Shown: in pieces, positions 1 through 64,000 of the stretch
Numbering within the stretch: position 1 is the stretch's first letter
Layout: every line of letters begins with the position of its first letter
Assembly: GCF_000730165.1 (NCBI RefSeq)
Contig: NZ_CP022113.1
Location: forward strand, 620,001 to 684,000
Source: Nitrospirillum viridazoti CBAmc
Lineage (GTDB): Bacteria > Pseudomonadota > Alphaproteobacteria > Azospirillales > Azospirillaceae
Direction: 5' to 3'
DNA: 64,000 bases
Made by a program: the position numbers and the translations under genes
The notes under the pieces: model-generated
The model's input: only the letters and a program-made list of their open reading frames with translations
Databases searched by the model: none
What the model was told of the DNA's origin: nothing

Positions 1-101
1 TTCAATTGGGCGAACCCCTGCGCAATCTGCAGGGTGTGCTGCGGGGCAACCCGCTCTATACCGGCGCGCAAACCGCCCTGTTTGACGGAAACCGGGCGTG
101 A
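1..101 (+). CDS. kaiC: C-terminal end of a KaiC-like ATPase (5' end outside window)
   Basis: Only the last 32 codons are visible, reading from base 3 to the TGA at 99-101. The peptide contains GEPLRNLQGVLRGNPLYTG, which resembles the C-terminal tail of bacterial KaiC/RadA-type ATPases, where a conserved 'GEPL..FRGVL.G.P.Y.G' stretch closes the second domain. The gene overlaps the next one by 4 bases (GTGA at 98-101), so the two are translationally coupled. KaiC homologues followed directly by a hybrid histidine kinase are common in alphaproteobacteria and are thought to act in signalling rather than circadian timing. The identification rests on a short tail and the neighbour, so it is moderately sure. 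Confidence 0.6.
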   Translation, partial: QLGEPLRNLQGVLRGNPLYTGAQTALFDGNRA

Positions 102-2569
102 CCCCCGGGCTGCATTCCCTTCGCACCCTGATCCTGACGCCGATGGGGCGTGATGCGAAAATCGCGTCCGGCATCCTGGACGACGCGGGTCTCCCGGCAT
201 TCATCTGCGCCGACCCGGGCGAGTTGCATCAGCAACTCCTCGCCGGGGCCGGCATGGTGCTGGTGACCGAGGAGGCGTTGCTGAAAGCTGACCCCGACCC
301 CCTGTTCCGCTGGGTGGCGGAGCAGCCGTCCTGGTCCGATCTGCCTTTCATCGTGCTGACCCTGCGCTCCGCCCCCGCCATCGGGCCCAAAGCCCAGGTC
401 ATGGCCGTCGGACTGGGCAATGTCACCTTCGTGGAACGCCCGTTCCATCCGACCTCGCTGGTCAGCGTGATCCGATCCGCTGCCCGGGGGCGCCGGCGGC
501 AATATGAGGCCCGCAGCCGCATCGAGGAGCTGCGGGAAAACCGCGATCTGCTGGCCCGCCAAACCCACATGCTGGAACTCCTGAATCAAACAGCCATGCG
601 GATCGCGGCCAGCCTTGACCTGCGGATAGTGGGACAACGCGTCGTCGACGCCGGTGTGGAATTGACCGGCGCCGCCTATGGCGCCTTCCACGCCACCACC
701 AGCGAGGCCGGGGAATCCCGCCAATCCTATGCCTGGTCGGGCACGCAGACGGACATCTTCGCGGCGTTTCCCATGCCAGGGGATCTCATCCGCCGTGACG
801 ACATCGCCCGGGAACCCGTGCCTGGCGGGAGCGGTTCGGCGGAAGACGCGCCCCGGATGGCCAGCTACCTGGCGGTGCCCGTCCTCTCGCGCTCGGGCGA
901 CAGGCTCGGCGGCCTATTCTTCGGCCATCCGGACGCCGGCGTTTTCGATGATCGGGCGGTGTTGATGGCCGGCGGCCTGGCCGCGCAGGCGGGCGTCGCC
1001 ATGGACAACGCGCGCCTGTTGCAGGACGTGCAGCAGGCCAACGCGACGCTGGAGGCGCGGGTCGAGGAGCGCACGCGCGAGCGCGACCGGATGTGGCGGC
1101 TGTCAAACGACCTGATGGCGGTCCTGGACGCCGAGGGCGCGCTGCTGGCCGTGAACCATGCCTGGACAGCCGCGCTGGGATGGCCGGAAGAGCACCTGCG
1201 GGTCACCAACCTGTTCGATCTGGTCCACCCCGAGGATGCCGGCGGCATCAAGCACCAGATGCGGCGGCTGAAACGCGGCGATCCGATATCGAACTTCGAA
1301 GGGCGACTGCGCGCGGAGGACGGAAGCTTCCGCAGGATCGCCTGGACCGCATCACCCGATGACGGGCTGCTCTACACCGTCGGGCGTGACATCACGGCCC
1401 AGCGTGAAATCGAAGAGCAACTGCGCCAGTCGCAGAAGATGGAGGCCGTGGGCCAGCTCACCGGCGGCATCGCCCATGACTTCAACAACCTGTTGCAGGG
1501 CATCACCGGCTCACTGGATCTCGTCAACCGCCGGCTGACGCAAGGACGGACCAGCGATGTGGAGCGCTTCACCGCCGCGGCCATGGCCTCGGCCCAACGC
1601 GCGGGCGCCCTGACCCACCGCCTGCTGGCATTCTCCCGCCGCCAGCCGCTGAAGCCGACGCCGGTGGATGCCAACAGCCTCATCGCCTCCATGGCCGATC
1701 TGCTGCGCCGAAGCCTCGGAGAGCGCGTCGACCTAGAACTCGTGCCTGCGGATGGCCTGTGGCCGACGCTGTGCGACCCCAATCAGCTTGAGAACGCCAT
1801 CCTGAACCTGTGCATCAACGCGCGTGACGCCATGCCGGAGGGCGGAAAGCTTTTCATCGGCACCCGCAACGCCCATCTGGACGGCCAGCACGCCGGTGGG
1901 GCCGGTGACATGCGGCCGGGGCGCTATGTCTGCATCTCCGTGACCGACACGGGCATGGGCATGTCGCCGGAGACGATCCGCCGGGCCTTCGATCCCTTTT
2001 TCACCACCAAGCCGCTGGGCCAGGGCACGGGATTGGGCCTATCCATGATCTACGGCTTTATGCGCCAGTCCGAAGGGTACGCCCGGATCGAGAGCGAATT
2101 GGGCAAAGGCACGACGGTCAAGCTCTACCTTCCACACCATGGCGGGCAGGCGGATGCCTCCGAGGCGAACCTGGCGACGCTGCCGGCAGACAATCGCGCG
2201 CGCTCTGACGAGGTTGTCCTGGTCGTCGAGGACGAGCCGGTGGTGCGCAAGCTGATCGTCGAACTGTTGGGCGATCTGGGATATCGGGTGCTGGAGGCGG
2301 ACGATGGGCCGTCGGGCCTGGCCATCCTGCAATCGGACCAGCAGGTTGACCTGCTGATCACCGATGTCGGGCTTCCGGGCCTTAATGGCCGGCAGATCGC
2401 CGACGCCGCCCGCCCGGCGCGGCCCGGCCTCAAGGTCCTGTTCATGACCGGCTACGCCGAAAACGCCATGCCTTCGCAGGACTTCCTGGCACAGGACATG
2501 GAGTTGATCACCAAGCCGTTCCCCATGGATGTCCTGGCCCAGCGCCTTACCAAGATGATGGCGCGATAA
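98..2569 (+). CDS. Hybrid sensor histidine kinase (REC-like, GAF, PAS, HisKA, HATPase, REC)
   Basis: The 823-residue protein begins with a degenerate receiver-like segment (about 8-130), then a GAF domain (about 160-305), a short coiled coil, a PAS domain (about 330-435), a HisKA domain with the H-box [12 protein letters not shown] (phospho-acceptor H460), a HATPase domain (DTGMGM and GQGTGLGLS near 617-648) and a C-terminal receiver with phospho-acceptor D756 in LLITDVGLP. There are no membrane segments, so it is a cytoplasmic sensor. The GTG start at 98 overlaps the stop of the KaiC-like gene, which implies joint expression and possibly direct partnership. The signal sensed cannot be read from sequence. 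The family call is firm; the partner is inferred from the overlap. Confidence 0.9.
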
Positions 2570-2581
2570 AGCGGCGTCTCA

Positions 2582-2607
2582 GGAACCAGTGCCTACCGGA
2601 CGCGGTT
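2582..2607 (+). promoter_or_regulatory. Candidate EcfG (general stress sigma) promoter for the DUF2252 gene
   Basis: GGAAC at 2582-2586 and CGGTT at 2603-2607 are separated by 16 bases. This fits the alphaproteobacterial EcfG promoter (GGAAC, 16-17 bases, cGTT). The same GGAAC-N16-CGGTT arrangement is repeated before the first Ku gene and the zinc-ribbon metallopeptidase of this window, which raises confidence that it is real. Confidence 0.55.
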
Positions 2608-2674
2608 CAACATGGTTAGGGTCCGGGCGCCTTCGTGGCGTCCGGCGCGTTGACCGATGGGGAAGCGACACCGC

Positions 2675-3904
2675 ATGACCAGACCTGAGGATAGGGCGGA
2701 GCGGCTACGGAAGATCCGCAACGTGAAGATGGCCAAGTCCGCCCATGCCTACGTCGGGGGCAGCACCGTCAAGTTCTACGAATGGCTGGAGTCCGGGCCG
2801 GGCGATCTTCCCCAGGGCCCCCCCGTCTGGATATGTGGGGACTGCCATGTGGGCAACCTGGGGCCGGTGGCCGACTATAAGGAGCGGGTGGCCATCCAGA
2901 TCCGCGATCTGGACCAGACCGTCATCGGCAACCCCGCCCACGACCTGATCCGGCTGGGCCTGTCATTGGCCTCGGTCGCACGCGGCGCCGACCTGCCGGG
3001 CGTCGTCACCGCCCACATCCTGGAAAACCTGGTGGCCGGCTATGAGCTGGCCTTGGCGGGTAACTTCGATGACGACCGCGAAAAGGCCCTGATGCCCGGC
3101 AGCATCCGGAATTTGCTGGACCGCTCCGTCCGCCGGCGGTGGCGCCATCTGGCATGGGAGCGGTTCGAAACGGTCAAGCCCGAGGTGCCGCTGGGCAAGC
3201 GGTTCTGGGCCCTGACCGACGCCGAACGCGCCGCCCTGCATGCCCTGTTCCAGGAAGAGGCGGTCCGGGACCTGGTCACCGGCCTGCAATCTCGCGACCG
3301 TGGTGACGTGGTCCGCCTGGTGGACGCCGCCTATTGGCGGAAGGGCTGCAGCTCCCTGGGTCGCTTGCGCTTCGCCGCCATGGCTCAGATCGGTGACGGC
3401 AAGGGCGCCTCCTTCTGCCTGATCGACCTCAAGGAAGGGGTGACGGCGGCCGCCCCCCGATCGCCGGAGGCGAGCATGCCCCGGGACAATGCGCTCCGGG
3501 TCGTGACCGGCGCCCGGGCGCTGTCACCCAAGCTGGGCCGCCGCATGGTGGCGACGCGGCTGCTGGACAAGGCCATGGTGCTGCGCGAACTGATGCCCCA
3601 GGACCTGAAGCTGGAGGTTGACCGGCTGACCTCCGCCAAGGCCAAACCCCTGGCCGCCTACCTCGGTGGGGTGGTTGGCTCCGCCCATGGCCGACAGATG
3701 GACCCTCAGGACCGGTCCGCCTGGATGAAGGACTTGGCCCGCGGACGCTCCGCCAGGCTGGATGCGCCCAGCTGGTTGTGGGCCAGCGTCGTGGACCTGC
3801 TCGGCATTCATGAACGCGCCTATCTGGAACACTGCCGGCTGCACGCCCTGCCACGCTTCCGCACCGAGGACGCGACCGCCTGTGAGCTGAAGCGCGCGGG
3901 ATGA
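2675..3904 (+). CDS. DUF2252 family protein (COG4320, kinase-like fold)
   Basis: About 409 residues. The N-terminal stretch KMAKSAHAYVGGS, the block WICGDCHVGNLG with the following DLDQTVIGNPAHDLIRL, and the later HGRQMDPQDR are hallmarks of DUF2252, a family distantly related to aminoglycoside phosphotransferase/protein-kinase folds and without an agreed biochemical role. I prefer the ATG at 2675 because GGGGAAG lies before it and family members usually start a few residues before KMA.SAH; an in-frame ATG at 2657 would add six residues. The gene has its own EcfG-like promoter at 2582-2607 and converges on the next kinase gene, with only seven bases between the stop codons. Function remains unknown; a stress role is inferred from the promoter. 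Confidence 0.85.
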   Translation: MTRPEDRAERLRKIRNVKMAKSAHAYVGGSTVKFYEWLESGPGDLPQGPPVWICGDCHVGNLGPVADYKERVAIQIRDLDQTVIGNPAHDLIRLGLSLASVARGADLPGVVTAHILENLVAGYELALAGNFDDDREKALMPGSIRNLLDRSVRRRWRHLAWERFETVKPEVPLGKRFWALTDAERAALHALFQEEAVRDLVTGLQSRDRGDVVRLVDAAYWRKGCSSLGRLRFAAMAQIGDGKGASFCLIDLKEGVTAAAPRSPEASMPRDNALRVVTGARALSPKLGRRMVATRLLDKAMVLRELMPQDLKLEVDRLTSAKAKPLAAYLGGVVGSAHGRQMDPQDRSAWMKDLARGRSARLDAPSWLWASVVDLLGIHERAYLEHCRLHALPRFRTEDATACELKRAG

Positions 3905-3923
3905 GGCCGCGTCAGGCGGCCTC
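3903..3923. terminator. Short bidirectional hairpin between convergent genes
   Basis: GAGGCCGC (3903-3910) pairs perfectly with GCGGCCTC (3916-3923) around a five-base loop. It spans the stop codons of the DUF2252 gene and the opposing kinase gene. There is no T run, so termination strength is uncertain. Confidence 0.4.
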
Positions 3924-5864
3924 AAGCGCGTTACCGATGGCCAGGGCCAGTTCCTCGATGCGATAAGGCTTGGCGAGCACCTGATATCCGTGCTGAGCGG
4001 CGGGTTCCTCGCTGTAACCGGTGGACAGGATGACCGGCAGGCTGGGACGCAGGCGCTTGACCTCCCGCGCCAGGTCCAGCCCGTTCATCGCGCCGGGCAT
4101 GACGATGTCACTGAACAGCAGATCGAAGTCCCGGCCGGCCAGGATGAGGTCCAGCGCCTCTTGGCCGCTGGGAACGTGCGTCACGTTGTAGCCCAAATCC
4201 TCCAGCGCCGATCCGATGATCGGCGCCAGGATGGGGTCGTCCTCCGCCACCAGGATGCGGGCGGTGCCACGGGGGGCGGAGGCCTGGGGCGAAACCTGGG
4301 ATCCTTTGGGCGCATCCGCCGCCCGGGGCAATATCAAGGACACGGTCGTGCCGGTGCCCACGGCGCTGTCGATCCAGGCGGCACCGCCCGACTGATGGGC
4401 GAAACCGTAAACCTGGGACAAGCCCAATCCGGTGCCCTTGCCCGTCGCCTTGGTGGTGAAGAACGGGTCGAAGGCGCGGGCCACCACCTCGGGCGGCATG
4501 CCGCCGCCGGTATCGGACAGATAAACCCGCACCGCGTCGGTCCGCCCATCCCATCCGCTGACGTTTTCCGCGCCCAGAACCAGCCTGCCACCCGCCGGCA
4601 TGGCGTCGCGGGCGTTGGCCGCCAGGTTCAGGAGCGCCACCTCCAGCTGGACGGGGTCGGTCTGCACCGGCCACACACCGCTGGGTAGCGCCAGCGTCAC
4701 CTCGATATCGCTGCGGACCACCTGCTTGATCAGCCCGATGCAGCTGAGCAGGGCGTTCCGCAGATCCACCGGTTCCACATCCATCTGGCGCTGGCGCGAA
4801 AAGGTCATGAGTTGCTGTATCAGCTTGGTGCCCCGGTCCACCGCCTGCATTCCGGCCTCCACCAGGCGCGCGTTGCGTCTTTTGTCCCCACCGCGGCCAA
4901 TCATCTGCAGGCATCCTGAAATGGCCTGCAACAGATTGTTGAAGTCGTGGGCCATGCCGCCCGTCAGCTGGCCGATCGCTTCCATCTTCTGGGCGTGGCG
5001 CAGCCGTTCCTCCAGCTCCCGGCGTTCGGTGTTGTCGCGGGTGATCTTGGCGAAGCCCACCAGCTTGCCGGTGTCGTCCCGGATGGCGTCGATGATCACA
5101 TGTGCCCAGAACCGGGTGCCATCCTTGCGGACACGCCACCCCTCCTTCTCGTAACGGCCCTCGGCTTCCGCGATGGCCAGCGCGCGGGCGGGCAGCCCGG
5201 CGGCCAGATCTTCCTCGGTATAGAAGCGCGAGAAATGTTCGCCGACAATTTCCTCGCTGCGATACCCCTTGATCCGCTCGGCCCCGGCATTCCAGTTGGT
5301 CACGTGGCCGGTGGGGTCCAGCATGTAGATCGCATAGTCGGTAACGCTTTGGACCAGCAGGCGGAAGCGCGCCTCGCTTTCCCGCAGGGCCTGCTGGGCC
5401 TCGCGCCGCTCCGTGATATCCCGGGTGACCTTGGCGAAGCCGATCAGGGTGCCGGCCTCATCCCTGACGGGGTCGATCACGACGCTGGCCCAGAACCGCG
5501 TCCCGTCCTTGCGCACGCGCCAGCCCTCAGCCTCGAACCGGCCCTCGCTGGTGGCGATGGCCAGGGCTCGCTGGGGCACCCCGGCCTCGCGGTCTTCCTG
5601 GGTGTAGAAGCGGGAAAAGTGCTGGCCCAGTATCTCACTGGCCTCATAGCCCTTGAAGCGCCGGGCGCCGGGGTTCCAGCTGCTGACCACGCCGGTCGCG
5701 TCCAACATGTAGATCGCGTAGTCGTCGATGGCGTCTACGAGAAGCTGAAACCGCCGGCTGTCGCCCCCTTGCGCTTCACCGGTCGCGATATCCGTTTCCA
5801 ACGGCAACCCCTCAATCATGCGATAGCCGGAAACAGGGCCACCGATGTCCAGTCCATAGGCCAT
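3912..5864 (-). CDS. Hybrid histidine kinase with tandem PAS domains (PAS-PAS-HisKA-HATPase-REC)
   Basis: The 650-residue protein has two PAS/PAC units at about 37-155 and 165-282 that are nearly copies of each other: each holds YAIYMLD.TG..., [17 protein letters not shown] and [10 protein letters not shown]. HisKA follows with phospho-acceptor H306 in [13 protein letters not shown], then HATPase ([19 protein letters not shown]) and a C-terminal receiver with [10 protein letters not shown] as phosphorylation site. No membrane segment or signal peptide is seen. The architecture matches cytosolic redox/light/ligand sensing kinases common in alphaproteobacteria; the cofactor is unknown, and neither PAS shows the LOV NCRFL motif. 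It is convergent with the DUF2252 gene and divergent from an AT-rich intergenic stretch. Confidence 0.9.
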
Positions 5865-6171
5865 TTAGATCATGGCAGGGCCGAGAAATTCATTAATAAA
5901 TGTGGGATATTTATTTGGTTATAATGGTGAAAAACCGAATTTTATTAAGTTCTTAGTCATAAAAATCCACCCAACCGTGCTGTGTTTTAATACCTCGGAT
6001 GAGCTGGTCCCCACCGCCGACCTGGCTGGAACCTTTAGTCCGCCGGAAGGGGGCAAGGCCGCCGACGCAGGAAAACAGCGGGGCTATCCGACAAGGACAG
6101 CCGCCGCTGCTCTCTTAACCTGCGGGGGTCACCCGCGCATCAAAGTGTCCCCACGTTCACGCGGGGCCGCC
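5865..6171. other. Intergenic region, AT-rich left half
   Basis: No convincing gene. Bases 5868-5990 are strikingly AT-rich for this genome and probably hold the promoter of the leftward kinase gene, though no clean -35/-10 pair was found. Near the right end GCGGG (6122-6126) and CCCGC (6132-6136) can form a small hairpin that may end transcription of the KGG-repeat gene; it lacks a T run. Confidence 0.4.
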
Positions 6172-6582
6172 CTAACGATGCCCATGGGACGCTTCGCCGC
6201 CCTTGCGGCCCGCCTCCGACACGCGTTCCGGATTGTTGGCGAAGTTGCCGCCACCGCCCCGGTTGCCGCCACCGGACGCCTCGCCACCCTTGCGGCCGGC
6301 CTCGGCCGCCCGCTCGCGGTCATGGGCGAAGTTGCCGCCGGAGGCCTCACCGCCCTTGCGACCGGCTTCAGCGGCCAGTTCCCGGTCCTGGGAGAAGCTG
6401 CGCTTCTCGTCCGGAACGCTGGCGCCGCCCTTGCGGCCGGCTTCGGCCGCCAGCTCATGATCCTGCGAGAAGCTGCGCTTCTCGTCGGGCACGCTGGAGC
6501 CGCCCTTGCTGGCGATATCCCGCTGCTTGTCCTCATCCATCGAGGCGAAGCCGCGATTGGAAGTTCCATTGTCCTTGCTCAT
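6172..6582 (-). CDS. KGG-repeat (con-10-like) stress protein
   Basis: A 136-residue, very hydrophilic protein made of repeated units around GRKGG: four units of the form ...(E/D)(R/H)E.AAEAGRKGG plus a first SKGG unit. This is the stress-induced KGG repeat family (PF10685), related to fungal con-10 and bacterial YciG/GsiB, which are induced by desiccation, starvation or general stress and are probably disordered. The start ATG at 6582 (MSKDNGTSN...) is chosen because GGAGAGGA lies at proper distance; an upstream in-frame ATG at 6621 lacks this. It is divergent from the DUF892 gene, and in enterobacteria yciG lies next to yciF/yciE, the same pairing as here. A weak EcfG-like promoter is at 6680-6705. 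Confidence 0.85.
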   Translation of the reverse strand: MSKDNGTSNRGFASMDEDKQRDIASKGGSSVPDEKRSFSQDHELAAEAGRKGGASVPDEKRSFSQDRELAAEAGRKGGEASGGNFAHDRERAAEAGRKGGEASGGGNRGGGGNFANNPERVSEAGRKGGEASHGHR

Positions 6583-6679
6583 GACGTCCTCTCCATTCTG
6601 GGGAAGCACCGCCGTCTCCATAATGGTGTACCAGGCGCCTCTGGCCCGGATGTCTTATCTTTCTGGCGGTGTGTCATAT

Positions 6680-6705
6680 AAAGGCCAAGCGTTCTGGAAG
6701 GTTCC
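6680..6705 (-). promoter_or_regulatory. Weak EcfG-like promoter for the KGG-repeat gene
   Basis: On the minus strand GGAACC begins at 6705 and, 17 bases after GGAAC, CTTT occurs at 6683-6680. The -35 is a perfect match; the -10 differs from CGTT at one position. The position, about 100 bases before the start codon, is plausible. Confidence 0.3.
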
Positions 6706-6861
6706 GGATTTTGCTGAATAAAACTATTTAATGAAGTATAGATAAGTCAAAGCTGCGCTTAGATTCCAGATACACATATGATTCTACTTGTGCGCGATCG
6801 GAAAACCCGGTCTACTCTCACGCTTTCACGGTGACCCATCGATGAAGATTTCATTCCACAT

Positions 6862-6887
6862 GGAACGGGAAGCCGGTGTCCGCGCTT
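6862..6887 (+). promoter_or_regulatory. Weak EcfG-like promoter for the DUF892 gene
   Basis: GGAAC at 6862-6866 is followed after 16 bases by CGCTT at 6883-6887, one mismatch from the CGGTT seen at stronger sites in this window. It would start transcription about 55 bases before the ATG at 6951. Confidence 0.35.
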
Positions 6888-6950
6888 TTCCGCCAGCAAA
6901 CCCTGGGGCGGGGCCATACCGGACCGTCCCATCAGACCGGAGAGGACGCC

Positions 6951-7460
6951 ATGGCGCAAAAGACCCTGCAAACCATGTTCATCGAAGAATTGCGAGACAT
7001 CTACAGCGCGGAACGCCAGATCGTCCGCGCCCTGCCGAAGCTGGCCAAGGCGGCGTCGGCCGACGATTTGAGGCAGGCGCTGGAGACCCACCTGGAGGAA
7101 ACCCGGGGCCAGGTGGAGCGGCTGGACAAGGTGTTCGAGACACTGGACACCAGCAGCCGCAGCCGCGGCAAGAAATGCGAGGCCATGGAAGGCATGCTGT
7201 CGGAGGCCAATGAGTTGCTGGACCTGGGCCTGTCGCCGGAGGCCTTGGACAGCGCCATCATCGCCGCGGCCCAGAAGGTCGAGCATTATGAGATCGCCAG
7301 CTACGGCTCCGCCATCGCCTGGGCCTTGGCGCTTGGGTACAACGAAGCCGCCGACATCCTGTCCGAAACGCTGGAAGAGGAAAAGAACGCGGACCAGATC
7401 CTGAACAAGGCGTCGCGCACCGTGAACGACACGGCGGCGGAACAGGTCCGCGCGGCCTGA
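6951..7460 (+). CDS. YciE/YciF-type ferritin-like protein (DUF892)
   Basis: A 169-residue, all-helical protein with the DUF892 pattern: IEELRDIYSAERQ, LETHLEETRGQ, KVEHYEIASYGSAIAWA and LEEEKNADQIL. The regularly placed Glu and His residues match the di-iron four-helix bundle of YciE/YciF, which are ferritin-like and linked to osmotic and oxidative stress. The start at 6951 is preceded by GGAGAGGACGCC; an in-frame ATG 25 codons upstream has no ribosome-binding site. The gene faces away from the KGG-repeat gene, the same partnership as yciG/yciF/yciE in enterobacteria, supporting a shared stress role. Iron binding is a family inference. Confidence 0.88.
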   Translation: MAQKTLQTMFIEELRDIYSAERQIVRALPKLAKAASADDLRQALETHLEETRGQVERLDKVFETLDTSSRSRGKKCEAMEGMLSEANELLDLGLSPEALDSAIIAAAQKVEHYEIASYGSAIAWALALGYNEAADILSETLEEEKNADQILNKASRTVNDTAAEQVRAA

Positions 7461-7472
7461 CGCGACGGGAGT

Positions 7473-7504
7473 CCGGGTCCCGGTCGACCTCGACCGGGAC
7501 CCGG
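7473..7504. terminator. Strong bidirectional hairpin between convergent genes
   Basis: A perfect 15-bp inverted repeat (7473-7487 with 7490-7504, two-base centre) fills the gap between the stop codons of the DUF892 gene and the esterase gene. It lacks a T run but its position between convergent genes argues for a transcription barrier. Confidence 0.6.
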
Positions 7505-7511
7505 TGGCCCG

Positions 7512-8582
7512 TCAGGGTGCCTCGCCGAAATCCAGGTTCCGGCTGAAAAAGGGGATGACCTGTTCCTGGATGCGGAACGCCACATGGCTGGTGTGGGTGC
7601 CCGGGTAAATCTCAAAGCTGTTGGCGATGCGGTAGCTGTCCAGAGCCTCATGTAGCTTGCCGGCATCGACCTTGAGGCCGTCCTGGTCGCCCACGTCAAT
7701 GGCGATGGCACGGTAGCGGCGCAGCGCCCCGACATATTGGTCCACGAAGGCCAGCGGAGCGTTGGCCGCCCATTTGGCCAGCACCTCCGGCCGCGGCTGC
7801 CCATCCTTCACGGGCAGATCCAGGTACAGCGGCGGATTCTGCGGGTTGGGCGACCAGGCGGCAGCGGTGGCCAGTTGCGCTCGCGCCATGAACGGCAGCG
7901 TGCCGGAGTCCGCCGGCGCCTTTACCGCCTCCAGTGTCTCCCAGGTCTTGGGATCGATGGGCCCCAGGGCCCGGGGCGAGAGGCAGCAGGGGCTCAGCAT
8001 ATAGAGCGCGCCGAAGACGTCGGCATGCTTCATGCCAATGCGGGAGGTGCCGTAGCCGCCCATGGAATGGCCGGCCAGGCCCCGGCTCTCGCGCTTGGCG
8101 ATGGTGCGGTAGTGCCCGTCAATATAAGTCACCAGGTCCCGGGAGATGAAGGTCTCGAAATCGCCGGTGGTCACCGAGCTGGAATACATGGAGCCATTGT
8201 GGACCGTCTTGCTGTCCGGCAGAACGACAATCATTTCCCGCGCGCCCTGGGCGTAGGCGCCCTCGATCGTCTGGGGCACATGGATTTCCGCCATCCACTG
8301 GGCAGCGCCGATAGAATAGCCGTGCAGGGCGTAGACCACCGGATAGCGCTTCTTCGGATTGGCGGCGTAGCCGGGCGGCAGCACCACGTAGACGTCGCGG
8401 TCCACGGCGTCGCCCTCCAGGTTACCTTCCAGCGTGGGGGCATGCACGGTGATGTGTTCCACCGTCACCGCGCGGGCGCCGGGCACGGGGGCTGGCGCCT
8501 CCGTCGTCACCTGGGCACGGGCGGGGCCGATGCCCGCCCCCGCCGCCAACACCATGGCAAGGCAATAGGCCGCTTTTCTCAT
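7512..8582 (-). CDS. Secreted alpha/beta-hydrolase esterase (PF00756, feruloyl/acetyl xylan esterase-like)
   Basis: A 356-residue protein with a signal peptide (MRKAAYCLAMVLAAG...ARAQ). The mature part has the esterase D/feruloyl-esterase-like fold: RDVYVVLPPGY, PVVYALHGY, and nucleophile elbow GHSMGGYG with the catalytic Ser near residue 173; a late D..G...H region (VGDQDG, GTHTSHV) supplies the likely Asp and His. Start 8582 is preceded by GGGAGGAA. It lies 38 bases downstream of the GH51 gene on the same strand, so the two form an operon, and this context suggests removal of ferulate or acetate from arabinoxylan side chains. The exact ester is not decidable from sequence. Confidence 0.8.
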   Translation of the reverse strand: MRKAAYCLAMVLAAGAGIGPARAQVTTEAPAPVPGARAVTVEHITVHAPTLEGNLEGDAVDRDVYVVLPPGYAANPKKRYPVVYALHGYSIGAAQWMAEIHVPQTIEGAYAQGAREMIVVLPDSKTVHNGSMYSSSVTTGDFETFISRDLVTYIDGHYRTIAKRESRGLAGHSMGGYGTSRIGMKHADVFGALYMLSPCCLSPRALGPIDPKTWETLEAVKAPADSGTLPFMARAQLATAAAWSPNPQNPPLYLDLPVKDGQPRPEVLAKWAANAPLAFVDQYVGALRRYRAIAIDVGDQDGLKVDAGKLHEALDSYRIANSFEIYPGTHTSHVAFRIQEQVIPFFSRNLDFGEAP

Positions 8583-8620
8583 TCGTTCCTCCCTGGGGAA
8601 TATCATTGGCCAGCGGAAAA

Positions 8621-10765
8621 TCACTGGCCGGCGACCCGGGCGGGGCCGCCCATGCGGATCGGAAACTCATAGATCGAGGTGGAAAGCGCCGGTACCGTCA
8701 GCGGCCCGCGCAAGGACGGGGCCGGCGCCTCGATGATGGTGACCTGTGGGGCGGCGCCCACCTTGTTCTGCGCGTCCAGGTCCGGCCCGCTCAGCCGCCA
8801 GACGCGGCCGGCACCGTCGGCCTTCGCCCCCTGGACCGCCAGCGACAGCGGTTGCGGCTGGAAAGTGGCGTTGACCACGGCGACCCGCAACGAGCGCCGG
8901 TCGGGGCTGAGGCCGGCGACGATGTCCAGCGGATGGGTCGGGCTGCCCGACTTCACCTGAGGGTGATCGTAGCCCACCGCAAACTTCGGGTCCGGGGGTG
9001 GCGCGTCACCCGTCACCGCGACGGGGATGACACCGGCGCCGAACCGCTCCCCATACAGTTTGAAGACCTGGCCCGTCGCGTTCAGCGTGGCCCCCGCCGG
9101 CGTCACGTCCAGGGTGGAAATGCCGAAGGTGAAGGCGCTCATGCGGATGAAGTCCGAATGGCGCAGCATCTCCTGCATCACCATGGAATAGGCCAGCGCC
9201 AGCTTCAGGGTGGGTTTGGTGCCGGCCCCGATGTAGGCGTACTCGTCGATGGACAGGAAAATGGGCTTCTGCGCCATCGCCGGGAAGCGCCGCTGGTAGA
9301 TGGCCCATTCCTCCGCCTTCATGCGCACCTGGTTGGCGGGGGCGCGGGCGAACTCCATCAACTCGTCCGCCGGCGGGGCGTCGGGGCGCTTCTCCACCGT
9401 GTCATACCAATGCTCGCTCAGGCCGTCGAAGTCGCCCCAGGCCTTGGCCAGCAGCCCGCCGGTCCAATCATTCTCGGTCCCGAACTTGGCCTGAATGCTC
9501 TCCAGGCTGGCGTTCTCCTTGGCGTCACGCGGATGCATCTGGTCCGGCATGGCGCCGGAACCGATCAGGGTGATGGTCGGATCCACCGCCCGCATCGCGG
9601 CGGCGAACTCGCGGTGCTTGATCATGAAGTAGTCCAGCGAGGTGCGGCCGATCTGCCACCAGCCGTAAGGCTCGTTCCCGATGTTCCAGTAGCGTACGCC
9701 GTAGGGCTCGGGATGGCCGTTGGCGGCGCGCTTGGCACCCCATTCGCTGGTGGCCGGGCCGTTCAGGTACTCCACCTCCTCCGCCGCGGAATGGGCGTCG
9801 CCCAGGCCGGCGTTGACCGTCACATAGGGGTCCACCCCCAGCAGGCGGGTCAGCGCCATATACTCGTCCATGCCAAGGTCATTGGGCTGCATGGCGCTCC
9901 AGGCGTAGTCGTAGACGGGGGGCCGCCGGTCGCGCGGGCCCAGGGCCTGGTGCCAATCCCAGTTCGACAGGAAGTTCCCGCCCGGGAGGCGCCAGAAGCC
10001 GGAGTGCAGCGACTTCAGCACGGCGATGGTGTCGGCCCGCCAGCCGTCCACATTGTCCGCCGGCATGAGGGTGACGGTGCCGACGCGGAAGAAGCCCGTG
10101 CCGGCGCCTGTCACCTCGAACCGGGCGTCCGCCGTGTCGGCCCCCGGCTTGAAGGCGAAATCCAGGCTCTGCCACTCCGCCGTCAACGGCGGCAGGGTGA
10201 CCGTCTGGCGGTCGCCCGCACCCGGCCCCCACGCCAGCGCCACCGTCAGCACCGTGCCCGGGGTTCCGTTGGCCACGATATGTCCGACATATTCGCGCCC
10301 CTGCGCCACGCCCAGCCCGCCCTGGCCGAAGCCATGCGGCGCGGCCGCGTCCACCGCCACGCGCACGCTCTGCGCACCGACATAGGGCTGGGCCCGGTCC
10401 ATGGTCACCGCCGCCTCATCCCCGATGGGGCGCCATTTGCGATTGACCAGGGCCGGCTTGCCCTCCACCGACAGGGGCTGGGGCGGATCCTTCCCCTCGG
10501 CGACGACGGGGAAGTAGAATTTGCGGTCGTCCAGCAGCTCCGCCCACAGCGCGCGGTTCATGAGGCCGCCGATGGGTTCGATGAACATGCCGTAAGCGTA
10601 GGGCGTGACGGCGGCACTGGCGCGCGTGGCGTCGATCCGCGCGACGACGGGCCGCGCGACGACGGGGCGCGTGGTCACGGGTTCCGCCGCCGCGTACACG
10701 GCACCACCCAGCAAGACTGTCGAAAGCGCGAGTACCGCCCCCAGGCGGCTGTGCGTGGCTGCCAT
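8621..10765 (-). CDS. Secreted alpha-L-arabinofuranosidase, GH51 family
   Basis: About 714 residues with a signal peptide (LGAVLALSTVLLGGAVYAAAE). A carbohydrate-binding-like beta domain (about 90-235) precedes the GH51 TIM barrel. The acid/base Glu lies in RYWNIGNEPYGWW (about E365) and the nucleophile Glu in FLSIDEYAYIG (about E508). The C-terminal part is a beta-sandwich typical of GH51. The start at 10765 has GGGAGGGA before it; the upstream in-frame ATG at 10867 falls inside a regulatory palindrome and is rejected. The enzyme removes arabinose from arabinan or arabinoxylan. It heads the esterase operon and is divergent from GH39, sharing the LacI-type operator at 10852-10867. Confidence 0.88.
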   Translation of the reverse strand: MAATHSRLGAVLALSTVLLGGAVYAAAEPVTTRPVVARPVVARIDATRASAAVTPYAYGMFIEPIGGLMNRALWAELLDDRKFYFPVVAEGKDPPQPLSVEGKPALVNRKWRPIGDEAAVTMDRAQPYVGAQSVRVAVDAAAPHGFGQGGLGVAQGREYVGHIVANGTPGTVLTVALAWGPGAGDRQTVTLPPLTAEWQSLDFAFKPGADTADARFEVTGAGTGFFRVGTVTLMPADNVDGWRADTIAVLKSLHSGFWRLPGGNFLSNWDWHQALGPRDRRPPVYDYAWSAMQPNDLGMDEYMALTRLLGVDPYVTVNAGLGDAHSAAEEVEYLNGPATSEWGAKRAANGHPEPYGVRYWNIGNEPYGWWQIGRTSLDYFMIKHREFAAAMRAVDPTITLIGSGAMPDQMHPRDAKENASLESIQAKFGTENDWTGGLLAKAWGDFDGLSEHWYDTVEKRPDAPPADELMEFARAPANQVRMKAEEWAIYQRRFPAMAQKPIFLSIDEYAYIGAGTKPTLKLALAYSMVMQEMLRHSDFIRMSAFTFGISTLDVTPAGATLNATGQVFKLYGERFGAGVIPVAVTGDAPPPDPKFAVGYDHPQVKSGSPTHPLDIVAGLSPDRRSLRVAVVNATFQPQPLSLAVQGAKADGAGRVWRLSGPDLDAQNKVGAAPQVTIIEAPAPSLRGPLTVPALSTSIYEFPIRMGGPARVAGQ

Positions 10766-10851
10766 TATTCCCTCCCAGGTGGGCCCTTCCCTGACGGGTC
10801 GCCCGGTTTTTGCCCCCCGTCCGTGACGGCGGGAGGTGTGCGTGTCGCGCA

Positions 10852-10867
10852 ATGTGAGCGCTAACAT
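10852..10867. promoter_or_regulatory. LacI-type operator between GH51 and GH39
   Basis: ATGTGAGCGCTAACAT is an imperfect even palindrome centred on CG, the style bound by LacI-family regulators. The core TG(N)(N)AGCGCTAACA recurs at 17183-17196 before the TonB receptor. No LacI-family gene lies in the window, so the regulator must be elsewhere. Confidence 0.55.
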
Positions 10868-10930
10868 GATTTAATTGTCTGAGTATTTGATTTGGAGTCA
10901 AGATGTGTCAGGGTGGCGCCACAAAAAACG

Positions 10931-10969
10931 GGCCACGGAAAACGGCCACGAAAATCGGCCACGAAAATC
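10931..10969 (+). repeat. Three tandem 13-bp repeats in the GH39 leader
   Basis: GGCCACGGAAAAC (10931-10943) is followed by two identical copies of GGCCACGAAAATC (10944-10956, 10957-10969). The block ends 11 bases before the GTG start, directly before the GGGAGGAA ribosome-binding site. Since 13 is not a multiple of three, it is unlikely to be coding. Confidence 0.7.
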
Positions 10970-10980
10970 GGGAGGAACGG

Positions 10981-12720
10981 GTGGCGGCGGATGATTGGCG
11001 AAGCGAGGACGGCCGGAGGGGCCGGGCGGCCCGGCGGCGACAGCGGGTGCGCACCTTGGCGGCCGGTCTGCTGGCGCTGAGCCTTTCATCCCGGCCGGGG
11101 CTGGCCCAATCCATGCCGACACCCCAACCCATGCCGACACCGGTGTCCATCACTGTGGACCTGGCCCATCCGGTGGGCCCGGCTCATCCCCTTTACGCCT
11201 GGTTCGGCTATGACGAAGCCAACTACACCACCATGCGGGACGGCCGGGCCCTGCTGACCGAGCTGCACGACCTGGCGCCGGTGCCGGTGCACATCCGCAC
11301 CCACCACCTGCTGAGTTCCGGCGACGGCGTGGCGGCCCTGAAATGGAGTTCGACCAACGTCTATTCCGAGGACGCGGCCGGCAACCCCGTCTACGATTTC
11401 CACATCCTGGATGGGATTTTCGACGCCTACCGCGATGCCGGCGTGGTGCCCATGGTGGAGCTGGGCTTCACGCCCAAGGCCCTGGTCAGCGGCGCCGGAC
11501 CCTATGAGGATGTCTACCCCGACGCCGCCATCGGCGGCACGGTGCACAGCCCACCCAAGGATTACACCAAGTGGCGGGCGCTGATCCGCACCGTGGTGGC
11601 CCACCTGGCGGATCGCTATGGCCGGCAGACCGTGGCCGGCTGGTATTTCGAGGTGTGGAACGAGCCGGACATTCCCTACTGGCACGGCACGCCCGCCCAG
11701 TATTTCCAACTATATGACACCACCGTCGCCGCGGTGCGGTCCGTGCTACCCCAGGCCAAGGTGGGCGGCCCCGCCACCACCGGGCCCGGCGGAGCCAGCG
11801 GCGCCCAGTTCCTGAAGGATTTCCTAGACCACGTCGCCGCCACGCGGGCGCCGCTGGACTTCATCTCCTTCCACGCCAAGGGACAGCCCACCATCCAGGA
11901 CGGGCAGGTCACCATGGGCCTGGCGCAGGAACTGACGGACGTGGACAAGGGCTTCGCCCTGATCGCCGGCCACCCGGAATTCCGTTCCCTGCCCATCATC
12001 CTGTCAGAGGCCGACCCCGAGGGCTGCGCTGCCTGCTCCATGACCGTCAACCCCGCCAACGCCTATCGCAACGGCGCTCTCTATCCCGCCTATACTGCCG
12101 CCGCCTACAAGCGCCTGTTCGAGCTGGCCGACCGGCACGGCGTCAACCTGCTCGCCATGCTGAGCTGGTCGTTCGAGTTCGAGGGCCGGGCCTATTTCGA
12201 AGGTTTCCGCGACCTGTCGACCAATGGCGTCGACAAGCCCATCCTGAATTTCTTCCGGATGGCGGCGATGCTGCGCGGCACCCGCGTCGCCACCGCCGGC
12301 CCCCAGTCCCACACGGCGGCCGACATCATCGCCCACGGCGTGCGCGACGCGCCGGACATCGATGCCCTGGCCACCGCCGACGCGCGCGGCGCCGCCGTGA
12401 TGGTGTGGAACTATCATGACGAAGCGAAGCCGGCCGGCGGTACGCCCGTGGCGCTGACTATCACTGGCCTGCCCAAAACGGCGGCGCGGGTACGGCTGAG
12501 CCACTACCGCATCGATGACCGCCACTCCAACGCCTACACCGCCTGGCAGGCCATGGGGTCGCCGCAGAACCCGACCCCGGCGCAACTGGCGGAGCTGAAG
12601 GGGCAGGCCGGGCTGCAGCTGATGGAATCGCCCCGCTGGCTGGCGCCCTCGGGCGGCACCGTCCCCCTCACCCTGGATATGCCGCGCCAGTCGGTCTCGC
12701 TGCTGGCGCTGGATTGGTAA
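10981..12720 (+). CDS. Secreted beta-xylosidase-like GH39 glycosidase
   Basis: About 579 residues from a GTG start chosen because GGGAGGAAC precedes it and because the in-frame ATG at 10903 would translate a tandem-repeat block. A twin-arginine-free but Arg-rich signal region (RRRQRVRTLAAGLLALSLSS...GLAQ) directs export. The GH39 barrel shows acid/base Glu in YFEVWNEPDIPYWHG (about E228) and nucleophile Glu in PIILSEADPEG (about E343), then a beta-sandwich end. GH39 enzymes mainly release xylose from xylo-oligomers. It is followed after 58 bases by a GH3 gene on the same strand and shares a divergent promoter region with GH51, so the four genes look like one arabinoxylan regulon. Confidence 0.82.
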   Translation: MAADDWRSEDGRRGRAARRRQRVRTLAAGLLALSLSSRPGLAQSMPTPQPMPTPVSITVDLAHPVGPAHPLYAWFGYDEANYTTMRDGRALLTELHDLAPVPVHIRTHHLLSSGDGVAALKWSSTNVYSEDAAGNPVYDFHILDGIFDAYRDAGVVPMVELGFTPKALVSGAGPYEDVYPDAAIGGTVHSPPKDYTKWRALIRTVVAHLADRYGRQTVAGWYFEVWNEPDIPYWHGTPAQYFQLYDTTVAAVRSVLPQAKVGGPATTGPGGASGAQFLKDFLDHVAATRAPLDFISFHAKGQPTIQDGQVTMGLAQELTDVDKGFALIAGHPEFRSLPIILSEADPEGCAACSMTVNPANAYRNGALYPAYTAAAYKRLFELADRHGVNLLAMLSWSFEFEGRAYFEGFRDLSTNGVDKPILNFFRMAAMLRGTRVATAGPQSHTAADIIAHGVRDAPDIDALATADARGAAVMVWNYHDEAKPAGGTPVALTITGLPKTAARVRLSHYRIDDRHSNAYTAWQAMGSPQNPTPAQLAELKGQAGLQLMESPRWLAPSGGTVPLTLDMPRQSVSLLALDW

Positions 12721-12778
12721 CGACGGCCCCGGCCGACCTCAAGACCCCGGTAAAAGAACAAGGAATGGGAAGGAAAGA

Positions 12779-15469
12779 ATGCGTTATCGCCCCCTGACAC
12801 GCGCGCTGCTGCTCGGCGCCGCCTTCTTCGCCGCCAGCACCCAGGTGCGCGCGGACCAGCCTACCTCTCCCGCCGTCGGCGAGGCATGGCAAAAGGCGCA
12901 AAGCCTGGTCGCCCGCATGACACTGGATGAGAAGCTGGGCCAGCTGGTCAACGTGGCGCCCGCCATCCCCCGGCTGGACATCCCCGCCTACAACTGGTGG
13001 ACGGAATCGCTGCACGGCGCCATCGGCGCCGTCCCCACCACCAACTTCCCCGAGCCCATCGGCCTGGCCGCCACCTTCGACGCGCCCCTGGTGCACGACG
13101 TGGCCGGGACCGTCAGCGTGGAGGTGCGCGCCCTGCACACGCTGGGCCGCGCCACCGGCCACCTGGGCCGCATCGGCACCGGGCTGGACACCTGGTCGCC
13201 CAACATCAACATCTACCGCGACCCGCGCTGGGGCCGCGGCCAGGAGACCTATGGCGAGGACCCCTATCTGACGGCGCGCCTGGCGGTAGCCTTCGTCGGC
13301 GGCATGCAGGGGCCTAACCCCGACCTGCCGGACGTGGTGGCCACACCCAAGCATTTCGCCGTGCACAGCGGCCCGGAATCGACCCGCCATGCCGCCAACG
13401 TCTACGTTTCGCCGCACGACCTGGAGGATACCTACCTGCCCGCCTTCCGCGCCGCCATCGTGGAGGCGCGCGCCGGGTCCATCATGTGCGCCTACAACCG
13501 CATCGACGGGCAGCCGGCCTGCGCCAGCGACCTTCTGCTGAAGGACCATCTGCGCGGTGCGTGGCACTTCACCGGCTATGTCGTGTCGGACTGCGACGCC
13601 GTGAAGGACATCGCCGACAATCACAAGTACGCGCCCGACCAGGCCGCCGCGGTGGCCGCCGCCCTGAAGGCCGGGGTGGACAACGAGTGCAACGTCGCCA
13701 CGCTGTTCGGCGGGGGCGGCGGGCTGGCGGCGCGCTACAAGGAGGCGTATACGCGCGGCCTGATCGGTGCGGCGGACATCGACCTGGCGCTGGTGCGCCT
13801 GTTCTCCGCCCGCTACCGCAACGGCGACCTGCCCGGCCTGGACCGTCCCAAGCAGGACGTGCCCGTCCAGGCCATCGGCACGGCGGAGCACCAGCAGCTG
13901 GCGCGCAAGGTGGCCGGTGAAAGCATGGTGCTGCTGAAGAATGACGGCGTGCTGCCGCTGAAGCCCGGCGTCAAGGTGGCGGTGATCGGCCCGCATGGCG
14001 ATTCCACCCGCGTGCTGCGCGGCAACTATTCCTCCGCCCTGTCGGCCCCGCCCGTGTCGGTGCTGGACGGCTTGCGCCAGGTGATGCCGGGCGCCCGTAT
14101 CACCCACGTCCCCTTCAACGAGACCGTCATGGACGGTGACCCGGTGCCCACGTCCGCCCTGGTGACGCCGGACGGCAAGCCGGGCGTGCGGGCGCAATAT
14201 TTCAACGCCAGCGGTCCGGTGAAGGCCCCGGCGCCGGACGCGCCCTTCGGCTCCATGCCGCCGCTGGAGGTGACGTCCAAGCCCGTGCTGACGCGGGTCG
14301 AGGCTGGCGTGGGCGGCAGCGGCCATGACCAGAAGACGGTGGCAGAGAATTACCGCGTGGTCTGGACGGGCTTCCTGGTGCCGCCCGAATCCGGCACCTA
14401 TCGCCTGGGCATGACCGGCTTCTCCGGCGGAGAGTTCGAGTTCGACGGCCGCCGCGTGGACCTGGGCACGCCGCTGTGGGGTGACCTGCCCAAACTGGAA
14501 ACCGTGACCCTGGAAAAGGGCAAGCGCTATCCCATCCGCGTCGCCACCGACGTGCACACCATGGGCGGGGTGGAATTCCTGTGGAAGCGGGTGGCACCCG
14601 CCGCCGCCGCCCCCACCGCTGACGGCGACCTGGCCGCGGCCGTGGCCGACGCCGACGTCATCGTCGCCGCCGTGGGCCTGAGCGCCGACCTGGAGGGCGA
14701 GGAGATGAAGCGCCAGATCGAGGGCTTCGCCGGCGGCGACAAGACCTCCCTCGACCTGCCGTCGGAGCAGCGCCGCCTGTTGCAGGCGGCCAAGGCCACG
14801 GGCAAGCCGGTGGTGGTGGTCCTGCTGAACGGCAGCCCGCTGGACCTGTCCTGGGCCAAGGACAACGCCGCCGCCATCGTGGAGGCCTGGTACCCCGGCC
14901 AGGCGGGGGGCCTGGCTGTCGCCGACGTGCTGTCGGGCAAGACCAACCCGGCCGGCCGCTTGCCGTTGACCTTCTACCGCAGCGTGGCCGACCTGCCGCC
15001 CTTCGACGATTACGCCATGACGGGCCGCACCTATCGCTACTTCACCGGCCAGGCCGTCTACCCCTTCGGCTACGGCCTGTCCTACACCCGCTTCGACTAC
15101 GGCCCCGTGACCATGGAGCCGACGCACGGCGGCGCCGAGAACGGCGTGCGCGTGACGGCCACGGTGACCAACACCGGCGATCGCGCGGGCGACGAGGTGG
15201 CGCAGCTGTACCTGAAGCCGCCCGCGTTCGAGGGGGCGCCCCGCCTGGCGCTGCGCGGCTTCCAGCGCCTGTCCCTGGCGCCGGGTGAAAGCCGCACGGT
15301 ATCGTTCGAGCTGTCGCCCCGCGACCTCAGCTTCGTCACCCGCGACGGTGACCGCCAGGTCATGGCCGGCACCTACCAGGTCAGCGTCGGTTCCGGCCAG
15401 CCGGACAGCGGCGTGCCCGTCAAGCAGGGGCAGTTCGCCACCACGGCGGCGCTGTCCATCGAGCGGTAA
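12779..15469 (+). CDS. Secreted GH3 beta-xylosidase/beta-glucosidase with PA14 insert
   Basis: An 896-residue protein with a signal peptide (RALLLGAAFFAASTQVRA). The GH3 N-domain has NWWTESLHG, KHFAVHSGPE and the nucleophile region GYVVSDCDAV (D271). A PA14 domain is inserted at about 460-605 (VRAQYFN...YRVVWTGFL..P.SGTYRLGM), within the GH3 C-domain, and a fibronectin-III-like domain closes the protein (about 795-885). NWWTESLHG and SDCDAV resemble the xylan 1,4-beta-xylosidase branch of GH3 more than cellobiases. The ATG at 12779 follows GGAAGGAAAG. It is 58 bases behind GH39 and is likely co-transcribed; it converges on the GntR gene. Confidence 0.88.
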   Translation: MRYRPLTRALLLGAAFFAASTQVRADQPTSPAVGEAWQKAQSLVARMTLDEKLGQLVNVAPAIPRLDIPAYNWWTESLHGAIGAVPTTNFPEPIGLAATFDAPLVHDVAGTVSVEVRALHTLGRATGHLGRIGTGLDTWSPNINIYRDPRWGRGQETYGEDPYLTARLAVAFVGGMQGPNPDLPDVVATPKHFAVHSGPESTRHAANVYVSPHDLEDTYLPAFRAAIVEARAGSIMCAYNRIDGQPACASDLLLKDHLRGAWHFTGYVVSDCDAVKDIADNHKYAPDQAAAVAAALKAGVDNECNVATLFGGGGGLAARYKEAYTRGLIGAADIDLALVRLFSARYRNGDLPGLDRPKQDVPVQAIGTAEHQQLARKVAGESMVLLKNDGVLPLKPGVKVAVIGPHGDSTRVLRGNYSSALSAPPVSVLDGLRQVMPGARITHVPFNETVMDGDPVPTSALVTPDGKPGVRAQYFNASGPVKAPAPDAPFGSMPPLEVTSKPVLTRVEAGVGGSGHDQKTVAENYRVVWTGFLVPPESGTYRLGMTGFSGGEFEFDGRRVDLGTPLWGDLPKLETVTLEKGKRYPIRVATDVHTMGGVEFLWKRVAPAAAAPTADGDLAAAVADADVIVAAVGLSADLEGEEMKRQIEGFAGGDKTSLDLPSEQRRLLQAAKATGKPVVVVLLNGSPLDLSWAKDNAAAIVEAWYPGQAGGLAVADVLSGKTNPAGRLPLTFYRSVADLPPFDDYAMTGRTYRYFTGQAVYPFGYGLSYTRFDYGPVTMEPTHGGAENGVRVTATVTNTGDRAGDEVAQLYLKPPAFEGAPRLALRGFQRLSLAPGESRTVSFELSPRDLSFVTRDGDRQVMAGTYQVSVGSGQPDSGVPVKQGQFATTAALSIER

Positions 15470-15484
15470 GCCGAAGTCCGCGCG

Positions 15485-15532
15485 CGGCCCAGTCTACGCC
15501 TTTGCCAGGCTATGCCTTGAAAGACTGGGCCG
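15485..15532. terminator. Long-loop inverted repeat between GH3 and gntR
   Basis: CGGCCCAGTCT (15485-15495) is the exact complement of AGACTGGGCCG (15522-15532). The right arm lies in the 3' end of the GntR gene. It sits between convergent genes and may act as a transcription barrier in both directions. Confidence 0.4.
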
Positions 15533-16247
15533 TGTCGCGCAGCGCCTCGGTGATCAGCAGGCGCATGGCGTCGCGCGCCGCCTCGGCATCGCGGGCGGCG
15601 ACGGCGTTCAGGACGTAGCGGTGCAGGGGGATGGGGTCGCGCAGCACCACCCCCTCGCGCAGCTTGTGGATGGTGCTCCACCGCACCGCCGCCCCGATGC
15701 TGACGGCCAGCGACCCGATGAGCGGATTGCCGCTGGCCTCCAGCAGGGTGTCGTGGAAGTCGGCGTCGGCGGCCTGCCCCGCCTCCGCCGCCAGGGTGTG
15801 GCGATCCATGATGTCCAGCGCCGCCGTCATGCGGGCCAGCTGTTCCTCGGTGCGCCGCTCCGCCGCCAGGGCGGCGATGCCCGGTTCCACGATCATGCGC
15901 AGTTCGAACAGGCTGTAGATGAAGTCCTTGCTGGGTTCGGCCGCGAAATGCCAGGCCAGGACGTCGGGATCCAGCAGGTTCCAGCGCGACCGGGCGCAGA
16001 CCTGGGTGCCGCTTTTGGGCCGGCTCTCCACCAGCCCCTTGGCCGCCAGGATGCGCAACGCCTCGCGATAGGCGGAGCGGGAGACCTTCAGCCGCTCGGC
16101 GTTAACGATCTCATTCTCCAGGACATCGCCCGGCTGGTAACGGCCGGTGACGATGTCGGTGCCCAGCTTTCGGGCCAGGGAGCCGTGCAGCCGACCCATC
16201 GGGGAACCCCGGCCCAGACGGGTAAGCCCGGCGATCAATTCATCCAT
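15510..16247 (-). CDS. GntR-family transcriptional regulator (FadR/FCD subfamily)
   Basis: About 245 residues. The N-terminal winged helix has LARKLGTDIVTGRYQPGDVLENE and LKVSRSAYREALRILAAKGLVESRPKSGTQV; the C-terminal FCD ligand domain has LFELRMIVEPGIAALAA, DADFHDTLLEASGNPL and later conserved His residues that bind a metal in this subfamily. FCD regulators commonly answer sugar acids (galactonate, gluconate, uronates). I took ATG 16247 (MDELIAG) as start; an ATG at 16271 is an alternative, as neither has a strong ribosome-binding site. It lies downstream of a small tautomerase gene on the same strand, inside the sugar locus, so it may control sugar or sugar-acid genes here or elsewhere. 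Confidence 0.85.
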   Translation of the reverse strand: MDELIAGLTRLGRGSPMGRLHGSLARKLGTDIVTGRYQPGDVLENEIVNAERLKVSRSAYREALRILAAKGLVESRPKSGTQVCARSRWNLLDPDVLAWHFAAEPSKDFIYSLFELRMIVEPGIAALAAERRTEEQLARMTAALDIMDRHTLAAEAGQAADADFHDTLLEASGNPLIGSLAVSIGAAVRWSTIHKLREGVVLRDPIPLHRYVLNAVAARDAEAARDAMRLLITEALRDTAQSFKA

Positions 16248-16354
16248 ACGACAATCCGCCGGCGCTGACATCCATAGGTGGCCCGTCCCGGGGCCGCCGC
16301 CCCACCGTTGTAACATTCCGGGCGGCAACGGCACCAGCTATCGGCCGCACCCCC

Positions 16355-16585
16355 TCAGCGGGGATCGTAACCCGGCTTCTTATAAAGGGTCGTGGGCTTG
16401 TCCACGATGTCGGGCTTGTAGACCGTCTCCACCCAGTCGGCGGGATCGATGTCTTCGATGGTGATGGAAACCGATGCCTCGCTGCTGCCCATATGGGTCA
16501 TGAGCGTGCGGGTCAGTTCCTCGGCCAGCTTAGTCTTCTGCGCTTCGCTGCGGCCGGCGTACATCTTCACGATGATGTGGGGCAT
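16355..16585 (-). CDS. Small tautomerase (4-oxalocrotonate tautomerase/PptA-like)
   Basis: A 76-residue protein beginning MPHIIVKMYAGRSEAQK; after Met removal Pro1 would be the catalytic base of the tautomerase superfamily. The overall pattern, with TLMTHMGSSEASVSITIEDIDPADW and the ending KKPGY, resembles PptA/YdcE rather than classical 4-oxalocrotonate tautomerase. The role in vivo of this subgroup is not established. It lies about 107 bases upstream of the GntR gene in the same direction and may be co-transcribed. A role in sugar-acid or aromatic breakdown, such as of ferulate released by the nearby esterase, is conceivable but only inferred. Confidence 0.8.
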   Translation of the reverse strand: MPHIIVKMYAGRSEAQKTKLAEELTRTLMTHMGSSEASVSITIEDIDPADWVETVYKPDIVDKPTTLYKKPGYDPR

Positions 16586-16747
16586 AGGTGAGGCGGCTCC
16601 GTACAGGTCGAGGGTGCATCAGCTGGTCGGCCCATATCGGGCCGCCGAACAAGCGGGTAATAGGCCGGCCACTTTAGCAGAGGCCGGGCGCGTTCAGAGC
16701 CCTCGGTCACGCATGGTCTTACACCAGCGGCACGAGATTCTGACTCG

Positions 16748-16777
16748 TGCCGCTGTAGGGCGCGACTGCGTCCGCCG
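16748..16777. repeat. REP-like palindromic element, copy 1
   Basis: A 30-base element, identical at 29 positions to 28253-28282. Its core GGGCGC-GACT-GCGTCC folds into a hairpin (one G-T pair). Both copies are intergenic, as expected of a dispersed REP family. Confidence 0.6.
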
Positions 16778-17032
16778 GGGCGAGCACCGCCCAGTTAGTG
16801 TAACCGCGGGCCTGTGGCAGCGCTTCGCGGCAACCGGCCCCTTTTCCCCTTCTGGTTGCTGCACCTGCGAAAAACGCCGGAGTCCCTATGCCGCGCCGCC
16901 GTTGTTCACCACACGTCATTGGCTGAGACCGTTCTCATCGCCCCGTCGCCACCGGGAATGTTGGTACAAATGACACACTCCGCCTCTCAAAATCGCAATG
17001 TTCAGATTTTTGTCGCCCCTACCCGCACCCTG

Positions 17033-17046
17033 TGGTAGCGTTACCA
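17033..17046. promoter_or_regulatory. LacI-type operator 1 upstream of TonB receptor
   Basis: TGGTAGCGTTACCA is a 14-base near-perfect palindrome with a central CG, characteristic of LacI-family sites. It lies 236 bases before the receptor start and 137 bases before operator 2. Confidence 0.5.
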
Positions 17047-17182
17047 TTGCATAGGGTTGAGGGCTTTCCACGACAGTGGTGGCTTAGAATTACTCTAGCG
17101 AACGGGAGGATGAACGCTGGCCGGCAAATCATGCCGCTTGGCCGCCAGCGATAAGCTGCACACGGGATTTTGCATATAAATA

Positions 17183-17196
17183 TGATAGCGCTAACA
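17183..17196. promoter_or_regulatory. LacI-type operator 2 upstream of TonB receptor
   Basis: TGATAGCGCTAACA shares its core with the operator at 10852-10867. The -10-like TATAAA at 17175-17180 lies directly upstream, so a bound repressor would cover the transcription start. The receptor ATG is 86 bases downstream. Confidence 0.55.
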
Positions 17197-17281
17197 GCTG
17201 CTGTTGGCGTTTCCGTATTTCTGTGTCCCGTGCCCGGTATCACAAACAAAATCAGCGCCTTTAAAACTAGGGAGGGAAAAT

Positions 17282-20203
17282 ATGGTGAGTTTCCAAAGAA
17301 AAAAGGGAGTGTCCAAGTCACCGACGGCGAATTTCCGTACGGCCGTTCTGGCCGGTGTTTCGCTGGTCACCATCGCAGGTCTGGCAACGCCGGCATTCGC
17401 GCAAACGACTCAGCCCAACCCGGACAAGGGCGGCACCAATTCCGATACGATGGAAGATATCATCGTCACCGGCATTATCGGATCTCTGCAACGTAACCTT
17501 GATATCAAGCGCGAGGCGGATGGCATCGTCGACGCCATTTCGGCCGAGGACATCGGTAAGTTCCCCGATTCCAACGTCGCAGCCTCGATGCAGCGCATTC
17601 CCGGCGTGTCCATCAGCCGCGGCACCAGCAGCATGGGCGGCGTGCCCACCTCCACCGGTGACGCCACCGCCATCACCGTCCGCGGCTTTGGCCCCAGCTT
17701 CAACGAAACATTGTTCGACGGCCGCGTGTCCGCCTCGGCCGCCAGTTCCGGCCGCGGCTTCGACTTCAGCTCCGTCAGCTCCGACTTCATCGGGCAGATC
17801 GACGTCCTGAAGTCGCCGGACGCATCGCTGTCGGCCGGCGCCATCGGCGCCACCGTCAACATCAAGTTCCCCAAGCCGCTGGAACATTCGGGATTCCGGG
17901 CCGCCGGCTCGGTTTCCGGCTCCTACGCCTCCGACGCGGATGGGGCCTCCCCCAACGGCGCCATCCTGGTCAGCGACACCTTCGCCCACGACACCTTCGG
18001 CATCCTGCTGGCCGCCGGCTTCAACGAGACCCAGACCCTGGGCAACCATGTGAACAGCCAGGGCTGGATCGGCACCACCAGCGACAAGTTCGGCAGCCTG
18101 GCATCCGGCACGCCGTCCGGCGTTCCGGCCTGGTTCATCCAGGACTACGGCCTGTACCAGGAACACAGCGACACCATCCGCAAGTCCGGCCGCCTGGCCC
18201 TGCAGTGGCAGCCGTCCGACCAGATCGAAATCACGCTGAACGACGACTTCCAGCGTGAGGACGCCCACCAGAACCAGTACGGCTACAGCATCTGGTTCAA
18301 CTCGGGTGCCCTGCAGAACGTGAAGCTGAACAGCAACGGGTCGGTGGTCGATTTCGTCCAGCCCAACACGCCGACCGACTTCCAGGCCCAGTACAACAGC
18401 CAGGTGCTGGAAAACAACCTGTACGGCCTGAACATCAAGTGGACGCCGACCAACAACTGGAAGATCACGGTCGACGCCGCCCGCTCGGAATCCTGGCAAA
18501 ACCCCGACGGCCAGCTGACCAGCCTGGACGCCGACGTGGGCTACGGTTCCTGCGCCAGCGGCACCTGCATCAACACCAACAATGTGGGCATCACCGGCGT
18601 CGCGGCCGGTGCCCTGCCCTACCCCACTGTCTACGGGCCGAACGGCGACACGTCGCACTTCACCAACGGCTTCATCGGGTCGCACGTCTTCCCGATGAGT
18701 TCGACCCGCAACTACAACGTCATCGATCAGGGCAAGGCCGAGGCTGAATGGAAGAGTGGCGACACCACCATTCGCTTCGGCATGCAGTACATCGATAACA
18801 AGGAAGATCTGGCCAGCTACGACAGCTTCACCAACAGCGATTGGCAGGCGTACAGCGGCTATGGTCCGGCGTCGGGCTCGCCCACGGGCGTGGCGTTGCC
18901 GCAGGACTGGTTCACCAAGACCTTCAGCACGTCCAACTTCATCCCGGGCTTCGCCAACAACGGCAACCTGCCGCCGCAGATCCTAATGGCCAATCCGGGC
19001 CAGATCTTGAACTACCTGCAGGGCCTGGGCAATCCGCAGACCAAGAACATCCCGGGCTTCAACTACGGCTGCTGCACCCCGCCCTTCGACGGCACCTATC
19101 GCCTGATCCTGTCCCCGGGCTCCAAGCGCAATATCGAGGAAGAGACCTACGCGCCTTATATCTCGACCACGTTCAAGACCCAGGTGGCCAATATGCCGCT
19201 GAAGGTCAACCTGGGCGTTCGCGAGGAAATCACCCACGTCATCTCCTCTGGCCTGGGCCAGACGCCGACCGCCTTCACCGTGACGCCGGGCGACAAGACC
19301 GCGTTCACGGTGGCCTACGGTCCGGTCAGCACGGTCGAGGGCACCAACAATTACCAGTACATGCTGCCCAACCTGGACTTGACCTTGGGCGTCACGGACG
19401 ACTTGCAGGTGCGCTTCAACGCGTCGCGCACCCTGACCCGTCCGCCGCTGAACAACATGACCCCGGTCTACAGCATCACCACGCAGCGCGTCGGCACGGT
19501 GTCGGCCTCGGGTGGCAACCCCAACCTGATGCCCTACCTGTCCGATAACCTGGATATCGGTGCCGAGTACTACTATCAGCGCAACTCCTACGTCGCCCTC
19601 GATGGTTTCATGAAGAGCGTCAGCAACTTCGTGATCGGCGGCACATCGCAGAAGACCTTCGCCGGCGTCATCGACCCGACCACCGGCAAGGACATGCAGT
19701 ACAGCTACAGCACCTACGTCAACGGACCGACGGCCGAGGTTTACGGCCTGGAAATGTCCATCCAGCATGTGTTCGATGACACCGGCTTCGGCTTCCAGGC
19801 GAACGCCACCGTCGTCGGCACCAACAAGCCCTACGATCCGCTGAACCTGGCGGTTAGCAACTTCGCCGTCACGGGCCTCGCCAACTCCGCCAACTTCGTC
19901 GGCTTCTACGACAAGTACGGGTTCCAGGCGCGTATCGCCGTCAACTGGCGCGATGAGTACCTGGACCACTTCGGCCAGGCGCAGGGCGGTTCCATCTACG
20001 GGTCCGAACCGACCTTCGTCGATCCGGCCTGGGAAGTGGACTTCAGCACCAGCTACGACATCAATGAGTATGTGAGCGTCTACTTCGAAGCCTTGAACCT
20101 GACCAATGAGACCTATTCGACTCATGGCCGGTACCAGGAACAGTTGCTGGATGCCGTCGCCTACGGGCAGCGGTACACCATCGGCGCGCACTTCAAGTAC
20201 TAA
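17282..20203 (+). CDS. TonB-dependent outer-membrane receptor
   Basis: A 973-residue protein with signal peptide (TAVLAGVSLVTIAGLATPAFAQ). A TonB-box-like stretch EDIIVTGI is followed by the plug domain (DAISAEDIGKFPDSNVAASMQRIPGVSISR, then ITVRGFGPSFNETLFDGR) and a long beta-barrel that ends in a terminal Tyr (..HFKY), the usual outer-membrane insertion signal. The plug wording IGKFPD.N.A..LQRIPGV is typical of the large alphaproteobacterial/xanthomonad carbohydrate receptors. ATG 17282 follows AGGGAGGGAAAAT. Context (arabinoxylan enzymes upstream, halogenase/SapC/cupin genes downstream) suggests uptake of xylo- or arabino-oligosaccharides. LacI-type operators precede it and a strong terminator follows. 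Confidence 0.9.
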   Translation: MVSFQRKKGVSKSPTANFRTAVLAGVSLVTIAGLATPAFAQTTQPNPDKGGTNSDTMEDIIVTGIIGSLQRNLDIKREADGIVDAISAEDIGKFPDSNVAASMQRIPGVSISRGTSSMGGVPTSTGDATAITVRGFGPSFNETLFDGRVSASAASSGRGFDFSSVSSDFIGQIDVLKSPDASLSAGAIGATVNIKFPKPLEHSGFRAAGSVSGSYASDADGASPNGAILVSDTFAHDTFGILLAAGFNETQTLGNHVNSQGWIGTTSDKFGSLASGTPSGVPAWFIQDYGLYQEHSDTIRKSGRLALQWQPSDQIEITLNDDFQREDAHQNQYGYSIWFNSGALQNVKLNSNGSVVDFVQPNTPTDFQAQYNSQVLENNLYGLNIKWTPTNNWKITVDAARSESWQNPDGQLTSLDADVGYGSCASGTCINTNNVGITGVAAGALPYPTVYGPNGDTSHFTNGFIGSHVFPMSSTRNYNVIDQGKAEAEWKSGDTTIRFGMQYIDNKEDLASYDSFTNSDWQAYSGYGPASGSPTGVALPQDWFTKTFSTSNFIPGFANNGNLPPQILMANPGQILNYLQGLGNPQTKNIPGFNYGCCTPPFDGTYRLILSPGSKRNIEEETYAPYISTTFKTQVANMPLKVNLGVREEITHVISSGLGQTPTAFTVTPGDKTAFTVAYGPVSTVEGTNNYQYMLPNLDLTLGVTDDLQVRFNASRTLTRPPLNNMTPVYSITTQRVGTVSASGGNPNLMPYLSDNLDIGAEYYYQRNSYVALDGFMKSVSNFVIGGTSQKTFAGVIDPTTGKDMQYSYSTYVNGPTAEVYGLEMSIQHVFDDTGFGFQANATVVGTNKPYDPLNLAVSNFAVTGLANSANFVGFYDKYGFQARIAVNWRDEYLDHFGQAQGGSIYGSEPTFVDPAWEVDFSTSYDINEYVSVYFEALNLTNETYSTHGRYQEQLLDAVAYGQRYTIGAHFKY

Positions 20204-20239
20204 GGTTTGTTTGTGAGCGTACCTTCCTCCTAAACTCCT

Positions 20240-20273
20240 GGGGGCCGCCGTGGCACGTGGCGGCCCCCTTTTT
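20240..20273 (+). terminator. Rho-independent terminator after the TonB receptor
   Basis: A perfect 10-bp GC stem (20240-20249 with 20259-20268) with a nine-base loop is followed at once by TTTTT. It lies 36 bases after the receptor stop and before the halogenase gene, so expression of the following genes depends on read-through or a separate promoter. Confidence 0.9.
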
Positions 20274-20377
20274 CCCTCTGAAGGAGCGGGAGAAAGGCCT
20301 TAAACTGGACCGATACCGGATGCCGCACGTCCCCGCCAGGGAGGGGGGCCGGCGTCTCCGAAAACCAGGATGCCTTC

Positions 20378-21913
20378 ATGGATCGTCCCATCCAGCATAT
20401 CGTCATCGTCGGCGGCGGTACCGCCGGCTGGCTGACCGCGGGCGTCATCGCCGCCCGGCACAAGGCGCGCATGGCCTCGGGCTTCAAGGTCACCTTGGTG
20501 GAATCCCCCAACGTCGCCATCATCGGCGTGGGCGAGGGCACCTGGCCCACCATGCGCACCACGCTGGAAAAGATGGGCGTCTCGGAGACGGAGTTCTTCC
20601 GCCATTGCGACACCGCCTTCAAGCAGGGCGGCAAGTTCGTGGGCTGGACCACCGGCGCCCCCGATGATGCCTATTACCACCCGCTGATGCTGCCGCACGG
20701 CTGGTCCCAGGTGAACCTGGTGCCCCATTGGCTGCAGGACGCGCGCGGCCGCACCTTTTCCGCCGCCGTCTGCCCGCAGGAGGCCATCTGCGAGGAAGGC
20801 CTGGCGCCCAAGACCATCGCCACCCCCGAATACCGGGGCCTGGCCAACTATGCCTATCACCTGGACGCCGGCAAGTTCGCCAGCTTCATGCAGAAGCACT
20901 GCACGCAAAAGCTGGGCGTCCACCATGTCCTGGCCGACGTCACCCAAGTGAAGCAGGATGAAAGCGGCGACATCGCCAGCCTGGTGACCGAGCAGGCGGG
21001 TGAGATCACGGGCGACATGTTCGTGGACTGCACCGGTTTTCGCGCCCTGCTCATCGAAAAAACCTTGGGCGTGGGCTTCAAGGACTGCCGCGACGTGCTG
21101 TTCTGCGACACGGCGCTGGCCATCCAGGTTCCGCACGAGAGCGAAGACGCCCCCATGGCGTCGCAGACCATCGCCACCGCGCAATCGTCCGGCTGGATCT
21201 GGGATATCGCCCTGCCCACCCGGCGCGGCCTGGGCTACGTCTATTCCAGCGACCATATCGATGAGGAGGCGGCGCGGGTCGAGCTGGCGCGCTACGCCGG
21301 CACCCAGGCCGAGGCGCGCAAGATTCCCATCCGTTCCGGCCATCGCGAGATGTTCTGGAAAAACAACTGCGTGGCCGTGGGCCTGGCGGCGGGCTTCCTG
21401 GAGCCGCTGGAAGCCTCCGCCATCATGCTGATCGAGCTGTCGGCCAAGATCATCGCCGACCAGCTGCCGGCCCGCCGCAGCGTCATGGATGTGGTCGCCC
21501 GCCGCTTCAACGAAGTGACGCACTACCGCTGGGGCCGCATCATCGATTTCCTGAAGCTGCACTATGTCCTGACCCAGCGGACGGACACGGCGTTCTGGCG
21601 CGACAACGTCGATCCCGCCTCGACACCGGAACGGCTGCAGGATCTGCTGCGCCTGTGGAAATACCGCGCGCCCTGGTTCCTGGATGAGTTCGACCGGCTG
21701 GAGGAAGTGTTCCCCGCCGCCAGCTACCAGTATGTGCTGTATGGCATGGGCTTCCGCACCGAGGTGGACCCCGCCGAAAACAGTGCCGACGCCCTCCTGG
21801 CCAGCCGCATCATGGCAGAGAACGCGGCCATGGCCCAGAAGATGAGGGCGAACCTGCCCAAGAACCGCGACCTGGTGCGCAAGATCCGCGACCACGGCAT
21901 GCAATCGATCTGA
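20378..21913 (+). CDS. Tryptophan-halogenase-like flavoprotein 1
   Basis: A 511-residue protein of the flavin-dependent tryptophan halogenase family. The FAD dinucleotide motif is HIVIVGGGTAGW; the second motif WIWDIALP corresponds to WxWxIP of halogenases; K82 in TAFKQGGKF aligns with the catalytic Lys of PrnA/RebH, and the active-site Glu lies in AAGFLEPLEAS. The residues needed to make and transfer hypohalous acid thus appear present, but members found beside TonB receptors have no established substrate. No flavin reductase lies in the window. It starts a run with SapC (15-base gap) and a cupin protein, 174 bases after the receptor. Confidence 0.85.
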   Translation: MDRPIQHIVIVGGGTAGWLTAGVIAARHKARMASGFKVTLVESPNVAIIGVGEGTWPTMRTTLEKMGVSETEFFRHCDTAFKQGGKFVGWTTGAPDDAYYHPLMLPHGWSQVNLVPHWLQDARGRTFSAAVCPQEAICEEGLAPKTIATPEYRGLANYAYHLDAGKFASFMQKHCTQKLGVHHVLADVTQVKQDESGDIASLVTEQAGEITGDMFVDCTGFRALLIEKTLGVGFKDCRDVLFCDTALAIQVPHESEDAPMASQTIATAQSSGWIWDIALPTRRGLGYVYSSDHIDEEAARVELARYAGTQAEARKIPIRSGHREMFWKNNCVAVGLAAGFLEPLEASAIMLIELSAKIIADQLPARRSVMDVVARRFNEVTHYRWGRIIDFLKLHYVLTQRTDTAFWRDNVDPASTPERLQDLLRLWKYRAPWFLDEFDRLEEVFPAASYQYVLYGMGFRTEVDPAENSADALLASRIMAENAAMAQKMRANLPKNRDLVRKIRDHGMQSI

Positions 21914-21928
21914 GCCCGGATGGGACCC

Positions 21929-22636
21929 ATGACCAACATCGCCATCGTCAACGCCCAAGCCCACCGCGACCTGCAGGTGAAGGCCAAGGCCAGCCCCGCC
22001 TTCGACGCCAAGCATTTCGTCGCCGTCATCGTGGCCGAGTTCCCCCTGCTGGCCGTGCAGTGCCCCATCCTGCTGTCCAAGGACGCGGAAACCGGCGCCT
22101 TCGTCTGTGGCGCCGTGCTGGGCTTCGCCCAGAATGAAAACCTGTTCCTGACGCCGGACGGCTGGCAGGGCTACCGCCCGCTGACCCTGCAGCGCGGCCC
22201 CTTCTACACGGTGGGGGAGGATCTGGCCATCGACCTGGACGACGCCCGGGTGGGCACCGATGTCGGCGAGCCGCTGTTCTCGCCGAACGGGGAGATGACC
22301 CCCTATCTGCGGGGCATCATCAACGCCATGCAGGAATTGCGTCCGGGGCTGGAGCGTACCAAGCGTTTCATCGAAACGCTGATGAACCTGAAGCTGATCG
22401 AGCCCATCGATATCAGCCTCAGCTTCGACGACGGCAGCCGGCATGAGCTGGCCAACCTGTACACCATCGACCGCGAGGCCCTGCGCGCCCTGCCGGATGC
22501 CGCGGTGCTCGACCTGTTCCGCCGCGGCTACATGCAGCTGATCTACCTGATGATCGCGTCGCTGAAGCACGTACCCCTGATGGCGGAGCGCAAGAACAAG
22601 CAGCTGAGCACCGGCCCGGCCCCGGCCTGGGGCTGA
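21929..22636 (+). CDS. SapC-like protein
   Basis: About 235 residues with the SapC pattern (PF07277): AFDAKHFVAVIVAEFPLLAVQCPILLSKD, NLFLTPDGWQGYRPLTLQRGPF and LFSPNGEMTPYL. SapC was first named in the Campylobacter S-layer locus, but in alphaproteobacteria and xanthomonads it is repeatedly found between a TonB receptor and tryptophan-halogenase-like genes; its function is unknown. No signal peptide is seen. The start ATG 21929 is preferred since GGATGGGA precedes it; ATG 21920 is in frame. The gap to the halogenase gene is 15 bases and to the cupin gene 13, so all three are one operon. Confidence 0.85.
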   Translation: MTNIAIVNAQAHRDLQVKAKASPAFDAKHFVAVIVAEFPLLAVQCPILLSKDAETGAFVCGAVLGFAQNENLFLTPDGWQGYRPLTLQRGPFYTVGEDLAIDLDDARVGTDVGEPLFSPNGEMTPYLRGIINAMQELRPGLERTKRFIETLMNLKLIEPIDISLSFDDGSRHELANLYTIDREALRALPDAAVLDLFRRGYMQLIYLMIASLKHVPLMAERKNKQLSTGPAPAWG

Positions 22637-22649
22637 CGGCGGCGCCCCC

Positions 22650-23657
22650 ATGACGACCGAAGTCGCCGAACGCGACGGCCGCACCCTCACCTCGCCGGGG
22701 CAGTTCCTGGGCGAGGTGGTGATGGCGGGCCGCCCCCTGATCCTGCGCGGCCTGGTGGCGCACTGGCCGGTGGTGGCGAAGGTCACGCCCGCCGCCCTGC
22801 GCGACTATCTCGGCGGCTTCGGACCCGGCGCCGCCATGGAGACCTTCGTCGGCCCACCGGAGATCCGGGGCCGGTATTTCTATGGCGCGGACCTCAAGGG
22901 CAACAATTTCGAGCGCCGCACCCTGCGCCTGGGTGAGGCGCTGGACCAGATGGTGCGGGCCCTGGATGACCCCGCCTCCCCCACCCTCTATGCCGGGTCG
23001 CTGACCTTGGACGAGCATCTGCCGGGCTTCGCGGCGGAGAACCCCATGCCCCTGCTGCCACCCGGCGTGGCGGGGCGCATCTGGCTGGGCCACGCCTCCA
23101 CCGTCGCCACCCATTACGACGCGTTCGAGAACCTGGCCTGCGTGGTGGCCGGCAAACGGCGCTTCACCCTGTACCCACCGGCGGCCGTGGGCGACCTTTA
23201 TGTCGGCCCCATCGACAACACCCTGTCGGGCCAGCCCATCAGCCTGGCCGCGTCCGATCCTGACAACCCCGCCTATCCACGCTTCCACGCCATCCGCGAT
23301 CAGGCGCTGGTGGCGGATCTCGAGCCCGGCGACGCCCTGTTTCTACCCAAGCTGTGGTGGCACCAGGTGGAGGCGACCGCCCCGTTCAACGGCCTGGTCA
23401 ACTACTGGTGGGACGCCTTCGCCACCGGCCCGGACGCCCCCTTCACCAGCCTGCTTCTGGCCATGATCACGATGGCGGAGCGGCCGGAGGCGGAGCGGCA
23501 GGCCTGGCGCGCCTTCTTCGACCATTACGTCTTCCGCCTGCAGGGCCATCCCCTGGCCCACCTGCCGGCGGAGCAGCACGGCGTGCTGGGTCCCCTGAAG
23601 GCAGGCAATTACGGCCGCATCCGCGCGCGGGTGATGCAGCTGCTGCGCGGGGGATAG
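22650..23657 (+). CDS. Cupin_8/JmjC-like Fe(II)/2-oxoglutarate oxygenase
   Basis: A 335-residue protein with the cupin_8 (PF13621) pattern: RPLILRGLVAHWP at the N-terminus, the iron-binding HxD in STVATHYDAFEN (H155, D157), a Lys in AGKRRFTLYPP that usually binds 2-oxoglutarate, and the distal His in LPKLWWHQVEA (H238). Relatives include asparaginyl hydroxylases such as FIH and bacterial JmjC proteins, so a protein-hydroxylating role is possible but unproven. It is the third gene of the halogenase/SapC/cupin operon. It faces the second halogenase-like gene, with 68 bases between the stop codons, which hold only a partial direct repeat CCCATCATG. Confidence 0.82.
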   Translation: MTTEVAERDGRTLTSPGQFLGEVVMAGRPLILRGLVAHWPVVAKVTPAALRDYLGGFGPGAAMETFVGPPEIRGRYFYGADLKGNNFERRTLRLGEALDQMVRALDDPASPTLYAGSLTLDEHLPGFAAENPMPLLPPGVAGRIWLGHASTVATHYDAFENLACVVAGKRRFTLYPPAAVGDLYVGPIDNTLSGQPISLAASDPDNPAYPRFHAIRDQALVADLEPGDALFLPKLWWHQVEATAPFNGLVNYWWDAFATGPDAPFTSLLLAMITMAERPEAERQAWRAFFDHYVFRLQGHPLAHLPAEQHGVLGPLKAGNYGRIRARVMQLLRGG

Positions 23658-23725
23658 CCCTTATTCGCCTCGGTCGCCGGACGGTCCCCGCCGGCGCCGA
23701 TCAATACCCATCATGTCAATGCCCA

Positions 23726-25276
23726 TCATGATTGGGCGGCGCAGTACCGGTCGATGAAGGCCTGATGATGGGGCATGGTCTGGACCACCCAGCCGATCAC
23801 GTCGTGGATGTTGGCCAGGGCGCCGCGCATCTTCTCCGGATCCAGCAGGTCGGTCAGCGGGTCATAGCGGCGCGGGACCAGGCCCTGGCCGGTGAAGACG
23901 TAAAGCCAGCTTTGCTCAGGAAACAGCTCGGTATCCTCGCGCTGGATACGGCCATGGCTCTGGAACAGCTCGATCTTGGACTTCAGGCTGTCCGGCCACT
24001 CGATGCCGGCGCAATGGCGCCAGAAGTCCGTATCCCGCCGTTCGTTAGTGGCGTAGTGCAGCACCAGGAAGTCGCGGATGCGCTCATACTCGAACGCCAC
24101 CATCCTGTTGTAGCGGGCTACGTCCGCGGGCTCGCACCGCCGGTCGGGCAGCATCTGGATGAACAGGGCCAGGCCCCGGTGCACCATGTGGATGCTGGTG
24201 GACTCCAGGGGTTCGAGAAAGCCGCTGGCCAGGCCCAGGGACAGGCAGTTGCGCTTCCAGGTTTCACGGCGGCGGCCGGTGACGAAGCGCAGGATGCGGG
24301 GGTCGGCCAGGGGCTTGCCCGCCAGGTTGGCCAGCAGGGTCTCCCGCGCCGCCTCATCGTCCAGGAAGTCGCGGGCGTAGACCACGCCGTTGCCTTCACG
24401 GTGCTGCAGCGGGATGCGCCATTGCCAGCCGGCTTCCCGCGCCGCCGCCAGCGTGTAGGAGGGCGGCGCGCCCGCCCGCTCGCTGGGCACGGCGACGGCA
24501 CTGTCGCACGGCAGGTAGCTTTGCCAGTTCTCATAGCCGGCCTGCAGCGCCTCCTCGATCAGCAGGCCACGGAAGCCGCTGCAGTCGATGAAGAAATCGC
24601 CTTCGACCCGGCGGCCATCCTCCAGCCTCAGGGCGTCGATGAAGCCGTCCTCGGGCCGCAGGTCGACCTTCACCACCTTGCCCTCCACCCGGGTGACGCC
24701 CCGCGCCTCGGAGTAGGTGCGCAGATATCGGGCGAACAGGGCGGCATCGAAATGCAGGGCGTAGGTGATGCCCTCCAGCGGCGATCCCGGCGCCTTCACC
24801 GGGCGCATGAAGCGATTGTGCGCGGCCGCCTGGGCCTGCAGCGAATATTCCTCCAGCGGGGCGGCGGCACCGGCCAGCCGCTGCCGCATCCAGTAGGCGG
24901 GGAAGCCTATCCCCTCCATCTCGAAGCCGGTGTGGCCGAAGGGATGGAAATAGGAATGGCCCAGGCGGGTCCAGTCCTGGAAGCGGATGCCCAGCTTGAA
25001 GGTGGCGTTGGTCTGGCGGATGAGGTCGTCCTCATCGATGCCCAGCACGCGGATGAAGTTCATGATGGGCGGGATGGTGGCCTCACCCACGCCCACGGTG
25101 CCGATCTGCTCGGATTCCACCAGCACGATGTCGCACTTCAGGTTGCGCAGGAACCTGGTCAGGCTGGCGGCCGCCATCCATCCGGCGGTGCCACCGCCGA
25201 CGATGACGATGCGGCGCAAGGGCGCGTTGGTAGCGGTATCATTCGAAATCTGCGGCGAAGTATGCGGCGCGGCCAT
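23726..25276 (-). CDS. Tryptophan-halogenase-like flavoprotein 2
   Basis: A 516-residue member of the same family as the gene at 20378 but clearly divergent. It has RRIVIVGGGTAGWM, the classical WQWRIPL (WxWxIP) motif, K94 in ATFKLGIRFQDW as the catalytic Lys counterpart, and Glu in ASGFLEPLEST. All marks of an active halogenase are kept, and it fits the family more closely than copy 1. Ribosome binding before ATG 25276 is weak (GGGACCC), so the start could lie a few codons downstream. It converges with the cupin operon and is divergent from the metal-efflux locus. Whether it acts on free tryptophan, another aromatic, or a protein/glycan is unknown. Confidence 0.87.
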   Translation of the reverse strand: MAAPHTSPQISNDTATNAPLRRIVIVGGGTAGWMAAASLTRFLRNLKCDIVLVESEQIGTVGVGEATIPPIMNFIRVLGIDEDDLIRQTNATFKLGIRFQDWTRLGHSYFHPFGHTGFEMEGIGFPAYWMRQRLAGAAAPLEEYSLQAQAAAHNRFMRPVKAPGSPLEGITYALHFDAALFARYLRTYSEARGVTRVEGKVVKVDLRPEDGFIDALRLEDGRRVEGDFFIDCSGFRGLLIEEALQAGYENWQSYLPCDSAVAVPSERAGAPPSYTLAAAREAGWQWRIPLQHREGNGVVYARDFLDDEAARETLLANLAGKPLADPRILRFVTGRRRETWKRNCLSLGLASGFLEPLESTSIHMVHRGLALFIQMLPDRRCEPADVARYNRMVAFEYERIRDFLVLHYATNERRDTDFWRHCAGIEWPDSLKSKIELFQSHGRIQREDTELFPEQSWLYVFTGQGLVPRRYDPLTDLLDPEKMRGALANIHDVIGWVVQTMPHHQAFIDRYCAAQS

Positions 25277-25351
25277 GCGTTGGGTCCCGGCGATGTCTCT
25301 CCCTGTTCCTCCTTTCTATCGTGGCGCGACACGCGGCGTCACAACTTTTTG

Positions 25352-25363
25352 TGGCGCGCGCCA
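25352..25363. promoter_or_regulatory. Palindrome in the halogenase 2/czc divergent region
   Basis: TGGCGCGCGCCA is a perfect 12-base palindrome. The 8-mer GTGGCGCG also occurs 30 bases upstream (25321-25328 and 25351-25358), about three helical turns apart. It may be an operator for either divergent gene; high GC makes chance occurrence possible. Confidence 0.3.
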
Positions 25364-25415
25364 TAAATCGCCGAAAGACTTGAAGCCGGCGGGTTTAATC
25401 GCCAGATTGCCCGCC

Positions 25416-25748
25416 ATGCGCTGGTTGCTCGCCCTTCTGCTGCTGTTCACGGCGGTGTTCGACGGCCCGTCCCTGACCGAGATGGCGGGCGGCGCGCCGA
25501 CGTGCGGCATCCTCCAGGAGCATGTGGCTGTGGAGGGGGCGCCCGACCCCACCGATGGCCTGCGCCACAGCGCGGTGCATTTCCACGCCGGCCAGGGCCC
25601 CTGCGGCCATGTCCATGTGGCCGATGCCGTCGGGCCCACGCCCATGCCGGGGCCCAGCGTCATGATGCGCCTTGCGGCCCTTCCGCCGCTGGACCAGCCC
25701 TACACCACCCGCGCCCTGGCCCCGCCGGACCGCCCCCCGGCCGCCTGA
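25416..25748 (+). CDS. Small secreted His-rich protein at the head of the czc locus
   Basis: About 110 residues: a hydrophobic signal-like N-terminus (MRWLLALLLLFTAVFDG), then a short region with HSAVHFHAGQGPCGHVHVADA, rich in His with one Cys, and a Pro-rich end. No known domain was recognised. It lies 78 bases upstream of czcC on the same strand, and small His-rich periplasmic proteins often open Czc-type efflux operons, so a metal-binding or metal-sensing role in the periplasm is likely but inferred. No clear ribosome-binding site precedes the ATG, and the frame continues open upstream, so the start is uncertain. Confidence 0.6.
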   Translation: MRWLLALLLLFTAVFDGPSLTEMAGGAPTCGILQEHVAVEGAPDPTDGLRHSAVHFHAGQGPCGHVHVADAVGPTPMPGPSVMMRLAALPPLDQPYTTRALAPPDRPPAA

Positions 25749-25826
25749 TCGATCCCCCGCGCGCTTTCGCGCCCTAGCGCCGCCCCCCAGGGGCGGCCCG
25801 ATCGATCCTGCCTGTCCGGAGCCTTT

Positions 25827-27068
25827 ATGCGCATCCCGATCCTCGGGCTGGCCACGGCGCTTGCCGTTGGCCTGGCCATTCCCATATGGCCCGCCTGGGC
25901 CTCACCCCCCAGCGACACCTCCCTCACCACCCTGATCGCCCAGGCGCTGGCCACAAATCCGCGCCTGAAGGCCGCCGAGGCCCGCGCGGCAGCCGCCCAG
26001 GGCGACGTAATGCAGGCAGGTGTGCTGCCCAATCCGCAGGTCTCGCTGCAAACGGAGAACCTGGCCGGGTCCGGCCCCTATCGCGGCACCCGCGCCATGG
26101 AAACGACCATAGGCCTGAATCAGCTGGTGGAGCTGGGCGGCAAGCGCGGCAGCCGCCAGGCGGTGGCCACGGCGGCCGGGAACCGTGCCCGCCTGGACGC
26201 CGACATCGTGCGCCTGGACCTGGTCCGTGACGTGCGCGTGGCCCATGCCGCCCTGTTGGCCGCCACCGCCCGCCGTGCCATCGTCGAGGAACAGCGCGGC
26301 CTGGCGGCGGAAACCGCCCGCGCGGTCGCGGCCCGGGTACGATCCGGCCACGACAGCGCCATCCAGGAGGATCGCGCCGCCACCGATCTGCGCCAGGCGG
26401 AGATCGGTGCGGCCCGCGCCGTGCGTGACGAGACCGCCGCGCGCCGCAGCCTGGAACTGCTGGTGGGCTGCCCGGTGCCGCCGCTGGATCCGGCCGCCCT
26501 GAGCGACTTGGGCGCCGCCCTGCCCGTCGCCGCCGGCGGGAACACCCCCGACGTGGCCCGCTGGCGGGCGGAGGTGGGGCGCACCCGCGCCGCCATCGCC
26601 GTGGAGCGGGCGCGGGCCGTGCCCGACGTGACCGTGGGTGCCGGTGTGCGCCGCTTCAACGACGGGCGCGACACCGCCCTGGTGCTGGGCGTCACCATCC
26701 CCATCCCGGCCTTCGACACCAACCGGGGCGGCATCCATCGCGCCTATCAGGAGAGCACCGAGGCGGAGATGGAATTGGACCGCGCCACCCGCGACCAGGA
26801 CACCGCCCTGGCCATCGCCCGCGATCGCGTAGCGGTGGCCCGGACCGAGGCCGAGACACTGGCCGGACAGGTCGTCCCCGGGGCGGAACAGGCCGCCGCC
26901 GCGACCCGTGAAGGCTACCGCCAGGGCAAATTCCCCTACCTGGATGTGCTGGACGCCCAGCGTACCCTGCTGGCCACCCGCCTGACCCTGGTCGCCGCCT
27001 ATCAGGACTATCACCAGAGCCGTGCCGACCTGGACCGGCTGACCGGCGCCGAGGAGGCCCAGCCATGA
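25827..27068 (+). CDS. czcC: CzcC-like outer-membrane efflux protein
   Basis: A 413-residue TolC-family protein with a signal peptide (LATALAVGLAIPIWPAWA). Two outer-membrane efflux repeats are seen: ALATNPRLKAAEARAAAAQGDVMQAGVLPNP with NQLVELGGKRGSR in the first half, and VGRTRAAIAVERARAVPDVTVGAGVRRF with PAFDTNRGGIHRA in the second. The wording 'ELGGKR' and 'PIPAFDTNRG' is typical of the CzcC/CusC metal branch. It forms the outer-membrane channel of the tripartite pump. The stop overlaps the start of czcB by 4 bases (ATGA at 27065-27068). Confidence 0.9.
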   Translation: MRIPILGLATALAVGLAIPIWPAWASPPSDTSLTTLIAQALATNPRLKAAEARAAAAQGDVMQAGVLPNPQVSLQTENLAGSGPYRGTRAMETTIGLNQLVELGGKRGSRQAVATAAGNRARLDADIVRLDLVRDVRVAHAALLAATARRAIVEEQRGLAAETARAVAARVRSGHDSAIQEDRAATDLRQAEIGAARAVRDETAARRSLELLVGCPVPPLDPAALSDLGAALPVAAGGNTPDVARWRAEVGRTRAAIAVERARAVPDVTVGAGVRRFNDGRDTALVLGVTIPIPAFDTNRGGIHRAYQESTEAEMELDRATRDQDTALAIARDRVAVARTEAETLAGQVVPGAEQAAAATREGYRQGKFPYLDVLDAQRTLLATRLTLVAAYQDYHQSRADLDRLTGAEEAQP

Positions 27069-28237
27069 CCCGCATCTCCATGCAGACCCTGTCGCGCCTG
27101 GGTGCCGGTGCGCTGGCCCTGGGCGGGCTGGCCGTCTGGATCGCCACCGGCGAGGCGCCCAAAGGCCAAGAGCCCGCCGCCCATGAGGCGCATGATGACG
27201 GACTGGTGCGCCTGACAGCGGAGCAAGCCAAAGCCGCCGGCATCACCACCGCCATTGCCGGCCCCGGCCGCCTGATCCGCCAAGTGCGCGTCACCGCCAC
27301 GGTGACGGCCGACCAGGACCACATCGTCCATATCGCCCCCCGCATCGCCGGTGTGGTGGCGGAGGCGCGCAAGAAGCTGGGCGACGCCGTCGCGGCCGGC
27401 GAAGTGCTGGCCCTGATCGACAGCACGGAGGTCGCGGACGCCCGCGCCGAGTACCTGGCGGCACGGGAAAACGAGGAGCTGGCCCGCACCACGGCGGCGC
27501 GGGAGGAAGCGCTGTGGCGCCAGCGCATCTCGCCCGAGCGGGATTACCTCCAGGCCAAGGCGGCGGCGGCGGAAGCCGGCATCCGCACCGGCCGTGCCCG
27601 CCACAGCCTGCAAGCCTTGGGGCTGGATGAAACCAGCGTGAGGTCCAAGAGTGCCAATCTGCAGCGGCTGGACCTGCGCAGCCCCATCGCCGGGCACGTC
27701 ATCGCCCGGGGCGCCACCCGAGGCGACCGCCTGGCGGCCGACGCCGACGCCTATGTCGTGGCCGACTTGGCCAGCCTGTCCCTGACCTTCCCCGTCTATG
27801 CCCGCGACCTGCCCTTCGTGGCAGTGGGCAAGGAACTGGGTGTCAGCGGCGCGGACGGCCGCACGGCCACCGCCCGCGTCACCCATGTCGGTCCCGTGCT
27901 GGATCCAGCCACCGGCGCCGCCCCCGTGGTGGCGACCCTGGAAAACCCGGACGGATCCTGGCGGCCCGGCGATTTCGCCACCGGCACGCTGGCGGCGGAC
28001 GCGCAGGAGGCCGCCCTGCTGGTGCCGGAGGGCGCGGTGGTGACGCTGGAGGGCCGGACCCAGGTGTTCGTGCCCGTCCCCGGCGGCTATGAGCGGCGCC
28101 CTGTCACCCTGGGCCGGGGCGATGGCACCCGCGTGGAAGTGCTGGCCGGCCTTAAGCCCGGCGACAGCGTCGCCGCCGGCAACGCCTTCATCCTGAAGGC
28201 GGAGGCAGGAAAGGGCGACGCTGGCCATGATGACTAA
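27065..28237 (+). CDS. czcB: CzcB-like periplasmic adaptor of RND metal efflux
   Basis: A 390-residue membrane-fusion protein. An N-terminal signal/anchor (GALALGGLAVWIATG) is followed by VRLTAEQAKAAGI, the lipoyl-type halves (HIAPRIAGVVAEARKKLGDAVAAGEVLALIDS and LDLRSPIAGHVIARGATRGD), a helical hairpin between them (about 120-190), and a beta-barrel region (VGPVLDPATGAAPVVATLENPDGSWRPGDFATG). The wording matches the CzcB/heavy-metal adaptor group. A few N-terminal His residues (HEAHDDG) could bind metal. It bridges CzcC and CzcA. A 170-base gap with two palindromes separates it from czcA, which is unusual for this operon. Confidence 0.9.
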   Translation: MTRISMQTLSRLGAGALALGGLAVWIATGEAPKGQEPAAHEAHDDGLVRLTAEQAKAAGITTAIAGPGRLIRQVRVTATVTADQDHIVHIAPRIAGVVAEARKKLGDAVAAGEVLALIDSTEVADARAEYLAARENEELARTTAAREEALWRQRISPERDYLQAKAAAAEAGIRTGRARHSLQALGLDETSVRSKSANLQRLDLRSPIAGHVIARGATRGDRLAADADAYVVADLASLSLTFPVYARDLPFVAVGKELGVSGADGRTATARVTHVGPVLDPATGAAPVVATLENPDGSWRPGDFATGTLAADAQEAALLVPEGAVVTLEGRTQVFVPVPGGYERRPVTLGRGDGTRVEVLAGLKPGDSVAAGNAFILKAEAGKGDAGHDD

Positions 28238-28252
28238 GCCCGGCGGCGTACA

Positions 28253-28282
28253 TGCCGCTGTAGGACGCGACTGCGTCCGCCG
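28253..28282. repeat. REP-like palindromic element, copy 2
   Basis: It differs from 16748-16777 at a single position and has the perfect hairpin core GGACGC-GACT-GCGTCC. It lies in the czcB-czcA gap and may stabilise the upstream mRNA or damp read-through. Confidence 0.6.
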
Positions 28283-28328
28283 CAGCATTCCGGGAAACGC
28301 AGTGGATTGGAATGCGAGGAAAGCCAAG

Positions 28329-28344
28329 TCGCCGGATGGCGACG
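28329..28344. repeat. Second palindrome in the czcB-czcA gap
   Basis: GTCGCC-GGAT-GGCGAC is a perfect 6-bp stem with a four-base loop, the same stem and loop sizes as the REP core 50 bases upstream. Two such hairpins between genes resemble a REP doublet. Confidence 0.45.
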
Positions 28345-28407
28345 CCCGGCGCCTGAGGGGGCGGCTGACCGGCCACGGTCGGACGCCGCACGTATAAAGG
28401 ATTATCC

Positions 28408-31400
28408 ATGCTTGAACGCATCCTCACCCTGTCCGTGCGCCACCGCTGGATGGTGGTGGCGCTGGCCCTGCTGGCGATGGCCGTGGGCGGCTGGACGGCC
28501 CTGCGCTTGCCCATCGACGCCGTGCCCGACATCACCAACAAGCAGGTGCAGATCAACACCACCGCTCCGGCCCTGTCGCCGGTGGAGGTGGAGAAGCAGG
28601 TGACCTTCCCCATCGAGACGGCGCTGGCCGGCATCCCGGGGTTGGAGGGCACCCGCTCGCTGTCGCGCAACGGCTTCTCCCAGGTCACCGCCCTGTTCGC
28701 CGAGAACGTGGACATCTACTTCGCCCGCCAGCAAGTCGGGGAACGCCTGGGTGAGGCCAAGGCGGCCCTGCCCGAGGGGGCGGAACCCCATATGGGGGCG
28801 CTGTCCACGGGCCTGGGCGAGGTCGCCATGTGGACCGTGTCCCTGACCCCCTTTGATTCCGCCAAGCTCAAGCCGGGCGCCGCCGGCTGGCAGGCCGACG
28901 GCAGCTATCGCACGCCAGAGGGCCAGGTGCTGGCCACGGAGGCGCAACGGGCGACCTACCTGCGCACCGTGCAGGACTGGATCATCCGGCCGCAGGTGAA
29001 GGGCGTGCCCGGCATCGCCGGGGTGGACGCCATCGGTGGGTACGTGAAGCAGTACCAGGTGGCGCCCGATCCGCAGCGGCTGGCCGCCCGGGGCCTGACC
29101 CTGACGGATGTCGCACAGGCGCTGGAGCGCAACAACACCAGCGCCGGCGCGGGCTATCTGGAACGGCGGGGGGAGGCCTACGTGGTGCGGGCCGATGGCC
29201 GCCTGCGCGATACGGAGGACATCGCCGCCGTGCCCATCGCGACCCGTGACGGAACCCCCGTCCTGCTGCGCGATGTGGCCGCCGTGACCCTGGGCCATGA
29301 ACTGCGCAGCGGCAGCGCCAGCGAGAACGGGCGGGAGGTGGTGGTGGGCACCGCCCTGATGCGGGTGGGGGGCAACAGCCGCACGGCGGCCGCGGCCGTG
29401 ACGGCCAAACTGGCCGACGTCGCCCGCACCCTGCCCCCCGACATCAAGGCGGAAGTGGTGCTGAACCGCACCAAGCTGGTGGATGCCACCATCCACACCG
29501 TGGGCAAGAACCTGGCGGAGGGCGCCCTGCTGGTGATCGTGGTGCTGTTCGCCCTGCTGGGTAATATCCGCGCCGCCTTGATCACCGCCGCCATCATCCC
29601 CGTGACCATGCTGCTGACGGCCATGGGCATGGTGGAGGCCGGCATCAGCGCCAACCTGATGAGCCTGGGCGCGCTGGACTTCGGCCTGATCGTCGACGGC
29701 GCCGTCATCATCGCGGAGAATTGCCTGCGCCGCCTGGGCCACCGCCAGCAGGCCCTGGGCCGCCCCCTGGCGACACCGGAGCGGCTGGCGGAGGTGGTGG
29801 CCGCCTCGAAGGAGATGATACGCCCGTCCGTCTACGGCCAGGCCATCATCATCCTGGTCTATGTGCCGCTGCTGACCTTCACCGGGGTGGAGGGCAAGAT
29901 GTTCCAGCCCATGGCCCTGACGGTCATCACCGCCCTCGTGGCCGCCTTCGTCCTGTCCCTGACCCTGGTGCCGGCGCTGGTCGCCCTGGTCATCACGGGG
30001 CCGGTCAATGAGAAGGAGAACCGCGTGGTGGCGGGGGCCAAGGGCTGGTACGCGCCCGTCCTGGAAAGAGCATTGGCCGCGCCCTTGCCCTGGATCTTCG
30101 GTGCCGCCTGCCTGTTCCTGGTCAGCGTGGGCCTGTTCACCCGCATGGGGCAGGAATTCATCCCCACGCTGGATGAGCAGGACATCGCGGTGCAGGCGGT
30201 GCGCATCCCCAGCACCTCACTGTCCCAATCCACCGCCATGCAGAGGGACGTAGAGCGGGCGGTCAGCGCGATGCCGGAGGTGGCCTTCGTCTTCTCCAAG
30301 ACCGGCACGGCGGAGATGGCGGCCGATCCTATGCCGCCCAACGCGTCGGACACCTTCATCATCCTGAAGCCGCGCCCGCAATGGCCCGACCCGGCCTTGC
30401 CCAAGGCCGCACTGGTGGCCCGCATCGAGGCGGCGCTTGGCCACTTGCCCGGCAACGCCTATGAGTTCACCCAGCCCATCCAGATGCGCTTCAACGAGCT
30501 GATCTCCGGCGTGCGCAGCGATGTGGCGGTGAAACTGTATGGCGACGACTTCGAGGCCCTGCAGGCCTCGGCCAACCGCATCGCCGGCGTGCTGCAGGGC
30601 ATCGCCGGCGCGGCCGACGTGCGGGTGGACCAGGCGGCGGGCCTGCCCACCCTGGACATCCGCGTTGATCGCCAGACCGCAGCCCGCTTCGGCCTCAGTG
30701 CCCAGGACGTGCAGGACGTCGTGGCCATGGCCGTGGGCGGGCGGGCCGCTGGGCAGGTCTTCGAGGGTGACCGCCGCTTCGACGTCACCGTGCGGTTGGC
30801 CGACCCCTTGCGCAACGACCTGGACACTTTGCGCGCCCTGCCGGTGCCCTTGCCCGACCAGGGCAAGGGGGGCCCGCGCTTCGTACCGCTGGGCTCCGTC
30901 GCCAGCTTTACCTTGGCGGAAGGACCCAACCAGATCGGGCGGGAGGACGGCAAGCGGCGCATCGTCATCCAGGCCAATGTGCGCGGCCGGGATATCGGGT
31001 CCTTCGTGGCGGAGGCGCAGGCGCGGCTGACCACGGTGTCCCTGCCGCCCGGCTACTGGGTGACGTGGGGCGGGCAGTTCGAGAATCTGGCGGCGGCGCG
31101 CGACCGGCTGGCGGTGGTGGTGCCGGCCTGCTTCGCCGCCATCTTCCTGCTGCTATACGGCGCCCTGGGCTCGGCCCGCGATGCCGGGCTGGTGTTCAGC
31201 GGCGTGCCGCTGGCCCTGACCGGCGGCATCGCGGCCCTGTGGCTGCGCGGCATGCCCTTCTCCATCTCCGCCGCCGTGGGCTTCATCGCCCTGTCCGGCA
31301 TCGCCGTGCTGAACGGCCTGGTCATGGTGTCCTTCATCCGCCAGGCCATCGCCGAGGGCGACGATCCCCTGACTGCCATCCGCAACGGGGCGCTGACCCG

Positions 31401-31629
31401 CCTGCGGCCGGTGCTGATGACGGCGCTGGTGGCCTCGCTGGGTTTCGTGCCCATGGCCCTGGCCACGGGCCCGGGGGCGGAGGTGCAGCGGCCGCTGGCC
31501 ACCGTCGTCATCGGCGGCCTGATCAGCGCCACCGCGCTGACCCTGGTGGTCCTGCCGGCCCTCTACCGCCGCTTCGCCGTGCCCCGTGAGGCGGGGGCGG
31601 GAACGGCGGTGCCGACGCTGGCAGAGTAA
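28408..31629 (+). CDS. czcA: CzcA-like heavy-metal RND efflux pump
   Basis: A 1073-residue inner-membrane RND transporter of the heavy-metal (HME) class. It opens MLERILTLSVRHRWMVVALALLAM (TM1), followed by DAVPDITNKQVQINT, typical of CzcA/CusA. TM4 holds ALDFGLIVDGAVIIAEN, the HME signature for divalent cations (Co/Zn/Cd type) rather than the Cu/Ag pumps. Two large periplasmic loops follow TM1 and TM7 and about 12 TM segments are visible. It imports protons while exporting metal through CzcB/CzcC. It starts 170 bases after czcB but belongs to the same set; no metal-responsive regulator (CzcRS, MerR) is in the window. The specific metal is inferred from the TM4 motif. Confidence 0.92.
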   Translation: MLERILTLSVRHRWMVVALALLAMAVGGWTALRLPIDAVPDITNKQVQINTTAPALSPVEVEKQVTFPIETALAGIPGLEGTRSLSRNGFSQVTALFAENVDIYFARQQVGERLGEAKAALPEGAEPHMGALSTGLGEVAMWTVSLTPFDSAKLKPGAAGWQADGSYRTPEGQVLATEAQRATYLRTVQDWIIRPQVKGVPGIAGVDAIGGYVKQYQVAPDPQRLAARGLTLTDVAQALERNNTSAGAGYLERRGEAYVVRADGRLRDTEDIAAVPIATRDGTPVLLRDVAAVTLGHELRSGSASENGREVVVGTALMRVGGNSRTAAAAVTAKLADVARTLPPDIKAEVVLNRTKLVDATIHTVGKNLAEGALLVIVVLFALLGNIRAALITAAIIPVTMLLTAMGMVEAGISANLMSLGALDFGLIVDGAVIIAENCLRRLGHRQQALGRPLATPERLAEVVAASKEMIRPSVYGQAIIILVYVPLLTFTGVEGKMFQPMALTVITALVAAFVLSLTLVPALVALVITGPVNEKENRVVAGAKGWYAPVLERALAAPLPWIFGAACLFLVSVGLFTRMGQEFIPTLDEQDIAVQAVRIPSTSLSQSTAMQRDVERAVSAMPEVAFVFSKTGTAEMAADPMPPNASDTFIILKPRPQWPDPALPKAALVARIEAALGHLPGNAYEFTQPIQMRFNELISGVRSDVAVKLYGDDFEALQASANRIAGVLQGIAGAADVRVDQAAGLPTLDIRVDRQTAARFGLSAQDVQDVVAMAVGGRAAGQVFEGDRRFDVTVRLADPLRNDLDTLRALPVPLPDQGKGGPRFVPLGSVASFTLAEGPNQIGREDGKRRIVIQANVRGRDIGSFVAEAQARLTTVSLPPGYWVTWGGQFENLAAARDRLAVVVPACFAAIFLLLYGALGSARDAGLVFSGVPLALTGGIAALWLRGMPFSISAAVGFIALSGIAVLNGLVMVSFIRQAIAEGDDPLTAIRNGALTRLRPVLMTALVASLGFVPMALATGPGAEVQRPLATVVIGGLISATALTLVVLPALYRRFAVPREAGAGTAVPTLAE

Positions 31630-31645
31630 GGGAACCGGGAGTAAG

Positions 31646-31672
31646 GGAACCCGGCGTCCCGTCCAGCGGTTT
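31646..31672 (+). promoter_or_regulatory. Candidate EcfG promoter for the first Ku gene
   Basis: GGAAC at 31646-31650, 16 bases, then CGGTTT at 31667-31672, the same spacing and -10 as before the DUF2252 gene. Transcription would begin about 25 bases before the Ku ATG. Confidence 0.55.
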
Positions 31673-31703
31673 CCTGGGGTCCAACGCCGCAGGAGATCGC
31701 CGG

Positions 31704-32516
31704 ATGGCGCCGCGTTCGTTCTGGAAGGGCTATCTCAAGCTGTCCCTGGTCACCTGCCAGGTGGCCATGACGCCGGCCACGTCGGAGAACGAGAAGGTCC
31801 GCTTCCACACCCTGAACCGCGAGACGGGCAACCGGGTGATCAGCCATTATGTCGACGCCGTCACCGGCAAGCCGGTGGACGAGGACGATGAGGCCAAGGG
31901 CTATCCCAGGGGCGAGGATGATTACCTGATTCTGGAGGATGACGAACTGGACGCGGTGGCGCTGGAAAGCACCCGCACCATCGACATCGAGATGTTCGTG
32001 CCGCGCGACAGCATCGAATGGATTTGGTACGACACCCCCCACTACCTGACGCCCAGCGACCCCGTTGGGGAGGAGGCGTTCTCCGTCATCCGCGAGGCCA
32101 TGGCCGCCACCGGCAGGGTCGGCATCTCCCGCCTGGTGATGTACCGGCGGGAACGGGCCGTGATGCTGGAGCCGCAAGGCAAGGGCATCATCGTGTGGAC
32201 CCTGCGCTACGGCGATGAGGTGCGCGACGCGGAAGCCTACTTCGGCGGCATCCGCGAGGAGAAGCCCGAGCCCAAGCTCCTCTCCCTGATCAAGACCCTG
32301 ATCGAGGAGCGCACGCGGCCATGGGACCCTTCGCTGGTGGGCGACCCCGTGCAGGACCGCCTGCTGGACCTGATCGCCGCCAAGAAGAAGGGCCGCAAGC
32401 GCCCCGCCAAGGCCAAGGCGCCCGAGACCGACACGCCCAGCAACGTCATCAACATCATGGACGCGCTGAAGAAAAGCCTGGCCGCCGAGGGCAAGGGCGC
32501 GCCCAAGCGACGATAG
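31704..32516 (+). CDS. ku: Ku protein 1 (non-homologous end joining)
   Basis: A 270-residue bacterial Ku. It begins MAPRSFWKGYLKLSLVTCQV, has VRFHTLNRETGNRV, the core Ku beta-barrel sequence KGYPRGEDDYLILEDDELDAVALESTRTIDIEMFVP and a basic tail (KKKGRKRPAKAKAP, GAPKRR) that in other Ku proteins aids DNA binding and LigD recruitment. Homodimeric Ku rings bind broken ends and recruit LigD. The gene stands alone with an EcfG-like promoter and converges on the GST gene; LigD and a second Ku lie on the other strand. Two Ku types in one locus suggest hetero- or alternative complexes, as described in some rhizobia. Confidence 0.92.
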   Translation: MAPRSFWKGYLKLSLVTCQVAMTPATSENEKVRFHTLNRETGNRVISHYVDAVTGKPVDEDDEAKGYPRGEDDYLILEDDELDAVALESTRTIDIEMFVPRDSIEWIWYDTPHYLTPSDPVGEEAFSVIREAMAATGRVGISRLVMYRRERAVMLEPQGKGIIVWTLRYGDEVRDAEAYFGGIREEKPEPKLLSLIKTLIEERTRPWDPSLVGDPVQDRLLDLIAAKKKGRKRPAKAKAPETDTPSNVINIMDALKKSLAAEGKGAPKRR

Positions 32517-32526
32517 ACACGCCCGC

Positions 32527-33141
32527 TCAGGCGTACGGCACGGCCTGGAATTCCGGCAATGCCTCGGCCCGGTCGGACAAGCAGACCAGGCCGGGATGCT
32601 TGGCGGGGTCAATCAGGCCCGGGGCCATGTTCTGGGCGAAATACCAGGCGACGGCGGTGGTGATGTCGGCCTGGTTGGGACGGTCACCGCCCATCCAGGC
32701 GCCGCCGTCCCCCACCTCGCGCTCCAGCAGGTCGAAGGCGGTGATGGCCTGGGCGCGCACCCGCTCCAGCCAGGGTTGGTGCTGCTTGTCCTCGGGGCGC
32801 AGCTCCAGCTCATAGACCACCTGCACGGTCTTCTCGCACGCCACCAATGCCAGGCCGATAAGGCGCTGGGCCCGGATGAAGGCGGCGGGGTCGGCGGGCA
32901 TAAGATGCCGGTCCGCCGGTACCAGGCGTTCCAGCGCGTCCAGGATCAGGGTGCTGTCCATCAGCACGGTGCCGTCGTCCAGCACCAGGGTCGGCGCCTT
33001 CACCACGGGATTGATGGCCGCGAAGGTGTCATAATGGCGGAAGACCGACACCCGCTCATGCTCGAAGGGCAGCCCCATGGCCACCAGCGAGATCCCCACG
33101 CGGCGGACATAGGGCGAATCCGGCATTCCAATCAGGCGCAT
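32527..33141 (-). CDS. Glutathione S-transferase family protein
   Basis: A 204-residue protein starting MRLIGMPDSPYVRRVGISLVAMGLPFEH, the thioredoxin-like N-domain of GSTs, with the glutathione-contact region VVKAPTLVLDDGTVLMDSTLILDALE (cis-Pro and the ESxAI-like turn) and an all-helical C-domain. Ser9 before the first helix is a plausible catalytic residue. ATG 33141 is chosen because AGGAGG lies before it; the frame stays open far upstream only by overlap with ligD. It sits between Ku 1 and LigD and may be read from the ligD transcript (77-base gap). A link to DNA repair is not established; general detoxification is the default reading. Confidence 0.85.
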   Translation of the reverse strand: MRLIGMPDSPYVRRVGISLVAMGLPFEHERVSVFRHYDTFAAINPVVKAPTLVLDDGTVLMDSTLILDALERLVPADRHLMPADPAAFIRAQRLIGLALVACEKTVQVVYELELRPEDKQHQPWLERVRAQAITAFDLLEREVGDGGAWMGGDRPNQADITTAVAWYFAQNMAPGLIDPAKHPGLVCLSDRAEALPEFQAVPYA

Positions 33142-33218
33142 GGCGGAGCCTCCTGGGTTGTTGGGAGGCGCATTCTGCCTGAAACTGGGCGTAGCACCAG
33201 CCCCTTGACCCGCCACCC

Positions 33219-35777
33219 CTAACCGGCCCGCTTTCGCGCCGGCCTTTTTGCCGCCTCCAAGGGCCGGGCCGCCGCCCGGAAATCCGCCCAGGGGTCGGCG
33301 GAGAGGGCAGCCAGCCGCGTGGGTGCCGTCATGACCGTGAAATAGGCGGGGCCGATGGCCGGGCTCAGTTCCTCCCACGCCATAGGCATGGAGACGGCCG
33401 CACCGGGTCGCGCGCGGGTGGAATAGGCCGCGACCGCCGTGGCGCCCCGCTGGTTGCGCAGATAGTCGACCAGGATCTTGCCGGTGCGCTTGGCCTTGGT
33501 GATGGTGGCCACGAAACGGTCCGGGCTGTCGGCGGCCATGGCGTCGGCGATGCCCTTGGTGAAGGCCTTCACAGCCGTCCAGTCGGCCTTGGGCTTCAGC
33601 GGCGCCACCACATGCAGGCCCTTGCCGCCCGTGGTCTTGACGAAGGCCGCCAGCCTCGCCTGCTCCAGCCTGTCCTTGATCTCGCGCGCAGCGTCGATGA
33701 CGGCCTGCCATGCCACGCCCTCCCCCGGGTCCAGGTCGAGGGTTATGGTGTCCGGCCGTTCCCAATCCTTGAGGGTCGAACCCCAGGGGTGGATTTCCAG
33801 CACCGCCGCCTGCACCAGGCCCAGCAGGCCATCCAGGTCGTTGACCGCGATCAGCGGCCCTTCCGCCGGCTCGGTCGGGTCGGGTACCTGGACGATGGCT
33901 TTGCTCAGCCCCTTCCAGGCATGCTTCTGGAAGAATTTCTCACCGGCGATGCCGTTGGGGCAACGCAGCAGGGCCAGCGGCCGCCCGACGATGAAGGGGG
34001 CAATGGACCGCCATATCTCCGTGTAATAGTCGGCCAAGCCGGCCTTGGTCACCCCCTCGTCCGGCCAATAGAGGCGGTCGGGGTGGCTCAGCTTCAGCAG
34101 GGGCTTGGGCTCCGCCCGGCCTACCGCGCGGGCGGTGCCCGCCGGCGCATTGGCGGCTGGTTCACGCACGACGTCTTTCGGGTCCTTGTCTTCCCGCAGG
34201 CCGCGGAAAGCGGCATGCCGGATGTTACCGTCGCCCGTCCAGGTGCGGAAGTCCACCTCCGCCACCAACTCCGGCCGGACGTAGCGCACCAGGCGCCGTT
34301 CCTCCGCCGTCAGGGTGTCCTCGAACGGGCTGTCTTGCACCCGCATGCGTTCCAGCCGGCGGAACAATTCTTCCGCCACCGAAACGGTATAGCCGGTGCC
34401 GACGCGACCGACGTGGCGCAACTTGCCCTCGTCATAGACCCCCATGACCAGGGAGCCGATGGCGCGGCGTGCGGTGGTGGAGGGGACGTAGCCCGCCACC
34501 ACGAATTCCTGCCGGTTGCCGCATTTGGACTTGATCCAGCCCTTGCCCCGGCCCGGCCGATAGGCGGCGTCGCGCACCTTGGAGACGATGCCCTCCAGGC
34601 TCAGGCGGCAGGCGTGGTTCAGCACCAGGCCGCCGGACTCATCAAAATGCTCGCTGTACCGCAGGGGATCGCCGGCTTCCGCCAGCAGGTCCTTCAGGGC
34701 CGCCTTGCGCCGTTCCAGCCCTACGCCGCGCAGGTCCCGGTCCTCCAGATAGAGAAGGTCGAAGGCGTAGAACAGGAAGCGGTCGCTGCGGCCCTCGCTG
34801 AGGTCGGCCTGCAAGGCGGAAAAGTCGGAGGCACCGGCCGCGTTTTCCACCACCAGTTCGCCATCGATCAGTGCCTTGCCCACCGGCAGCGCCGCCAGCG
34901 CCTCCGGCACTGCCTTGCCGAACTTCTTGGTCCAGTCCAGGCCGCCCCGGGTCAGCAGCTTCACCCGCCCCGCCTCGACGCGCGCCTGCAGGCGGTAGCC
35001 GTCGAACTTGATCTCATGCACCCAGCGCTCACCCACCGGGGGCTTGGCCTGTAGCGTGGCCAGGGCTGGCTCCACGAAATCCGGCAGCGGGCCGGCTTTG
35101 GCACCCTTCAGGGCGGGCGTCGCCGGCGTTTGCGCGCTCTTGGGCGCGGCCTTACGGGTCGGCGCGCGGGCCTTCTTCTCGATCTTGCCCGTTTTGGAGG
35201 ACCAGCCCGGTTCCTCCCCCGCCACCTCATTGATGACGCGGCCGGTCTTCACCGATTCCGGCCGCTCCTCCAGGATGTCGGGATCGCCCTCGCCCCGCGC
35301 CGCCTCATCCTCGCCCTTGATCAGCAGCCAGTTCTCGCGCTTCTCCCCCGGCCGCTTGTGCATGCGCACCAGGTGCCAATGGCCGCCCAGCTTTTCCCCG
35401 TGCAGCTCGAAATCCAGGTGGCCCTTGGCATAGCCCTTGTGGGCGTCGCCGATGGGCGACCATTCGCCCCGGTCCCAGACGATGACCGTGCCGCCGCCAT
35501 ATTCGCCCTTGGGGATGGTGCCCTCGAAGTCACCATAGTCCAGCGGGTGGTCCTCGACATGGACGGCCAGGCGCTTTTCGCCGGGTACCAGGCTGGGCCC
35601 GCGGGTGACGGCCCAGCTTTTCAGCACGCCATCCATTTCCAGGCGAAAATCATAGTGCAGGCGGGTGGCGTCATGCTTCTGTATGACGAAGCTGTGACCC
35701 GCCGTGCGGCCCTTGCGCCCCCGGGGCTCAGGCGTGGCCGCGAAATCGCGCTTCTTGTGGTAGGTCTCCAGCGCCAT
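33219..35777 (-). CDS. ligD: ATP-dependent DNA ligase D (LigD), three-domain
   Basis: An 852-residue LigD in PE-LIG-POL order. The 3'-phosphoesterase domain (about 5-165) has HDATRLHYDFRLEMDG with H35, H41, D43 and R45, and HVEDHPLDYGDFEG. A Lys/Pro-rich linker leads to the ligase domain (about 235-530) with the nucleotidyl-transfer Lys K257 in VHEIKFDGYR. The polymerase/primase domain (about 555-835) has KLSHPDRLYWPDEGVTK, the metal pair in ITLDLDPGEG and TTGGKGLHVV. All catalytic motifs look intact. The gene starts four bases after the stop of Ku 2, so Ku 2 and LigD are translated together; this is the core of bacterial end joining. Confidence 0.95.
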   Translation of the reverse strand: MALETYHKKRDFAATPEPRGRKGRTAGHSFVIQKHDATRLHYDFRLEMDGVLKSWAVTRGPSLVPGEKRLAVHVEDHPLDYGDFEGTIPKGEYGGGTVIVWDRGEWSPIGDAHKGYAKGHLDFELHGEKLGGHWHLVRMHKRPGEKRENWLLIKGEDEAARGEGDPDILEERPESVKTGRVINEVAGEEPGWSSKTGKIEKKARAPTRKAAPKSAQTPATPALKGAKAGPLPDFVEPALATLQAKPPVGERWVHEIKFDGYRLQARVEAGRVKLLTRGGLDWTKKFGKAVPEALAALPVGKALIDGELVVENAAGASDFSALQADLSEGRSDRFLFYAFDLLYLEDRDLRGVGLERRKAALKDLLAEAGDPLRYSEHFDESGGLVLNHACRLSLEGIVSKVRDAAYRPGRGKGWIKSKCGNRQEFVVAGYVPSTTARRAIGSLVMGVYDEGKLRHVGRVGTGYTVSVAEELFRRLERMRVQDSPFEDTLTAEERRLVRYVRPELVAEVDFRTWTGDGNIRHAAFRGLREDKDPKDVVREPAANAPAGTARAVGRAEPKPLLKLSHPDRLYWPDEGVTKAGLADYYTEIWRSIAPFIVGRPLALLRCPNGIAGEKFFQKHAWKGLSKAIVQVPDPTEPAEGPLIAVNDLDGLLGLVQAAVLEIHPWGSTLKDWERPDTITLDLDPGEGVAWQAVIDAAREIKDRLEQARLAAFVKTTGGKGLHVVAPLKPKADWTAVKAFTKGIADAMAADSPDRFVATITKAKRTGKILVDYLRNQRGATAVAAYSTRARPGAAVSMPMAWEELSPAIGPAYFTVMTAPTRLAALSADPWADFRAAARPLEAAKRPARKRAG

Positions 35778-35780
35778 GGC

Positions 35781-36665
35781 TCAGCTGGCCTTCCGTCGGG
35801 CGGGGACCGCCTTCGGCTTGGGCGCCGCCCGGGTGGAGCGGGATTTGGCGCGGTTGGCGTTGGATGCGGCCTTCTTGGCCACCGGCTTGCCGGCCAGCCC
35901 CGCGCTTTCCCGCAAGGCCGCCATGAGGTCGGTAGTCTTGGCCGGCGGCGCCCGTTTCCGCGCCGGCGGCGTCTTGCCCTCCAGCTTGGCCTTCACCAGG
36001 TCGGCCAGCGCCGCCTCGTACCGGTCGTCGAAGTCCTCAGGCTTGAAGACACCCTTCTTGGTCTCGATAATGTGCTTGGCCAAGTCCAGCATCTCGCCAT
36101 CGATCTTGATGTCGGCGATCTCATCGAAGGCCTGGGCAGCGGATCGCACTTCATAGTCGAAGTTCAGGGTGGTGGCGATCAGGCCGGCGCCATGGGCGCG
36201 GACCAGGACGGTGCGCACCCGCCGGAACAGCACCGTCTGCGCCAGCGCCGCCACCTTTTTGGCGCGCATGCCTTCGCGGATCAAGGCGAAGGCCTCATCC
36301 GCGTGCCGGTCGCTGGGCGCCAGGTAATAGGGCTTGTCGAAATAGACGTCGTCGATGTCGGCACAGGGGATGAAGGCCAGGACGGACAAGGTCTTGTCGC
36401 TTTCCGGCACGACGGCCGCCACCTCATCCGGCTCCAGCACCACATAGTCGCCGCGGGCAACCTCGTACCCCTTCACCTGCTCCTCACGGTCCACCGGCTT
36501 GCCCGTCTCGCTATCCACGAACTGCCGATGCACGCGGTGGCCCGTGGCCCGGTTGACCGTATGGAAGGCGATCCGTTCGGAGGATGAGGCGGCGGTGTAG
36601 AGCGCCACCGGGCAGCTGACCTCCCCGATCTTCAGGAACCCCTTCCAGTTCGCCCTGGGTGCCAT
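35781..36665 (-). CDS. ku: Ku protein 2 (non-homologous end joining)
   Basis: A 294-residue Ku starting MAPRANWKGFLKIGEVSCPVALYTAASSSERIAFHTVNRATGHRV. The core has VKGYEVARGDYVVLEPDEVAAV, KPYYLAPSD and EMLDLAKHIIETK. The tail is much longer and more basic than in Ku 1 (KKAASNANRAKSRSTRAAPKPKAVPARRKAS), a feature tied in other Ku proteins to DNA threading and LigD stimulation. It directly precedes ligD (stop and start three bases apart) and is driven by an EcfG-like promoter at 36698-36723. It is related to, but not a recent copy of, Ku 1, since the two differ throughout. Confidence 0.93.
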   Translation of the reverse strand: MAPRANWKGFLKIGEVSCPVALYTAASSSERIAFHTVNRATGHRVHRQFVDSETGKPVDREEQVKGYEVARGDYVVLEPDEVAAVVPESDKTLSVLAFIPCADIDDVYFDKPYYLAPSDRHADEAFALIREGMRAKKVAALAQTVLFRRVRTVLVRAHGAGLIATTLNFDYEVRSAAQAFDEIADIKIDGEMLDLAKHIIETKKGVFKPEDFDDRYEAALADLVKAKLEGKTPPARKRAPPAKTTDLMAALRESAGLAGKPVAKKAASNANRAKSRSTRAAPKPKAVPARRKAS

Positions 36666-36697
36666 GGCCGCCGCCTTCCACGTTAGGATGGCGACTC

Positions 36698-36723
36698 AAC
36701 GCCGGCGGCGGCGTGCAGGTTCC
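36698..36723 (-). promoter_or_regulatory. EcfG promoter candidate for the Ku 2-LigD operon
   Basis: On the minus strand GGAAC (36723-36719) is followed after 17 bases by CGTT (36701-36698), an exact match to the published alphaproteobacterial general-stress consensus. Its -35 adjoins that of the opposing promoter in the palindrome GGTTCCGGGAACC (36718-36730). Confidence 0.65.
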
Positions 36724-36724
36724 G

Positions 36725-36750
36725 GGAACCTTGGGCGGCGGGGCACGGTT
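36725..36750 (+). promoter_or_regulatory. EcfG promoter candidate for the metallopeptidase gene
   Basis: GGAAC at 36725-36729, 16 bases, CGGTT at 36746-36750. It is back to back with the Ku 2 promoter and identical in layout to sites at 2582 and 31646. Confidence 0.5.
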
Positions 36751-36794
36751 TAAGGCGCGCCATCAGCGGGGCCATCAGCGGGGGAGATCCGAGC

Positions 36795-37874
36795 GTGAAG
36801 CTGTTCAACTGCCAGTCTTGCGGCCAGATGCTGTATTTCGAGAATCGCGTCTGCGAACGCTGCGGCCACCGGCTGGGCTATCTGCCCGATGATGACAAAA
36901 TGCATGCGGTCGAGGCGGCAGGGGACGCCTGGCACGCCTTGGGCGCGCCCGAGCAGCTCTACAAGTTTTGCGCCAACGCGGAGTTGGATGCCTGCAATTG
37001 GCTGCTGCCGGCGGGATCGGAGGAAACCTTGTGCGTCGCCTGTCGCCACAACCGCACCATCCCCGACGTGTCCTGTTCCACGGCGCTGGCCCAATGGCGC
37101 AAGATCGAGCTGGCCAAGCACCGCCTGTTCTACACCCTGATCAAGCTGGGCCTGCCCCTGGCCAACCGGACGGACGACCCGGAGGGCGGCTTGGCCTTCG
37201 ACTTCCTGGAGGACCCGCCCCAGGGGACGTCCGAAGGCGCGATCATGACCGGACATGACAACGGCCTGATAACATTGGCCTTAAAGGAGGCCGACGATGC
37301 AGAGCGGGAGACGCGCCGCACCCAATTGCATGAGCCCTACCGCACCCTGCTGGGCCATTTCCGGCATGAGATCGGTCATTACTACTGGGACCGGCTGGTG
37401 CGCGACGAAAACCGGCTGGAAGCCTGCCGCGCCCTGTTCGGTGACGACCGGCAGAATTACGGCGCCGCCCTGCAACGCCACTACGACCAGGGTGCCCCGG
37501 CCGACTGGCAGCAGAATTTCATCAGCGCCTATGCCACCAGCCACCCGTGGGAGGATTTCGCGGAGACCTGGGCGCACTACCTGCACATCATCGACACGTT
37601 GGAAACGGCCCATGCCTTTGGCATGCGGGTGCGCCCCACCGTGGACCGTACCGGCGACCTGTCTGCCAAGGTCGACTTCAATCCCTATCGCCACGGCACC
37701 ATCGCTGACATCGTGGAGGCTTGGCTGCCCATCGCCTTCGCCGTCAACAGCATCAACCGCAGCATGGGACAGGCGGACTTCTATCCCTTCATCCTGACCC
37801 CGGCCGTCATCGCCAAGCTGGGTTTCATCCACGACCTGGTGGGCACCGACCGAACGGCCAAGGCGGCGGCGTGA
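36795..37874 (+). CDS. Zinc-ribbon putative metallopeptidase (COG4307 type)
   Basis: A 359-residue protein starting at GTG 36795 (GGGGGAGATCC before it). The N-terminus is a zinc ribbon (NCQSCGQMLYFENRVCERCGHRLGY), with further Cys pairs at CNWLLPAG...LCVACRHNRTIP. A metalloprotease motif HEIGHYYWDR (H191, E192, H195) and downstream EDFAETWAHY, which may give the third ligand, place it in the putative zinc-binding metallopeptidase family. Substrate and role are unknown. It is divergent from the Ku 2-LigD operon, and the two share a 13-base palindrome made of opposed EcfG -35 elements, so it is probably a stress-response gene. A hairpin at 37901-37925 follows. Confidence 0.82.
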   Translation: MKLFNCQSCGQMLYFENRVCERCGHRLGYLPDDDKMHAVEAAGDAWHALGAPEQLYKFCANAELDACNWLLPAGSEETLCVACRHNRTIPDVSCSTALAQWRKIELAKHRLFYTLIKLGLPLANRTDDPEGGLAFDFLEDPPQGTSEGAIMTGHDNGLITLALKEADDAERETRRTQLHEPYRTLLGHFRHEIGHYYWDRLVRDENRLEACRALFGDDRQNYGAALQRHYDQGAPADWQQNFISAYATSHPWEDFAETWAHYLHIIDTLETAHAFGMRVRPTVDRTGDLSAKVDFNPYRHGTIADIVEAWLPIAFAVNSINRSMGQADFYPFILTPAVIAKLGFIHDLVGTDRTAKAAA

Positions 37875-37900
37875 GGGTTTCCGGCCATCGTTCCGGCACC

Positions 37901-37925
37901 GCATCTGTCTTGCCAGGACAGATGC
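37901..37925 (+). terminator. Hairpin after the metallopeptidase gene
   Basis: GCATCTGTC (37901-37909) pairs perfectly with GACAGATGC (37917-37925); GACTTTTCTT follows. This is a plausible terminator. Its TCTGTC...GACAGA arms recur at 39241-39258 beyond the ROK gene, so an operator role is an alternative. Confidence 0.55.
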
Positions 37926-37934
37926 GACTTTTCT

Positions 37935-37955
37935 TGTGACTTGCCGATTGTCACA
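37935..37955. promoter_or_regulatory. Inverted repeat upstream of the ROK gene
   Basis: TGTGAC (37935-37940) and GTCACA (37950-37955) are perfect arms nine bases apart, 57 bases before the ROK start. The spacing is too wide for a CRP box; autoregulation by the ROK protein is possible. Confidence 0.3.
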
Positions 37956-38011
37956 GGCCAGACTGGGGTGTAATCCGACAGCGATGTCATCACCAGGACA
38001 GGCAACAGGCC

Positions 38012-39232
38012 ATGCTCGACGGCCACGGTCACGTTGACGCCCTCCACGCCATTGCCGCCAGCCTGTCCGGCACCAACCTGGAGCGGGCCAGCGACCATAA
38101 CCAGCGCGTCACCCTGCAGGCCATCCGCGTCAGCGGCCAGATCACCCGCGCCGAACTGGTGGAACTGACGGGCCTGACGCTGCCGGCCATCGCCAACATC
38201 ACCAAGCGACTGCTGGCCGAGGGGCTGATCGTGGAGGCCGGGCGCCAGCACGGCGGCCGGGGACAGCCCGCCATCCTGCTGGAGATGAACCCGGACGGCT
38301 GCTTTTCCATCGGCGTCACCATCGACCGCGACCACATCACCCTGGTGGTACTGGACCTGCTGGGCACGGTGCGGGCGCGCGCCTCGCGGGAGATCGACCT
38401 GGCCCCGCCGGAGGTGGTGGCCCAGTTCTTCCGGACGGAAATCTCCGCCATCCTGACGGCCACGCGCCTGCCCCTGTCGCGCTTCATCGGCATCGGCGTC
38501 GCCATGCCCGACGATATCGGCCGCGTCAGCCTGGCGCGTTGGCCCCAGGCCTATGCCGCCTGGCGCGACGTGGACGTGGCCCGCCTGTTCGCCGACGTGC
38601 TGCCCCTGCCCGTGTTCGTGGAAAACGACGCCACCGCCGCCGCGCTGGGGGAGTTGCAGTTCGGCCACGGCCTGCGCCATCGCAGCTTCTTCTACATCCT
38701 GATCAGCGGTGGCCTGGGCGGCGGCATCGTCGTGGACGGCAGCCAGTTCCGCGGCGCGCGGGGCCGCAGCGGAGAGATCGGCTTCCTGCCCGTGCGGTCG
38801 GACCGCACCACCGCCCGCACCCTGCAGGAAGCAGTGTCCCTGTCCGCTTTGTACGACCGCCTGGCCGCCGCCGGCTACACCGTGGACGAGCCCGAACAGC
38901 TGTGCCGGCTGGCCGGCACCCCGGCTGAAGCGGTGGTGGAAGAGTGGATAGAGCTGGCGGCCGACCTGATGACCGACCCGCTGGTGGCCACGAACTGTCT
39001 GGTCAATCCCGAGGCCATTTTCCTGGGCGGGCGCCTGCCCGCCCCGCTGGTGGACAAGCTGGCCGCTGCCCTGAACCATCGCCTGGGCGAATTGCGGGAC
39101 ATCCCCCAGGTGGCACCCGTGCTGCGCGCCGCCATGGCCGCGGACGCGCCCGCCGTGGGTGCCGGTATGCTGCCCTTCACCGACCGCTTGCTGCCCAGCC
39201 GCGCCGCCCTGATGAAGACAGCGGACAATTGA
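38012..39232 (+). CDS. ROK-family transcriptional regulator
   Basis: A 406-residue protein with an N-terminal winged helix (DHNQRVTLQAIRVSGQITRAELVELTGLTLPAIANITKRLLAEGLIVE) and a ROK sugar-kinase-like domain (FSIGVTIDRDHITLVVLDLLG, FVENDATAAALGELQFG, GGLGGGIVVDG, GRSGEIGFLPV). The usual ROK zinc motif CxCGxxGCxE after the GEIG block is missing; Arg/Thr residues stand there instead. That lack, and the HTH, argue for a regulator without kinase activity. The effector is likely a sugar. It precedes a secreted carboxylesterase gene on the same strand by 100 bases, which contain two inverted repeats, and it may control that gene. Confidence 0.88.
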   Translation: MLDGHGHVDALHAIAASLSGTNLERASDHNQRVTLQAIRVSGQITRAELVELTGLTLPAIANITKRLLAEGLIVEAGRQHGGRGQPAILLEMNPDGCFSIGVTIDRDHITLVVLDLLGTVRARASREIDLAPPEVVAQFFRTEISAILTATRLPLSRFIGIGVAMPDDIGRVSLARWPQAYAAWRDVDVARLFADVLPLPVFVENDATAAALGELQFGHGLRHRSFFYILISGGLGGGIVVDGSQFRGARGRSGEIGFLPVRSDRTTARTLQEAVSLSALYDRLAAAGYTVDEPEQLCRLAGTPAEAVVEEWIELAADLMTDPLVATNCLVNPEAIFLGGRLPAPLVDKLAAALNHRLGELRDIPQVAPVLRAAMAADAPAVGAGMLPFTDRLLPSRAALMKTADN

Positions 39233-39240
39233 GGCCGCCC

Positions 39241-39258
39241 TCTGTCCTGTCGGACAGA
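39241..39258. promoter_or_regulatory. Inverted repeat between ROK and carboxylesterase genes
   Basis: TCTGTCC-N4-GGACAGA has perfect seven-base arms. Its arms resemble those at 37901-37925 before the ROK gene. It may be a short terminator or a ROK operator. Confidence 0.4.
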
Positions 39259-39273
39259 AAGCTGTGCTTGATT

Positions 39274-39287
39274 AAGTAAAACAACTT
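39274..39287. promoter_or_regulatory. AT-rich motif AAGTAAAACAACTT before the carboxylesterase
   Basis: A 14-base sequence with arms AAGT/ACTT, 46 bases before the GTG start. An 11-mer within it (TAAAACAACTT) recurs with one change, inverted, at 45636-45646 before the GH2 gene. AT-rich sites of this kind are typical for ROK regulators. Confidence 0.3.
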
Positions 39288-39332
39288 CCTTTAATTGGGC
39301 CGCAACCACAAGCGCCTGGGGAGGGCGGCCCG

Positions 39333-40853
39333 GTGATCCAACGGATAATCCAGACGCTTTTGGCGCTGGCCCTATTGCTGGGTGGCACGGTGCCGGCTGA
39401 CGCCGCGGCGCCGCCACCCGTGGTAGAGGTCATCACCAGCAGCGGCGCCCTGCGCGGCACGGGTGATGGCAGGGGCGGCGCCCTGTTCCGGGGCATCCCC
39501 TTCGCCCAGCCGCCCGTGGGCCCGCTGCGCTGGCAGCCGCCACAGCCCCTGAGCTGGGCCGGGGTGCGCGACGCCACCCATCCCTCGCCGCCCTGTCTGC
39601 AACGCGGCTATGGCTGGAACGACGCCCTGGCCACGCGCAGCCAGGAGGATTGCCTGTACCTGGACATCCGCACCCCGGCCCTGCTGCCACGCGCCGCCCT
39701 GCCCGTGATGGTTTGGATCCATGGCGGCGCCAACCGGGCCGGGGCGGCCGACGGCACGGTGCTGTCCAGCCTCGCGGATCAAGGTGTGGTGCTGGTGGCC
39801 ATCCAGTACCGGCTGGGCACCTTCGGCTTCCTGTCCTTACCCGAGCTGACGGCGGAGTCCCCGCACCACGCCTCGGGCAATTATGGCCTGATGGACCAGA
39901 TGGCGGCGTTGGCCTGGATCCGCCAGAACATCGGCATCTTCGGTGGCGATCCCGGCAACATCACCATCTTCGGTGAATCTGCCGGCGGCCAGGATGTGGG
40001 ACAGCTGATGCTGGCGCCCGATGCCCGCGGCCTGTTCGCCAAGGCCATCGGACAGAGCGGCACCGCCGGCTTCGGCGTCGCGCCCCGCACCCTGGACGAG
40101 AATGAGGCCCTGGGCCAACAGCTTCTGGATAAGGCGGGGGTGAAAAGCCTGGCGCAGTTGCGCACCCTGTCCGGGGCGGACATCCTGGCGGCCACGGACA
40201 GGCTGAAGCCCGTCACCATCGCTGATGACAGCTTCATATGGCTGCAGGCCGTCATCGACGGCTGGATCCTGCCCCAGGCGCCGGAGGACCTGCTGGCCAG
40301 CGCCGCACCCGTGCCGCTGATGATCGGCAACAACGCCCGCGAACTGACGCTCTACGGCGGACCGGATGCCGTGGTGCCCACCATCCGCCAGGCCTTCGGC
40401 CCCAACGCGGCGAAAGCGCTGGCCTTTTACGGCATCAAAGGCACCGCCCTGCCCGCACCGGACACGCGCCTGGGTGACGTGGCGACGCAGCTGGCCGATG
40501 ACCTGACCTTCCGCTGTCCCACCCTGCATGTGGCGGCGGTGCACGCCGCCGGCGGACATCCCACCTGGGTCTATCATTTCGACCGCAGCCCGGCACAGGG
40601 CGCCGTCACCCACGGCAGCGACCTACCCTTCGTCTTCGACGGGCGGCCCGCCGGCATCCCTGACGACGACACACCCACCCTGCAACGCTATTGGGTCAAC
40701 TTCGCGCGCAACGGCGACCCCAACGGCCAAGGCCTGGCCCACTGGCCCGCCTACGACGCCACGGGCGCTTACCTAGCCTTCACCGATGCCGGGCCGCAGG
40801 CCATGACAGGCCTGCGCGGTTCCCTGTGCGGCCTGCGCCCGCCCACACCGTAG
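39333..40853 (+). CDS. Secreted type B carboxylesterase
   Basis: A 506-residue protein with a signal peptide (TLLALALLLGGTVPADA), starting at GTG 39333 behind GGGGAGGG. It is a carboxylesterase/lipase type B (PF00135): FRGIPFAQPPVGPLRWQPP, the EDCLYLDI signature, oxyanion region VWIHGGAN, nucleophile elbow FGESAGG, and the probable catalytic His in GAVTHGSDLPFVF; the acidic member is likely in the ARELTLYG region. The substrate (acetylated sugar, lipid or xenobiotic ester) is not readable from sequence. It follows the ROK regulator gene, which hints at a carbohydrate link. Its stop is seven bases from that of the opposing TetR gene. Confidence 0.87.
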   Translation: MIQRIIQTLLALALLLGGTVPADAAAPPPVVEVITSSGALRGTGDGRGGALFRGIPFAQPPVGPLRWQPPQPLSWAGVRDATHPSPPCLQRGYGWNDALATRSQEDCLYLDIRTPALLPRAALPVMVWIHGGANRAGAADGTVLSSLADQGVVLVAIQYRLGTFGFLSLPELTAESPHHASGNYGLMDQMAALAWIRQNIGIFGGDPGNITIFGESAGGQDVGQLMLAPDARGLFAKAIGQSGTAGFGVAPRTLDENEALGQQLLDKAGVKSLAQLRTLSGADILAATDRLKPVTIADDSFIWLQAVIDGWILPQAPEDLLASAAPVPLMIGNNARELTLYGGPDAVVPTIRQAFGPNAAKALAFYGIKGTALPAPDTRLGDVATQLADDLTFRCPTLHVAAVHAAGGHPTWVYHFDRSPAQGAVTHGSDLPFVFDGRPAGIPDDDTPTLQRYWVNFARNGDPNGQGLAHWPAYDATGAYLAFTDAGPQAMTGLRGSLCGLRPPTP

Positions 40854-40860
40854 GCGCGGA

Positions 40861-41424
40861 TCACGCCGGCAGCAGACCCGCCGCGCGGTAGCTGTCGACC
40901 AAGGTGTCGTACAGGGTGATGTCCGCGCGGCTGCGCGCCATCAGCTGCGCGCCCGAAATAGCAGCGAAGATGGCGCGCGCCCGCGCCTCTGCCTTATCAG
41001 GCGCCACGATGCCGGCAGCCACCAGCCCCTTGGCCAGCCAGGCGACGTTGACGTCGGCGAAGGCCCGCACCTCCGCCTTGACGATGTCCGGCAGGTCATC
41101 GACTTCTGCGGACATGAAGCTGCACAGGCAGAGGCGGTTGTCGTTTTCCAGCGCACGGCGGAAAGCCTGCGGATACCGCCGCAGGGCGGCGGCGGCATTC
41201 GGCACCTGGTCCGCCATGGCCTCCAGCTCCACCGCCGTATCCTCCCAATAGCGCTTGGCCACCGCGGCGGCCAGGTCAGCCTTGCTGGGGAAGTGGTGAT
41301 AGATGCTGGCCGCCTTGATGCCCACCGCCGCCGCCAAGTCCCGGAAATTCAGGCCGCTATAGCCGTGCGCCTGCGCGATCTGCCGGGCCGCGGCCAGGAT
41401 CGCTTCCTTGGAGTTCGTGCTCAT
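40861..41424 (-). CDS. TetR-family regulator, divergent from amidase
   Basis: A 187-residue TetR protein. The HTH is YSGLNFRDLAAAVGIKAASIYHHFPSKADLAAAVAKRYWED, in the standard position (about 20-60), followed by an all-helical ligand domain of average length. It is divergent from the amidase gene, and the 101-base gap holds two near-identical 20-base palindromes (41441-41460, 41496-41515) that bracket a sigma-70 promoter for the amidase; this protein is the obvious binder. The ligand is unknown. It is convergent with the carboxylesterase gene. Confidence 0.88.
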   Translation of the reverse strand: MSTNSKEAILAAARQIAQAHGYSGLNFRDLAAAVGIKAASIYHHFPSKADLAAAVAKRYWEDTAVELEAMADQVPNAAAALRRYPQAFRRALENDNRLCLCSFMSAEVDDLPDIVKAEVRAFADVNVAWLAKGLVAAGIVAPDKAEARARAIFAAISGAQLMARSRADITLYDTLVDSYRAAGLLPA

Positions 41425-41440
41425 TCTTTCGCCCCGTTAA

Positions 41441-41460
41441 CCTAACAACCGTTAGATAGG
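41441..41460. promoter_or_regulatory. TetR operator 1
   Basis: CCTAACAACCGTTAGATAGG, an imperfect palindrome that matches operator 2 at most positions. It lies 17 bases from the TetR start codon, so it likely serves autorepression. Confidence 0.65.
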
Positions 41461-41462
41461 CC

Positions 41463-41491
41463 TTGACGCCCAAAAAGGAAAGCCCTATCCA
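41463..41491 (+). promoter_or_regulatory. Sigma-70-like promoter of the amidase gene
   Basis: TTGACG (41463-41468), 17 bases, TATCCA (41486-41491). It lies exactly between the two TetR operators, with the expected start of transcription inside operator 2. Confidence 0.6.
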
Positions 41492-41495
41492 TTGA

Positions 41496-41515
41496 CCTAC
41501 CAAACGTTAGGTAGG
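41496..41515. promoter_or_regulatory. TetR operator 2
   Basis: CCTACCAAACGTTAGGTAGG, a 20-base near-perfect palindrome covering the predicted transcription start of the amidase, the classical place for repression. Confidence 0.7.
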
Positions 41516-41525
41516 ACATATCGAC

Positions 41526-42935
41526 ATGACATCCGACATCCTGTTTTCCGATGCCACCACGCTGGCCCAGCTGATCCGCAGCCGTGAGCTTTCACCGGTG
41601 GAGGTGGTGCAGGCGCACCTGGACCGCATCGCCGCCGTGGACCCCAAGGTCAACGCCATCGTCACCGTGGCCGCCGGGGCGCTGGACGCCGCCAAGGCGG
41701 CGGAGGCGGCGGTGATGAAAGGGGAGGAGCTGGGCCCGCTGCACGGCGTGCCCTTCACCGCCAAGGATTCCATCGACACCGCCGGCGTCGCGACCCAGCG
41801 CGGGTCGCCCATTTTCAAAGGCCGCGTGCCGGACACCGACGCCGTCAGCGTCGCGCGGCTGAAGGCCGCCGGGGGCATCCTGCTGGCCAAGACCAACCTG
41901 CCGGAGTTTTCGTACTCGATCGAATCCGACAACCTGCTGACCGGCCGGTCCAACAACCCCTGGAACCTGGACCGAACCCCCGGCGGGTCCAGCGGTGGTG
42001 AGTCCGCCGCCATCGCCGCCGGTATGTCACCCCTGGGCCTGGGCACCGACCTCGCTATCTCCGTCCGGGGGCCGGCGGCGCAGACCGGCATCATCGGCCT
42101 CAAGGCCACCCATGGCCGCGTACCCATGACAGGCATCTGGCCCCGGGCGCCGCGCCGTTTCTGGCATGTGGGCCCAATGGCGCGCAGCGTGCGTGATGTC
42201 GCCCTGGCCTATTCGCTGCTGGCCGGCGCGGACGGCGCCGACGCCTTTTCGAGCATCACGGGCCCCGTCGACACCGGCATCGGCGCAGCCTCCATCCGGC
42301 CGCTGCGGGTGGGCTGGCTGGTGGAGCCGGGTTTCGGGCCCATTGACGCAGAGGTGGCTGCGACCGTGCAGGCGGCGGCCGAAGCGCTGAAAGGCAGCGG
42401 CTGCGTCGTGGAGCCGGTGCGCATCCCGGCGCTGGAACGCGACTTCGCCCTGGACGTGTTCATGCGCCTGCACATCATGGAGATGAAGCCGGCCTTCGTG
42501 GAGGCCACTGCCGGCCAGCCAGCGGAGAACCTGTTCCACATCGCCCGGGGCATGCTGGCGGCGCCTGAGACATCCATGTCGGACTTTATCGAGGCGGAAC
42601 AGGCGGCGGAGCGGTTGAAGGACGGCTTCGCCGACTATTTCAGCCGTTATGATGCCCTGTTGTGCCCGGTGCTGCCGCTTCCGGCCCACGGCCACGGCGC
42701 CACGGAGGTCACGATCAACGGCCAGACGGTGAGCGCGCTGAACGTCATGGCCGCCACCTCACCGTTGAACGTGACCGGCTTGCCCGGCCTGTCCTTGCGC
42801 TTCGGCACCAGCCGGGACGGCCTGCCCATCAGCGTACAGCTGGTGTCCAGCTGGATGGCGGAATCGACCATCCTGCATCTGGCGTCACTACTGGAGGGGG
42901 TGAGCCCCGTGCGTGGCCTTCACCCGAACCTCTAA
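41526..42935 (+). CDS. Amidase signature family hydrolase
   Basis: A 469-residue amidase signature protein (PF01425). The Ser-cisSer-Lys triad is complete: K80 in GVPFTAKDSI, cis-Ser S155 in TPGGSSGGES, and nucleophile S179 in GTDLAISVRGPAAQTGIIGLKAT. The block GTDLAISVR differs from the usual GTDxGGSxR by two residues before the nucleophile. It hydrolyses an amide, but substrates in this family range from simple amides to amino-acid derivatives, and no subgroup can be assigned. It is controlled by the divergent TetR gene through a double-operator promoter and converges with the small HTH gene. Confidence 0.88.
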   Translation: MTSDILFSDATTLAQLIRSRELSPVEVVQAHLDRIAAVDPKVNAIVTVAAGALDAAKAAEAAVMKGEELGPLHGVPFTAKDSIDTAGVATQRGSPIFKGRVPDTDAVSVARLKAAGGILLAKTNLPEFSYSIESDNLLTGRSNNPWNLDRTPGGSSGGESAAIAAGMSPLGLGTDLAISVRGPAAQTGIIGLKATHGRVPMTGIWPRAPRRFWHVGPMARSVRDVALAYSLLAGADGADAFSSITGPVDTGIGAASIRPLRVGWLVEPGFGPIDAEVAATVQAAAEALKGSGCVVEPVRIPALERDFALDVFMRLHIMEMKPAFVEATAGQPAENLFHIARGMLAAPETSMSDFIEAEQAAERLKDGFADYFSRYDALLCPVLPLPAHGHGATEVTINGQTVSALNVMAATSPLNVTGLPGLSLRFGTSRDGLPISVQLVSSWMAESTILHLASLLEGVSPVRGLHPNL

Positions 42936-42962
42936 CCACCACGCGCCGCGGCATCGACGCCT

Positions 42963-43274
42963 CTAACCGGCGGAGGTGCCGCGGCGGCCGCGCCAGGGGA
43001 AACGGGGCTCCACCACCGCCGGCTCCGTCCGGCGGGTGCGGGTGATGGCCACCAAGTCGCGCCCCGCCAGATGACGCAGGGCATCCTGCACCGCGCGCTT
43101 GGACAAACCGGTACGCTCCGCCAGTTCGGCATGGCTCAGCATGGTGCGGCCGTTCACCGCGTCCGCCACCAGCGCCAGATAGACCAGGTAGGCGGACGGG
43201 CGGTGATCGTGCCCCACTAGGTCACGCATCAGCGTATCCAAGACGTAGCGGTCGATTTCTGCCTTGGCAATCAT
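42963..43274 (-). CDS. Small winged-helix transcriptional regulator
   Basis: A 103-residue protein: YLVYLALVADAVNGRTMLSHAELAERTGLSKRAVQDALRHLAGRDLVAITRTRRTEPAVVEPRFPW, a clear winged helix-turn-helix of the kind that covers nearly the whole protein, with no ligand domain. The start codon (43274) lies inside a perfect 26-base palindrome (43267-43292), so the protein very likely represses itself and the divergent VOC gene. The inducing signal is unknown; dimerisation may involve the N-terminal helix. Confidence 0.8.
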   Translation of the reverse strand: MIAKAEIDRYVLDTLMRDLVGHDHRPSAYLVYLALVADAVNGRTMLSHAELAERTGLSKRAVQDALRHLAGRDLVAITRTRRTEPAVVEPRFPWRGRRGTSAG

Positions 43275-43292
43275 TGCTATAGCAATGATTGC
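43267..43292. promoter_or_regulatory. Perfect 26-base palindrome over the HTH gene start
   Basis: Bases 43267-43279 are the exact reverse complement of 43280-43292, with core ATTGCTATAGCAAT. It covers the first codons of the HTH gene and faces the VOC gene, an operator geometry that would block both. Confidence 0.75.
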
Positions 43293-43360
43293 TTATCTAC
43301 CGACCGTCAAGGATCCCATGCTAGTCGTGGACAACCCAAGAAAACTGGGAGACAGCGGGT

Positions 43361-43723
43361 ATGATCAGGCACCTCAAATTCGTCGGCATTCCCACCAGAG
43401 ACCAGGACCAAGCGCTGGCATTCTGGACGGAAAAAATGGGTTTCAAGGTCGCAACCGACCAGCCCATGGGCAATCAGCGCTGGATCGAGTTGACCATCCC
43501 CGGCGCCCAGACCGGCGTGGTGCTGTTCACCCCGCCAGGCCAAGAAGACAGGGTAGGCACGTTCTTCAACGGCAGCTTTCACTGCGATGACCTGGAGTAC
43601 ACCTTTGCCAAGCTCAGCGAGCGGGGCGTGGTCTTCGTTTCCGGCATCGAGAAGCAGCCCTGGGGCAGTTACGCCCGCTTCCAGGATCCGGACGGCAACA
43701 CTTTCGTGCTGTCCAGCCGGTGA
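43361..43723 (+). CDS. VOC (glyoxalase/bleomycin-resistance) family protein
   Basis: A 120-residue, single-module VOC protein: MIRHLKFVGIPTRDQDQALAFWTEKMGFKV, then RWIELTIPGAQTGVVLFTP and the C-terminal FQDPDGNTFVLSS, which carries the usual DPDGN turn. His4 and the central Glu in WIEL are possible metal ligands. Small VOC proteins act as dioxygenase-like, isomerase or drug-binding proteins; no activity can be assigned. It is divergent from the small HTH regulator, whose operator lies between them, so its expression is probably induced by a small molecule. Confidence 0.85.
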   Translation: MIRHLKFVGIPTRDQDQALAFWTEKMGFKVATDQPMGNQRWIELTIPGAQTGVVLFTPPGQEDRVGTFFNGSFHCDDLEYTFAKLSERGVVFVSGIEKQPWGSYARFQDPDGNTFVLSSR

Positions 43724-43774
43724 ACCCGGCGGGCGTCCCGTTCGGCCGGTAGGAAGCGGGCGCCACCGCTTCGC

Positions 43775-44806
43775 TTAGGCCGCCGCGCGCTCGGCAGCCG
43801 GGCGGCGGCGCAGGTCCGCCTTCTGAATGGCCGGCGGGTCATACATCGCGGTCAGCGCGCCCAGGTCGGTGCCGGGTGGCACGATGGCGTCGATGCGGTC
43901 CAGCATCTCGTCCGACAGCGACACCTCGGCCCCGGCCAGCAGGTCGTCGAACTGCTCCGGGGTACGCGGCCCCAGGATGGCGGCGGTCACGCCCCGGTGC
44001 GCAATGGCGAAGGCCATGGCCAGGTGGGTCAGGGACAGGCCCGCCTCCTCCGCCACGCCCATCAGCTGCTCCACCGCGTCCAGCCGGCGCTCATCCGCCA
44101 TCTGCTTGGGGAAACGGCGGGCGCGCAGGCTGTCGGGCATGGCCTGGCCCTTGCGGTAGCGGCCGGTCAGCATGCCCATGGCCAGCGGGCTCCACACCAT
44201 GGCGCCCATGCCGTACCGCTCGCACACCGGCAGCACCTCACGCTCGATGCCGCGGTTCAGGATGGAATAGGGCGGCTGTTCGGCGCGGAAACGGGCCAGG
44301 CCCCGCCGCTCCGCCACCCATTGCGCCTCCACGATGTCCGACGCCGGGAAGGTGGAGGTGCCGATGGCCCGCACCTTGCCCGCGCGCATCAGGTCGGTCA
44401 GGACGGACAGCGTCTCCTCGATATCCGTGTCGGGGGCGGGCCGGTGGATGAGGTAGAGGTCGACGTGGTCGGTCCCCAGCCGGCGCAGCGAATCCTCCAG
44501 CGCGCGGGTGATCCAGCGGCGGGAATTGCCTTGCTGGTTGGGATCCTCACCCATGGGCAGATGAGCCTTGGTGGTCAGCACCACATGGTCGCGCCGGCCC
44601 TTCAGGGCCTTGCCCACGATCTCCTCGGACTCGCCCCGGCTATAGAAGTCGGCCGTGTCGATGAAGTTGATCCCGGCATCCAACGCCTTGTGGATGATGC
44701 GGGTAGCCTCGTCATGGTCGGGGTTGGCCATGGCGCCGAACATCATGGCGCCCAGGCAATAGGGGCTGACCTTCATGCCGGTGCGGCCCAGGGTGCGATA
44801 CTGCAT
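43775..44806 (-). CDS. Aldo/keto reductase
   Basis: A 343-residue (alpha/beta)8 NAD(P)H-dependent reductase. It begins MQYRTLGRTGMKVSPYCLGAM, has the catalytic Asp and Tyr in NFIDTADFYSRGESE, Lys in VVLTTKAHLP, and His in DLYLIHRPAPD; the cofactor end is TAAILGPRTPEQFDDLL. It resembles the YajO/YhdN-type group of general aldehyde reductases. ATG 44806 is chosen because GGAGAGGGCG precedes it; the frame continues open upstream only across the operators. Its promoter (TTGAAA at 44896-44891, 17-base spacer, TATATG at 44873-44868, minus strand) contains one operator in its spacer. Confidence 0.9.
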   Translation of the reverse strand: MQYRTLGRTGMKVSPYCLGAMMFGAMANPDHDEATRIIHKALDAGINFIDTADFYSRGESEEIVGKALKGRRDHVVLTTKAHLPMGEDPNQQGNSRRWITRALEDSLRRLGTDHVDLYLIHRPAPDTDIEETLSVLTDLMRAGKVRAIGTSTFPASDIVEAQWVAERRGLARFRAEQPPYSILNRGIEREVLPVCERYGMGAMVWSPLAMGMLTGRYRKGQAMPDSLRARRFPKQMADERRLDAVEQLMGVAEEAGLSLTHLAMAFAIAHRGVTAAILGPRTPEQFDDLLAGAEVSLSDEMLDRIDAIVPPGTDLGALTAMYDPPAIQKADLRRRPAAERAAA

Positions 44807-44848
44807 CGCCCTCTCCTTCTCTCTCGTGTCGATGGATGCTATAACAAG

Positions 44849-44863
44849 CGGAACAGCGTTCCG
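44849..44863. promoter_or_regulatory. TetR operator A before the aldo/keto reductase
   Basis: CGGAACAGCGTTCCG, a 15-base palindrome around a three-base centre, which covers the expected transcription start of the reductase gene. It is the exact reverse complement of operator B. Confidence 0.7.
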
Positions 44864-44867
44864 TTCA

Positions 44868-44896
44868 CATATACGGAACGCTGTTCCGTTTTTCAA
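44868..44896 (-). promoter_or_regulatory. Sigma-70-like promoter of the aldo/keto reductase
   Basis: On the minus strand TTGAAA (44896-44891), 17 bases, TATATG (44873-44868). The spacer holds operator B, so repressor and RNA polymerase would compete directly. Confidence 0.6.
44874..44888. promoter_or_regulatory. TetR operator B inside the reductase promoter spacer
   Basis: CGGAACGCTGTTCCG, reverse complement of operator A, 25 bases away centre to centre (about 2.5 helical turns). It ends 17 bases before the TetR start codon. Confidence 0.7.
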
Positions 44897-44904
44897 GCGA
44901 GGAT

Positions 44905-45525
44905 ATGGTGGGCGACACGGCGGGAGAGATCCGTCCTGAAGATGACGGCAAGCCGCGGCGGGTGCGCGCGGACGCGCAGCGCAATCTGGACGCCCTGCTG
45001 CGGGCGGCCATGGCGGCGTTCGCCACATCCGGCGTCGACGCCCCGGTGCGGGAAATCGCGGAGAAGGCCGGCGTGGGCATCGGCACCGTCTACCGCCACT
45101 TCCCCCAGCGGTCGGACCTGATCATCGCCGTCTTCCGGCAGGAGGTGGACGCCTGCGCCGACGCCGCCCCCGCCCTGGCGGCGGCTCATGACCCGGGTGA
45201 GGCGCTGAGCCGCTGGATGCGCCGGTACCTGGATTTCATCGCCGCCAAGCGCGGGCTGGCCGCCGCCCTGCATTCCGGCGACCCCGCCTATGAGGTCCTG
45301 CCCAGCTATTTCCAGAGGCGCCTGGTGCCGGCGCTACAGTCCCTGTTGGACGCAGCGGCGGCGGCGGGCGTGGTCCGCGCCGGCTTCGCCGCCACCGATC
45401 TTCTGCGGGCCGTCGCCGTGCTGGCCGCCCCGTCGCAGGAGTTGGGGCCGGAGCATGGGCGGCGCATGGTGGATCTGCTGCTGGACGGCCTGCGCTACGG
45501 CGCCGGCCCCTCCCCAGGCGCCTGA
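44905..45525 (+). CDS. TetR-family regulator, divergent from aldo/keto reductase
   Basis: A 206-residue TetR protein. The HTH lies in LLRAAMAAFATSGVDAPVREIAEKAGVGIGTVYRHFPQRSDLIIAVFRQE. The C-terminal domain is of the SbtR-like type, with a conserved LDFIAAKRGLAAALHSG segment. It is divergent from the aldo/keto reductase gene, and the 98-base gap carries two palindromes that are reverse complements of each other; it probably represses both genes and releases on binding an aldehyde or ketone-type compound. The ligand is an inference from the partner enzyme. Confidence 0.88.
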   Translation: MVGDTAGEIRPEDDGKPRRVRADAQRNLDALLRAAMAAFATSGVDAPVREIAEKAGVGIGTVYRHFPQRSDLIIAVFRQEVDACADAAPALAAAHDPGEALSRWMRRYLDFIAAKRGLAAALHSGDPAYEVLPSYFQRRLVPALQSLLDAAAAAGVVRAGFAATDLLRAVAVLAAPSQELGPEHGRRMVDLLLDGLRYGAGPSPGA

Positions 45526-45797
45526 TCCGCCTCAGGTTCCCAGCCGACCGGCCATTTCCTCCAGCGAGACGCGGGAGCGATACTAGGAAGGATAAACGCC
45601 ATGGCCCCGCTTCCTTCCCTCTTTTTTATTTAACTAATTTGTTTTATTAAACTGAATTCTCCTGTTTGGCGATAGGCCTTCGCTCTGGCCGCCCTTGAAC
45701 AGGCAGGACCGGATAGGACGCCGCTTGGCGTCCAACGTCCGTGACCAAAGAATAATGGTCCGGCCCGGCGGGGTCGACCTGGGAGGGAGGCCTTAAG
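45526..45797. other. Intergenic region before the GH2 gene
   Basis: No gene is seen. A block of low GC (about 45619-45662) includes AATTTGTTTTA (45636-45646), whose complement nearly matches the motif before the carboxylesterase at 39277. GGGAGGGAGG just before 45798 is the ribosome-binding site. Confidence 0.4.
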
Positions 45798-48700
45798 ATG
45801 CGGATGTCCAAAAACCATAGTCGCGCCCAAAAGACGGGCCGGGGCCTGCTGTGGACCGCCCTGATGCTGTCGGCCGCCTGGACGGCTCCCTTGGACGCGA
45901 TGGCGGCTCCGATGGCCAGCGACGGTGTCTATGGCCCCTTCAATGCCGCCTTCCTGGCCGGCGGTGATGGACTGACCAAGCCCCTGCGCGGCGTGACCCT
46001 GCCCGCCACCGGCCCCTGGACCCTGTCCACCTGGTTCCAGGCCGATGAGGTGGCCGGCGGCATCGTGCTGCTGGCCGGCGTGGGCGACCCGGCCCAAGGC
46101 CGTTACCTGGCGCTGAAGGACGACCGCCTCGCCTTGCGCACCGGTTCCGGTGAAACCATCAGCGGCGGGTCGGCCGTGAAGGCCGGCACGTGGCACCACG
46201 CCCTGGCCAGTTTCGACGGCAAGACCGCCCGCCTGTATCTGGATGGCGCCGAGGTGGCGCACGGCACCCCCGCAGAGATCACTGTCACCCCGGTGGTGGG
46301 CCTGGCGCCGCGCCTGGGTGGCGCCTTCGCCGGCCGCATCGTCGGTTTCACCGTCGCCCCCCAAGCGCTGGGCCCGGCGGAGGCCAAGGCCGCCGCCCAG
46401 GGCAAGCCCGCCGCCGACCTGATCAATTTCGAGGCCGCCAGCCCGACCTGGCCGGTGCAAGTCAGGCAGATGATGGGCCAGGTAACGCCGCAGGATCCGT
46501 GGACCCTGCCCAAGAGCACCGCCCCGTTTTCCAAGCCCGTGGCGAAACCTCTTCCCACCGGCCCGGCGTTGAAGCCCGATGGCGCCGACAATTGGACCGT
46601 GGGCGGCTGGCGCCTGGCGGAGGCACCCAAGGTGCAGGGCGACGGCGCCCGCATCTCCCAGCCGGGGTTCGACACCGCGTCCTGGTATGTGGCGACGGTG
46701 CCCGGCACGGTGCTGACCACCCTGGTCGACCGCGGCGTCTACCCCGACCCGGATTACGGCCTGGACAACCTGGCCATCCCGGAAAGCCTGAACAGGCAGG
46801 ATTACTGGTACCGGACGGAGTTCGACGCCCCCGCCGACCTGCAGGGCCGCCATCCGCTGCTGACCTTCAAGGGCATCAACTACGCCGCCGAGGTGTGGCT
46901 GAACGGCGAACGGCTGGGCAGCGTGCGCGGCGCCTTCATCCGGGGGCAGTTCGACGTCACCGGTCCTCTGCGCCCGGGCCAGAAGAACGTGCTGGCGGTC
47001 AAGATCACCCCGCCGCCCCATCCCGGCCTGCCGCATGAGCAGTCGATCGCGGCCGGCGTGGGCGAGAACGGCGGCATGCAGGCGCTGGACGGCCCCACCT
47101 TCATCGCCAGCGAGGGCTGGGACTGGATCCCCGCCGTCCGCGACCGCAACACCGGCCTGTGGCAGGACGTGACCCTGACCGCCACCGGCGCGGTGCGCAT
47201 CGGCGACAGCCAGGTGGTGACCAAGCTGCCCCTGCCTGATACCAGCAAGGCGGACATCACCATCACCGTGCCGGTGGAAAACCTGACCGGCCAGCCGGTG
47301 CAGGCCGAGATCCGCGCCGCCTTCGACGACGTAACCGTCGCCAAGACCGTGACCCTGGCGCCGGGTGCCGGCAGCGTCACCCTCACGCCCGCTGAATTCC
47401 CACAGCTGAGGGTCAAGAACCCCACGCTGTGGTGGCCCAACGGCCTGGGCGATCCCGCCCTGCACAACCTGACCCTGACGGCCGCCGTCGGTGGGGCCCA
47501 GGGGAATATGAAGTCGGATGAAAAGCACACCCGCTTCGGCATTCGCGAGGTCAGCTATGAGCTGTCGCTGATGGACAGCGGTGGCCACCTGCGCCGGGTG
47601 GAGGTGGACCCCACGGCCGCCTTCCAGCGGGGCGAGCGCGTGGTCGACGGCAGCCACACCGGCATCCACAAGATCGCCGGCGGCTGGGTTTCCTCCTTGG
47701 TTCCGGGGGCGGAGAAATCCCCGGCGGTGAAACCGCTGGAGGATGCCAGCCTGGCCCCCTACCTGATCCTGAAGGTCAACGGCGTGCGCGTGCCGGCGCG
47801 CGGCGGCAGCTGGGGCACCGACGACTGGCGCAAGCGCGTGTCACGCGACCGGCTGGAGCCGTTCTTCCGCCTGCACCGCGAGGCCCACGTCAACATCATC
47901 CGCAACTGGGTGGGCCAGAATACCGAGGACGTGTTCTTCGACCTGGCCGACGAATATGGCCTGATGGTGCTGAATGATTTCTGGGAAAGCACCCAGGACT
48001 ACAACATCGAAGCCCAGGACGTGCCCCTGTTCCTGGACAACGCCGCCGACGTCATCCGCCGCTATCGCAACCACCCGTCCATCGTGCTGTGGTTCGGCCG
48101 TAACGAGGGCGTGCCGCAGCCGGTGCTGAACGAAGGGCTGGAAAGCCTGATCGCCACCCTGGACGGCACCCGCTATTACAGCGGTAGCTCCAATCGCGTG
48201 AATCTGCAGGACAGCGGCCCCTACGACTATCGCGACCCGTCGCAGTACTTCACAAAGCTGTCCCGCGGCTTCGCGGTGGAGGTGGGCACGCCCAGCTTCC
48301 CCACGCTGGAGGCGTTCGAGGCCGCCGTGCCCGCCGCCGACCGCTGGCCGGTCAGCGACACCTGGGCCTATCACGACTGGCACCAGACCGGGAACGGCGA
48401 CACCCACGGCTTCATGGCCGCCATGGACCGCAAGCTGGGGGCGGCCACCAGCCTGGCCGACTTCGAGCGCAAGGCCCAGCTGATGAACTATGAAAGCCAC
48501 AGGGCCATCTTCGAGGGCATGAATGCCGGCCTGTGGACGGTGAACAGCGGCCGCCTGCTGTGGATGACCCAGCCGGCCTGGCCCAGCACCAACTGGCAGA
48601 TCATGAGCCACGACTACGACACCCATGGCGCCTTCTACGGCGTGCAGAAGGCGGCGGAGCCCCTGCACGTGCAGCTGAACGCGCCGGACGACGGGATCAG

Positions 48701-49274
48701 CGTGGTCAACAATACCCGTGAGGCTAAGAAGGGCCTGACCATCCGGTCCCGCGTGCTGACCGTGGCGGGTCAGGTCATCAGCGACCAGACGCAGAAGGTC
48801 GATGCCCCGGCCGACGCCGCCACGCCTGCGCGGAAGCTGGACCTGGCCGGCGCCATCCAGGCCAATGGCCTGGTTCTGGTGGAACTGGAGCTGTCGGACG
48901 CCACCGGCACGCTGTCGCAGAACGTCTACTGGCGTGGGACTGACGAGGCCGCCACCCGTCGCCTGAACGACCTGGCGCCGCAGCCCGTGACCCTGGCCAC
49001 GCGCACGGAACGGGCAGGTGATGAGGTCAAGGTGCACGTGACCTTGACCAACACCGGCACCGCCGCGTCCCTGATGAACAAGCTGACCCTGCAGAACGCC
49101 GACGGCAGCCGCCTGCTGCCGGCCTATGCCAGCGACAACTACGTCTCCCTCCTGCCAGGCGACCGGCGCGAGGTCACCATCGCCTACCCCGCCGCCCTGG
49201 CCCAGGGTCAGCCCAAGGTGGGCTTACGCGGTTGGAACACCCAGCCGGCCACGGCGGCTGTCACCGTGCCCTGA
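45798..49274 (+). CDS. Secreted GH2 glycosidase with N-terminal LamG-like domain
   Basis: A 1158-residue exported protein. After the signal peptide (LLWTALMLSAAWTAPLDAMAA) a LamG/concanavalin-like domain (about 45-205) is visible: GPWTLSTWFQAD, GTWHHALASFDGKTARLYLDG. The GH2 sugar-binding domain follows (YWYRTEFDAPADLQG...LTFKGINYAAEVWLNGERLG), then immunoglobulin-like domains and the barrel with R.GGSWG.DD, acid/base Glu in VLWFGRNEGVP and nucleophile Glu in FAVEVGTPSFP. The layout resembles beta-mannosidase/exo-beta-glucosaminidase relatives; the NE pair differs from the Asp used by CsxA-type glucosaminidases, so mannoside or another beta-glycoside is more likely. It stands alone, without receptor or regulator nearby. 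Confidence 0.85.
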   Translation: MRMSKNHSRAQKTGRGLLWTALMLSAAWTAPLDAMAAPMASDGVYGPFNAAFLAGGDGLTKPLRGVTLPATGPWTLSTWFQADEVAGGIVLLAGVGDPAQGRYLALKDDRLALRTGSGETISGGSAVKAGTWHHALASFDGKTARLYLDGAEVAHGTPAEITVTPVVGLAPRLGGAFAGRIVGFTVAPQALGPAEAKAAAQGKPAADLINFEAASPTWPVQVRQMMGQVTPQDPWTLPKSTAPFSKPVAKPLPTGPALKPDGADNWTVGGWRLAEAPKVQGDGARISQPGFDTASWYVATVPGTVLTTLVDRGVYPDPDYGLDNLAIPESLNRQDYWYRTEFDAPADLQGRHPLLTFKGINYAAEVWLNGERLGSVRGAFIRGQFDVTGPLRPGQKNVLAVKITPPPHPGLPHEQSIAAGVGENGGMQALDGPTFIASEGWDWIPAVRDRNTGLWQDVTLTATGAVRIGDSQVVTKLPLPDTSKADITITVPVENLTGQPVQAEIRAAFDDVTVAKTVTLAPGAGSVTLTPAEFPQLRVKNPTLWWPNGLGDPALHNLTLTAAVGGAQGNMKSDEKHTRFGIREVSYELSLMDSGGHLRRVEVDPTAAFQRGERVVDGSHTGIHKIAGGWVSSLVPGAEKSPAVKPLEDASLAPYLILKVNGVRVPARGGSWGTDDWRKRVSRDRLEPFFRLHREAHVNIIRNWVGQNTEDVFFDLADEYGLMVLNDFWESTQDYNIEAQDVPLFLDNAADVIRRYRNHPSIVLWFGRNEGVPQPVLNEGLESLIATLDGTRYYSGSSNRVNLQDSGPYDYRDPSQYFTKLSRGFAVEVGTPSFPTLEAFEAAVPAADRWPVSDTWAYHDWHQTGNGDTHGFMAAMDRKLGAATSLADFERKAQLMNYESHRAIFEGMNAGLWTVNSGRLLWMTQPAWPSTNWQIMSHDYDTHGAFYGVQKAAEPLHVQLNAPDDGISVVNNTREAKKGLTIRSRVLTVAGQVISDQTQKVDAPADAATPARKLDLAGAIQANGLVLVELELSDATGTLSQNVYWRGTDEAATRRLNDLAPQPVTLATRTERAGDEVKVHVTLTNTGTAASLMNKLTLQNADGSRLLPAYASDNYVSLLPGDRREVTIAYPAALAQGQPKVGLRGWNTQPATAAVTVP

Positions 49275-49286
49275 CGCCTGCGGGTC

Positions 49287-49311
49287 GTCCCCGTTCCTAT
49301 TTGGGAATGGG
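49287..49311 (+). terminator. Hairpin after the GH2 gene
   Basis: CCCCGTTCC and GGAATGGGG pair (one G-T) around a short loop, within 40 bases of the GH2 stop. No T run follows, so it is only a weak terminator candidate. Confidence 0.35.
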
Positions 49312-49349
49312 GGCGCCTGTTGTGCGTATCCCCTCCGGCGCCAGCCCCC

Positions 49350-49363
49350 TTGACCTGGGTCAA
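49350..49363. promoter_or_regulatory. FNR/FixK-type box before usp gene 1
   Basis: TTGACCTGGGTCAA is a perfect palindrome of the CRP/FNR low-oxygen class (TTGA-N6-TCAA). Its centre lies 107 bases before the Usp start. Confidence 0.65.
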
Positions 49364-49463
49364 TGCGGCGCCGGCCCCGCATGACAGACTGCGACCAGAG
49401 CTGGCGACCCGGCATCGTGCCACGGCACGGACAGGCCGCTCCCCTGTGACGAGGGCGGGTGTC

Positions 49464-50312
49464 ATGATCACGGAAATACTGGTTCATCTGGACGGAAGTT
49501 CCGACGACGAATACCGGTTGCTGCATGCCGAGCATCTGGCGACCGCGCACAGGGCCCACATCCGGGGGCTTTACTGTGAAAGCCTGCCCGAGATCGTCCT
49601 GACGCTGCCGCAGTACGCCGTCAGCCGCGGCGTGGCATCCGAACAGATGAGCGAGCTCAAAGCCCAGGCGGACAGGACGGAGAAAGCCATCCGCCTTCGG
49701 CTCGACAAGCTGAGCGTTCCCTATGACCTTCGCCGGTTCGATATCCTGCTGGAAGGCGTGGATCGCGTCGTGGCCAGCCAGGCGCGCACGGCCGACCTGA
49801 CGGTGGTGCGCACGCCCTATCAGCCTGGCTTCGCCCTGCCGGGCCGGGCGCCCGAATTCGTGGAAGCCGCCCTGTTCGGATCCGGGCGTGGCGTGTTCGT
49901 CGTCCCGGAGGAAGAGCCGGCCCGGCTCCGGCCCCTGGACACCGTCCTTGTCGCCTGGACCGACAGCAAAGAGGCGGCGAACGCCGTGGCCCAGGCCATG
50001 CCTTTCCTGAAAAAGGCGACCCAGGTGGTGGTCGCCATGGTGGAGGGCGACAAGCCGGCAGAGGCCGGCGGCACGGAACCCGGCGCCGATGTGGCCCGGT
50101 ACCTGGACCGCCACGGTGTGACCGTCGAACTGCGCCACCTGCGGGAATGGAACACCGTTTCCGAGGCCCTTTTCAATGAGGCCAAACGTCTGGACGCCGG
50201 TTTGCTCGTGGCCGGCGCTTATGGCCATTCCCGCCTGCGGGAATGGGTCCTGGGAGGCGTCACCCGGGACATCCTGACGAAAACGCCCCTTCCGGCCCTG
50301 CTGGCCCACTGA
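49464..50312 (+). CDS. Universal stress protein (Usp) 1
   Basis: A 282-residue tandem-Usp protein. The first half (MITEILVHLDGSSDDE...) is degenerate; the second half (DTVLVAWTDSKEAANAVAQAMPFL) ends with the ATP-binding signature G-2x-G-9x-GG in VAGAYGHSRLREWVLGGVTRDIL. ATG 49464 is chosen by GAGGGCGGG before it and by alignment with the start of Usp 2. An FNR-type box lies 107 bases upstream. Such double-domain Usp proteins are commonly induced by oxygen limitation. It is closely related to the gene at 51186; the Hsp20 gene lies between them and may be co-transcribed with this one. Confidence 0.88.
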   Translation: MITEILVHLDGSSDDEYRLLHAEHLATAHRAHIRGLYCESLPEIVLTLPQYAVSRGVASEQMSELKAQADRTEKAIRLRLDKLSVPYDLRRFDILLEGVDRVVASQARTADLTVVRTPYQPGFALPGRAPEFVEAALFGSGRGVFVVPEEEPARLRPLDTVLVAWTDSKEAANAVAQAMPFLKKATQVVVAMVEGDKPAEAGGTEPGADVARYLDRHGVTVELRHLREWNTVSEALFNEAKRLDAGLLVAGAYGHSRLREWVLGGVTRDILTKTPLPALLAH

Positions 50313-50424
50313 CGCGAAAGACGCGGCCATGAAGCCCGTTCCCAGCGCCGGCAAGCGGCCGGGCGCGGGATCGGCGGTCGCGCGACCGCCCTTCCCTGTT
50401 CACCCCCGTGAAAGGAGACATGCC

Positions 50425-50985
50425 ATGCCTGAAGCAACCACCCCGACTGAACCGGCCAAAGCCACGGCGCCGCAATCCGTTCCGGTCAACACCAATGCCG
50501 CCCCCACCGCTTCGCCCTTCCACTTCTGGAACTCGTTTCGTGACGAGCTGGACAGCGCCTTCGGCCGCTTCTCGCGCTCGCTGCTCAACGTGCCCGCCCT
50601 GTGGCGGTCGCCGGACGCCGACCCCGTGCGCCATTTTGAGGGCGCGTTCGGCATGACCATTCCCGCCGTCGACATCACCGAGCGGGAGGCGGACTACCAG
50701 ATCACCGCGGAATTGCCGGGGATCGAAACCAAGGACATCAGCGTGTCCCTGGCGGACAACGTCCTGACGTTGAAGGGCGAGAAGACCATCAGCGTCGATG
50801 AGAAGCGGGGGGACGTGCACCTGACCGAGCGTCGCTACGGCAGCTTCCGCCGGTCCTTCCATGTGCCCAGCGACACGGATGTGGAGAAAATCTCCGCCGC
50901 CTTCGACAAGGGCATCCTGACCGTGACGCTGCCCAAGGCCGGCACCGGCGCCAAGCAGGAGCGGACGATTCCGATCGCCCATTAG
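50425..50985 (+). CDS. Small heat-shock protein, Hsp20/alpha-crystallin family
   Basis: A 186-residue protein. The N-terminal arm is Ala/Pro/Thr-rich (about 1-65); the alpha-crystallin domain (about 80-180) has VDITEREADYQITAELPGIETKDISVSLADNVLTLKGEK and the conserved SFRRSFHVPSDTDVEKISAAFDKGILTVTLPK; the C-terminal anchor is RTIPIAH (I-x-I). ATG 50425 follows AAAGGAG. It binds unfolding proteins as an ATP-independent holdase. It lies 112 bases after Usp 1 and 200 bases before Usp 2, within a stress cluster. Confidence 0.92.
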   Translation: MPEATTPTEPAKATAPQSVPVNTNAAPTASPFHFWNSFRDELDSAFGRFSRSLLNVPALWRSPDADPVRHFEGAFGMTIPAVDITEREADYQITAELPGIETKDISVSLADNVLTLKGEKTISVDEKRGDVHLTERRYGSFRRSFHVPSDTDVEKISAAFDKGILTVTLPKAGTGAKQERTIPIAH

Positions 50986-51073
50986 GGCGAGAGGCGGCGG
51001 CGGTATGTGACGGCCAAGCTGGAGGGGACCTGGGCCTGGATGTTTCGGGATCGCGCCTTCAGCCCGTGATCCG

Positions 51074-51087
51074 TTGAGCCAAGTCAA
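51074..51087. promoter_or_regulatory. FNR/FixK-type box before usp gene 2
   Basis: TTGAGCCAAGTCAA keeps both TTGA and TCAA arms with six bases between. Its centre lies 105 bases before the start of Usp 2, matching the site of Usp 1 within three bases. Confidence 0.6.
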
Positions 51088-51185
51088 GGTCCCGCCAGCC
51101 CGCCTGCGGCAAGCTGTGTTCCAGAGCTGGCGACCGCCTCCATGCCCCCATGGACAGGCCGCTTCACCGAAGGAGGGCCGGCGCG

Positions 51186-52019
51186 ATGATCAAGGAAATT
51201 CTGGTTCACTTGGATGGCGGCGATGACGACGAAAGCCGCATCCTGCATGCCGACCATCTGGCGATCGTGTATCAGGCCCATGTCCAGGGCCTGTACATCA
51301 ACATCCTGCCCGAGCCGCCGGAGAGCATATCGCATTACGCCGTCAGCCGCAGCCTGCTGTCCCAGCATCTGGACGACGCCAAGACCCAGTGCCGGCTGGT
51401 GGAACACGCACTGGAAGAGCGCCTGGGGAAACTGGCCGGCCCCCACGATCTGCATCGCATCGATTGCCGAGCGGCGAATGTCCAGGGGCTGGTCGCCACC
51501 CAGGCCCGCACGGCGGATCTGCTGGTGGTGCGCACACCCTATCGTATCGCCGAACCCAATCGCGCCAGCGATGTGGTGGAGGCGGCGCTGTTCGGATCGG
51601 GCCGCGGCGTGTTCGTCATCCCGGAAGAGGATCCGTTGCGCCTGCGGCCGTTCGACACCGTGCTGGTCGCGTGGAAGGATAGCCGCGAGGCGGCCAACGC
51701 CGTGGCCCAGGCCATGCCCTTCCTGCGCCGCGCCAGCCAGGTGATCATCGCCACGATCGACAACGGCGGGCCCAAGGACGCGCCGGGTGACCGCAACCTG
51801 GCCCGCTATCTGGAACGGCACGGCGTGGCCGCCGAGATCCGGCGGCTGGGCAAATGGGACAACATCGCCGCGGGGCTGTTCAACGAGGCCGAGCTTTCGG
51901 GCGCCGGCCTGATCGTGGCGGGAGCCTATGGCCATTCCCGCCTACGGGAATGGGCGCTGGGCGGCGTGACCCGGGACATCCTGACCAAGACCCCGGTCCC
52001 GGCGCTGCTGGCGCACTGA
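51186..52019 (+). CDS. Universal stress protein (Usp) 2
   Basis: A 277-residue paralogue of Usp 1 with nearly the same architecture: MIKEILVHLDGGDDDESRILHADHLA, LLVVRTPYRIAEPN, DTVLVAWKDSREAANAVAQAMPFLRRASQVIIATI and the same ATP-binding end GAYGHSRLREWALGGVTRDILTKTPVPALLAH. Start 51186 follows AAGGAGGG. Leader DNA is also shared with Usp 1: CCAGAGCTGGCGACC and GGACAGGCCGCT occur in both at equivalent positions, so the duplication took the promoter along. It precedes the zinc alcohol dehydrogenase by 84 bases. Confidence 0.88.
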   Translation: MIKEILVHLDGGDDDESRILHADHLAIVYQAHVQGLYINILPEPPESISHYAVSRSLLSQHLDDAKTQCRLVEHALEERLGKLAGPHDLHRIDCRAANVQGLVATQARTADLLVVRTPYRIAEPNRASDVVEAALFGSGRGVFVIPEEDPLRLRPFDTVLVAWKDSREAANAVAQAMPFLRRASQVIIATIDNGGPKDAPGDRNLARYLERHGVAAEIRRLGKWDNIAAGLFNEAELSGAGLIVAGAYGHSRLREWALGGVTRDILTKTPVPALLAH

Positions 52020-52042
52020 CGCCGGCGCCCCGCTGACCGGTC

Positions 52043-52090
52043 CCATCAATCTGAGACGCCATCAACCTGAGACGTCACTAACCTGAGATA
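52043..52090 (+). repeat. Three tandem 16-bp repeats before the alcohol dehydrogenase
   Basis: Units 52043-52058 and 52059-52074 differ at one base; unit 3 (52075-52090) is a degraded copy. The consensus is CCATCAACCTGAGACG. The array ends 13 bases before the ATG at 52104, just before AAGGGAA, so it forms most of the mRNA leader or a binding array. Confidence 0.7.
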
Positions 52091-52103
52091 AGGGAAAACC
52101 GTC

Positions 52104-53141
52104 ATGAAGGCGCTTGTCTACCAAGGCCCCGGCCGCAAGGCGCTGGAGCAGCGGCCCAAGCCGGAGATCAAGGACCCCGGCGACGCCATCGTCCGCATCA
52201 CCAAGACGACCATCTGCGGCACCGACCTGCACATCCTGAAGGGCGACGTGCCCACCTGCGCGCCGGGCCGCATCCTGGGCCATGAGGGCGTGGGCGTGAT
52301 CGATGCGGTTGGCCCGGGCGTCACGACGTTCAGGCCAGGCGACCGCGTGCTGATTTCCTGCATTACCGCCTGCGGCACTTGCGACTACTGCCGTCGCGGC
52401 ATGTATTCCCACTGCCGCACCGGCGGCTGGATCCTGGGCAACACCATTGATGGTACCCAGGCGGAATACGTGCGCATCCCCCACGCCGCCACCAGCCTCT
52501 ATCCCATCCCCGACGGGGCGGATGAGGAGGCGCTGGCCATGCTGAGCGACATCCTGCCCACCGGCTTCGAATGCGGGGTGCTGAACGGCAAGGTGGCGCC
52601 GGGCGCCACCGTGGCCATCGTGGGCTCGGGCCCCATCGGCTTGGCCGCGTTACTGACGGCCCAGTTCTATTCCCCGGCCGAGATCATCATGATCGACATC
52701 GACGACAACCGGCTGGAGGTCGCGCGCCGTTTCGGCGCCACCCGCACCCTGAACAGCGCGCAAACCAACGTGCCGGAGGCAGTCAAGGCCTGGACCGGCG
52801 GCATGGGCGCCGACACGGTGATCGAGGCGGTGGGCATCCCGGCCACGTTCGAGTTGTGCCAGGATCTGGTGGCGCCCGGCGGAATCATCGCCAACGTGGG
52901 CGTGCACGGACACAAGGCCGATCTGCACCTGGACCGGCTGTGGGCACAGAACATCGCCATCACCACGCGGCTGGTGGATACGGTCAGCACGCCCATGCTG
53001 CTGAAGACCGTGCAGTCGCGGAAACTGGACCCGTCGGTGCTGATCACCCACCGGTTCACGTTGGACGGCATCCTGTCCGCCTATGACACCTTCGGCCATG
53101 CCGCCGACAGCCACGCCCTGAAGGTGGTCATCAGCCCTTGA
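52104..53141 (+). CDS. Zinc-dependent alcohol dehydrogenase 1 (MDR family)
   Basis: A 345-residue medium-chain dehydrogenase. Catalytic zinc ligands lie in TTICGTDLHI and GRILGHEGVG; structural zinc Cys residues in CITACGTCDYCRRGMYSHC; the NAD motif is VAIVGSGPIGLAALL with an acidic residue at the end of the second strand (IMIDIDD), which favours NAD. It resembles the group of zinc alcohol dehydrogenases found beside Usp genes in low-oxygen clusters, thought to act on ethanol or other short alcohols. A perfect 35-base hairpin follows the gene. Confidence 0.9.
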   Translation: MKALVYQGPGRKALEQRPKPEIKDPGDAIVRITKTTICGTDLHILKGDVPTCAPGRILGHEGVGVIDAVGPGVTTFRPGDRVLISCITACGTCDYCRRGMYSHCRTGGWILGNTIDGTQAEYVRIPHAATSLYPIPDGADEEALAMLSDILPTGFECGVLNGKVAPGATVAIVGSGPIGLAALLTAQFYSPAEIIMIDIDDNRLEVARRFGATRTLNSAQTNVPEAVKAWTGGMGADTVIEAVGIPATFELCQDLVAPGGIIANVGVHGHKADLHLDRLWAQNIAITTRLVDTVSTPMLLKTVQSRKLDPSVLITHRFTLDGILSAYDTFGHAADSHALKVVISP

Positions 53142-53170
53142 TCCCACGCCCGCCGCGACGCGATCGGAGA

Positions 53171-53184
53171 TTGAGGTGGATCAT
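53171..53184. promoter_or_regulatory. Possible FNR-type box before the LOG gene
   Basis: TTGA-GGTGGA-TCAT, one mismatch from TTGA-N6-TCAA, centred about 110 bases before the chosen LOG start, the same distance as at the Usp genes. Confidence 0.35.
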
Positions 53185-53224
53185 TTTGCCAACAGCCGGG
53201 ATGGTGAATGGTTGGGTCATGAAC

Positions 53225-53259
53225 GGATGGGCGGCCGGACGGGGTCCGGCCGCCCATCC
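53225..53259. terminator. Perfect 16-bp-stem hairpin between adh and LOG genes
   Basis: Bases 53225-53240 are exactly complementary to 53244-53259 with GGG between. The stem is GC-rich and stable; no T run follows. It may end the adh transcript, or act as a leader hairpin if the LOG transcript starts upstream. Confidence 0.6.
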
Positions 53260-53287
53260 GGCGGTCATGACAAGGACGCTTCCCATC

Positions 53288-54127
53288 ATGTCGCGCGATG
53301 CTTCAAGGCCCGACAACCGGGCGCAACTGGCGTCCCCCGCCTATCGCCTGCCGGCGCTGGATCAGAGCTTCCTGCTGAGCGACAGCATGCGGGGGGCCCG
53401 CCTGATGCTGGAGTATGAGAAGGCCGAGGAGCGGCTGAGGGCCTGGGGCGTGCGCTCCACCCTGGTCGCCTTCGGCAGCGCGCGGGTTCGCGACCCGGAT
53501 GGGCCGCCGGCGACGGCGGAGGAGGTGGCGCGCGCCGCGGAGTTCCCCAATTCCCACCGGTGGTATGGCGAGGCGTTGGCCTTCGGCCGGCTCGCCTCAC
53601 AACAGGGCGGGGCGCTGGACGGCATTCCCGGCGGCTATCGCGACAACGTCATCGCCACCGGCGGCGGCGGCGGCCTGATGGCGGCGGTCAACCGCGGCGC
53701 GTGGGAAGCGGGCGCGCCCAGCATCGGCTTCAACATCGCCCTGCCGCATGAGCAGGAACCCAACCCCTACACCACGCCGGAACTGACCTTCCAGTTCCAT
53801 TACTTCGCCATGCGCAAGCTGCACTTCGCCATGCGGGCGGCGGGTCTGGTCATCTTCCCCGGCGGCTTTGGCACCTTGGACGAGATGTTCGAGATCCTGA
53901 CCCTGCGCCAGGCGGGCAAGTCCCCGGCCATTCCCGTGGTGCTGATGGACAGGGCCTACTGGAAACGGGTGGTGAATTTCGACGTGCTGGCCAAGACCGG
54001 CATGATCTCCCCGGCCGACTTGGAACTGTTCAGCTTCGCCGACGACGCCGTGGGCGTATGGCGCGCCCTGCGGGCCCACGGCCTGAAGGTGCCGACGGCC
54101 CCCGCCGCACCCCCTTCCGAAGCCTGA
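53288..54127 (+). CDS. LOG-family (lysine decarboxylase-like) protein
   Basis: About 279 residues, Rossmann-like, with GSARVRDPDG, the nucleotide-binding GGGGGLMAAVNRGAWEAG and the family motif PGGFGTLDEMFE (PGGxGTxxE). LOG proteins cleave nucleoside 5'-monophosphates to the base and ribose 5-phosphate; some make cytokinins. This longer type, with MRKLHFAMRAAGLVIFPGGFGTLDE, is common and its substrate is unknown. I take ATG 53288 as start (AAGGACG upstream); ATG 53267 is an alternative. The stop is 32 bases before the MBL gene, so it opens an operon that runs to 60615. Confidence 0.85.
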   Translation: MSRDASRPDNRAQLASPAYRLPALDQSFLLSDSMRGARLMLEYEKAEERLRAWGVRSTLVAFGSARVRDPDGPPATAEEVARAAEFPNSHRWYGEALAFGRLASQQGGALDGIPGGYRDNVIATGGGGGLMAAVNRGAWEAGAPSIGFNIALPHEQEPNPYTTPELTFQFHYFAMRKLHFAMRAAGLVIFPGGFGTLDEMFEILTLRQAGKSPAIPVVLMDRAYWKRVVNFDVLAKTGMISPADLELFSFADDAVGVWRALRAHGLKVPTAPAAPPSEA

Positions 54128-54159
54128 CCCTACGCCTGACCATTCAAAGGCCTGTCCCC

Positions 54160-55761
54160 ATGATCCCCACCGTCACCTTCCACGGCGCCGCCGGCACCGT
54201 CACCGGGTCCTGCACCCTGATCCGCCACGATGGCGGGGCGCTGCTGATCGACTGCGGCCTGTTCCAGGGTCCCAAGACGGTCAAGGAGCTAAACTACCGC
54301 GACTTCCCCTTCGACCCCCGCGAGCCGGCGACGCTGGTGCTGACCCACGCCCACATCGATCACAGCGGCCTGGTGCCCAAGCTGTGCCGCCAGGGTTTCA
54401 AAGGCCGCATCCACTGCACCGGAGGCACGCGGGACCTTTTGACCTTCATGCTGCCCGACAGCGGCTTCATCCAGGAAAGCGAGGTTCAGCACCTGAACCA
54501 CCGCAACCGCCAGCGCGGTCGGGCGGAGGTGCAGCCCATCTACACCCGCAAGGACGCGGAGGCCTGCCTGGACCAGCTGGAACCAGGCGAATACGGCGTC
54601 TGGATCGACGTCATGCCCGGCGTGCGGATCCGCTTCTGGGATGCGGGGCACCTGCTGGGCTCGGCCTCGGTTGAGGTCAAGGTGGCGGGCGACGGCGGGG
54701 AACAGACACTGCTGTTCTCCGGCGACCTGGGCCCGGGCGACAAACCCTTCCACGGCCTGCCCGAGGGCCCGTCGGGCGTGGACTGGGTGTTTTGTGAATC
54801 GACCTACGGCGGCACGCTGCGCCCGCCCATGGACAATGAGGAACGGCGGCGCCAATTGGGCGAGGAGGTGGCCGCGGCGCTGAAGGCGGGCGGCGTTCTG
54901 CTGATCCCCGTGTTCGCGGTGGAGCGGACGCAGGAGCTGCTGTACGACCTGGCCCGGCTGATGGACGACGGGGCCCTGCCGCGCACGGACATTTTCCTGG
55001 ACAGCCCGCTGGCGGTGAACGTGACGGAAGTCTTCCGCCAGCACCTGCCGGACATCAACCACGCCGCCGTGGCCGATCCCTTCGACCGGCCCTATTTCCA
55101 CCCCATCACGGCGGTGGAGAACAGCAAGCGCCTGAACCGTCTGGGCGGCGGCGCCATCATCATGGCGGCCAGCGGCATGTGCGACGCGGGCCGCATCCGC
55201 CATCACCTGAAGAATCATCTGTGGCAACGCAACGCCACGGTCCTGTTCGTCGGCTATCAGGCGCCGGGCACGCTGGGCCGCATCCTGACCCAGGGGACCA
55301 GCCACGTCCGCATCCATGGCGAAGAGGTGGAGGTGCACGCCCGCATTCGCACCCTGGACAGCTACTCCGGCCACGCTGACCAGGCGGCCTTATTGGCATG
55401 GCTGGCGGCGCGCGGTCCCATCCGCAACGGCATCGCCCTGATGCACGGGGAGACCACGCCGCGGCAGGCCCTGGCCGACGCGCTGGCCACCCGGGGCCTG
55501 TCCGTCCCGGTCCATCAGCCTGAACTGGATGAAACCATCGTCCTGCGGCCCGGCCATGCGGAGCGGAAGCCGGCCGACCAGCCGCGTCTGGCCACCGTGC
55601 CCGAACAGGATTGGCACAACATCTATGCCGCGACGATCCTCGACCTGGCGGAAACGCTGCGTCATGCCGACAGCGACGCGCAGCGCCTGGCCCTGCTGGA
55701 CCGCATCGCCGCGCTGTTGAAACCCCAGGCCCCCAACCCGGCGCCCCCGGCCACCCCCTGA
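54160..55761 (+). CDS. Beta-CASP metallo-beta-lactamase-fold RNA nuclease
   Basis: A 533-residue protein with MBL motif THAHIDHSG (HxHxDH), a further His in DAGHLLGSAS, Asp in LFSGDLGPGD, and the beta-CASP region with CESTYGG, RTQELLYDL, GMCDAGRIRHHL and the final SGHAD. This matches the Ysh1/CPSF73-like archaeal-bacterial nucleases, which act as RNA endo- or 5'-exonucleases; TTHA0252 is a characterised bacterial relative. A C-terminal extension of about 70 residues (TVPEQDWHNIYAATILDLAETLRHAD) is less conserved. ATG 54160 follows AAAGG. It is the second gene of the LOG-MBL-exporter operon. Confidence 0.9.
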   Translation: MIPTVTFHGAAGTVTGSCTLIRHDGGALLIDCGLFQGPKTVKELNYRDFPFDPREPATLVLTHAHIDHSGLVPKLCRQGFKGRIHCTGGTRDLLTFMLPDSGFIQESEVQHLNHRNRQRGRAEVQPIYTRKDAEACLDQLEPGEYGVWIDVMPGVRIRFWDAGHLLGSASVEVKVAGDGGEQTLLFSGDLGPGDKPFHGLPEGPSGVDWVFCESTYGGTLRPPMDNEERRRQLGEEVAAALKAGGVLLIPVFAVERTQELLYDLARLMDDGALPRTDIFLDSPLAVNVTEVFRQHLPDINHAAVADPFDRPYFHPITAVENSKRLNRLGGGAIIMAASGMCDAGRIRHHLKNHLWQRNATVLFVGYQAPGTLGRILTQGTSHVRIHGEEVEVHARIRTLDSYSGHADQAALLAWLAARGPIRNGIALMHGETTPRQALADALATRGLSVPVHQPELDETIVLRPGHAERKPADQPRLATVPEQDWHNIYAATILDLAETLRHADSDAQRLALLDRIAALLKPQAPNPAPPATP

Positions 55762-55776
55762 AGGAGCACCGGCCCC

Positions 55777-56772
55777 ATGCGTTTCCTCAAGTTCCTGCTG
55801 GTGTTGATCCTGCTGGCCGGCGCCGGCGGCGGCGGCTATCTGCTGTGGCTGCGCACGCGCGGCAACGTGCTGCCGGCGGGCTTCGTCTCCGCCGACGGCC
55901 GCATCGAGGCGCAGGAGGTGGACATCGCCGCCAAGTACGCGGCCCGCGTCCTGACCATAGAATTCGAGGAGGGGCAGCTGGTGCAGGCCGGCACCGTGCT
56001 GGCGCGACTGGACGTGCGGGACGTCCAGGCCCAGTACCGCGCCGCCACCGCCGCCCTGGCGCAGGCGCAGAAAACCCGTGACCAGGCCGCCAGCCTGGTG
56101 GTGCAGCGGCAAAGCGACCTGGAGTTCGCCACCAAGGAGATGAACCGGGCCAACGAATTGTTTTCCCGAGGCAACGTTTCGCAGCAGCGGGTGGACACCA
56201 ACCGCAATCAGCTGAAGAGCGCCTCGGCCGCCCTGCGATCGGCCAAGAGCGGACTGAGCGCCGCCGAGGAGGCGATCCGCGCGGCGGAGGCCGATGCCGA
56301 CCGGCTGCGTGACCTGGCGGACGACGGCATCCTCAAGGCACCGGTGACCGGCCGCATCCTGTACAAGCTGGCGCAACCGGGGGAGATGCTGGGCGCCGGC
56401 GGCAAGGTCGCCACCCTGCTGGACCTGTCCGACGTCTACATGACCTTCTTCCTGCCCACCGACTATGCCAACCGCGTGGCGCTGGGCGCCGACGTGCGCC
56501 TGCTGCTGGATGCCCTGCCCGGCCTGGCCATCCCGGCCAAGGTCAGCTTTGTGGCGCCCAAGGCCCAGTTCACGCCCAAGCAGGTGGAAACCCGGGCGGA
56601 GCGCGACCGCATGATGTTCCGCCTGAAGGCCCGGGTGCCGCAGGCCCTGGTGACCAGCCATATCGAGCAGGTGAAGACGGGTGTCAGCGGCACGGCCTAT
56701 GTCCGCCTGGACGCGACGGTCGCCTGGCCCGCCTGGCTGCAGTCACGCCTGACCACAACGGCGGCGCAATGA
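55777..56772 (+). CDS. HlyD-type membrane fusion protein (YbhG-like)
   Basis: A 331-residue adaptor with an N-terminal membrane anchor (FLKFLLVLILLAGAGGGGYLLW), a lipoyl half (GRIEAQEVDIAAKYAARVLTIEFEEGQLVQAG), a long coiled-coil hairpin (about 85-190) and the second half (LKAPVTGRILYKLAQPGEMLGAGG). The layout is that of YbhG/HlyD_D23 adaptors working with ABC-2 exporters. Start 55777 follows AAGGAG, 15 bases after the MBL stop, and its stop overlaps the ABC gene by four bases. It links the inner-membrane ABC complex to an outer-membrane channel, which is not encoded here. Confidence 0.9.
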   Translation: MRFLKFLLVLILLAGAGGGGYLLWLRTRGNVLPAGFVSADGRIEAQEVDIAAKYAARVLTIEFEEGQLVQAGTVLARLDVRDVQAQYRAATAALAQAQKTRDQAASLVVQRQSDLEFATKEMNRANELFSRGNVSQQRVDTNRNQLKSASAALRSAKSGLSAAEEAIRAAEADADRLRDLADDGILKAPVTGRILYKLAQPGEMLGAGGKVATLLDLSDVYMTFFLPTDYANRVALGADVRLLLDALPGLAIPAKVSFVAPKAQFTPKQVETRAERDRMMFRLKARVPQALVTSHIEQVKTGVSGTAYVRLDATVAWPAWLQSRLTTTAAQ

Positions 56773-59483
56773 CACCGCCCCCCGCCATCCGCGCTACGGG
56801 CATCAGCCACCAGTATGGCCGCATCCCGGCGCTGGATGCCGTGACCCTGGCGGTGCCGCCCGGCGGTACCCTGGCCCTGATCGGCCCGGATGGCGTGGGC
56901 AAGTCCACCCTGCTGGGCCTGATCGCCGGCGCCAAGCGGCTGCAGCGGGGCGGCTTGGAGGTCTTGGGCGGGGACATGGCGCGCGGGCGGGACCGCCGGC
57001 GCCTGCAGCCCCGCGTCGCCTTCATGCCCCAGGGGCTGGGCCGCAACCTCTATCCCGACCTGTCGGTGCGGGAAAACCTGGAGTTCTTCGGCAAGCTGTT
57101 CGGGCAGGGCCCGGGAGAACGCCGCCAGCGCATCGACCGCCTGCTGGCCGCCACCGGCCTCGCCCCCTTCCCCGACCGGCCGGCGGGCAAGCTGTCGGGC
57201 GGCATGCGCCAGAAGCTGGGGCTGTGCTGCGCCCTGATCCATGATCCCGACCTGCTGATCCTGGATGAGCCCACCACCGGCGTCGACCCGCTGTCCCGCC
57301 GGCAGTTCTGGGATCTGATCGACGGCATACGGGCGGAGCGGCCGGGCATGACCCTGTTGGTCGCCACCTCCTACATGGATGAAGCCCAGCGCTTCGACCG
57401 GGCGGTGATGATGGATGGCGGCCGCATCCTGGCCGACGGCACGCCGGTCGAGCTCATGAGCCGCACCGGCACGGCCACCCTGGAAGCGGCCTTCGTTGCC
57501 CTGCTGCCGCCGGACCGGCGGGGGCCGGACGAAGCCGCGGCCACCACCACCCTGCCGGCCGGCCGGCCCATCGCCATCGAGGCGCGGGAGCTGACCTGCC
57601 GTTTCGGTGATTTCGTCGCCGTGGACCGGGTCAGCTTCGCCATTCCCAAGGGGGAGATCTTCGGCTTTCTGGGGTCCAACGGCTGCGGGAAGACCACCAC
57701 CATGAAGATGCTGACCGGCCTGCTGCCGGCCAGCGCCGGCACGCCCCTGCTGTTCGGCCAGCCGGTCGATCCCGGCGACCTGGCGACCCGCCGCCGGGTG
57801 GGCTACATGGCCCAGTCCTTCTCGCTCTACGGTGACCTGTCGGTGGCGCAGAATCTGGATCTGCACGCCACCCTGTTCGGCCTCACCGGCGGCGCGGCGC
57901 AGGCGCGCATCGCCGAGGTGGTGGCGGACTTCGGCCTGGCCCCCTACCTGACGGCCCTGGCGGACAGCCTGCCGCTGGGCGTGCGCCAGCGCCTGTCACT
58001 GGCTGTGTCGGTGCTGCACAAGCCCGAAGTCCTGATCCTGGACGAACCCACCTCGGGCGTCGACCCGGTGGCCCGCGACGCCTTCTGGCGGCAGCTGACC
58101 ATCCTGTCGCGCGATCAGGGCGTCACCATCTTCGTCTCCACTCACTACATGAACGAGGCCGCGCGCTGCGACCGCGTCGCCTTCATGCAGGCCGGCCGCG
58201 TGCTGGCGGTGGGCGCGCCGGACGATCTGCGCCAGGCCAAGGACGCCACCAGTTTGGACGACGCCTTCGTCGCCTACATGCGGGAGAGCGCCCCGGATGA
58301 GGCGCCGGCACCCGGCCCGGCAGCGGCATCGCCGACGCCGAACGCCTTGGCGGACGCCGGCGCCTTTTCCCTGCGGCGGCTGTCGGCCTACGCCCTGCGC
58401 GAGGGGTTGGAGCTGCGCCGCGACCCCGTCCGCCTGACCGTCGCCCTGCTGGGCACCCTGATGCTGATGCTGGTCTTCGGCTTCGGCATCAACTTCGATG
58501 TCGAGAACCTGCGCTATACCGTGCTGGACCGCGACCACAGCCCCCTGTCGCGCACGGTGGTGGAGGCGTTCTCCAGTTCCCGCTATTTCCAGGGCACGCC
58601 GCCCGCCGCCGACGCGGCACAGGCTCTGAAACGCCTGCAGGCCAATGACGTCGCCCTGGTGGTCGATATCCCGCCGGACTTCGGCCGCGACGTGAAAAAG
58701 GGCACCCCGGCGGAGATCGCCGTCCGCATCGACGGCGCCATGCCCTTCCGGGCGGAAACCATCCAGGGCTATGTCGCCGGCCTGTTCGTCCGCCTGCAGC
58801 AGGATCTGGCGACGGAGGCCGGTGTCGACGAAGCGCCCGGACTGAACCTCATTCCGCGCTTCCGCTACAATCAGGCCTTCCGTTCCGCCGACGCCATGGT
58901 GCCCTGCGTCATCGGCCTGCTGCTGGTCTTCATCCCGTCCATCCTGACGGCCCTGGGCGTGGTGCGGGAGAAGGAGCTGGGGTCCATCACCAACCTCTAC
59001 GTCACACCGGTGTCGCGCCTGGAATTCCTGTTGGGCAAGCAGTTGCCCTACATCGCCATCGCCTTCTTCAACTACGCCATCATGGTCATGATGGCGCTGG
59101 TCATCTTCCACGTGCCCCTGAAGGGCAGCCTGTTGGGCCTCAGCCTGGGGGCGCTGGCCTACGTCATGGCCACCACCGCGCTGGGCCTGCTGGTCTCCTG
59201 CTTCGTCAGCACGCAGACCGCCGCCGTCTTCGGCACCGCCATCGTCACCATGCTGCCGGCCATCCAGTTCTCCGGCATGATGCAGCCCGTCTCCACCCTG
59301 TCGGGCATGCCCCATCTGCTCGGCGCCATCTTTCCCACGACATACTTCGTGAAGACGGTGGTGGGCGCCTTCACCAAGGGGCTGTCGCTGGCGGAGCTGA
59401 CGCCCTTCATCCTGTCGTTGTTTGCCTTCTTCCCGGCGCTGGTGCTGGCGGCAACCGTGCTGCTGCGCAAGCAAGAGGCCTGA
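56769..59483 (+). CDS. ABC exporter with two ATPase domains fused to an ABC-2 permease
   Basis: A 904-residue fusion. NBD1 (about 5-240): Walker A GPDGVGKST, signature LSGGMRQKL, Walker B LLILDEPTTGVD. NBD2 (about 270-510): Walker A GSNGCGKTT, Walker B VLILDEPTSGVD, but a signature LPLGVRQRL in place of LSGGxxQ, as in YbhF-type proteins. The C-terminal part (about 535-904) is an ABC-2 permease with one N-terminal and about five C-terminal membrane segments and a large extracytoplasmic loop. It corresponds to YbhF plus YbhS in one chain. With the following permease and the upstream adaptor it should export a drug, cation or lipid-like compound. Confidence 0.92.
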   Translation: MTPPPAIRATGISHQYGRIPALDAVTLAVPPGGTLALIGPDGVGKSTLLGLIAGAKRLQRGGLEVLGGDMARGRDRRRLQPRVAFMPQGLGRNLYPDLSVRENLEFFGKLFGQGPGERRQRIDRLLAATGLAPFPDRPAGKLSGGMRQKLGLCCALIHDPDLLILDEPTTGVDPLSRRQFWDLIDGIRAERPGMTLLVATSYMDEAQRFDRAVMMDGGRILADGTPVELMSRTGTATLEAAFVALLPPDRRGPDEAAATTTLPAGRPIAIEARELTCRFGDFVAVDRVSFAIPKGEIFGFLGSNGCGKTTTMKMLTGLLPASAGTPLLFGQPVDPGDLATRRRVGYMAQSFSLYGDLSVAQNLDLHATLFGLTGGAAQARIAEVVADFGLAPYLTALADSLPLGVRQRLSLAVSVLHKPEVLILDEPTSGVDPVARDAFWRQLTILSRDQGVTIFVSTHYMNEAARCDRVAFMQAGRVLAVGAPDDLRQAKDATSLDDAFVAYMRESAPDEAPAPGPAAASPTPNALADAGAFSLRRLSAYALREGLELRRDPVRLTVALLGTLMLMLVFGFGINFDVENLRYTVLDRDHSPLSRTVVEAFSSSRYFQGTPPAADAAQALKRLQANDVALVVDIPPDFGRDVKKGTPAEIAVRIDGAMPFRAETIQGYVAGLFVRLQQDLATEAGVDEAPGLNLIPRFRYNQAFRSADAMVPCVIGLLLVFIPSILTALGVVREKELGSITNLYVTPVSRLEFLLGKQLPYIAIAFFNYAIMVMMALVIFHVPLKGSLLGLSLGALAYVMATTALGLLVSCFVSTQTAAVFGTAIVTMLPAIQFSGMMQPVSTLSGMPHLLGAIFPTTYFVKTVVGAFTKGLSLAELTPFILSLFAFFPALVLAATVLLRKQEA

Positions 59484-59487
59484 GCCC

Positions 59488-60615
59488 ATGGCGGCCATCC
59501 GCAATCTGCTGACCCTGGCGCGCAAGGAACTGGCCGGCCTGCTGCGCGACCGCTTCATGCTGTTCTTTGTGCTCTACGCCTTCACCGGCATGATCTACCT
59601 GCAGGCCACGGGCATCAGCCACGAGCTGCGCAACGCCTCCATCGCCATCGTGGACGAAGACCAGTCGCCCCTGGCGCTGCGGTTCCGTTCCGCCTTCCGC
59701 GCACCGGACTTCCAGGCCCCCGCCCTCATCGGCAAGGGCGAGGTCGACCGCGCCATGGCCGACGCGCGCTACACCTTCGTGCTGGACGTGCCGCCGGACT
59801 TCCAGGCCGACCTGCTGGCCGGCCGCGGGGCGGAGCTGCAGATCCTGGTGGATGCCACCGCCATGATGCAGGCCGGCATCGGGGCCGCCCAGATCCAGTC
59901 GGTGCTGAGCGACGAGGTCACACGCTTCCTGGCGCGCGACAAGACCACCATCGTCCCCGACGCGGTCAGCGCCCAGCTGCGCTTCGCCTTCAACCAGACG
60001 CTGGAAACGACGCGCTTCACCGGCCTGATGGCCATCCTGTTCAACGTCACCATGCTGTCGGTCCTGCTGACCGGCGCCGCCGTCATCCGGGAGCGGGAGC
60101 ACGGCACGCTGGAGCATCTGCTGGTCATGCCCGTGCGCCCGTTGGAGATCATGGGGGCCAAGGTGCTGGCCAACGGCCTGGTGGTGCTGGGCATGACGGC
60201 GCTTTCCCTGGCGCTGATCATCCGCTGGGCCCTGGGCATCCACCTGGCCGGGTCCCTGCCGCTGTTCATGGCCGGCACCGCCGTCTATCTGTTCTTCACC
60301 ACCGCCCTGGGCATCTTCCTGGCCACGGTCGCGCGGTCCATGCCGCAGCTGGGCCTGCTGTTCATCCTGATCGTCCTGCCCCTGAACCTGCTGTCAGGCG
60401 GCAACACGCCGCTGGAGAGCATGCCCATCTGGCTGCAGCGGATCATGCAATTCTCCCCCGCCACCCAGTTCGTGGCCTTCGCCCAGGCCATCCTGTACCG
60501 GGGGGCGGACATCACCCTGGTCTGGCGCCACTTCGCCGCCGTCGCGGGCATGGGCGCCTTGTTCTTCTGCCTCAGCCTGTGGCGCTTCCGCCGTCACCTG
60601 GCGGCGGCGCGCTGA
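59488..60615 (+). CDS. ABC-2 type permease (YbhR-like)
   Basis: A 375-residue membrane protein: one N-terminal segment (MLFFVLYAFTGMIYL), a large outside loop (about 45-175) and about five C-terminal segments, with TGAAVIREREHGTLEHLLVMPVRPLEIMGAKVLANG, the conserved ABC-2 'E..GTLE.LL..P' motif. It is the second half-transporter of the exporter. Start ATG 59488 is four bases after the ABC fusion stop; no Shine-Dalgarno site is clear, which fits coupling. Its end is three bases from the stop of the opposing alcohol dehydrogenase. Confidence 0.9.
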   Translation: MAAIRNLLTLARKELAGLLRDRFMLFFVLYAFTGMIYLQATGISHELRNASIAIVDEDQSPLALRFRSAFRAPDFQAPALIGKGEVDRAMADARYTFVLDVPPDFQADLLAGRGAELQILVDATAMMQAGIGAAQIQSVLSDEVTRFLARDKTTIVPDAVSAQLRFAFNQTLETTRFTGLMAILFNVTMLSVLLTGAAVIREREHGTLEHLLVMPVRPLEIMGAKVLANGLVVLGMTALSLALIIRWALGIHLAGSLPLFMAGTAVYLFFTTALGIFLATVARSMPQLGLLFILIVLPLNLLSGGNTPLESMPIWLQRIMQFSPATQFVAFAQAILYRGADITLVWRHFAAVAGMGALFFCLSLWRFRRHLAAAR

Positions 60616-60618
60616 CCG

Positions 60619-61602
60619 TCAGGGCACCAAGACCGCCGCCCCGCGCACCCGCCCGGCCCGCAGATCCTGGATCGCGCGGTTGGCCTGGGACAACGGATAG
60701 GACGTCACCGCCGGCCGGATGCCCGCCAGCGGCACGACGCGCAGGAAATCCAGCGCATCGGCCCGCGTCAGATTGGCGACAGAGACCAACTGGCGTTCTC
60801 CCCACAGCAGGCTGTAGGGAAAGGCGGGGATGTCGCTCATGTGGATGCCGGCGCAGACCACCCGCCCGCCCTTGCGCACCGCCGCCAGCGCCGCCGGCAC
60901 CAGCGCGCCCACCGGGGCGTAGAGGATTGCCGCGTCCAGGGGCTCGGGCGGCGGCTCCTCCGACGAGCCGGCCCAAACGGCGCCCAGGGTCAGGGCGAAC
61001 TCTTGCGCGGCCAGGTCGCCGGGCCGGGTGAAGACGAACACCTCGGCGCCCTGCCAGCGGGCCACCTGCAGGATGATATGGCCGGCAGCCCCGAAGCCGT
61101 AAATGCCCAGCTTGCGATGCGGGCCGGCCATCACCAGCGACCGCCAGCCAATGAGACCCGCGCACAGCAGCGGAGCCACCATGGCGTCGGCCAGGTCGAT
61201 GCCATCCAAAGGATAGACGTAGCGCGCCTCCGCCACGGCCAGCGTGGCGAAGCCACCGTCGCGGGTATAGCCGGTGAAGGCGGGCTGGTCGCAGAGGTTC
61301 TCATGACCCGCCAGGCAATAAGGGCAGCGCTGGCAACTGTGGCCGAGCCAGCCCACGCCCACGCGCTGGCCCAGGCTGAGGTCGACGACCCCCGGACCGA
61401 GCCGGTCGACGATGCCCACGATCTCATGGCCTGGAATGCGGGGCAGGCCGCCCGGCGGCAGGTCGCCATCAATCAGGTGAAGGTCGGTGCGGCAGACACC
61501 GCAGGCCCGAACGACGAGGCGGACTTCGCCAGGCCCCGGTTCCGGATCGGGCAAGTCCCGTTCCTTCAGCGCCCCCGTCCCTTCCCACACCATGGCACGC
61601 AT
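60619..61602 (-). CDS. Zinc-dependent alcohol dehydrogenase 2 (AdhA-like)
   Basis: A 327-residue medium-chain dehydrogenase with catalytic zinc motifs ACGVCRTDLHLIDG and PGHEIVGIVD, four structural Cys in GHSCQRCPYCLAGHENLC, and an NAD(P) fold with GIYGFGAAGHIILQVARWQ. It belongs to the 'zinc-binding alcohol dehydrogenase family protein' group whose members reduce short aldehydes. It differs clearly from dehydrogenase 1 at 52104. ATG 61602 follows GGAGGAAT. It is divergent from phbB; the 180-base region between may carry a shared low-oxygen control site at 61707-61720 (TTGACACATCACAA, imperfect). Confidence 0.88.
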   Translation of the reverse strand: MRAMVWEGTGALKERDLPDPEPGPGEVRLVVRACGVCRTDLHLIDGDLPPGGLPRIPGHEIVGIVDRLGPGVVDLSLGQRVGVGWLGHSCQRCPYCLAGHENLCDQPAFTGYTRDGGFATLAVAEARYVYPLDGIDLADAMVAPLLCAGLIGWRSLVMAGPHRKLGIYGFGAAGHIILQVARWQGAEVFVFTRPGDLAAQEFALTLGAVWAGSSEEPPPEPLDAAILYAPVGALVPAALAAVRKGGRVVCAGIHMSDIPAFPYSLLWGERQLVSVANLTRADALDFLRVVPLAGIRPAVTSYPLSQANRAIQDLRAGRVRGAAVLVP

Positions 61603-61706
61603 GACGATTCCTCCGTCTGGACGGCTCCCCGGCCGATCCCTAATGGACGCCAATTCCCGGCTCCCCGCATTGATCGGCCGCAATCCGGGCCGGAATCGCC
61701 GCTGTC

Positions 61707-61720
61707 TTGACACATCACAA
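61707..61720. promoter_or_regulatory. Weak FNR-like site between adh 2 and phbB
   Basis: TTGAC-N4-CACAA keeps the left arm but only part of the right arm of an FNR box. Its centre is about 111 bases from the adh 2 start, like the Usp sites, and 69 from phbB. Confidence 0.25.
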
Positions 61721-61782
61721 GGAGGCCCGGGCCTTCGCATGGTCCCATGGGCAGCTACCGACACATAGGGATGGAGGTTCTG

Positions 61783-62508
61783 ATGGTACGCGTCGCTTTG
61801 GTCACAGGCGGGGTCACCGGCATAGGGGCCGCAGTCTGTCTTGCCTTGAAGGCCGCCGGCCACACCGTGGTGGCCACCTGCCCGCCCGCGGACGAGGCGA
61901 TGGCAGCGACCTTCCGGCAGGCGACGGGCCTGCCGACGGTCTTCTGGGACGTCGCCGACTATGCCGCCTGCGCCGAGGGCGTGGCACGGGTCACCGCAGC
62001 GCACGGCCCCATCGACATCCTGGTCAACAACGCCGGCATCACCCGCGACGCCATGCTGCACAAGATGACGCCCGAGCAATGGCGGGCCGTCATCGATATC
62101 GACCTGGGCGGCTGCTTCAACATGTGCCGCGCTGTCATCGAAAGCATGCGCGAGCGCCGCTATGGCCGCATCATCAACATCACTTCGGTTAACGCCCTGT
62201 CGGGCCAGGCCGGGCAGACCAATTACGCCGCCGCCAAGGCCGGCCTGATCGGTTTCACCAAGGCGCTGGCGCTGGAGGGGGCGTCGCGCAACATCACCGT
62301 CAACGCCGTGGCGCCGGGCTACACCAAAACCGCCATGGTCGAGGCGGTGCCCGCCGACATCCTGCAGACCATCGTCAACGGAATTCCGGCCAAGCGCCTG
62401 GCCCAGCCGGAGGAGATCGCCCGCGCCGTGGCTTTCCTGGCCGCCGACGACGCCGGATTCATCACCGGTGAGACCCTGTCCGTGAACGGCGGCAAATACA
62501 TGCAGTAA
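61783..62508 (+). CDS. phbB: Acetoacetyl-CoA reductase
   Basis: A 241-residue short-chain dehydrogenase: nucleotide motif ALVTGGVTGIG, NNAGI, the catalytic Ser in INITSVNALSGQ and Tyr/Lys in NYAAAKAG, with APGYTKTAMVEAVP and the ending GETLSVNGGKYMQ that is characteristic of PhaB/PhbB. It reduces acetoacetyl-CoA to (R)-3-hydroxybutyryl-CoA with NADPH for PHB synthesis. ATG 61783 follows GGATGGAGG. The neighbour downstream, convergent, is a phasin-like gene, which supports a PHB role; no PHB synthase or thiolase lies in the window. PHB synthesis would also serve as an electron sink under low oxygen. Confidence 0.9.
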   Translation: MVRVALVTGGVTGIGAAVCLALKAAGHTVVATCPPADEAMAATFRQATGLPTVFWDVADYAACAEGVARVTAAHGPIDILVNNAGITRDAMLHKMTPEQWRAVIDIDLGGCFNMCRAVIESMRERRYGRIINITSVNALSGQAGQTNYAAAKAGLIGFTKALALEGASRNITVNAVAPGYTKTAMVEAVPADILQTIVNGIPAKRLAQPEEIARAVAFLAADDAGFITGETLSVNGGKYMQ

Positions 62509-62543
62509 GGGCTGGCCAATAAGGGCTGGCGGGGTCCCGATCG

Positions 62544-62571
62544 GATGGGGCGGCGCGGGGGCCGCCCCATC
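62544..62571. terminator. Bidirectional terminator between phbB and phasin-like gene
   Basis: An 11-bp perfect GC stem (62544-62554 with 62561-62571), six-base loop, between convergent genes; GCTGTTTC follows. An 11-base direct repeat TAAGGGCTGGC (62506-62516, 62520-62530) lies just before it and includes the phbB stop. Confidence 0.7.
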
Positions 62572-62577
62572 GCTGTT

Positions 62578-62934
62578 TCAGCCACGGGGACCGTGTGCGG
62601 CCCGGGGCCCCAACGCTTCCACCGCCACGTGCAGCAGCCGCCCGACGCCTTCGGCGTAATCCCGGCTGGCCTTGACCGCGAAAGCCTGGCCGAAGCGCTG
62701 CAGATCCAGCGGTGTATGGCATGCCGACAGGGCCTTGCACGCCTCGCAGTCCTCATGGAAGCGACCCTCCCAAAGCCGCACCAGCTCCTGGACGGTGCCC
62801 AGCATGCCTTGGGTCCAGCGTCCATAGACGTTGTGGACGTCGTCCAGCCAGGCGACGTTGCCGGTCAAAACCTCCTCCATGACGCCTTTCGCCAAGGTCC
62901 CGGCCGGGTTCAGGGGTTGCGTAGCATCAGGCAT
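62578..62934 (-). CDS. Phasin-like protein
   Basis: A 118-residue, mainly helical protein: NPAGTLAKGVMEEVLTGNVAWLDDVHNVYGRWTQGMLGTVQELVRLWEGRFHEDCEACKAL, then LQRFGQAFAVKASRDYAEGVGRLLHVAVEAL. The amphipathic helices and the phrase 'FAVKASRDYAEG...LL.VA.EAL' resemble phasins that coat PHB granules, though it is shorter than classical PhaP. ATG 62934 follows GGAGGTC. It is convergent with phbB and lies 16 bases downstream of the site-2 protease gene, from whose transcript it may be read. Phasin assignment is moderate. Confidence 0.65.
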   Translation of the reverse strand: MPDATQPLNPAGTLAKGVMEEVLTGNVAWLDDVHNVYGRWTQGMLGTVQELVRLWEGRFHEDCEACKALSACHTPLDLQRFGQAFAVKASRDYAEGVGRLLHVAVEALGPRAAHGPRG

Positions 62935-62950
62935 GATGACCTCCATTTCT

Positions 62951-64000
62951 TCAGGTGTGGATGTCGAGCGGATTGGGCCCTGTGAAATGCGGCGGGCTTG
63001 ACGCGTCCCGGGCGGATGGTGCCGTGCCGCCGTGCCGGGCCAAGGCCGGCAGGTCGGTGGCCAGCGAGGCCAGGACCACCAGATCCCGGGCGGCGAGGAC
63101 GCCGACCAGGCGGCCGTGGTCCAGGACCCAAAGCCGGTGGCGCCCGGCCTCGCCCAGCCGGCGGAGCGCGTCGACCACGCCGGCGTCGACGGCGATGAAG
63201 TCCGGCTCCTCGCACGGCACCATGATGTCGCGGACCGGGGTCGCGGCCCATTCGTCGGGCGTCAGGGTGGCCACCTGCGGTATGCCGACGACGCCCATGA
63301 CGCGGCCGTCCCAGACCACCGGAAAGCTGCGGTGGTGATAGCGGTAGACATAGCGGGTGAGGAAATCACCGACGACGGCCTGCGGGCTGACGAAAATGGG
63401 ATCCGGCGTCATGATATCGGCCACGCGCATCCCGCCCAGGACCGTGCGCACCTGCATGTCCCGGTAGCCGCTCGCGGCGGCGTTCCGAAGAAACATGCCG
63501 ATGACCACCCCCCACAAGCCGCCCATGACATCGCCGGTCGCAGTGTTCCAGAAGCCCAGCGCGATGAGGAACAAGCCGAACAGGTCACCGCAGGCCGCCG
63601 AGACGTGGGTGGCCCAGGCATAGTCGCCCCGCAGCCGCCACAGCGCCGCCCGCAGCACCCGGCCGCCGTCCAGCGGGAAGGCGGGCACCAGGTTGAACAG
63701 CGCCAGATAGGCGTTGAGCTGGCCCAGATAGGCGAGGGTAGTGGCCGCCGCCGGCCAGCCGCCCAGAACCGGAAAGGGCTGCGACACCGCCCAGCAGGCG
63801 AGAGCGATGACTCCGCTGGCGACGGGGCCCGCGATCGCCACCAGGAACTCGTGCGACGGCCTACCGGGCTCGTCCGCGATTTCGGCCACGCCGCCGAAGA
63901 CGAACAGGGTGATGCCGTTGATCCGCATGCCGAAAGCGCGCGCCACCACGCTGTGCGCCAGTTCATGCAGCAGGATGCAGACGAACAGGCCCAGCGTCCC
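62951..64000 (-). CDS. Site-2 protease-like M50 metallopeptidase with CBS pair (5' end outside window)
   Basis: The reading frame runs past the right edge; 349 codons are visible. HELAHS (63953-63967, HExxH) and NLVPAFPLDGGRVLRAALW (second zinc-ligand motif) mark an intramembrane S2P/SpoIVFB-type protease, with about five membrane segments including VAIAGPVASGVIALACWAV and LFGLFLIALGFW. Two CBS domains follow (VADIMTPDPIFVSPQAVVGDFLTRYVYRYHHRSFPVV and VRDIMVPCEEPDFIAVDAGVVDALRRLG...LWVLD). CBS pairs sense adenine nucleotides in relatives, linking proteolysis to energy state. The substrate, perhaps an anti-sigma factor or other membrane protein, is unknown. The phasin-like gene follows on the same strand. 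Confidence 0.88.
   Translation of the reverse strand, partial: GTLGLFVCILLHELAHSVVARAFGMRINGITLFVFGGVAEIADEPGRPSHEFLVAIAGPVASGVIALACWAVSQPFPVLGGWPAAATTLAYLGQLNAYLALFNLVPAFPLDGGRVLRAALWRLRGDYAWATHVSAACGDLFGLFLIALGFWNTATGDVMGGLWGVVIGMFLRNAAASGYRDMQVRTVLGGMRVADIMTPDPIFVSPQAVVGDFLTRYVYRYHHRSFPVVWDGRVMGVVGIPQVATLTPDEWAATPVRDIMVPCEEPDFIAVDAGVVDALRRLGEAGRHRLWVLDHGRLVGVLAARDLVVLASLATDLPALARHGGTAPSARDASSPPHFTGPNPLDIHT

Follow-up and report, generated by a model that had tools for sequence, protein, structure and literature searches.

A TonB-dependent receptor clade that travels with a flavin-dependent halogenase and SapC: a candidate receptor-maturation module in carbohydrate-uptake loci

Introduction

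Flavin-dependent halogenases (FDHs) are recognised by a WxWxIP motif, and among their solved members BrvH (6frl) and Xcc4156 (6y1w) stand closest to one of the two enzymes considered here. Both act on indole. Their native substrates are not known, and a peptide substrate has been proposed because of their open active site, as a passage of PMC7336383 relates. The same source, in the part consulted, gives a Trp within a peptide as the substrate of MibH (5uao), a peptide tryptophan halogenase. The BrvH gene adjoins a second FDH gene, according to part of PMC5945002, and this arrangement is shared with the locus described below. In contrast to that locus, the passages on BrvH and Xcc4156 contain no TonB receptor or SapC, and the term 'tonb' has 0 occurrences in the portion of PMC5945002 at hand.

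Polysaccharide utilisation loci and CUT loci bring together a TonB receptor, glycoside hydrolases and a regulator. The loci of the present module share this composition and differ from it by an added FDH-SapC set, with or without a cupin. They can be described as carbohydrate-uptake loci in which a halogenase-SapC set looks obligate. In the available portion of PMC1790865, the terms 'halogenase', 'SapC' and 'cupin' do not occur at all, nor do 'halogenase' and 'SapC' in that of PMC5943477. No description of a receptor-halogenase-SapC module was found in the open-licence literature searched, and the linkage may be familiar to specialists through gene-neighbourhood databases.

The locus and its surroundings

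The window is the whole stretch of 64,000 nucleotides of the Nitrospirillum viridazoti CBAmc genome that was analysed. Open reading frames (ORFs) and profile matches place all five module genes at the positions given in an earlier note on this DNA (Table 1). The receptor frame is open from a TTG at 17204. An alternative SapC start is the ATG at 21929, with which the 15-base gap between FDH1 and SapC reported in that note is reproduced.

Table 1. Predicted genes of the module and its upstream neighbourhood in the window
Feature	Position	Strand	Basis or remark
Esterase	7512-8624	-	upstream glycan-degrading neighbour
Alpha-L-arabinofuranosidase-type protein	8621-10867	-	upstream glycan-degrading neighbour
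GH39	10903-12720	+	upstream glycan-degrading neighbour
GH3	12779-15469	+	upstream glycan-degrading neighbour
GntR/FCD-type regulator	15510-16334	-	upstream of receptor
TonB-dependent receptor, TIGR01782 (TonB-Xanth-Caul) subfamily	17282-20203	+	572 bits, cut-off 310; signal-like N-terminal stretch
FDH1, flavin-dependent halogenase, WxWD type	20378-21913	+	PF04820, 411 bits, cut-off 21
SapC family protein	21920-22636	+	PF07277, 188 bits, curated cut-off 28.9
Cupin_8/JmjC-like protein	22650-23657	+	PF13621, 205 bits; HxD...H
FDH2, BrvH/Xcc4156-like flavin-dependent halogenase	23726-25276	-	PF04820, 632 bits, cut-off 21

The predicted gene content fits a locus of the arabinoxylan type in this Nitrospirillum genome, because an esterase, an alpha-L-arabinofuranosidase-type protein, GH39, GH3 and a GntR/FCD regulator lie upstream. 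The genome as a whole (7.38 Mb, four contigs) holds five SapC, eight PF04820 and one cupin_8 gene, together with 17 TIGR01782 receptors above the cut-off. No flavin reductase was matched among the window ORFs scanned by profile. On inspection, the starts of FDH1, SapC and the cupin carry no signal peptide, and that of the receptor is signal-like; in FDH1 there is no space for a signal peptide ahead of the FAD motif.

Directly beyond FDH2 lies an RND metal-efflux set (25827-31629; TolC-like, HlyD-like and CusA/CzcA-type, the last at 1488 bits), which is unrelated to the module. It is followed by genes for Ku and DNA ligase D, a bacterial end-joining pair (31704-35777).

Recurrence of the module

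Named genomes, scanned with an alignment of FDH1 relatives, gave at least 594 pattern matches, among them 564 relatives, of which the best 80 were kept; none of the 80 loci is named Xanthomonas. Because these are the top FDH1 matches, they are uninformative on remote halogenases. At 69 of them, the flanks extend at least 6 kb to each side of the anchor. Within this full-flank set, drawn from the best 80 of the 564 relatives listed, a receptor lies within 500 bp of the FDH1 relative at 67 of 69 loci, SapC within 5 kb at 68, a cupin within 6 kb at 51 and an additional FDH within 5 kb at six. Receptor and SapC occur together under these limits at 67/69 loci and all four partners at 50/69 (again the best 80 of the 564 listed). 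The two exceptions are L073, in which FDH2 separates the receptor from FDH1, and L121, where no partner was found.

The four families were also scanned for their order at 81 loci, namely the best 80 of the 564 relatives listed and the window. The commonest layout is divergent, with cupin and SapC facing away from receptor and FDH1 (cupin<SapC< >receptor>FDH1; 43/81). Co-directional receptor>FDH1>SapC follows (15/81), then the arrangement of the window, receptor>FDH1>SapC>cupin<FDH2 (6/81, window included), and receptor>FDH1>SapC>cupin (5/81); the remaining 12 loci have rarer or incomplete layouts. The second, facing halogenase, pointed out previously in the window alone, is therefore a recurrent part of one sub-type. 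Median gaps over the 81 loci are 71 bp between receptor and FDH1, 20 bp between FDH1 and SapC, 6 bp between SapC and cupin, and 258 bp in the divergent interval. FDH1, SapC and cupin are present in 7/7 of the window and six same-genus loci (L024-L030). No natural fusion of the four families was seen among the ORFs scanned.

Chance expectation was assessed in nine genomes: that of the window and eight reached via eight of the best 80 loci, which were thus picked for holding a module. These contain 145 receptors, 76 FDHs and 34 SapC genes; two split matches that had been rejoined are counted, as is one receptor entry that scored under the cut-off. Of the 76 FDHs, 63 have a TIGR01782 receptor no more than 5 kb away, versus about 4.7% expected, and SapC within 5 kb of an FDH in 21 of 34, versus about 2.2% expected. 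SapC is likewise within 5 kb of a receptor in 21/34 cases, and 48/145 receptors have an FDH at that distance. When one SapC-FDH pair per genome is removed, 12 of the 25 remaining SapC genes are still near an FDH. The absence of co-occurrence beyond chance, named in the earlier note as the outcome that would speak against a module, was not observed, and the co-occurrence of receptor, FDH1 and SapC is not due to chance. The recurrent module around a carbohydrate receptor that the note proposed is real, and it spans alpha- and gammaproteobacteria.

Pairwise distances over 82 loci correlate at r 0.77 (receptor-FDH1), 0.85 (receptor-SapC) and 0.78 (FDH1-SapC), with partial correlations of 0.33, 0.63 and 0.36, respectively; they are not taken as proof, because there is no species control. 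In another genus of the same family (L031, L032, L033, L034, L035, L037), FDH1-like genes that are 55-58% identical lie beside SapC, and the flanks of 1.5 kb showed no cupin.

Halogenases FDH1 and FDH2

FDH1 and FDH2 are predicted flavin-dependent halogenases on the strength of full-length PF04820 matches. The earlier assignment of a catalytic Lys (K82 in FDH1, K94 in FDH2) and a Glu to both proteins holds: FDH1 has Lys82 and Glu345, and FDH2 has Lys94 and the counterpart Glu. The catalytic role of these residues is presumed here from PrnA. The WxWxIP-type motif, also ascribed to both, is present in FDH2 (GWQWRIP), whereas FDH1 (GWIWDIA) keeps both Trp residues but not the end of the motif. 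This WxWD form is found in 110 of the 163 FDH sequences compared, a few of which are one gene in two loci. Every sequence of the WxWD type retains both Lys and Glu (110/110). In the other 53, Lys is kept in 49 and Glu in 51; the four rows that lost Lys represent two genes, each in two loci, and two of these rows lack Glu too.

Two FDH-like genes in tandem FDH arrays (L222:56-1477 and L207:2-1468, both on the + strand) have Lys changed to Ser and to Arg, and in L222 Glu is changed to His. Judged from these substitutions, they are possibly non-catalytic partners of active halogenases. In another genome (G082:C2:606556-615964), a TIGR01782 receptor is followed by four consecutive PF04820 genes, one of them a divergent copy.

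The solved chains closest to FDH1 are 2pyx (E 2.2e-165), 9ltb and 9lu2, deposited as 'tryptophan halogenase' structures. No function paper for these three was found by entry code, and 2pyx is named in the part of PMC7336383 consulted. FDH1 belongs to the same superfamily as MibH (E 4.3e-58), which scores more distant from FDH1 than the free-substrate tryptophan halogenases do. As a possible difference from MibH, no precursor peptide was seen in the module, judging by the gaps between receptor, FDH1, SapC and cupin (medians 71, 20 and 6 bp). For FDH2, the closest chains are BrvH (E 2.8e-157), Xcc4156 (1.4e-153) and 9luq. FDH2 groups at 100% support with the FDHs of L066, L069, L073 and L082, all of which occur in the same module.

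SapC and the cupin

The predicted model of SapC is confident (pLDDT 95.9, pTM 0.89). SapC has no sequence match in the PDB (best E 0.68), and a Foldseek comparison gave no fold match at the E 0.001 threshold, the best being 0.33; the modelled SapC fold is without a solved counterpart. Several of the weak fold matches (TFIIE, AbfR2, replication terminator) look like winged-helix proteins and were judged to be noise.

SapC also occurs in other settings. In the window genome, one copy follows HlyD-type genes, one of which has a Peptidase_M50 match (L017:6330-10633); another follows a 3149-aa open frame (L016:9543-10277) whose last 1649 aa have no Pfam match; and a third lies 1.7 kb past a TonB receptor (L015:9915-10649).

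The HxD...H motif noted earlier in the cupin is confirmed as H155, D157 and H238, each present in 88/88 module cupins (rows not thinned). JMJD7, JMJD5 and FIH are protein hydroxylases, and they are the closest solved relatives of the cupin, which shares their HxD...H; the similarity is weak (E 1e-16 to 1e-9).

The receptor clade and Trp338

The receptor model (pLDDT 86) matches TonB-dependent receptors in the PDB by fold. In a FastTree tree of 138 receptor sequences thinned to 107, one clade with 100% local support gathers 68 of the 70 rows with FDH and SapC plus two FDH-only rows, and contains no row lacking both partners. Its members come from Sphingomonadaceae, Caulobacter, Nitrospirillum, Rhizomicrobium, Alteromonadaceae, Cellvibrionaceae, Pseudoalteromonas and others. 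A second receptor group, outside the clade, is linked only with FDHs of the FDH2 kind. The receptor type is uncommon in its class, being found at E 1e-100 in 2/142 genomes (the window genome and G228), and therefore provides no further halogenase-free receptor control.

Trp338 is the sole aromatic residue among the 24 invariant columns of the 68-row receptor alignment. In the model, it ends strand 315-338 and is followed by a 26-residue stretch that leads to strand 365-387; the joins at 313-314 and 388-392, by contrast, are short. Because the long stretch lies beside Trp338 and the joins are short, the model would place this residue on the outer side of the barrel. Trp338 (frequency 1.0) and Phe339 (0.99) form a conserved pair within columns 324-365, where the top residue averages 0.51.

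Every module receptor has Trp338 (69/69; 68 clade members and L197, which lies outside the clade), as do 2/2 FDH-only rows within the clade, 1/9 FDH-only rows outside it and 8/26 receptors that have neither FDH nor SapC. A second receptor beside one module (L123:16114-19710) lacks it and was set aside from these counts. L177 and L202, whose FDHs lie 2.1 and 1.4 kb away, fall outside the module clade and both lack Trp338. Given its presence in 8/26 receptors without partners and in only 1/9 FDH-only rows outside the clade, Trp338 tracks the module clade, not halogenases as such, and it is not unique to the clade. Further clade-typical residues are Phe136, Phe339, Glu649 and Arg950; Phe136, Phe339 and Arg950 are as clade-typical as Trp338, and Phe136 occurs in 0/37 rows outside the clade. 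Stacking on sugars may be all that the invariant Trp338 is for.

No receptor column tracks the cupin (37 alpha-type and 4 gamma-type cupin-positive rows versus 4 and 15 negative). In a comparison of six FDH2-positive receptors with sisters L065, L067 and L103, only Ile106 is linked to FDH2 and no aromatic residue tracks it cleanly, column 573 being aromatic in 5/6 and in one sister. Module receptors show no enrichment in Trp (mean 12.5 versus 14.3, the comparison rows including L177 and L202).

Glycan context

The module occurs in loci for several glycans. One annotated plasmid locus has a xylanase, GH43 and GH115, and another has GH43, GH95, GH9 and GH3. In Catenovulum, receptor, FDH1 and SapC lie without a cupin beside an agarase and a beta-galactosidase, and in Pseudoalteromonas beside alpha- and beta-galactosidases, again without a cupin. 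Pfam tallies of neighbouring ORFs point the same way: among alpha-type neighbours (74 ORFs of 11 loci; top 25 of 50 families), GH3, GH43, GH95 and arabinofuranosidase occur, and GH16 (Glyco_hydro_16) accounts for 3 of 77 gamma-type ORFs (12 loci; top 25 of 99 families).

The earlier proposal that ferulate on arabinoxylan could be the substrate agrees with the neighbours in the window, but it is weakened because the same receptor, FDH1 and SapC also stand in agarase and galactosidase loci. As xylan, agar and galactoside loci have the module in common, its constant part is the receptor, and this favours the receptor over ferulate as the target.

A tentative model of receptor maturation

Receptor, FDH1 and SapC are co-inherited over two bacterial classes and several glycan specificities. 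The residues of predicted catalytic type are intact in FDH1 and in the cupin. This linkage to one receptor clade suggests that the module enzymes finish the receptor chemically, and we infer from it, tentatively, that the set may be a receptor-maturation module acting in the cytoplasm before export. Such a role is favoured because the receptor is the only common non-enzyme besides SapC, because the enzymes look cytoplasmic and because the receptor crosses the cytoplasm unfolded.

In this model, the enzymes would act on the unfolded receptor chain ahead of Sec export, with SapC binding or presenting the chain. FDH1 would halogenate a single aromatic residue of the receptor, with Trp338 as the likeliest site, in a loop that would contact the glycan. 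In loci that have them, the cupin would hydroxylate a receptor residue and FDH2 would halogenate a further receptor site. The modification could then tune or protect the glycan-contacting surface of the receptor, whichever glycan is taken up. A more specific version, in which SapC-guided halogenation of Trp338 or a neighbouring aromatic residue before export is the native job of many orphan flavin halogenases, and cupin and FDH2 extend it in the sub-type of the window, is a bolder conjecture and unlikely.

The clade has kept halogenase and SapC despite class-wide divergence, change of glycan and rearrangement. It makes directly testable the question of what BrvH-like and many other flavin halogenases, whose native substrates are not known, act on. 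If receptor modification is true, a halogenated transport protein would add a new layer to carbohydrate uptake, and SapC, a family for which no solved fold counterpart was found here, would have a job.

Alternative explanations

FDH1 might instead halogenate a small diffusible molecule, such as indole or a tryptophan derivative, the receptor linkage reflecting nothing but shared regulation by glycans. BrvH brominates free indole in vitro, as stated in the consulted part of PMC5945002, and free-substrate enzymes exist in the FDH family. Co-inheritance with a single clade across classes is, however, tighter than shared regulation needs, and the module layouts, scanned for four families, show no additional recurring biosynthetic gene. 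This alternative seems improbable.

The association might also be passive, an old operon moving as a block while FDH1 and SapC act on a different target at the cell surface. SapC does occur elsewhere, for example beside HlyD-type genes, and in the nine genomes 13/34 SapC genes have neither an FDH nor a TIGR01782 receptor within 5 kb; kinship among rows also makes the clade statistics look tight. Against a mere block, the layout is divergent in 43/81 loci (best 80 and window) and co-directional in most others, and because of these two different layouts the set must have been retained through rearrangement. We regard passive association as unlikely.

The imported cargo could be the target: FDH1 and the cupin would then modify an aromatic moiety, ferulate or something lignin-like, brought in with the oligosaccharide. 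The window has arabinoxylan-type enzymes and an esterase, and a putative esterase (PF00756) accounts for 4 of the 74 neighbouring ORFs of 11 alpha-type loci. Yet a cupin-free set serves the agar and galactoside loci, GH16 is among the gamma-type neighbours, and to our knowledge these glycans are not feruloylated. Nor is there an evident use in halogenating a food molecule, which leaves this explanation distinctly unlikely.

A role of the FDH-like proteins in hydroxylating or oxidising a Trp residue, in the manner of the QhpG and LodB maturases and in place of halogenation, is very doubtful: the QhpG model (NF049967) is matched by 17/19 FDH sequences at E <=1e-5, the LodB model by one of the 19 and the GoxB model by FDH2, but all these matches fall far under the curated cut-offs (for QhpG, 33.6 and 30.5 bits against 240), the full-length PF04820 matches are much stronger (411 and 632 bits), and the halogenase Lys and Glu are retained.

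A separate observation concerns a Sphingomonas parapaucimobilis plasmid (L059:10457-17119), where an FDH-SapC pair is followed, at a distance of 3 kb, by an annotated chloride channel, which might supply halide or might be there by chance.
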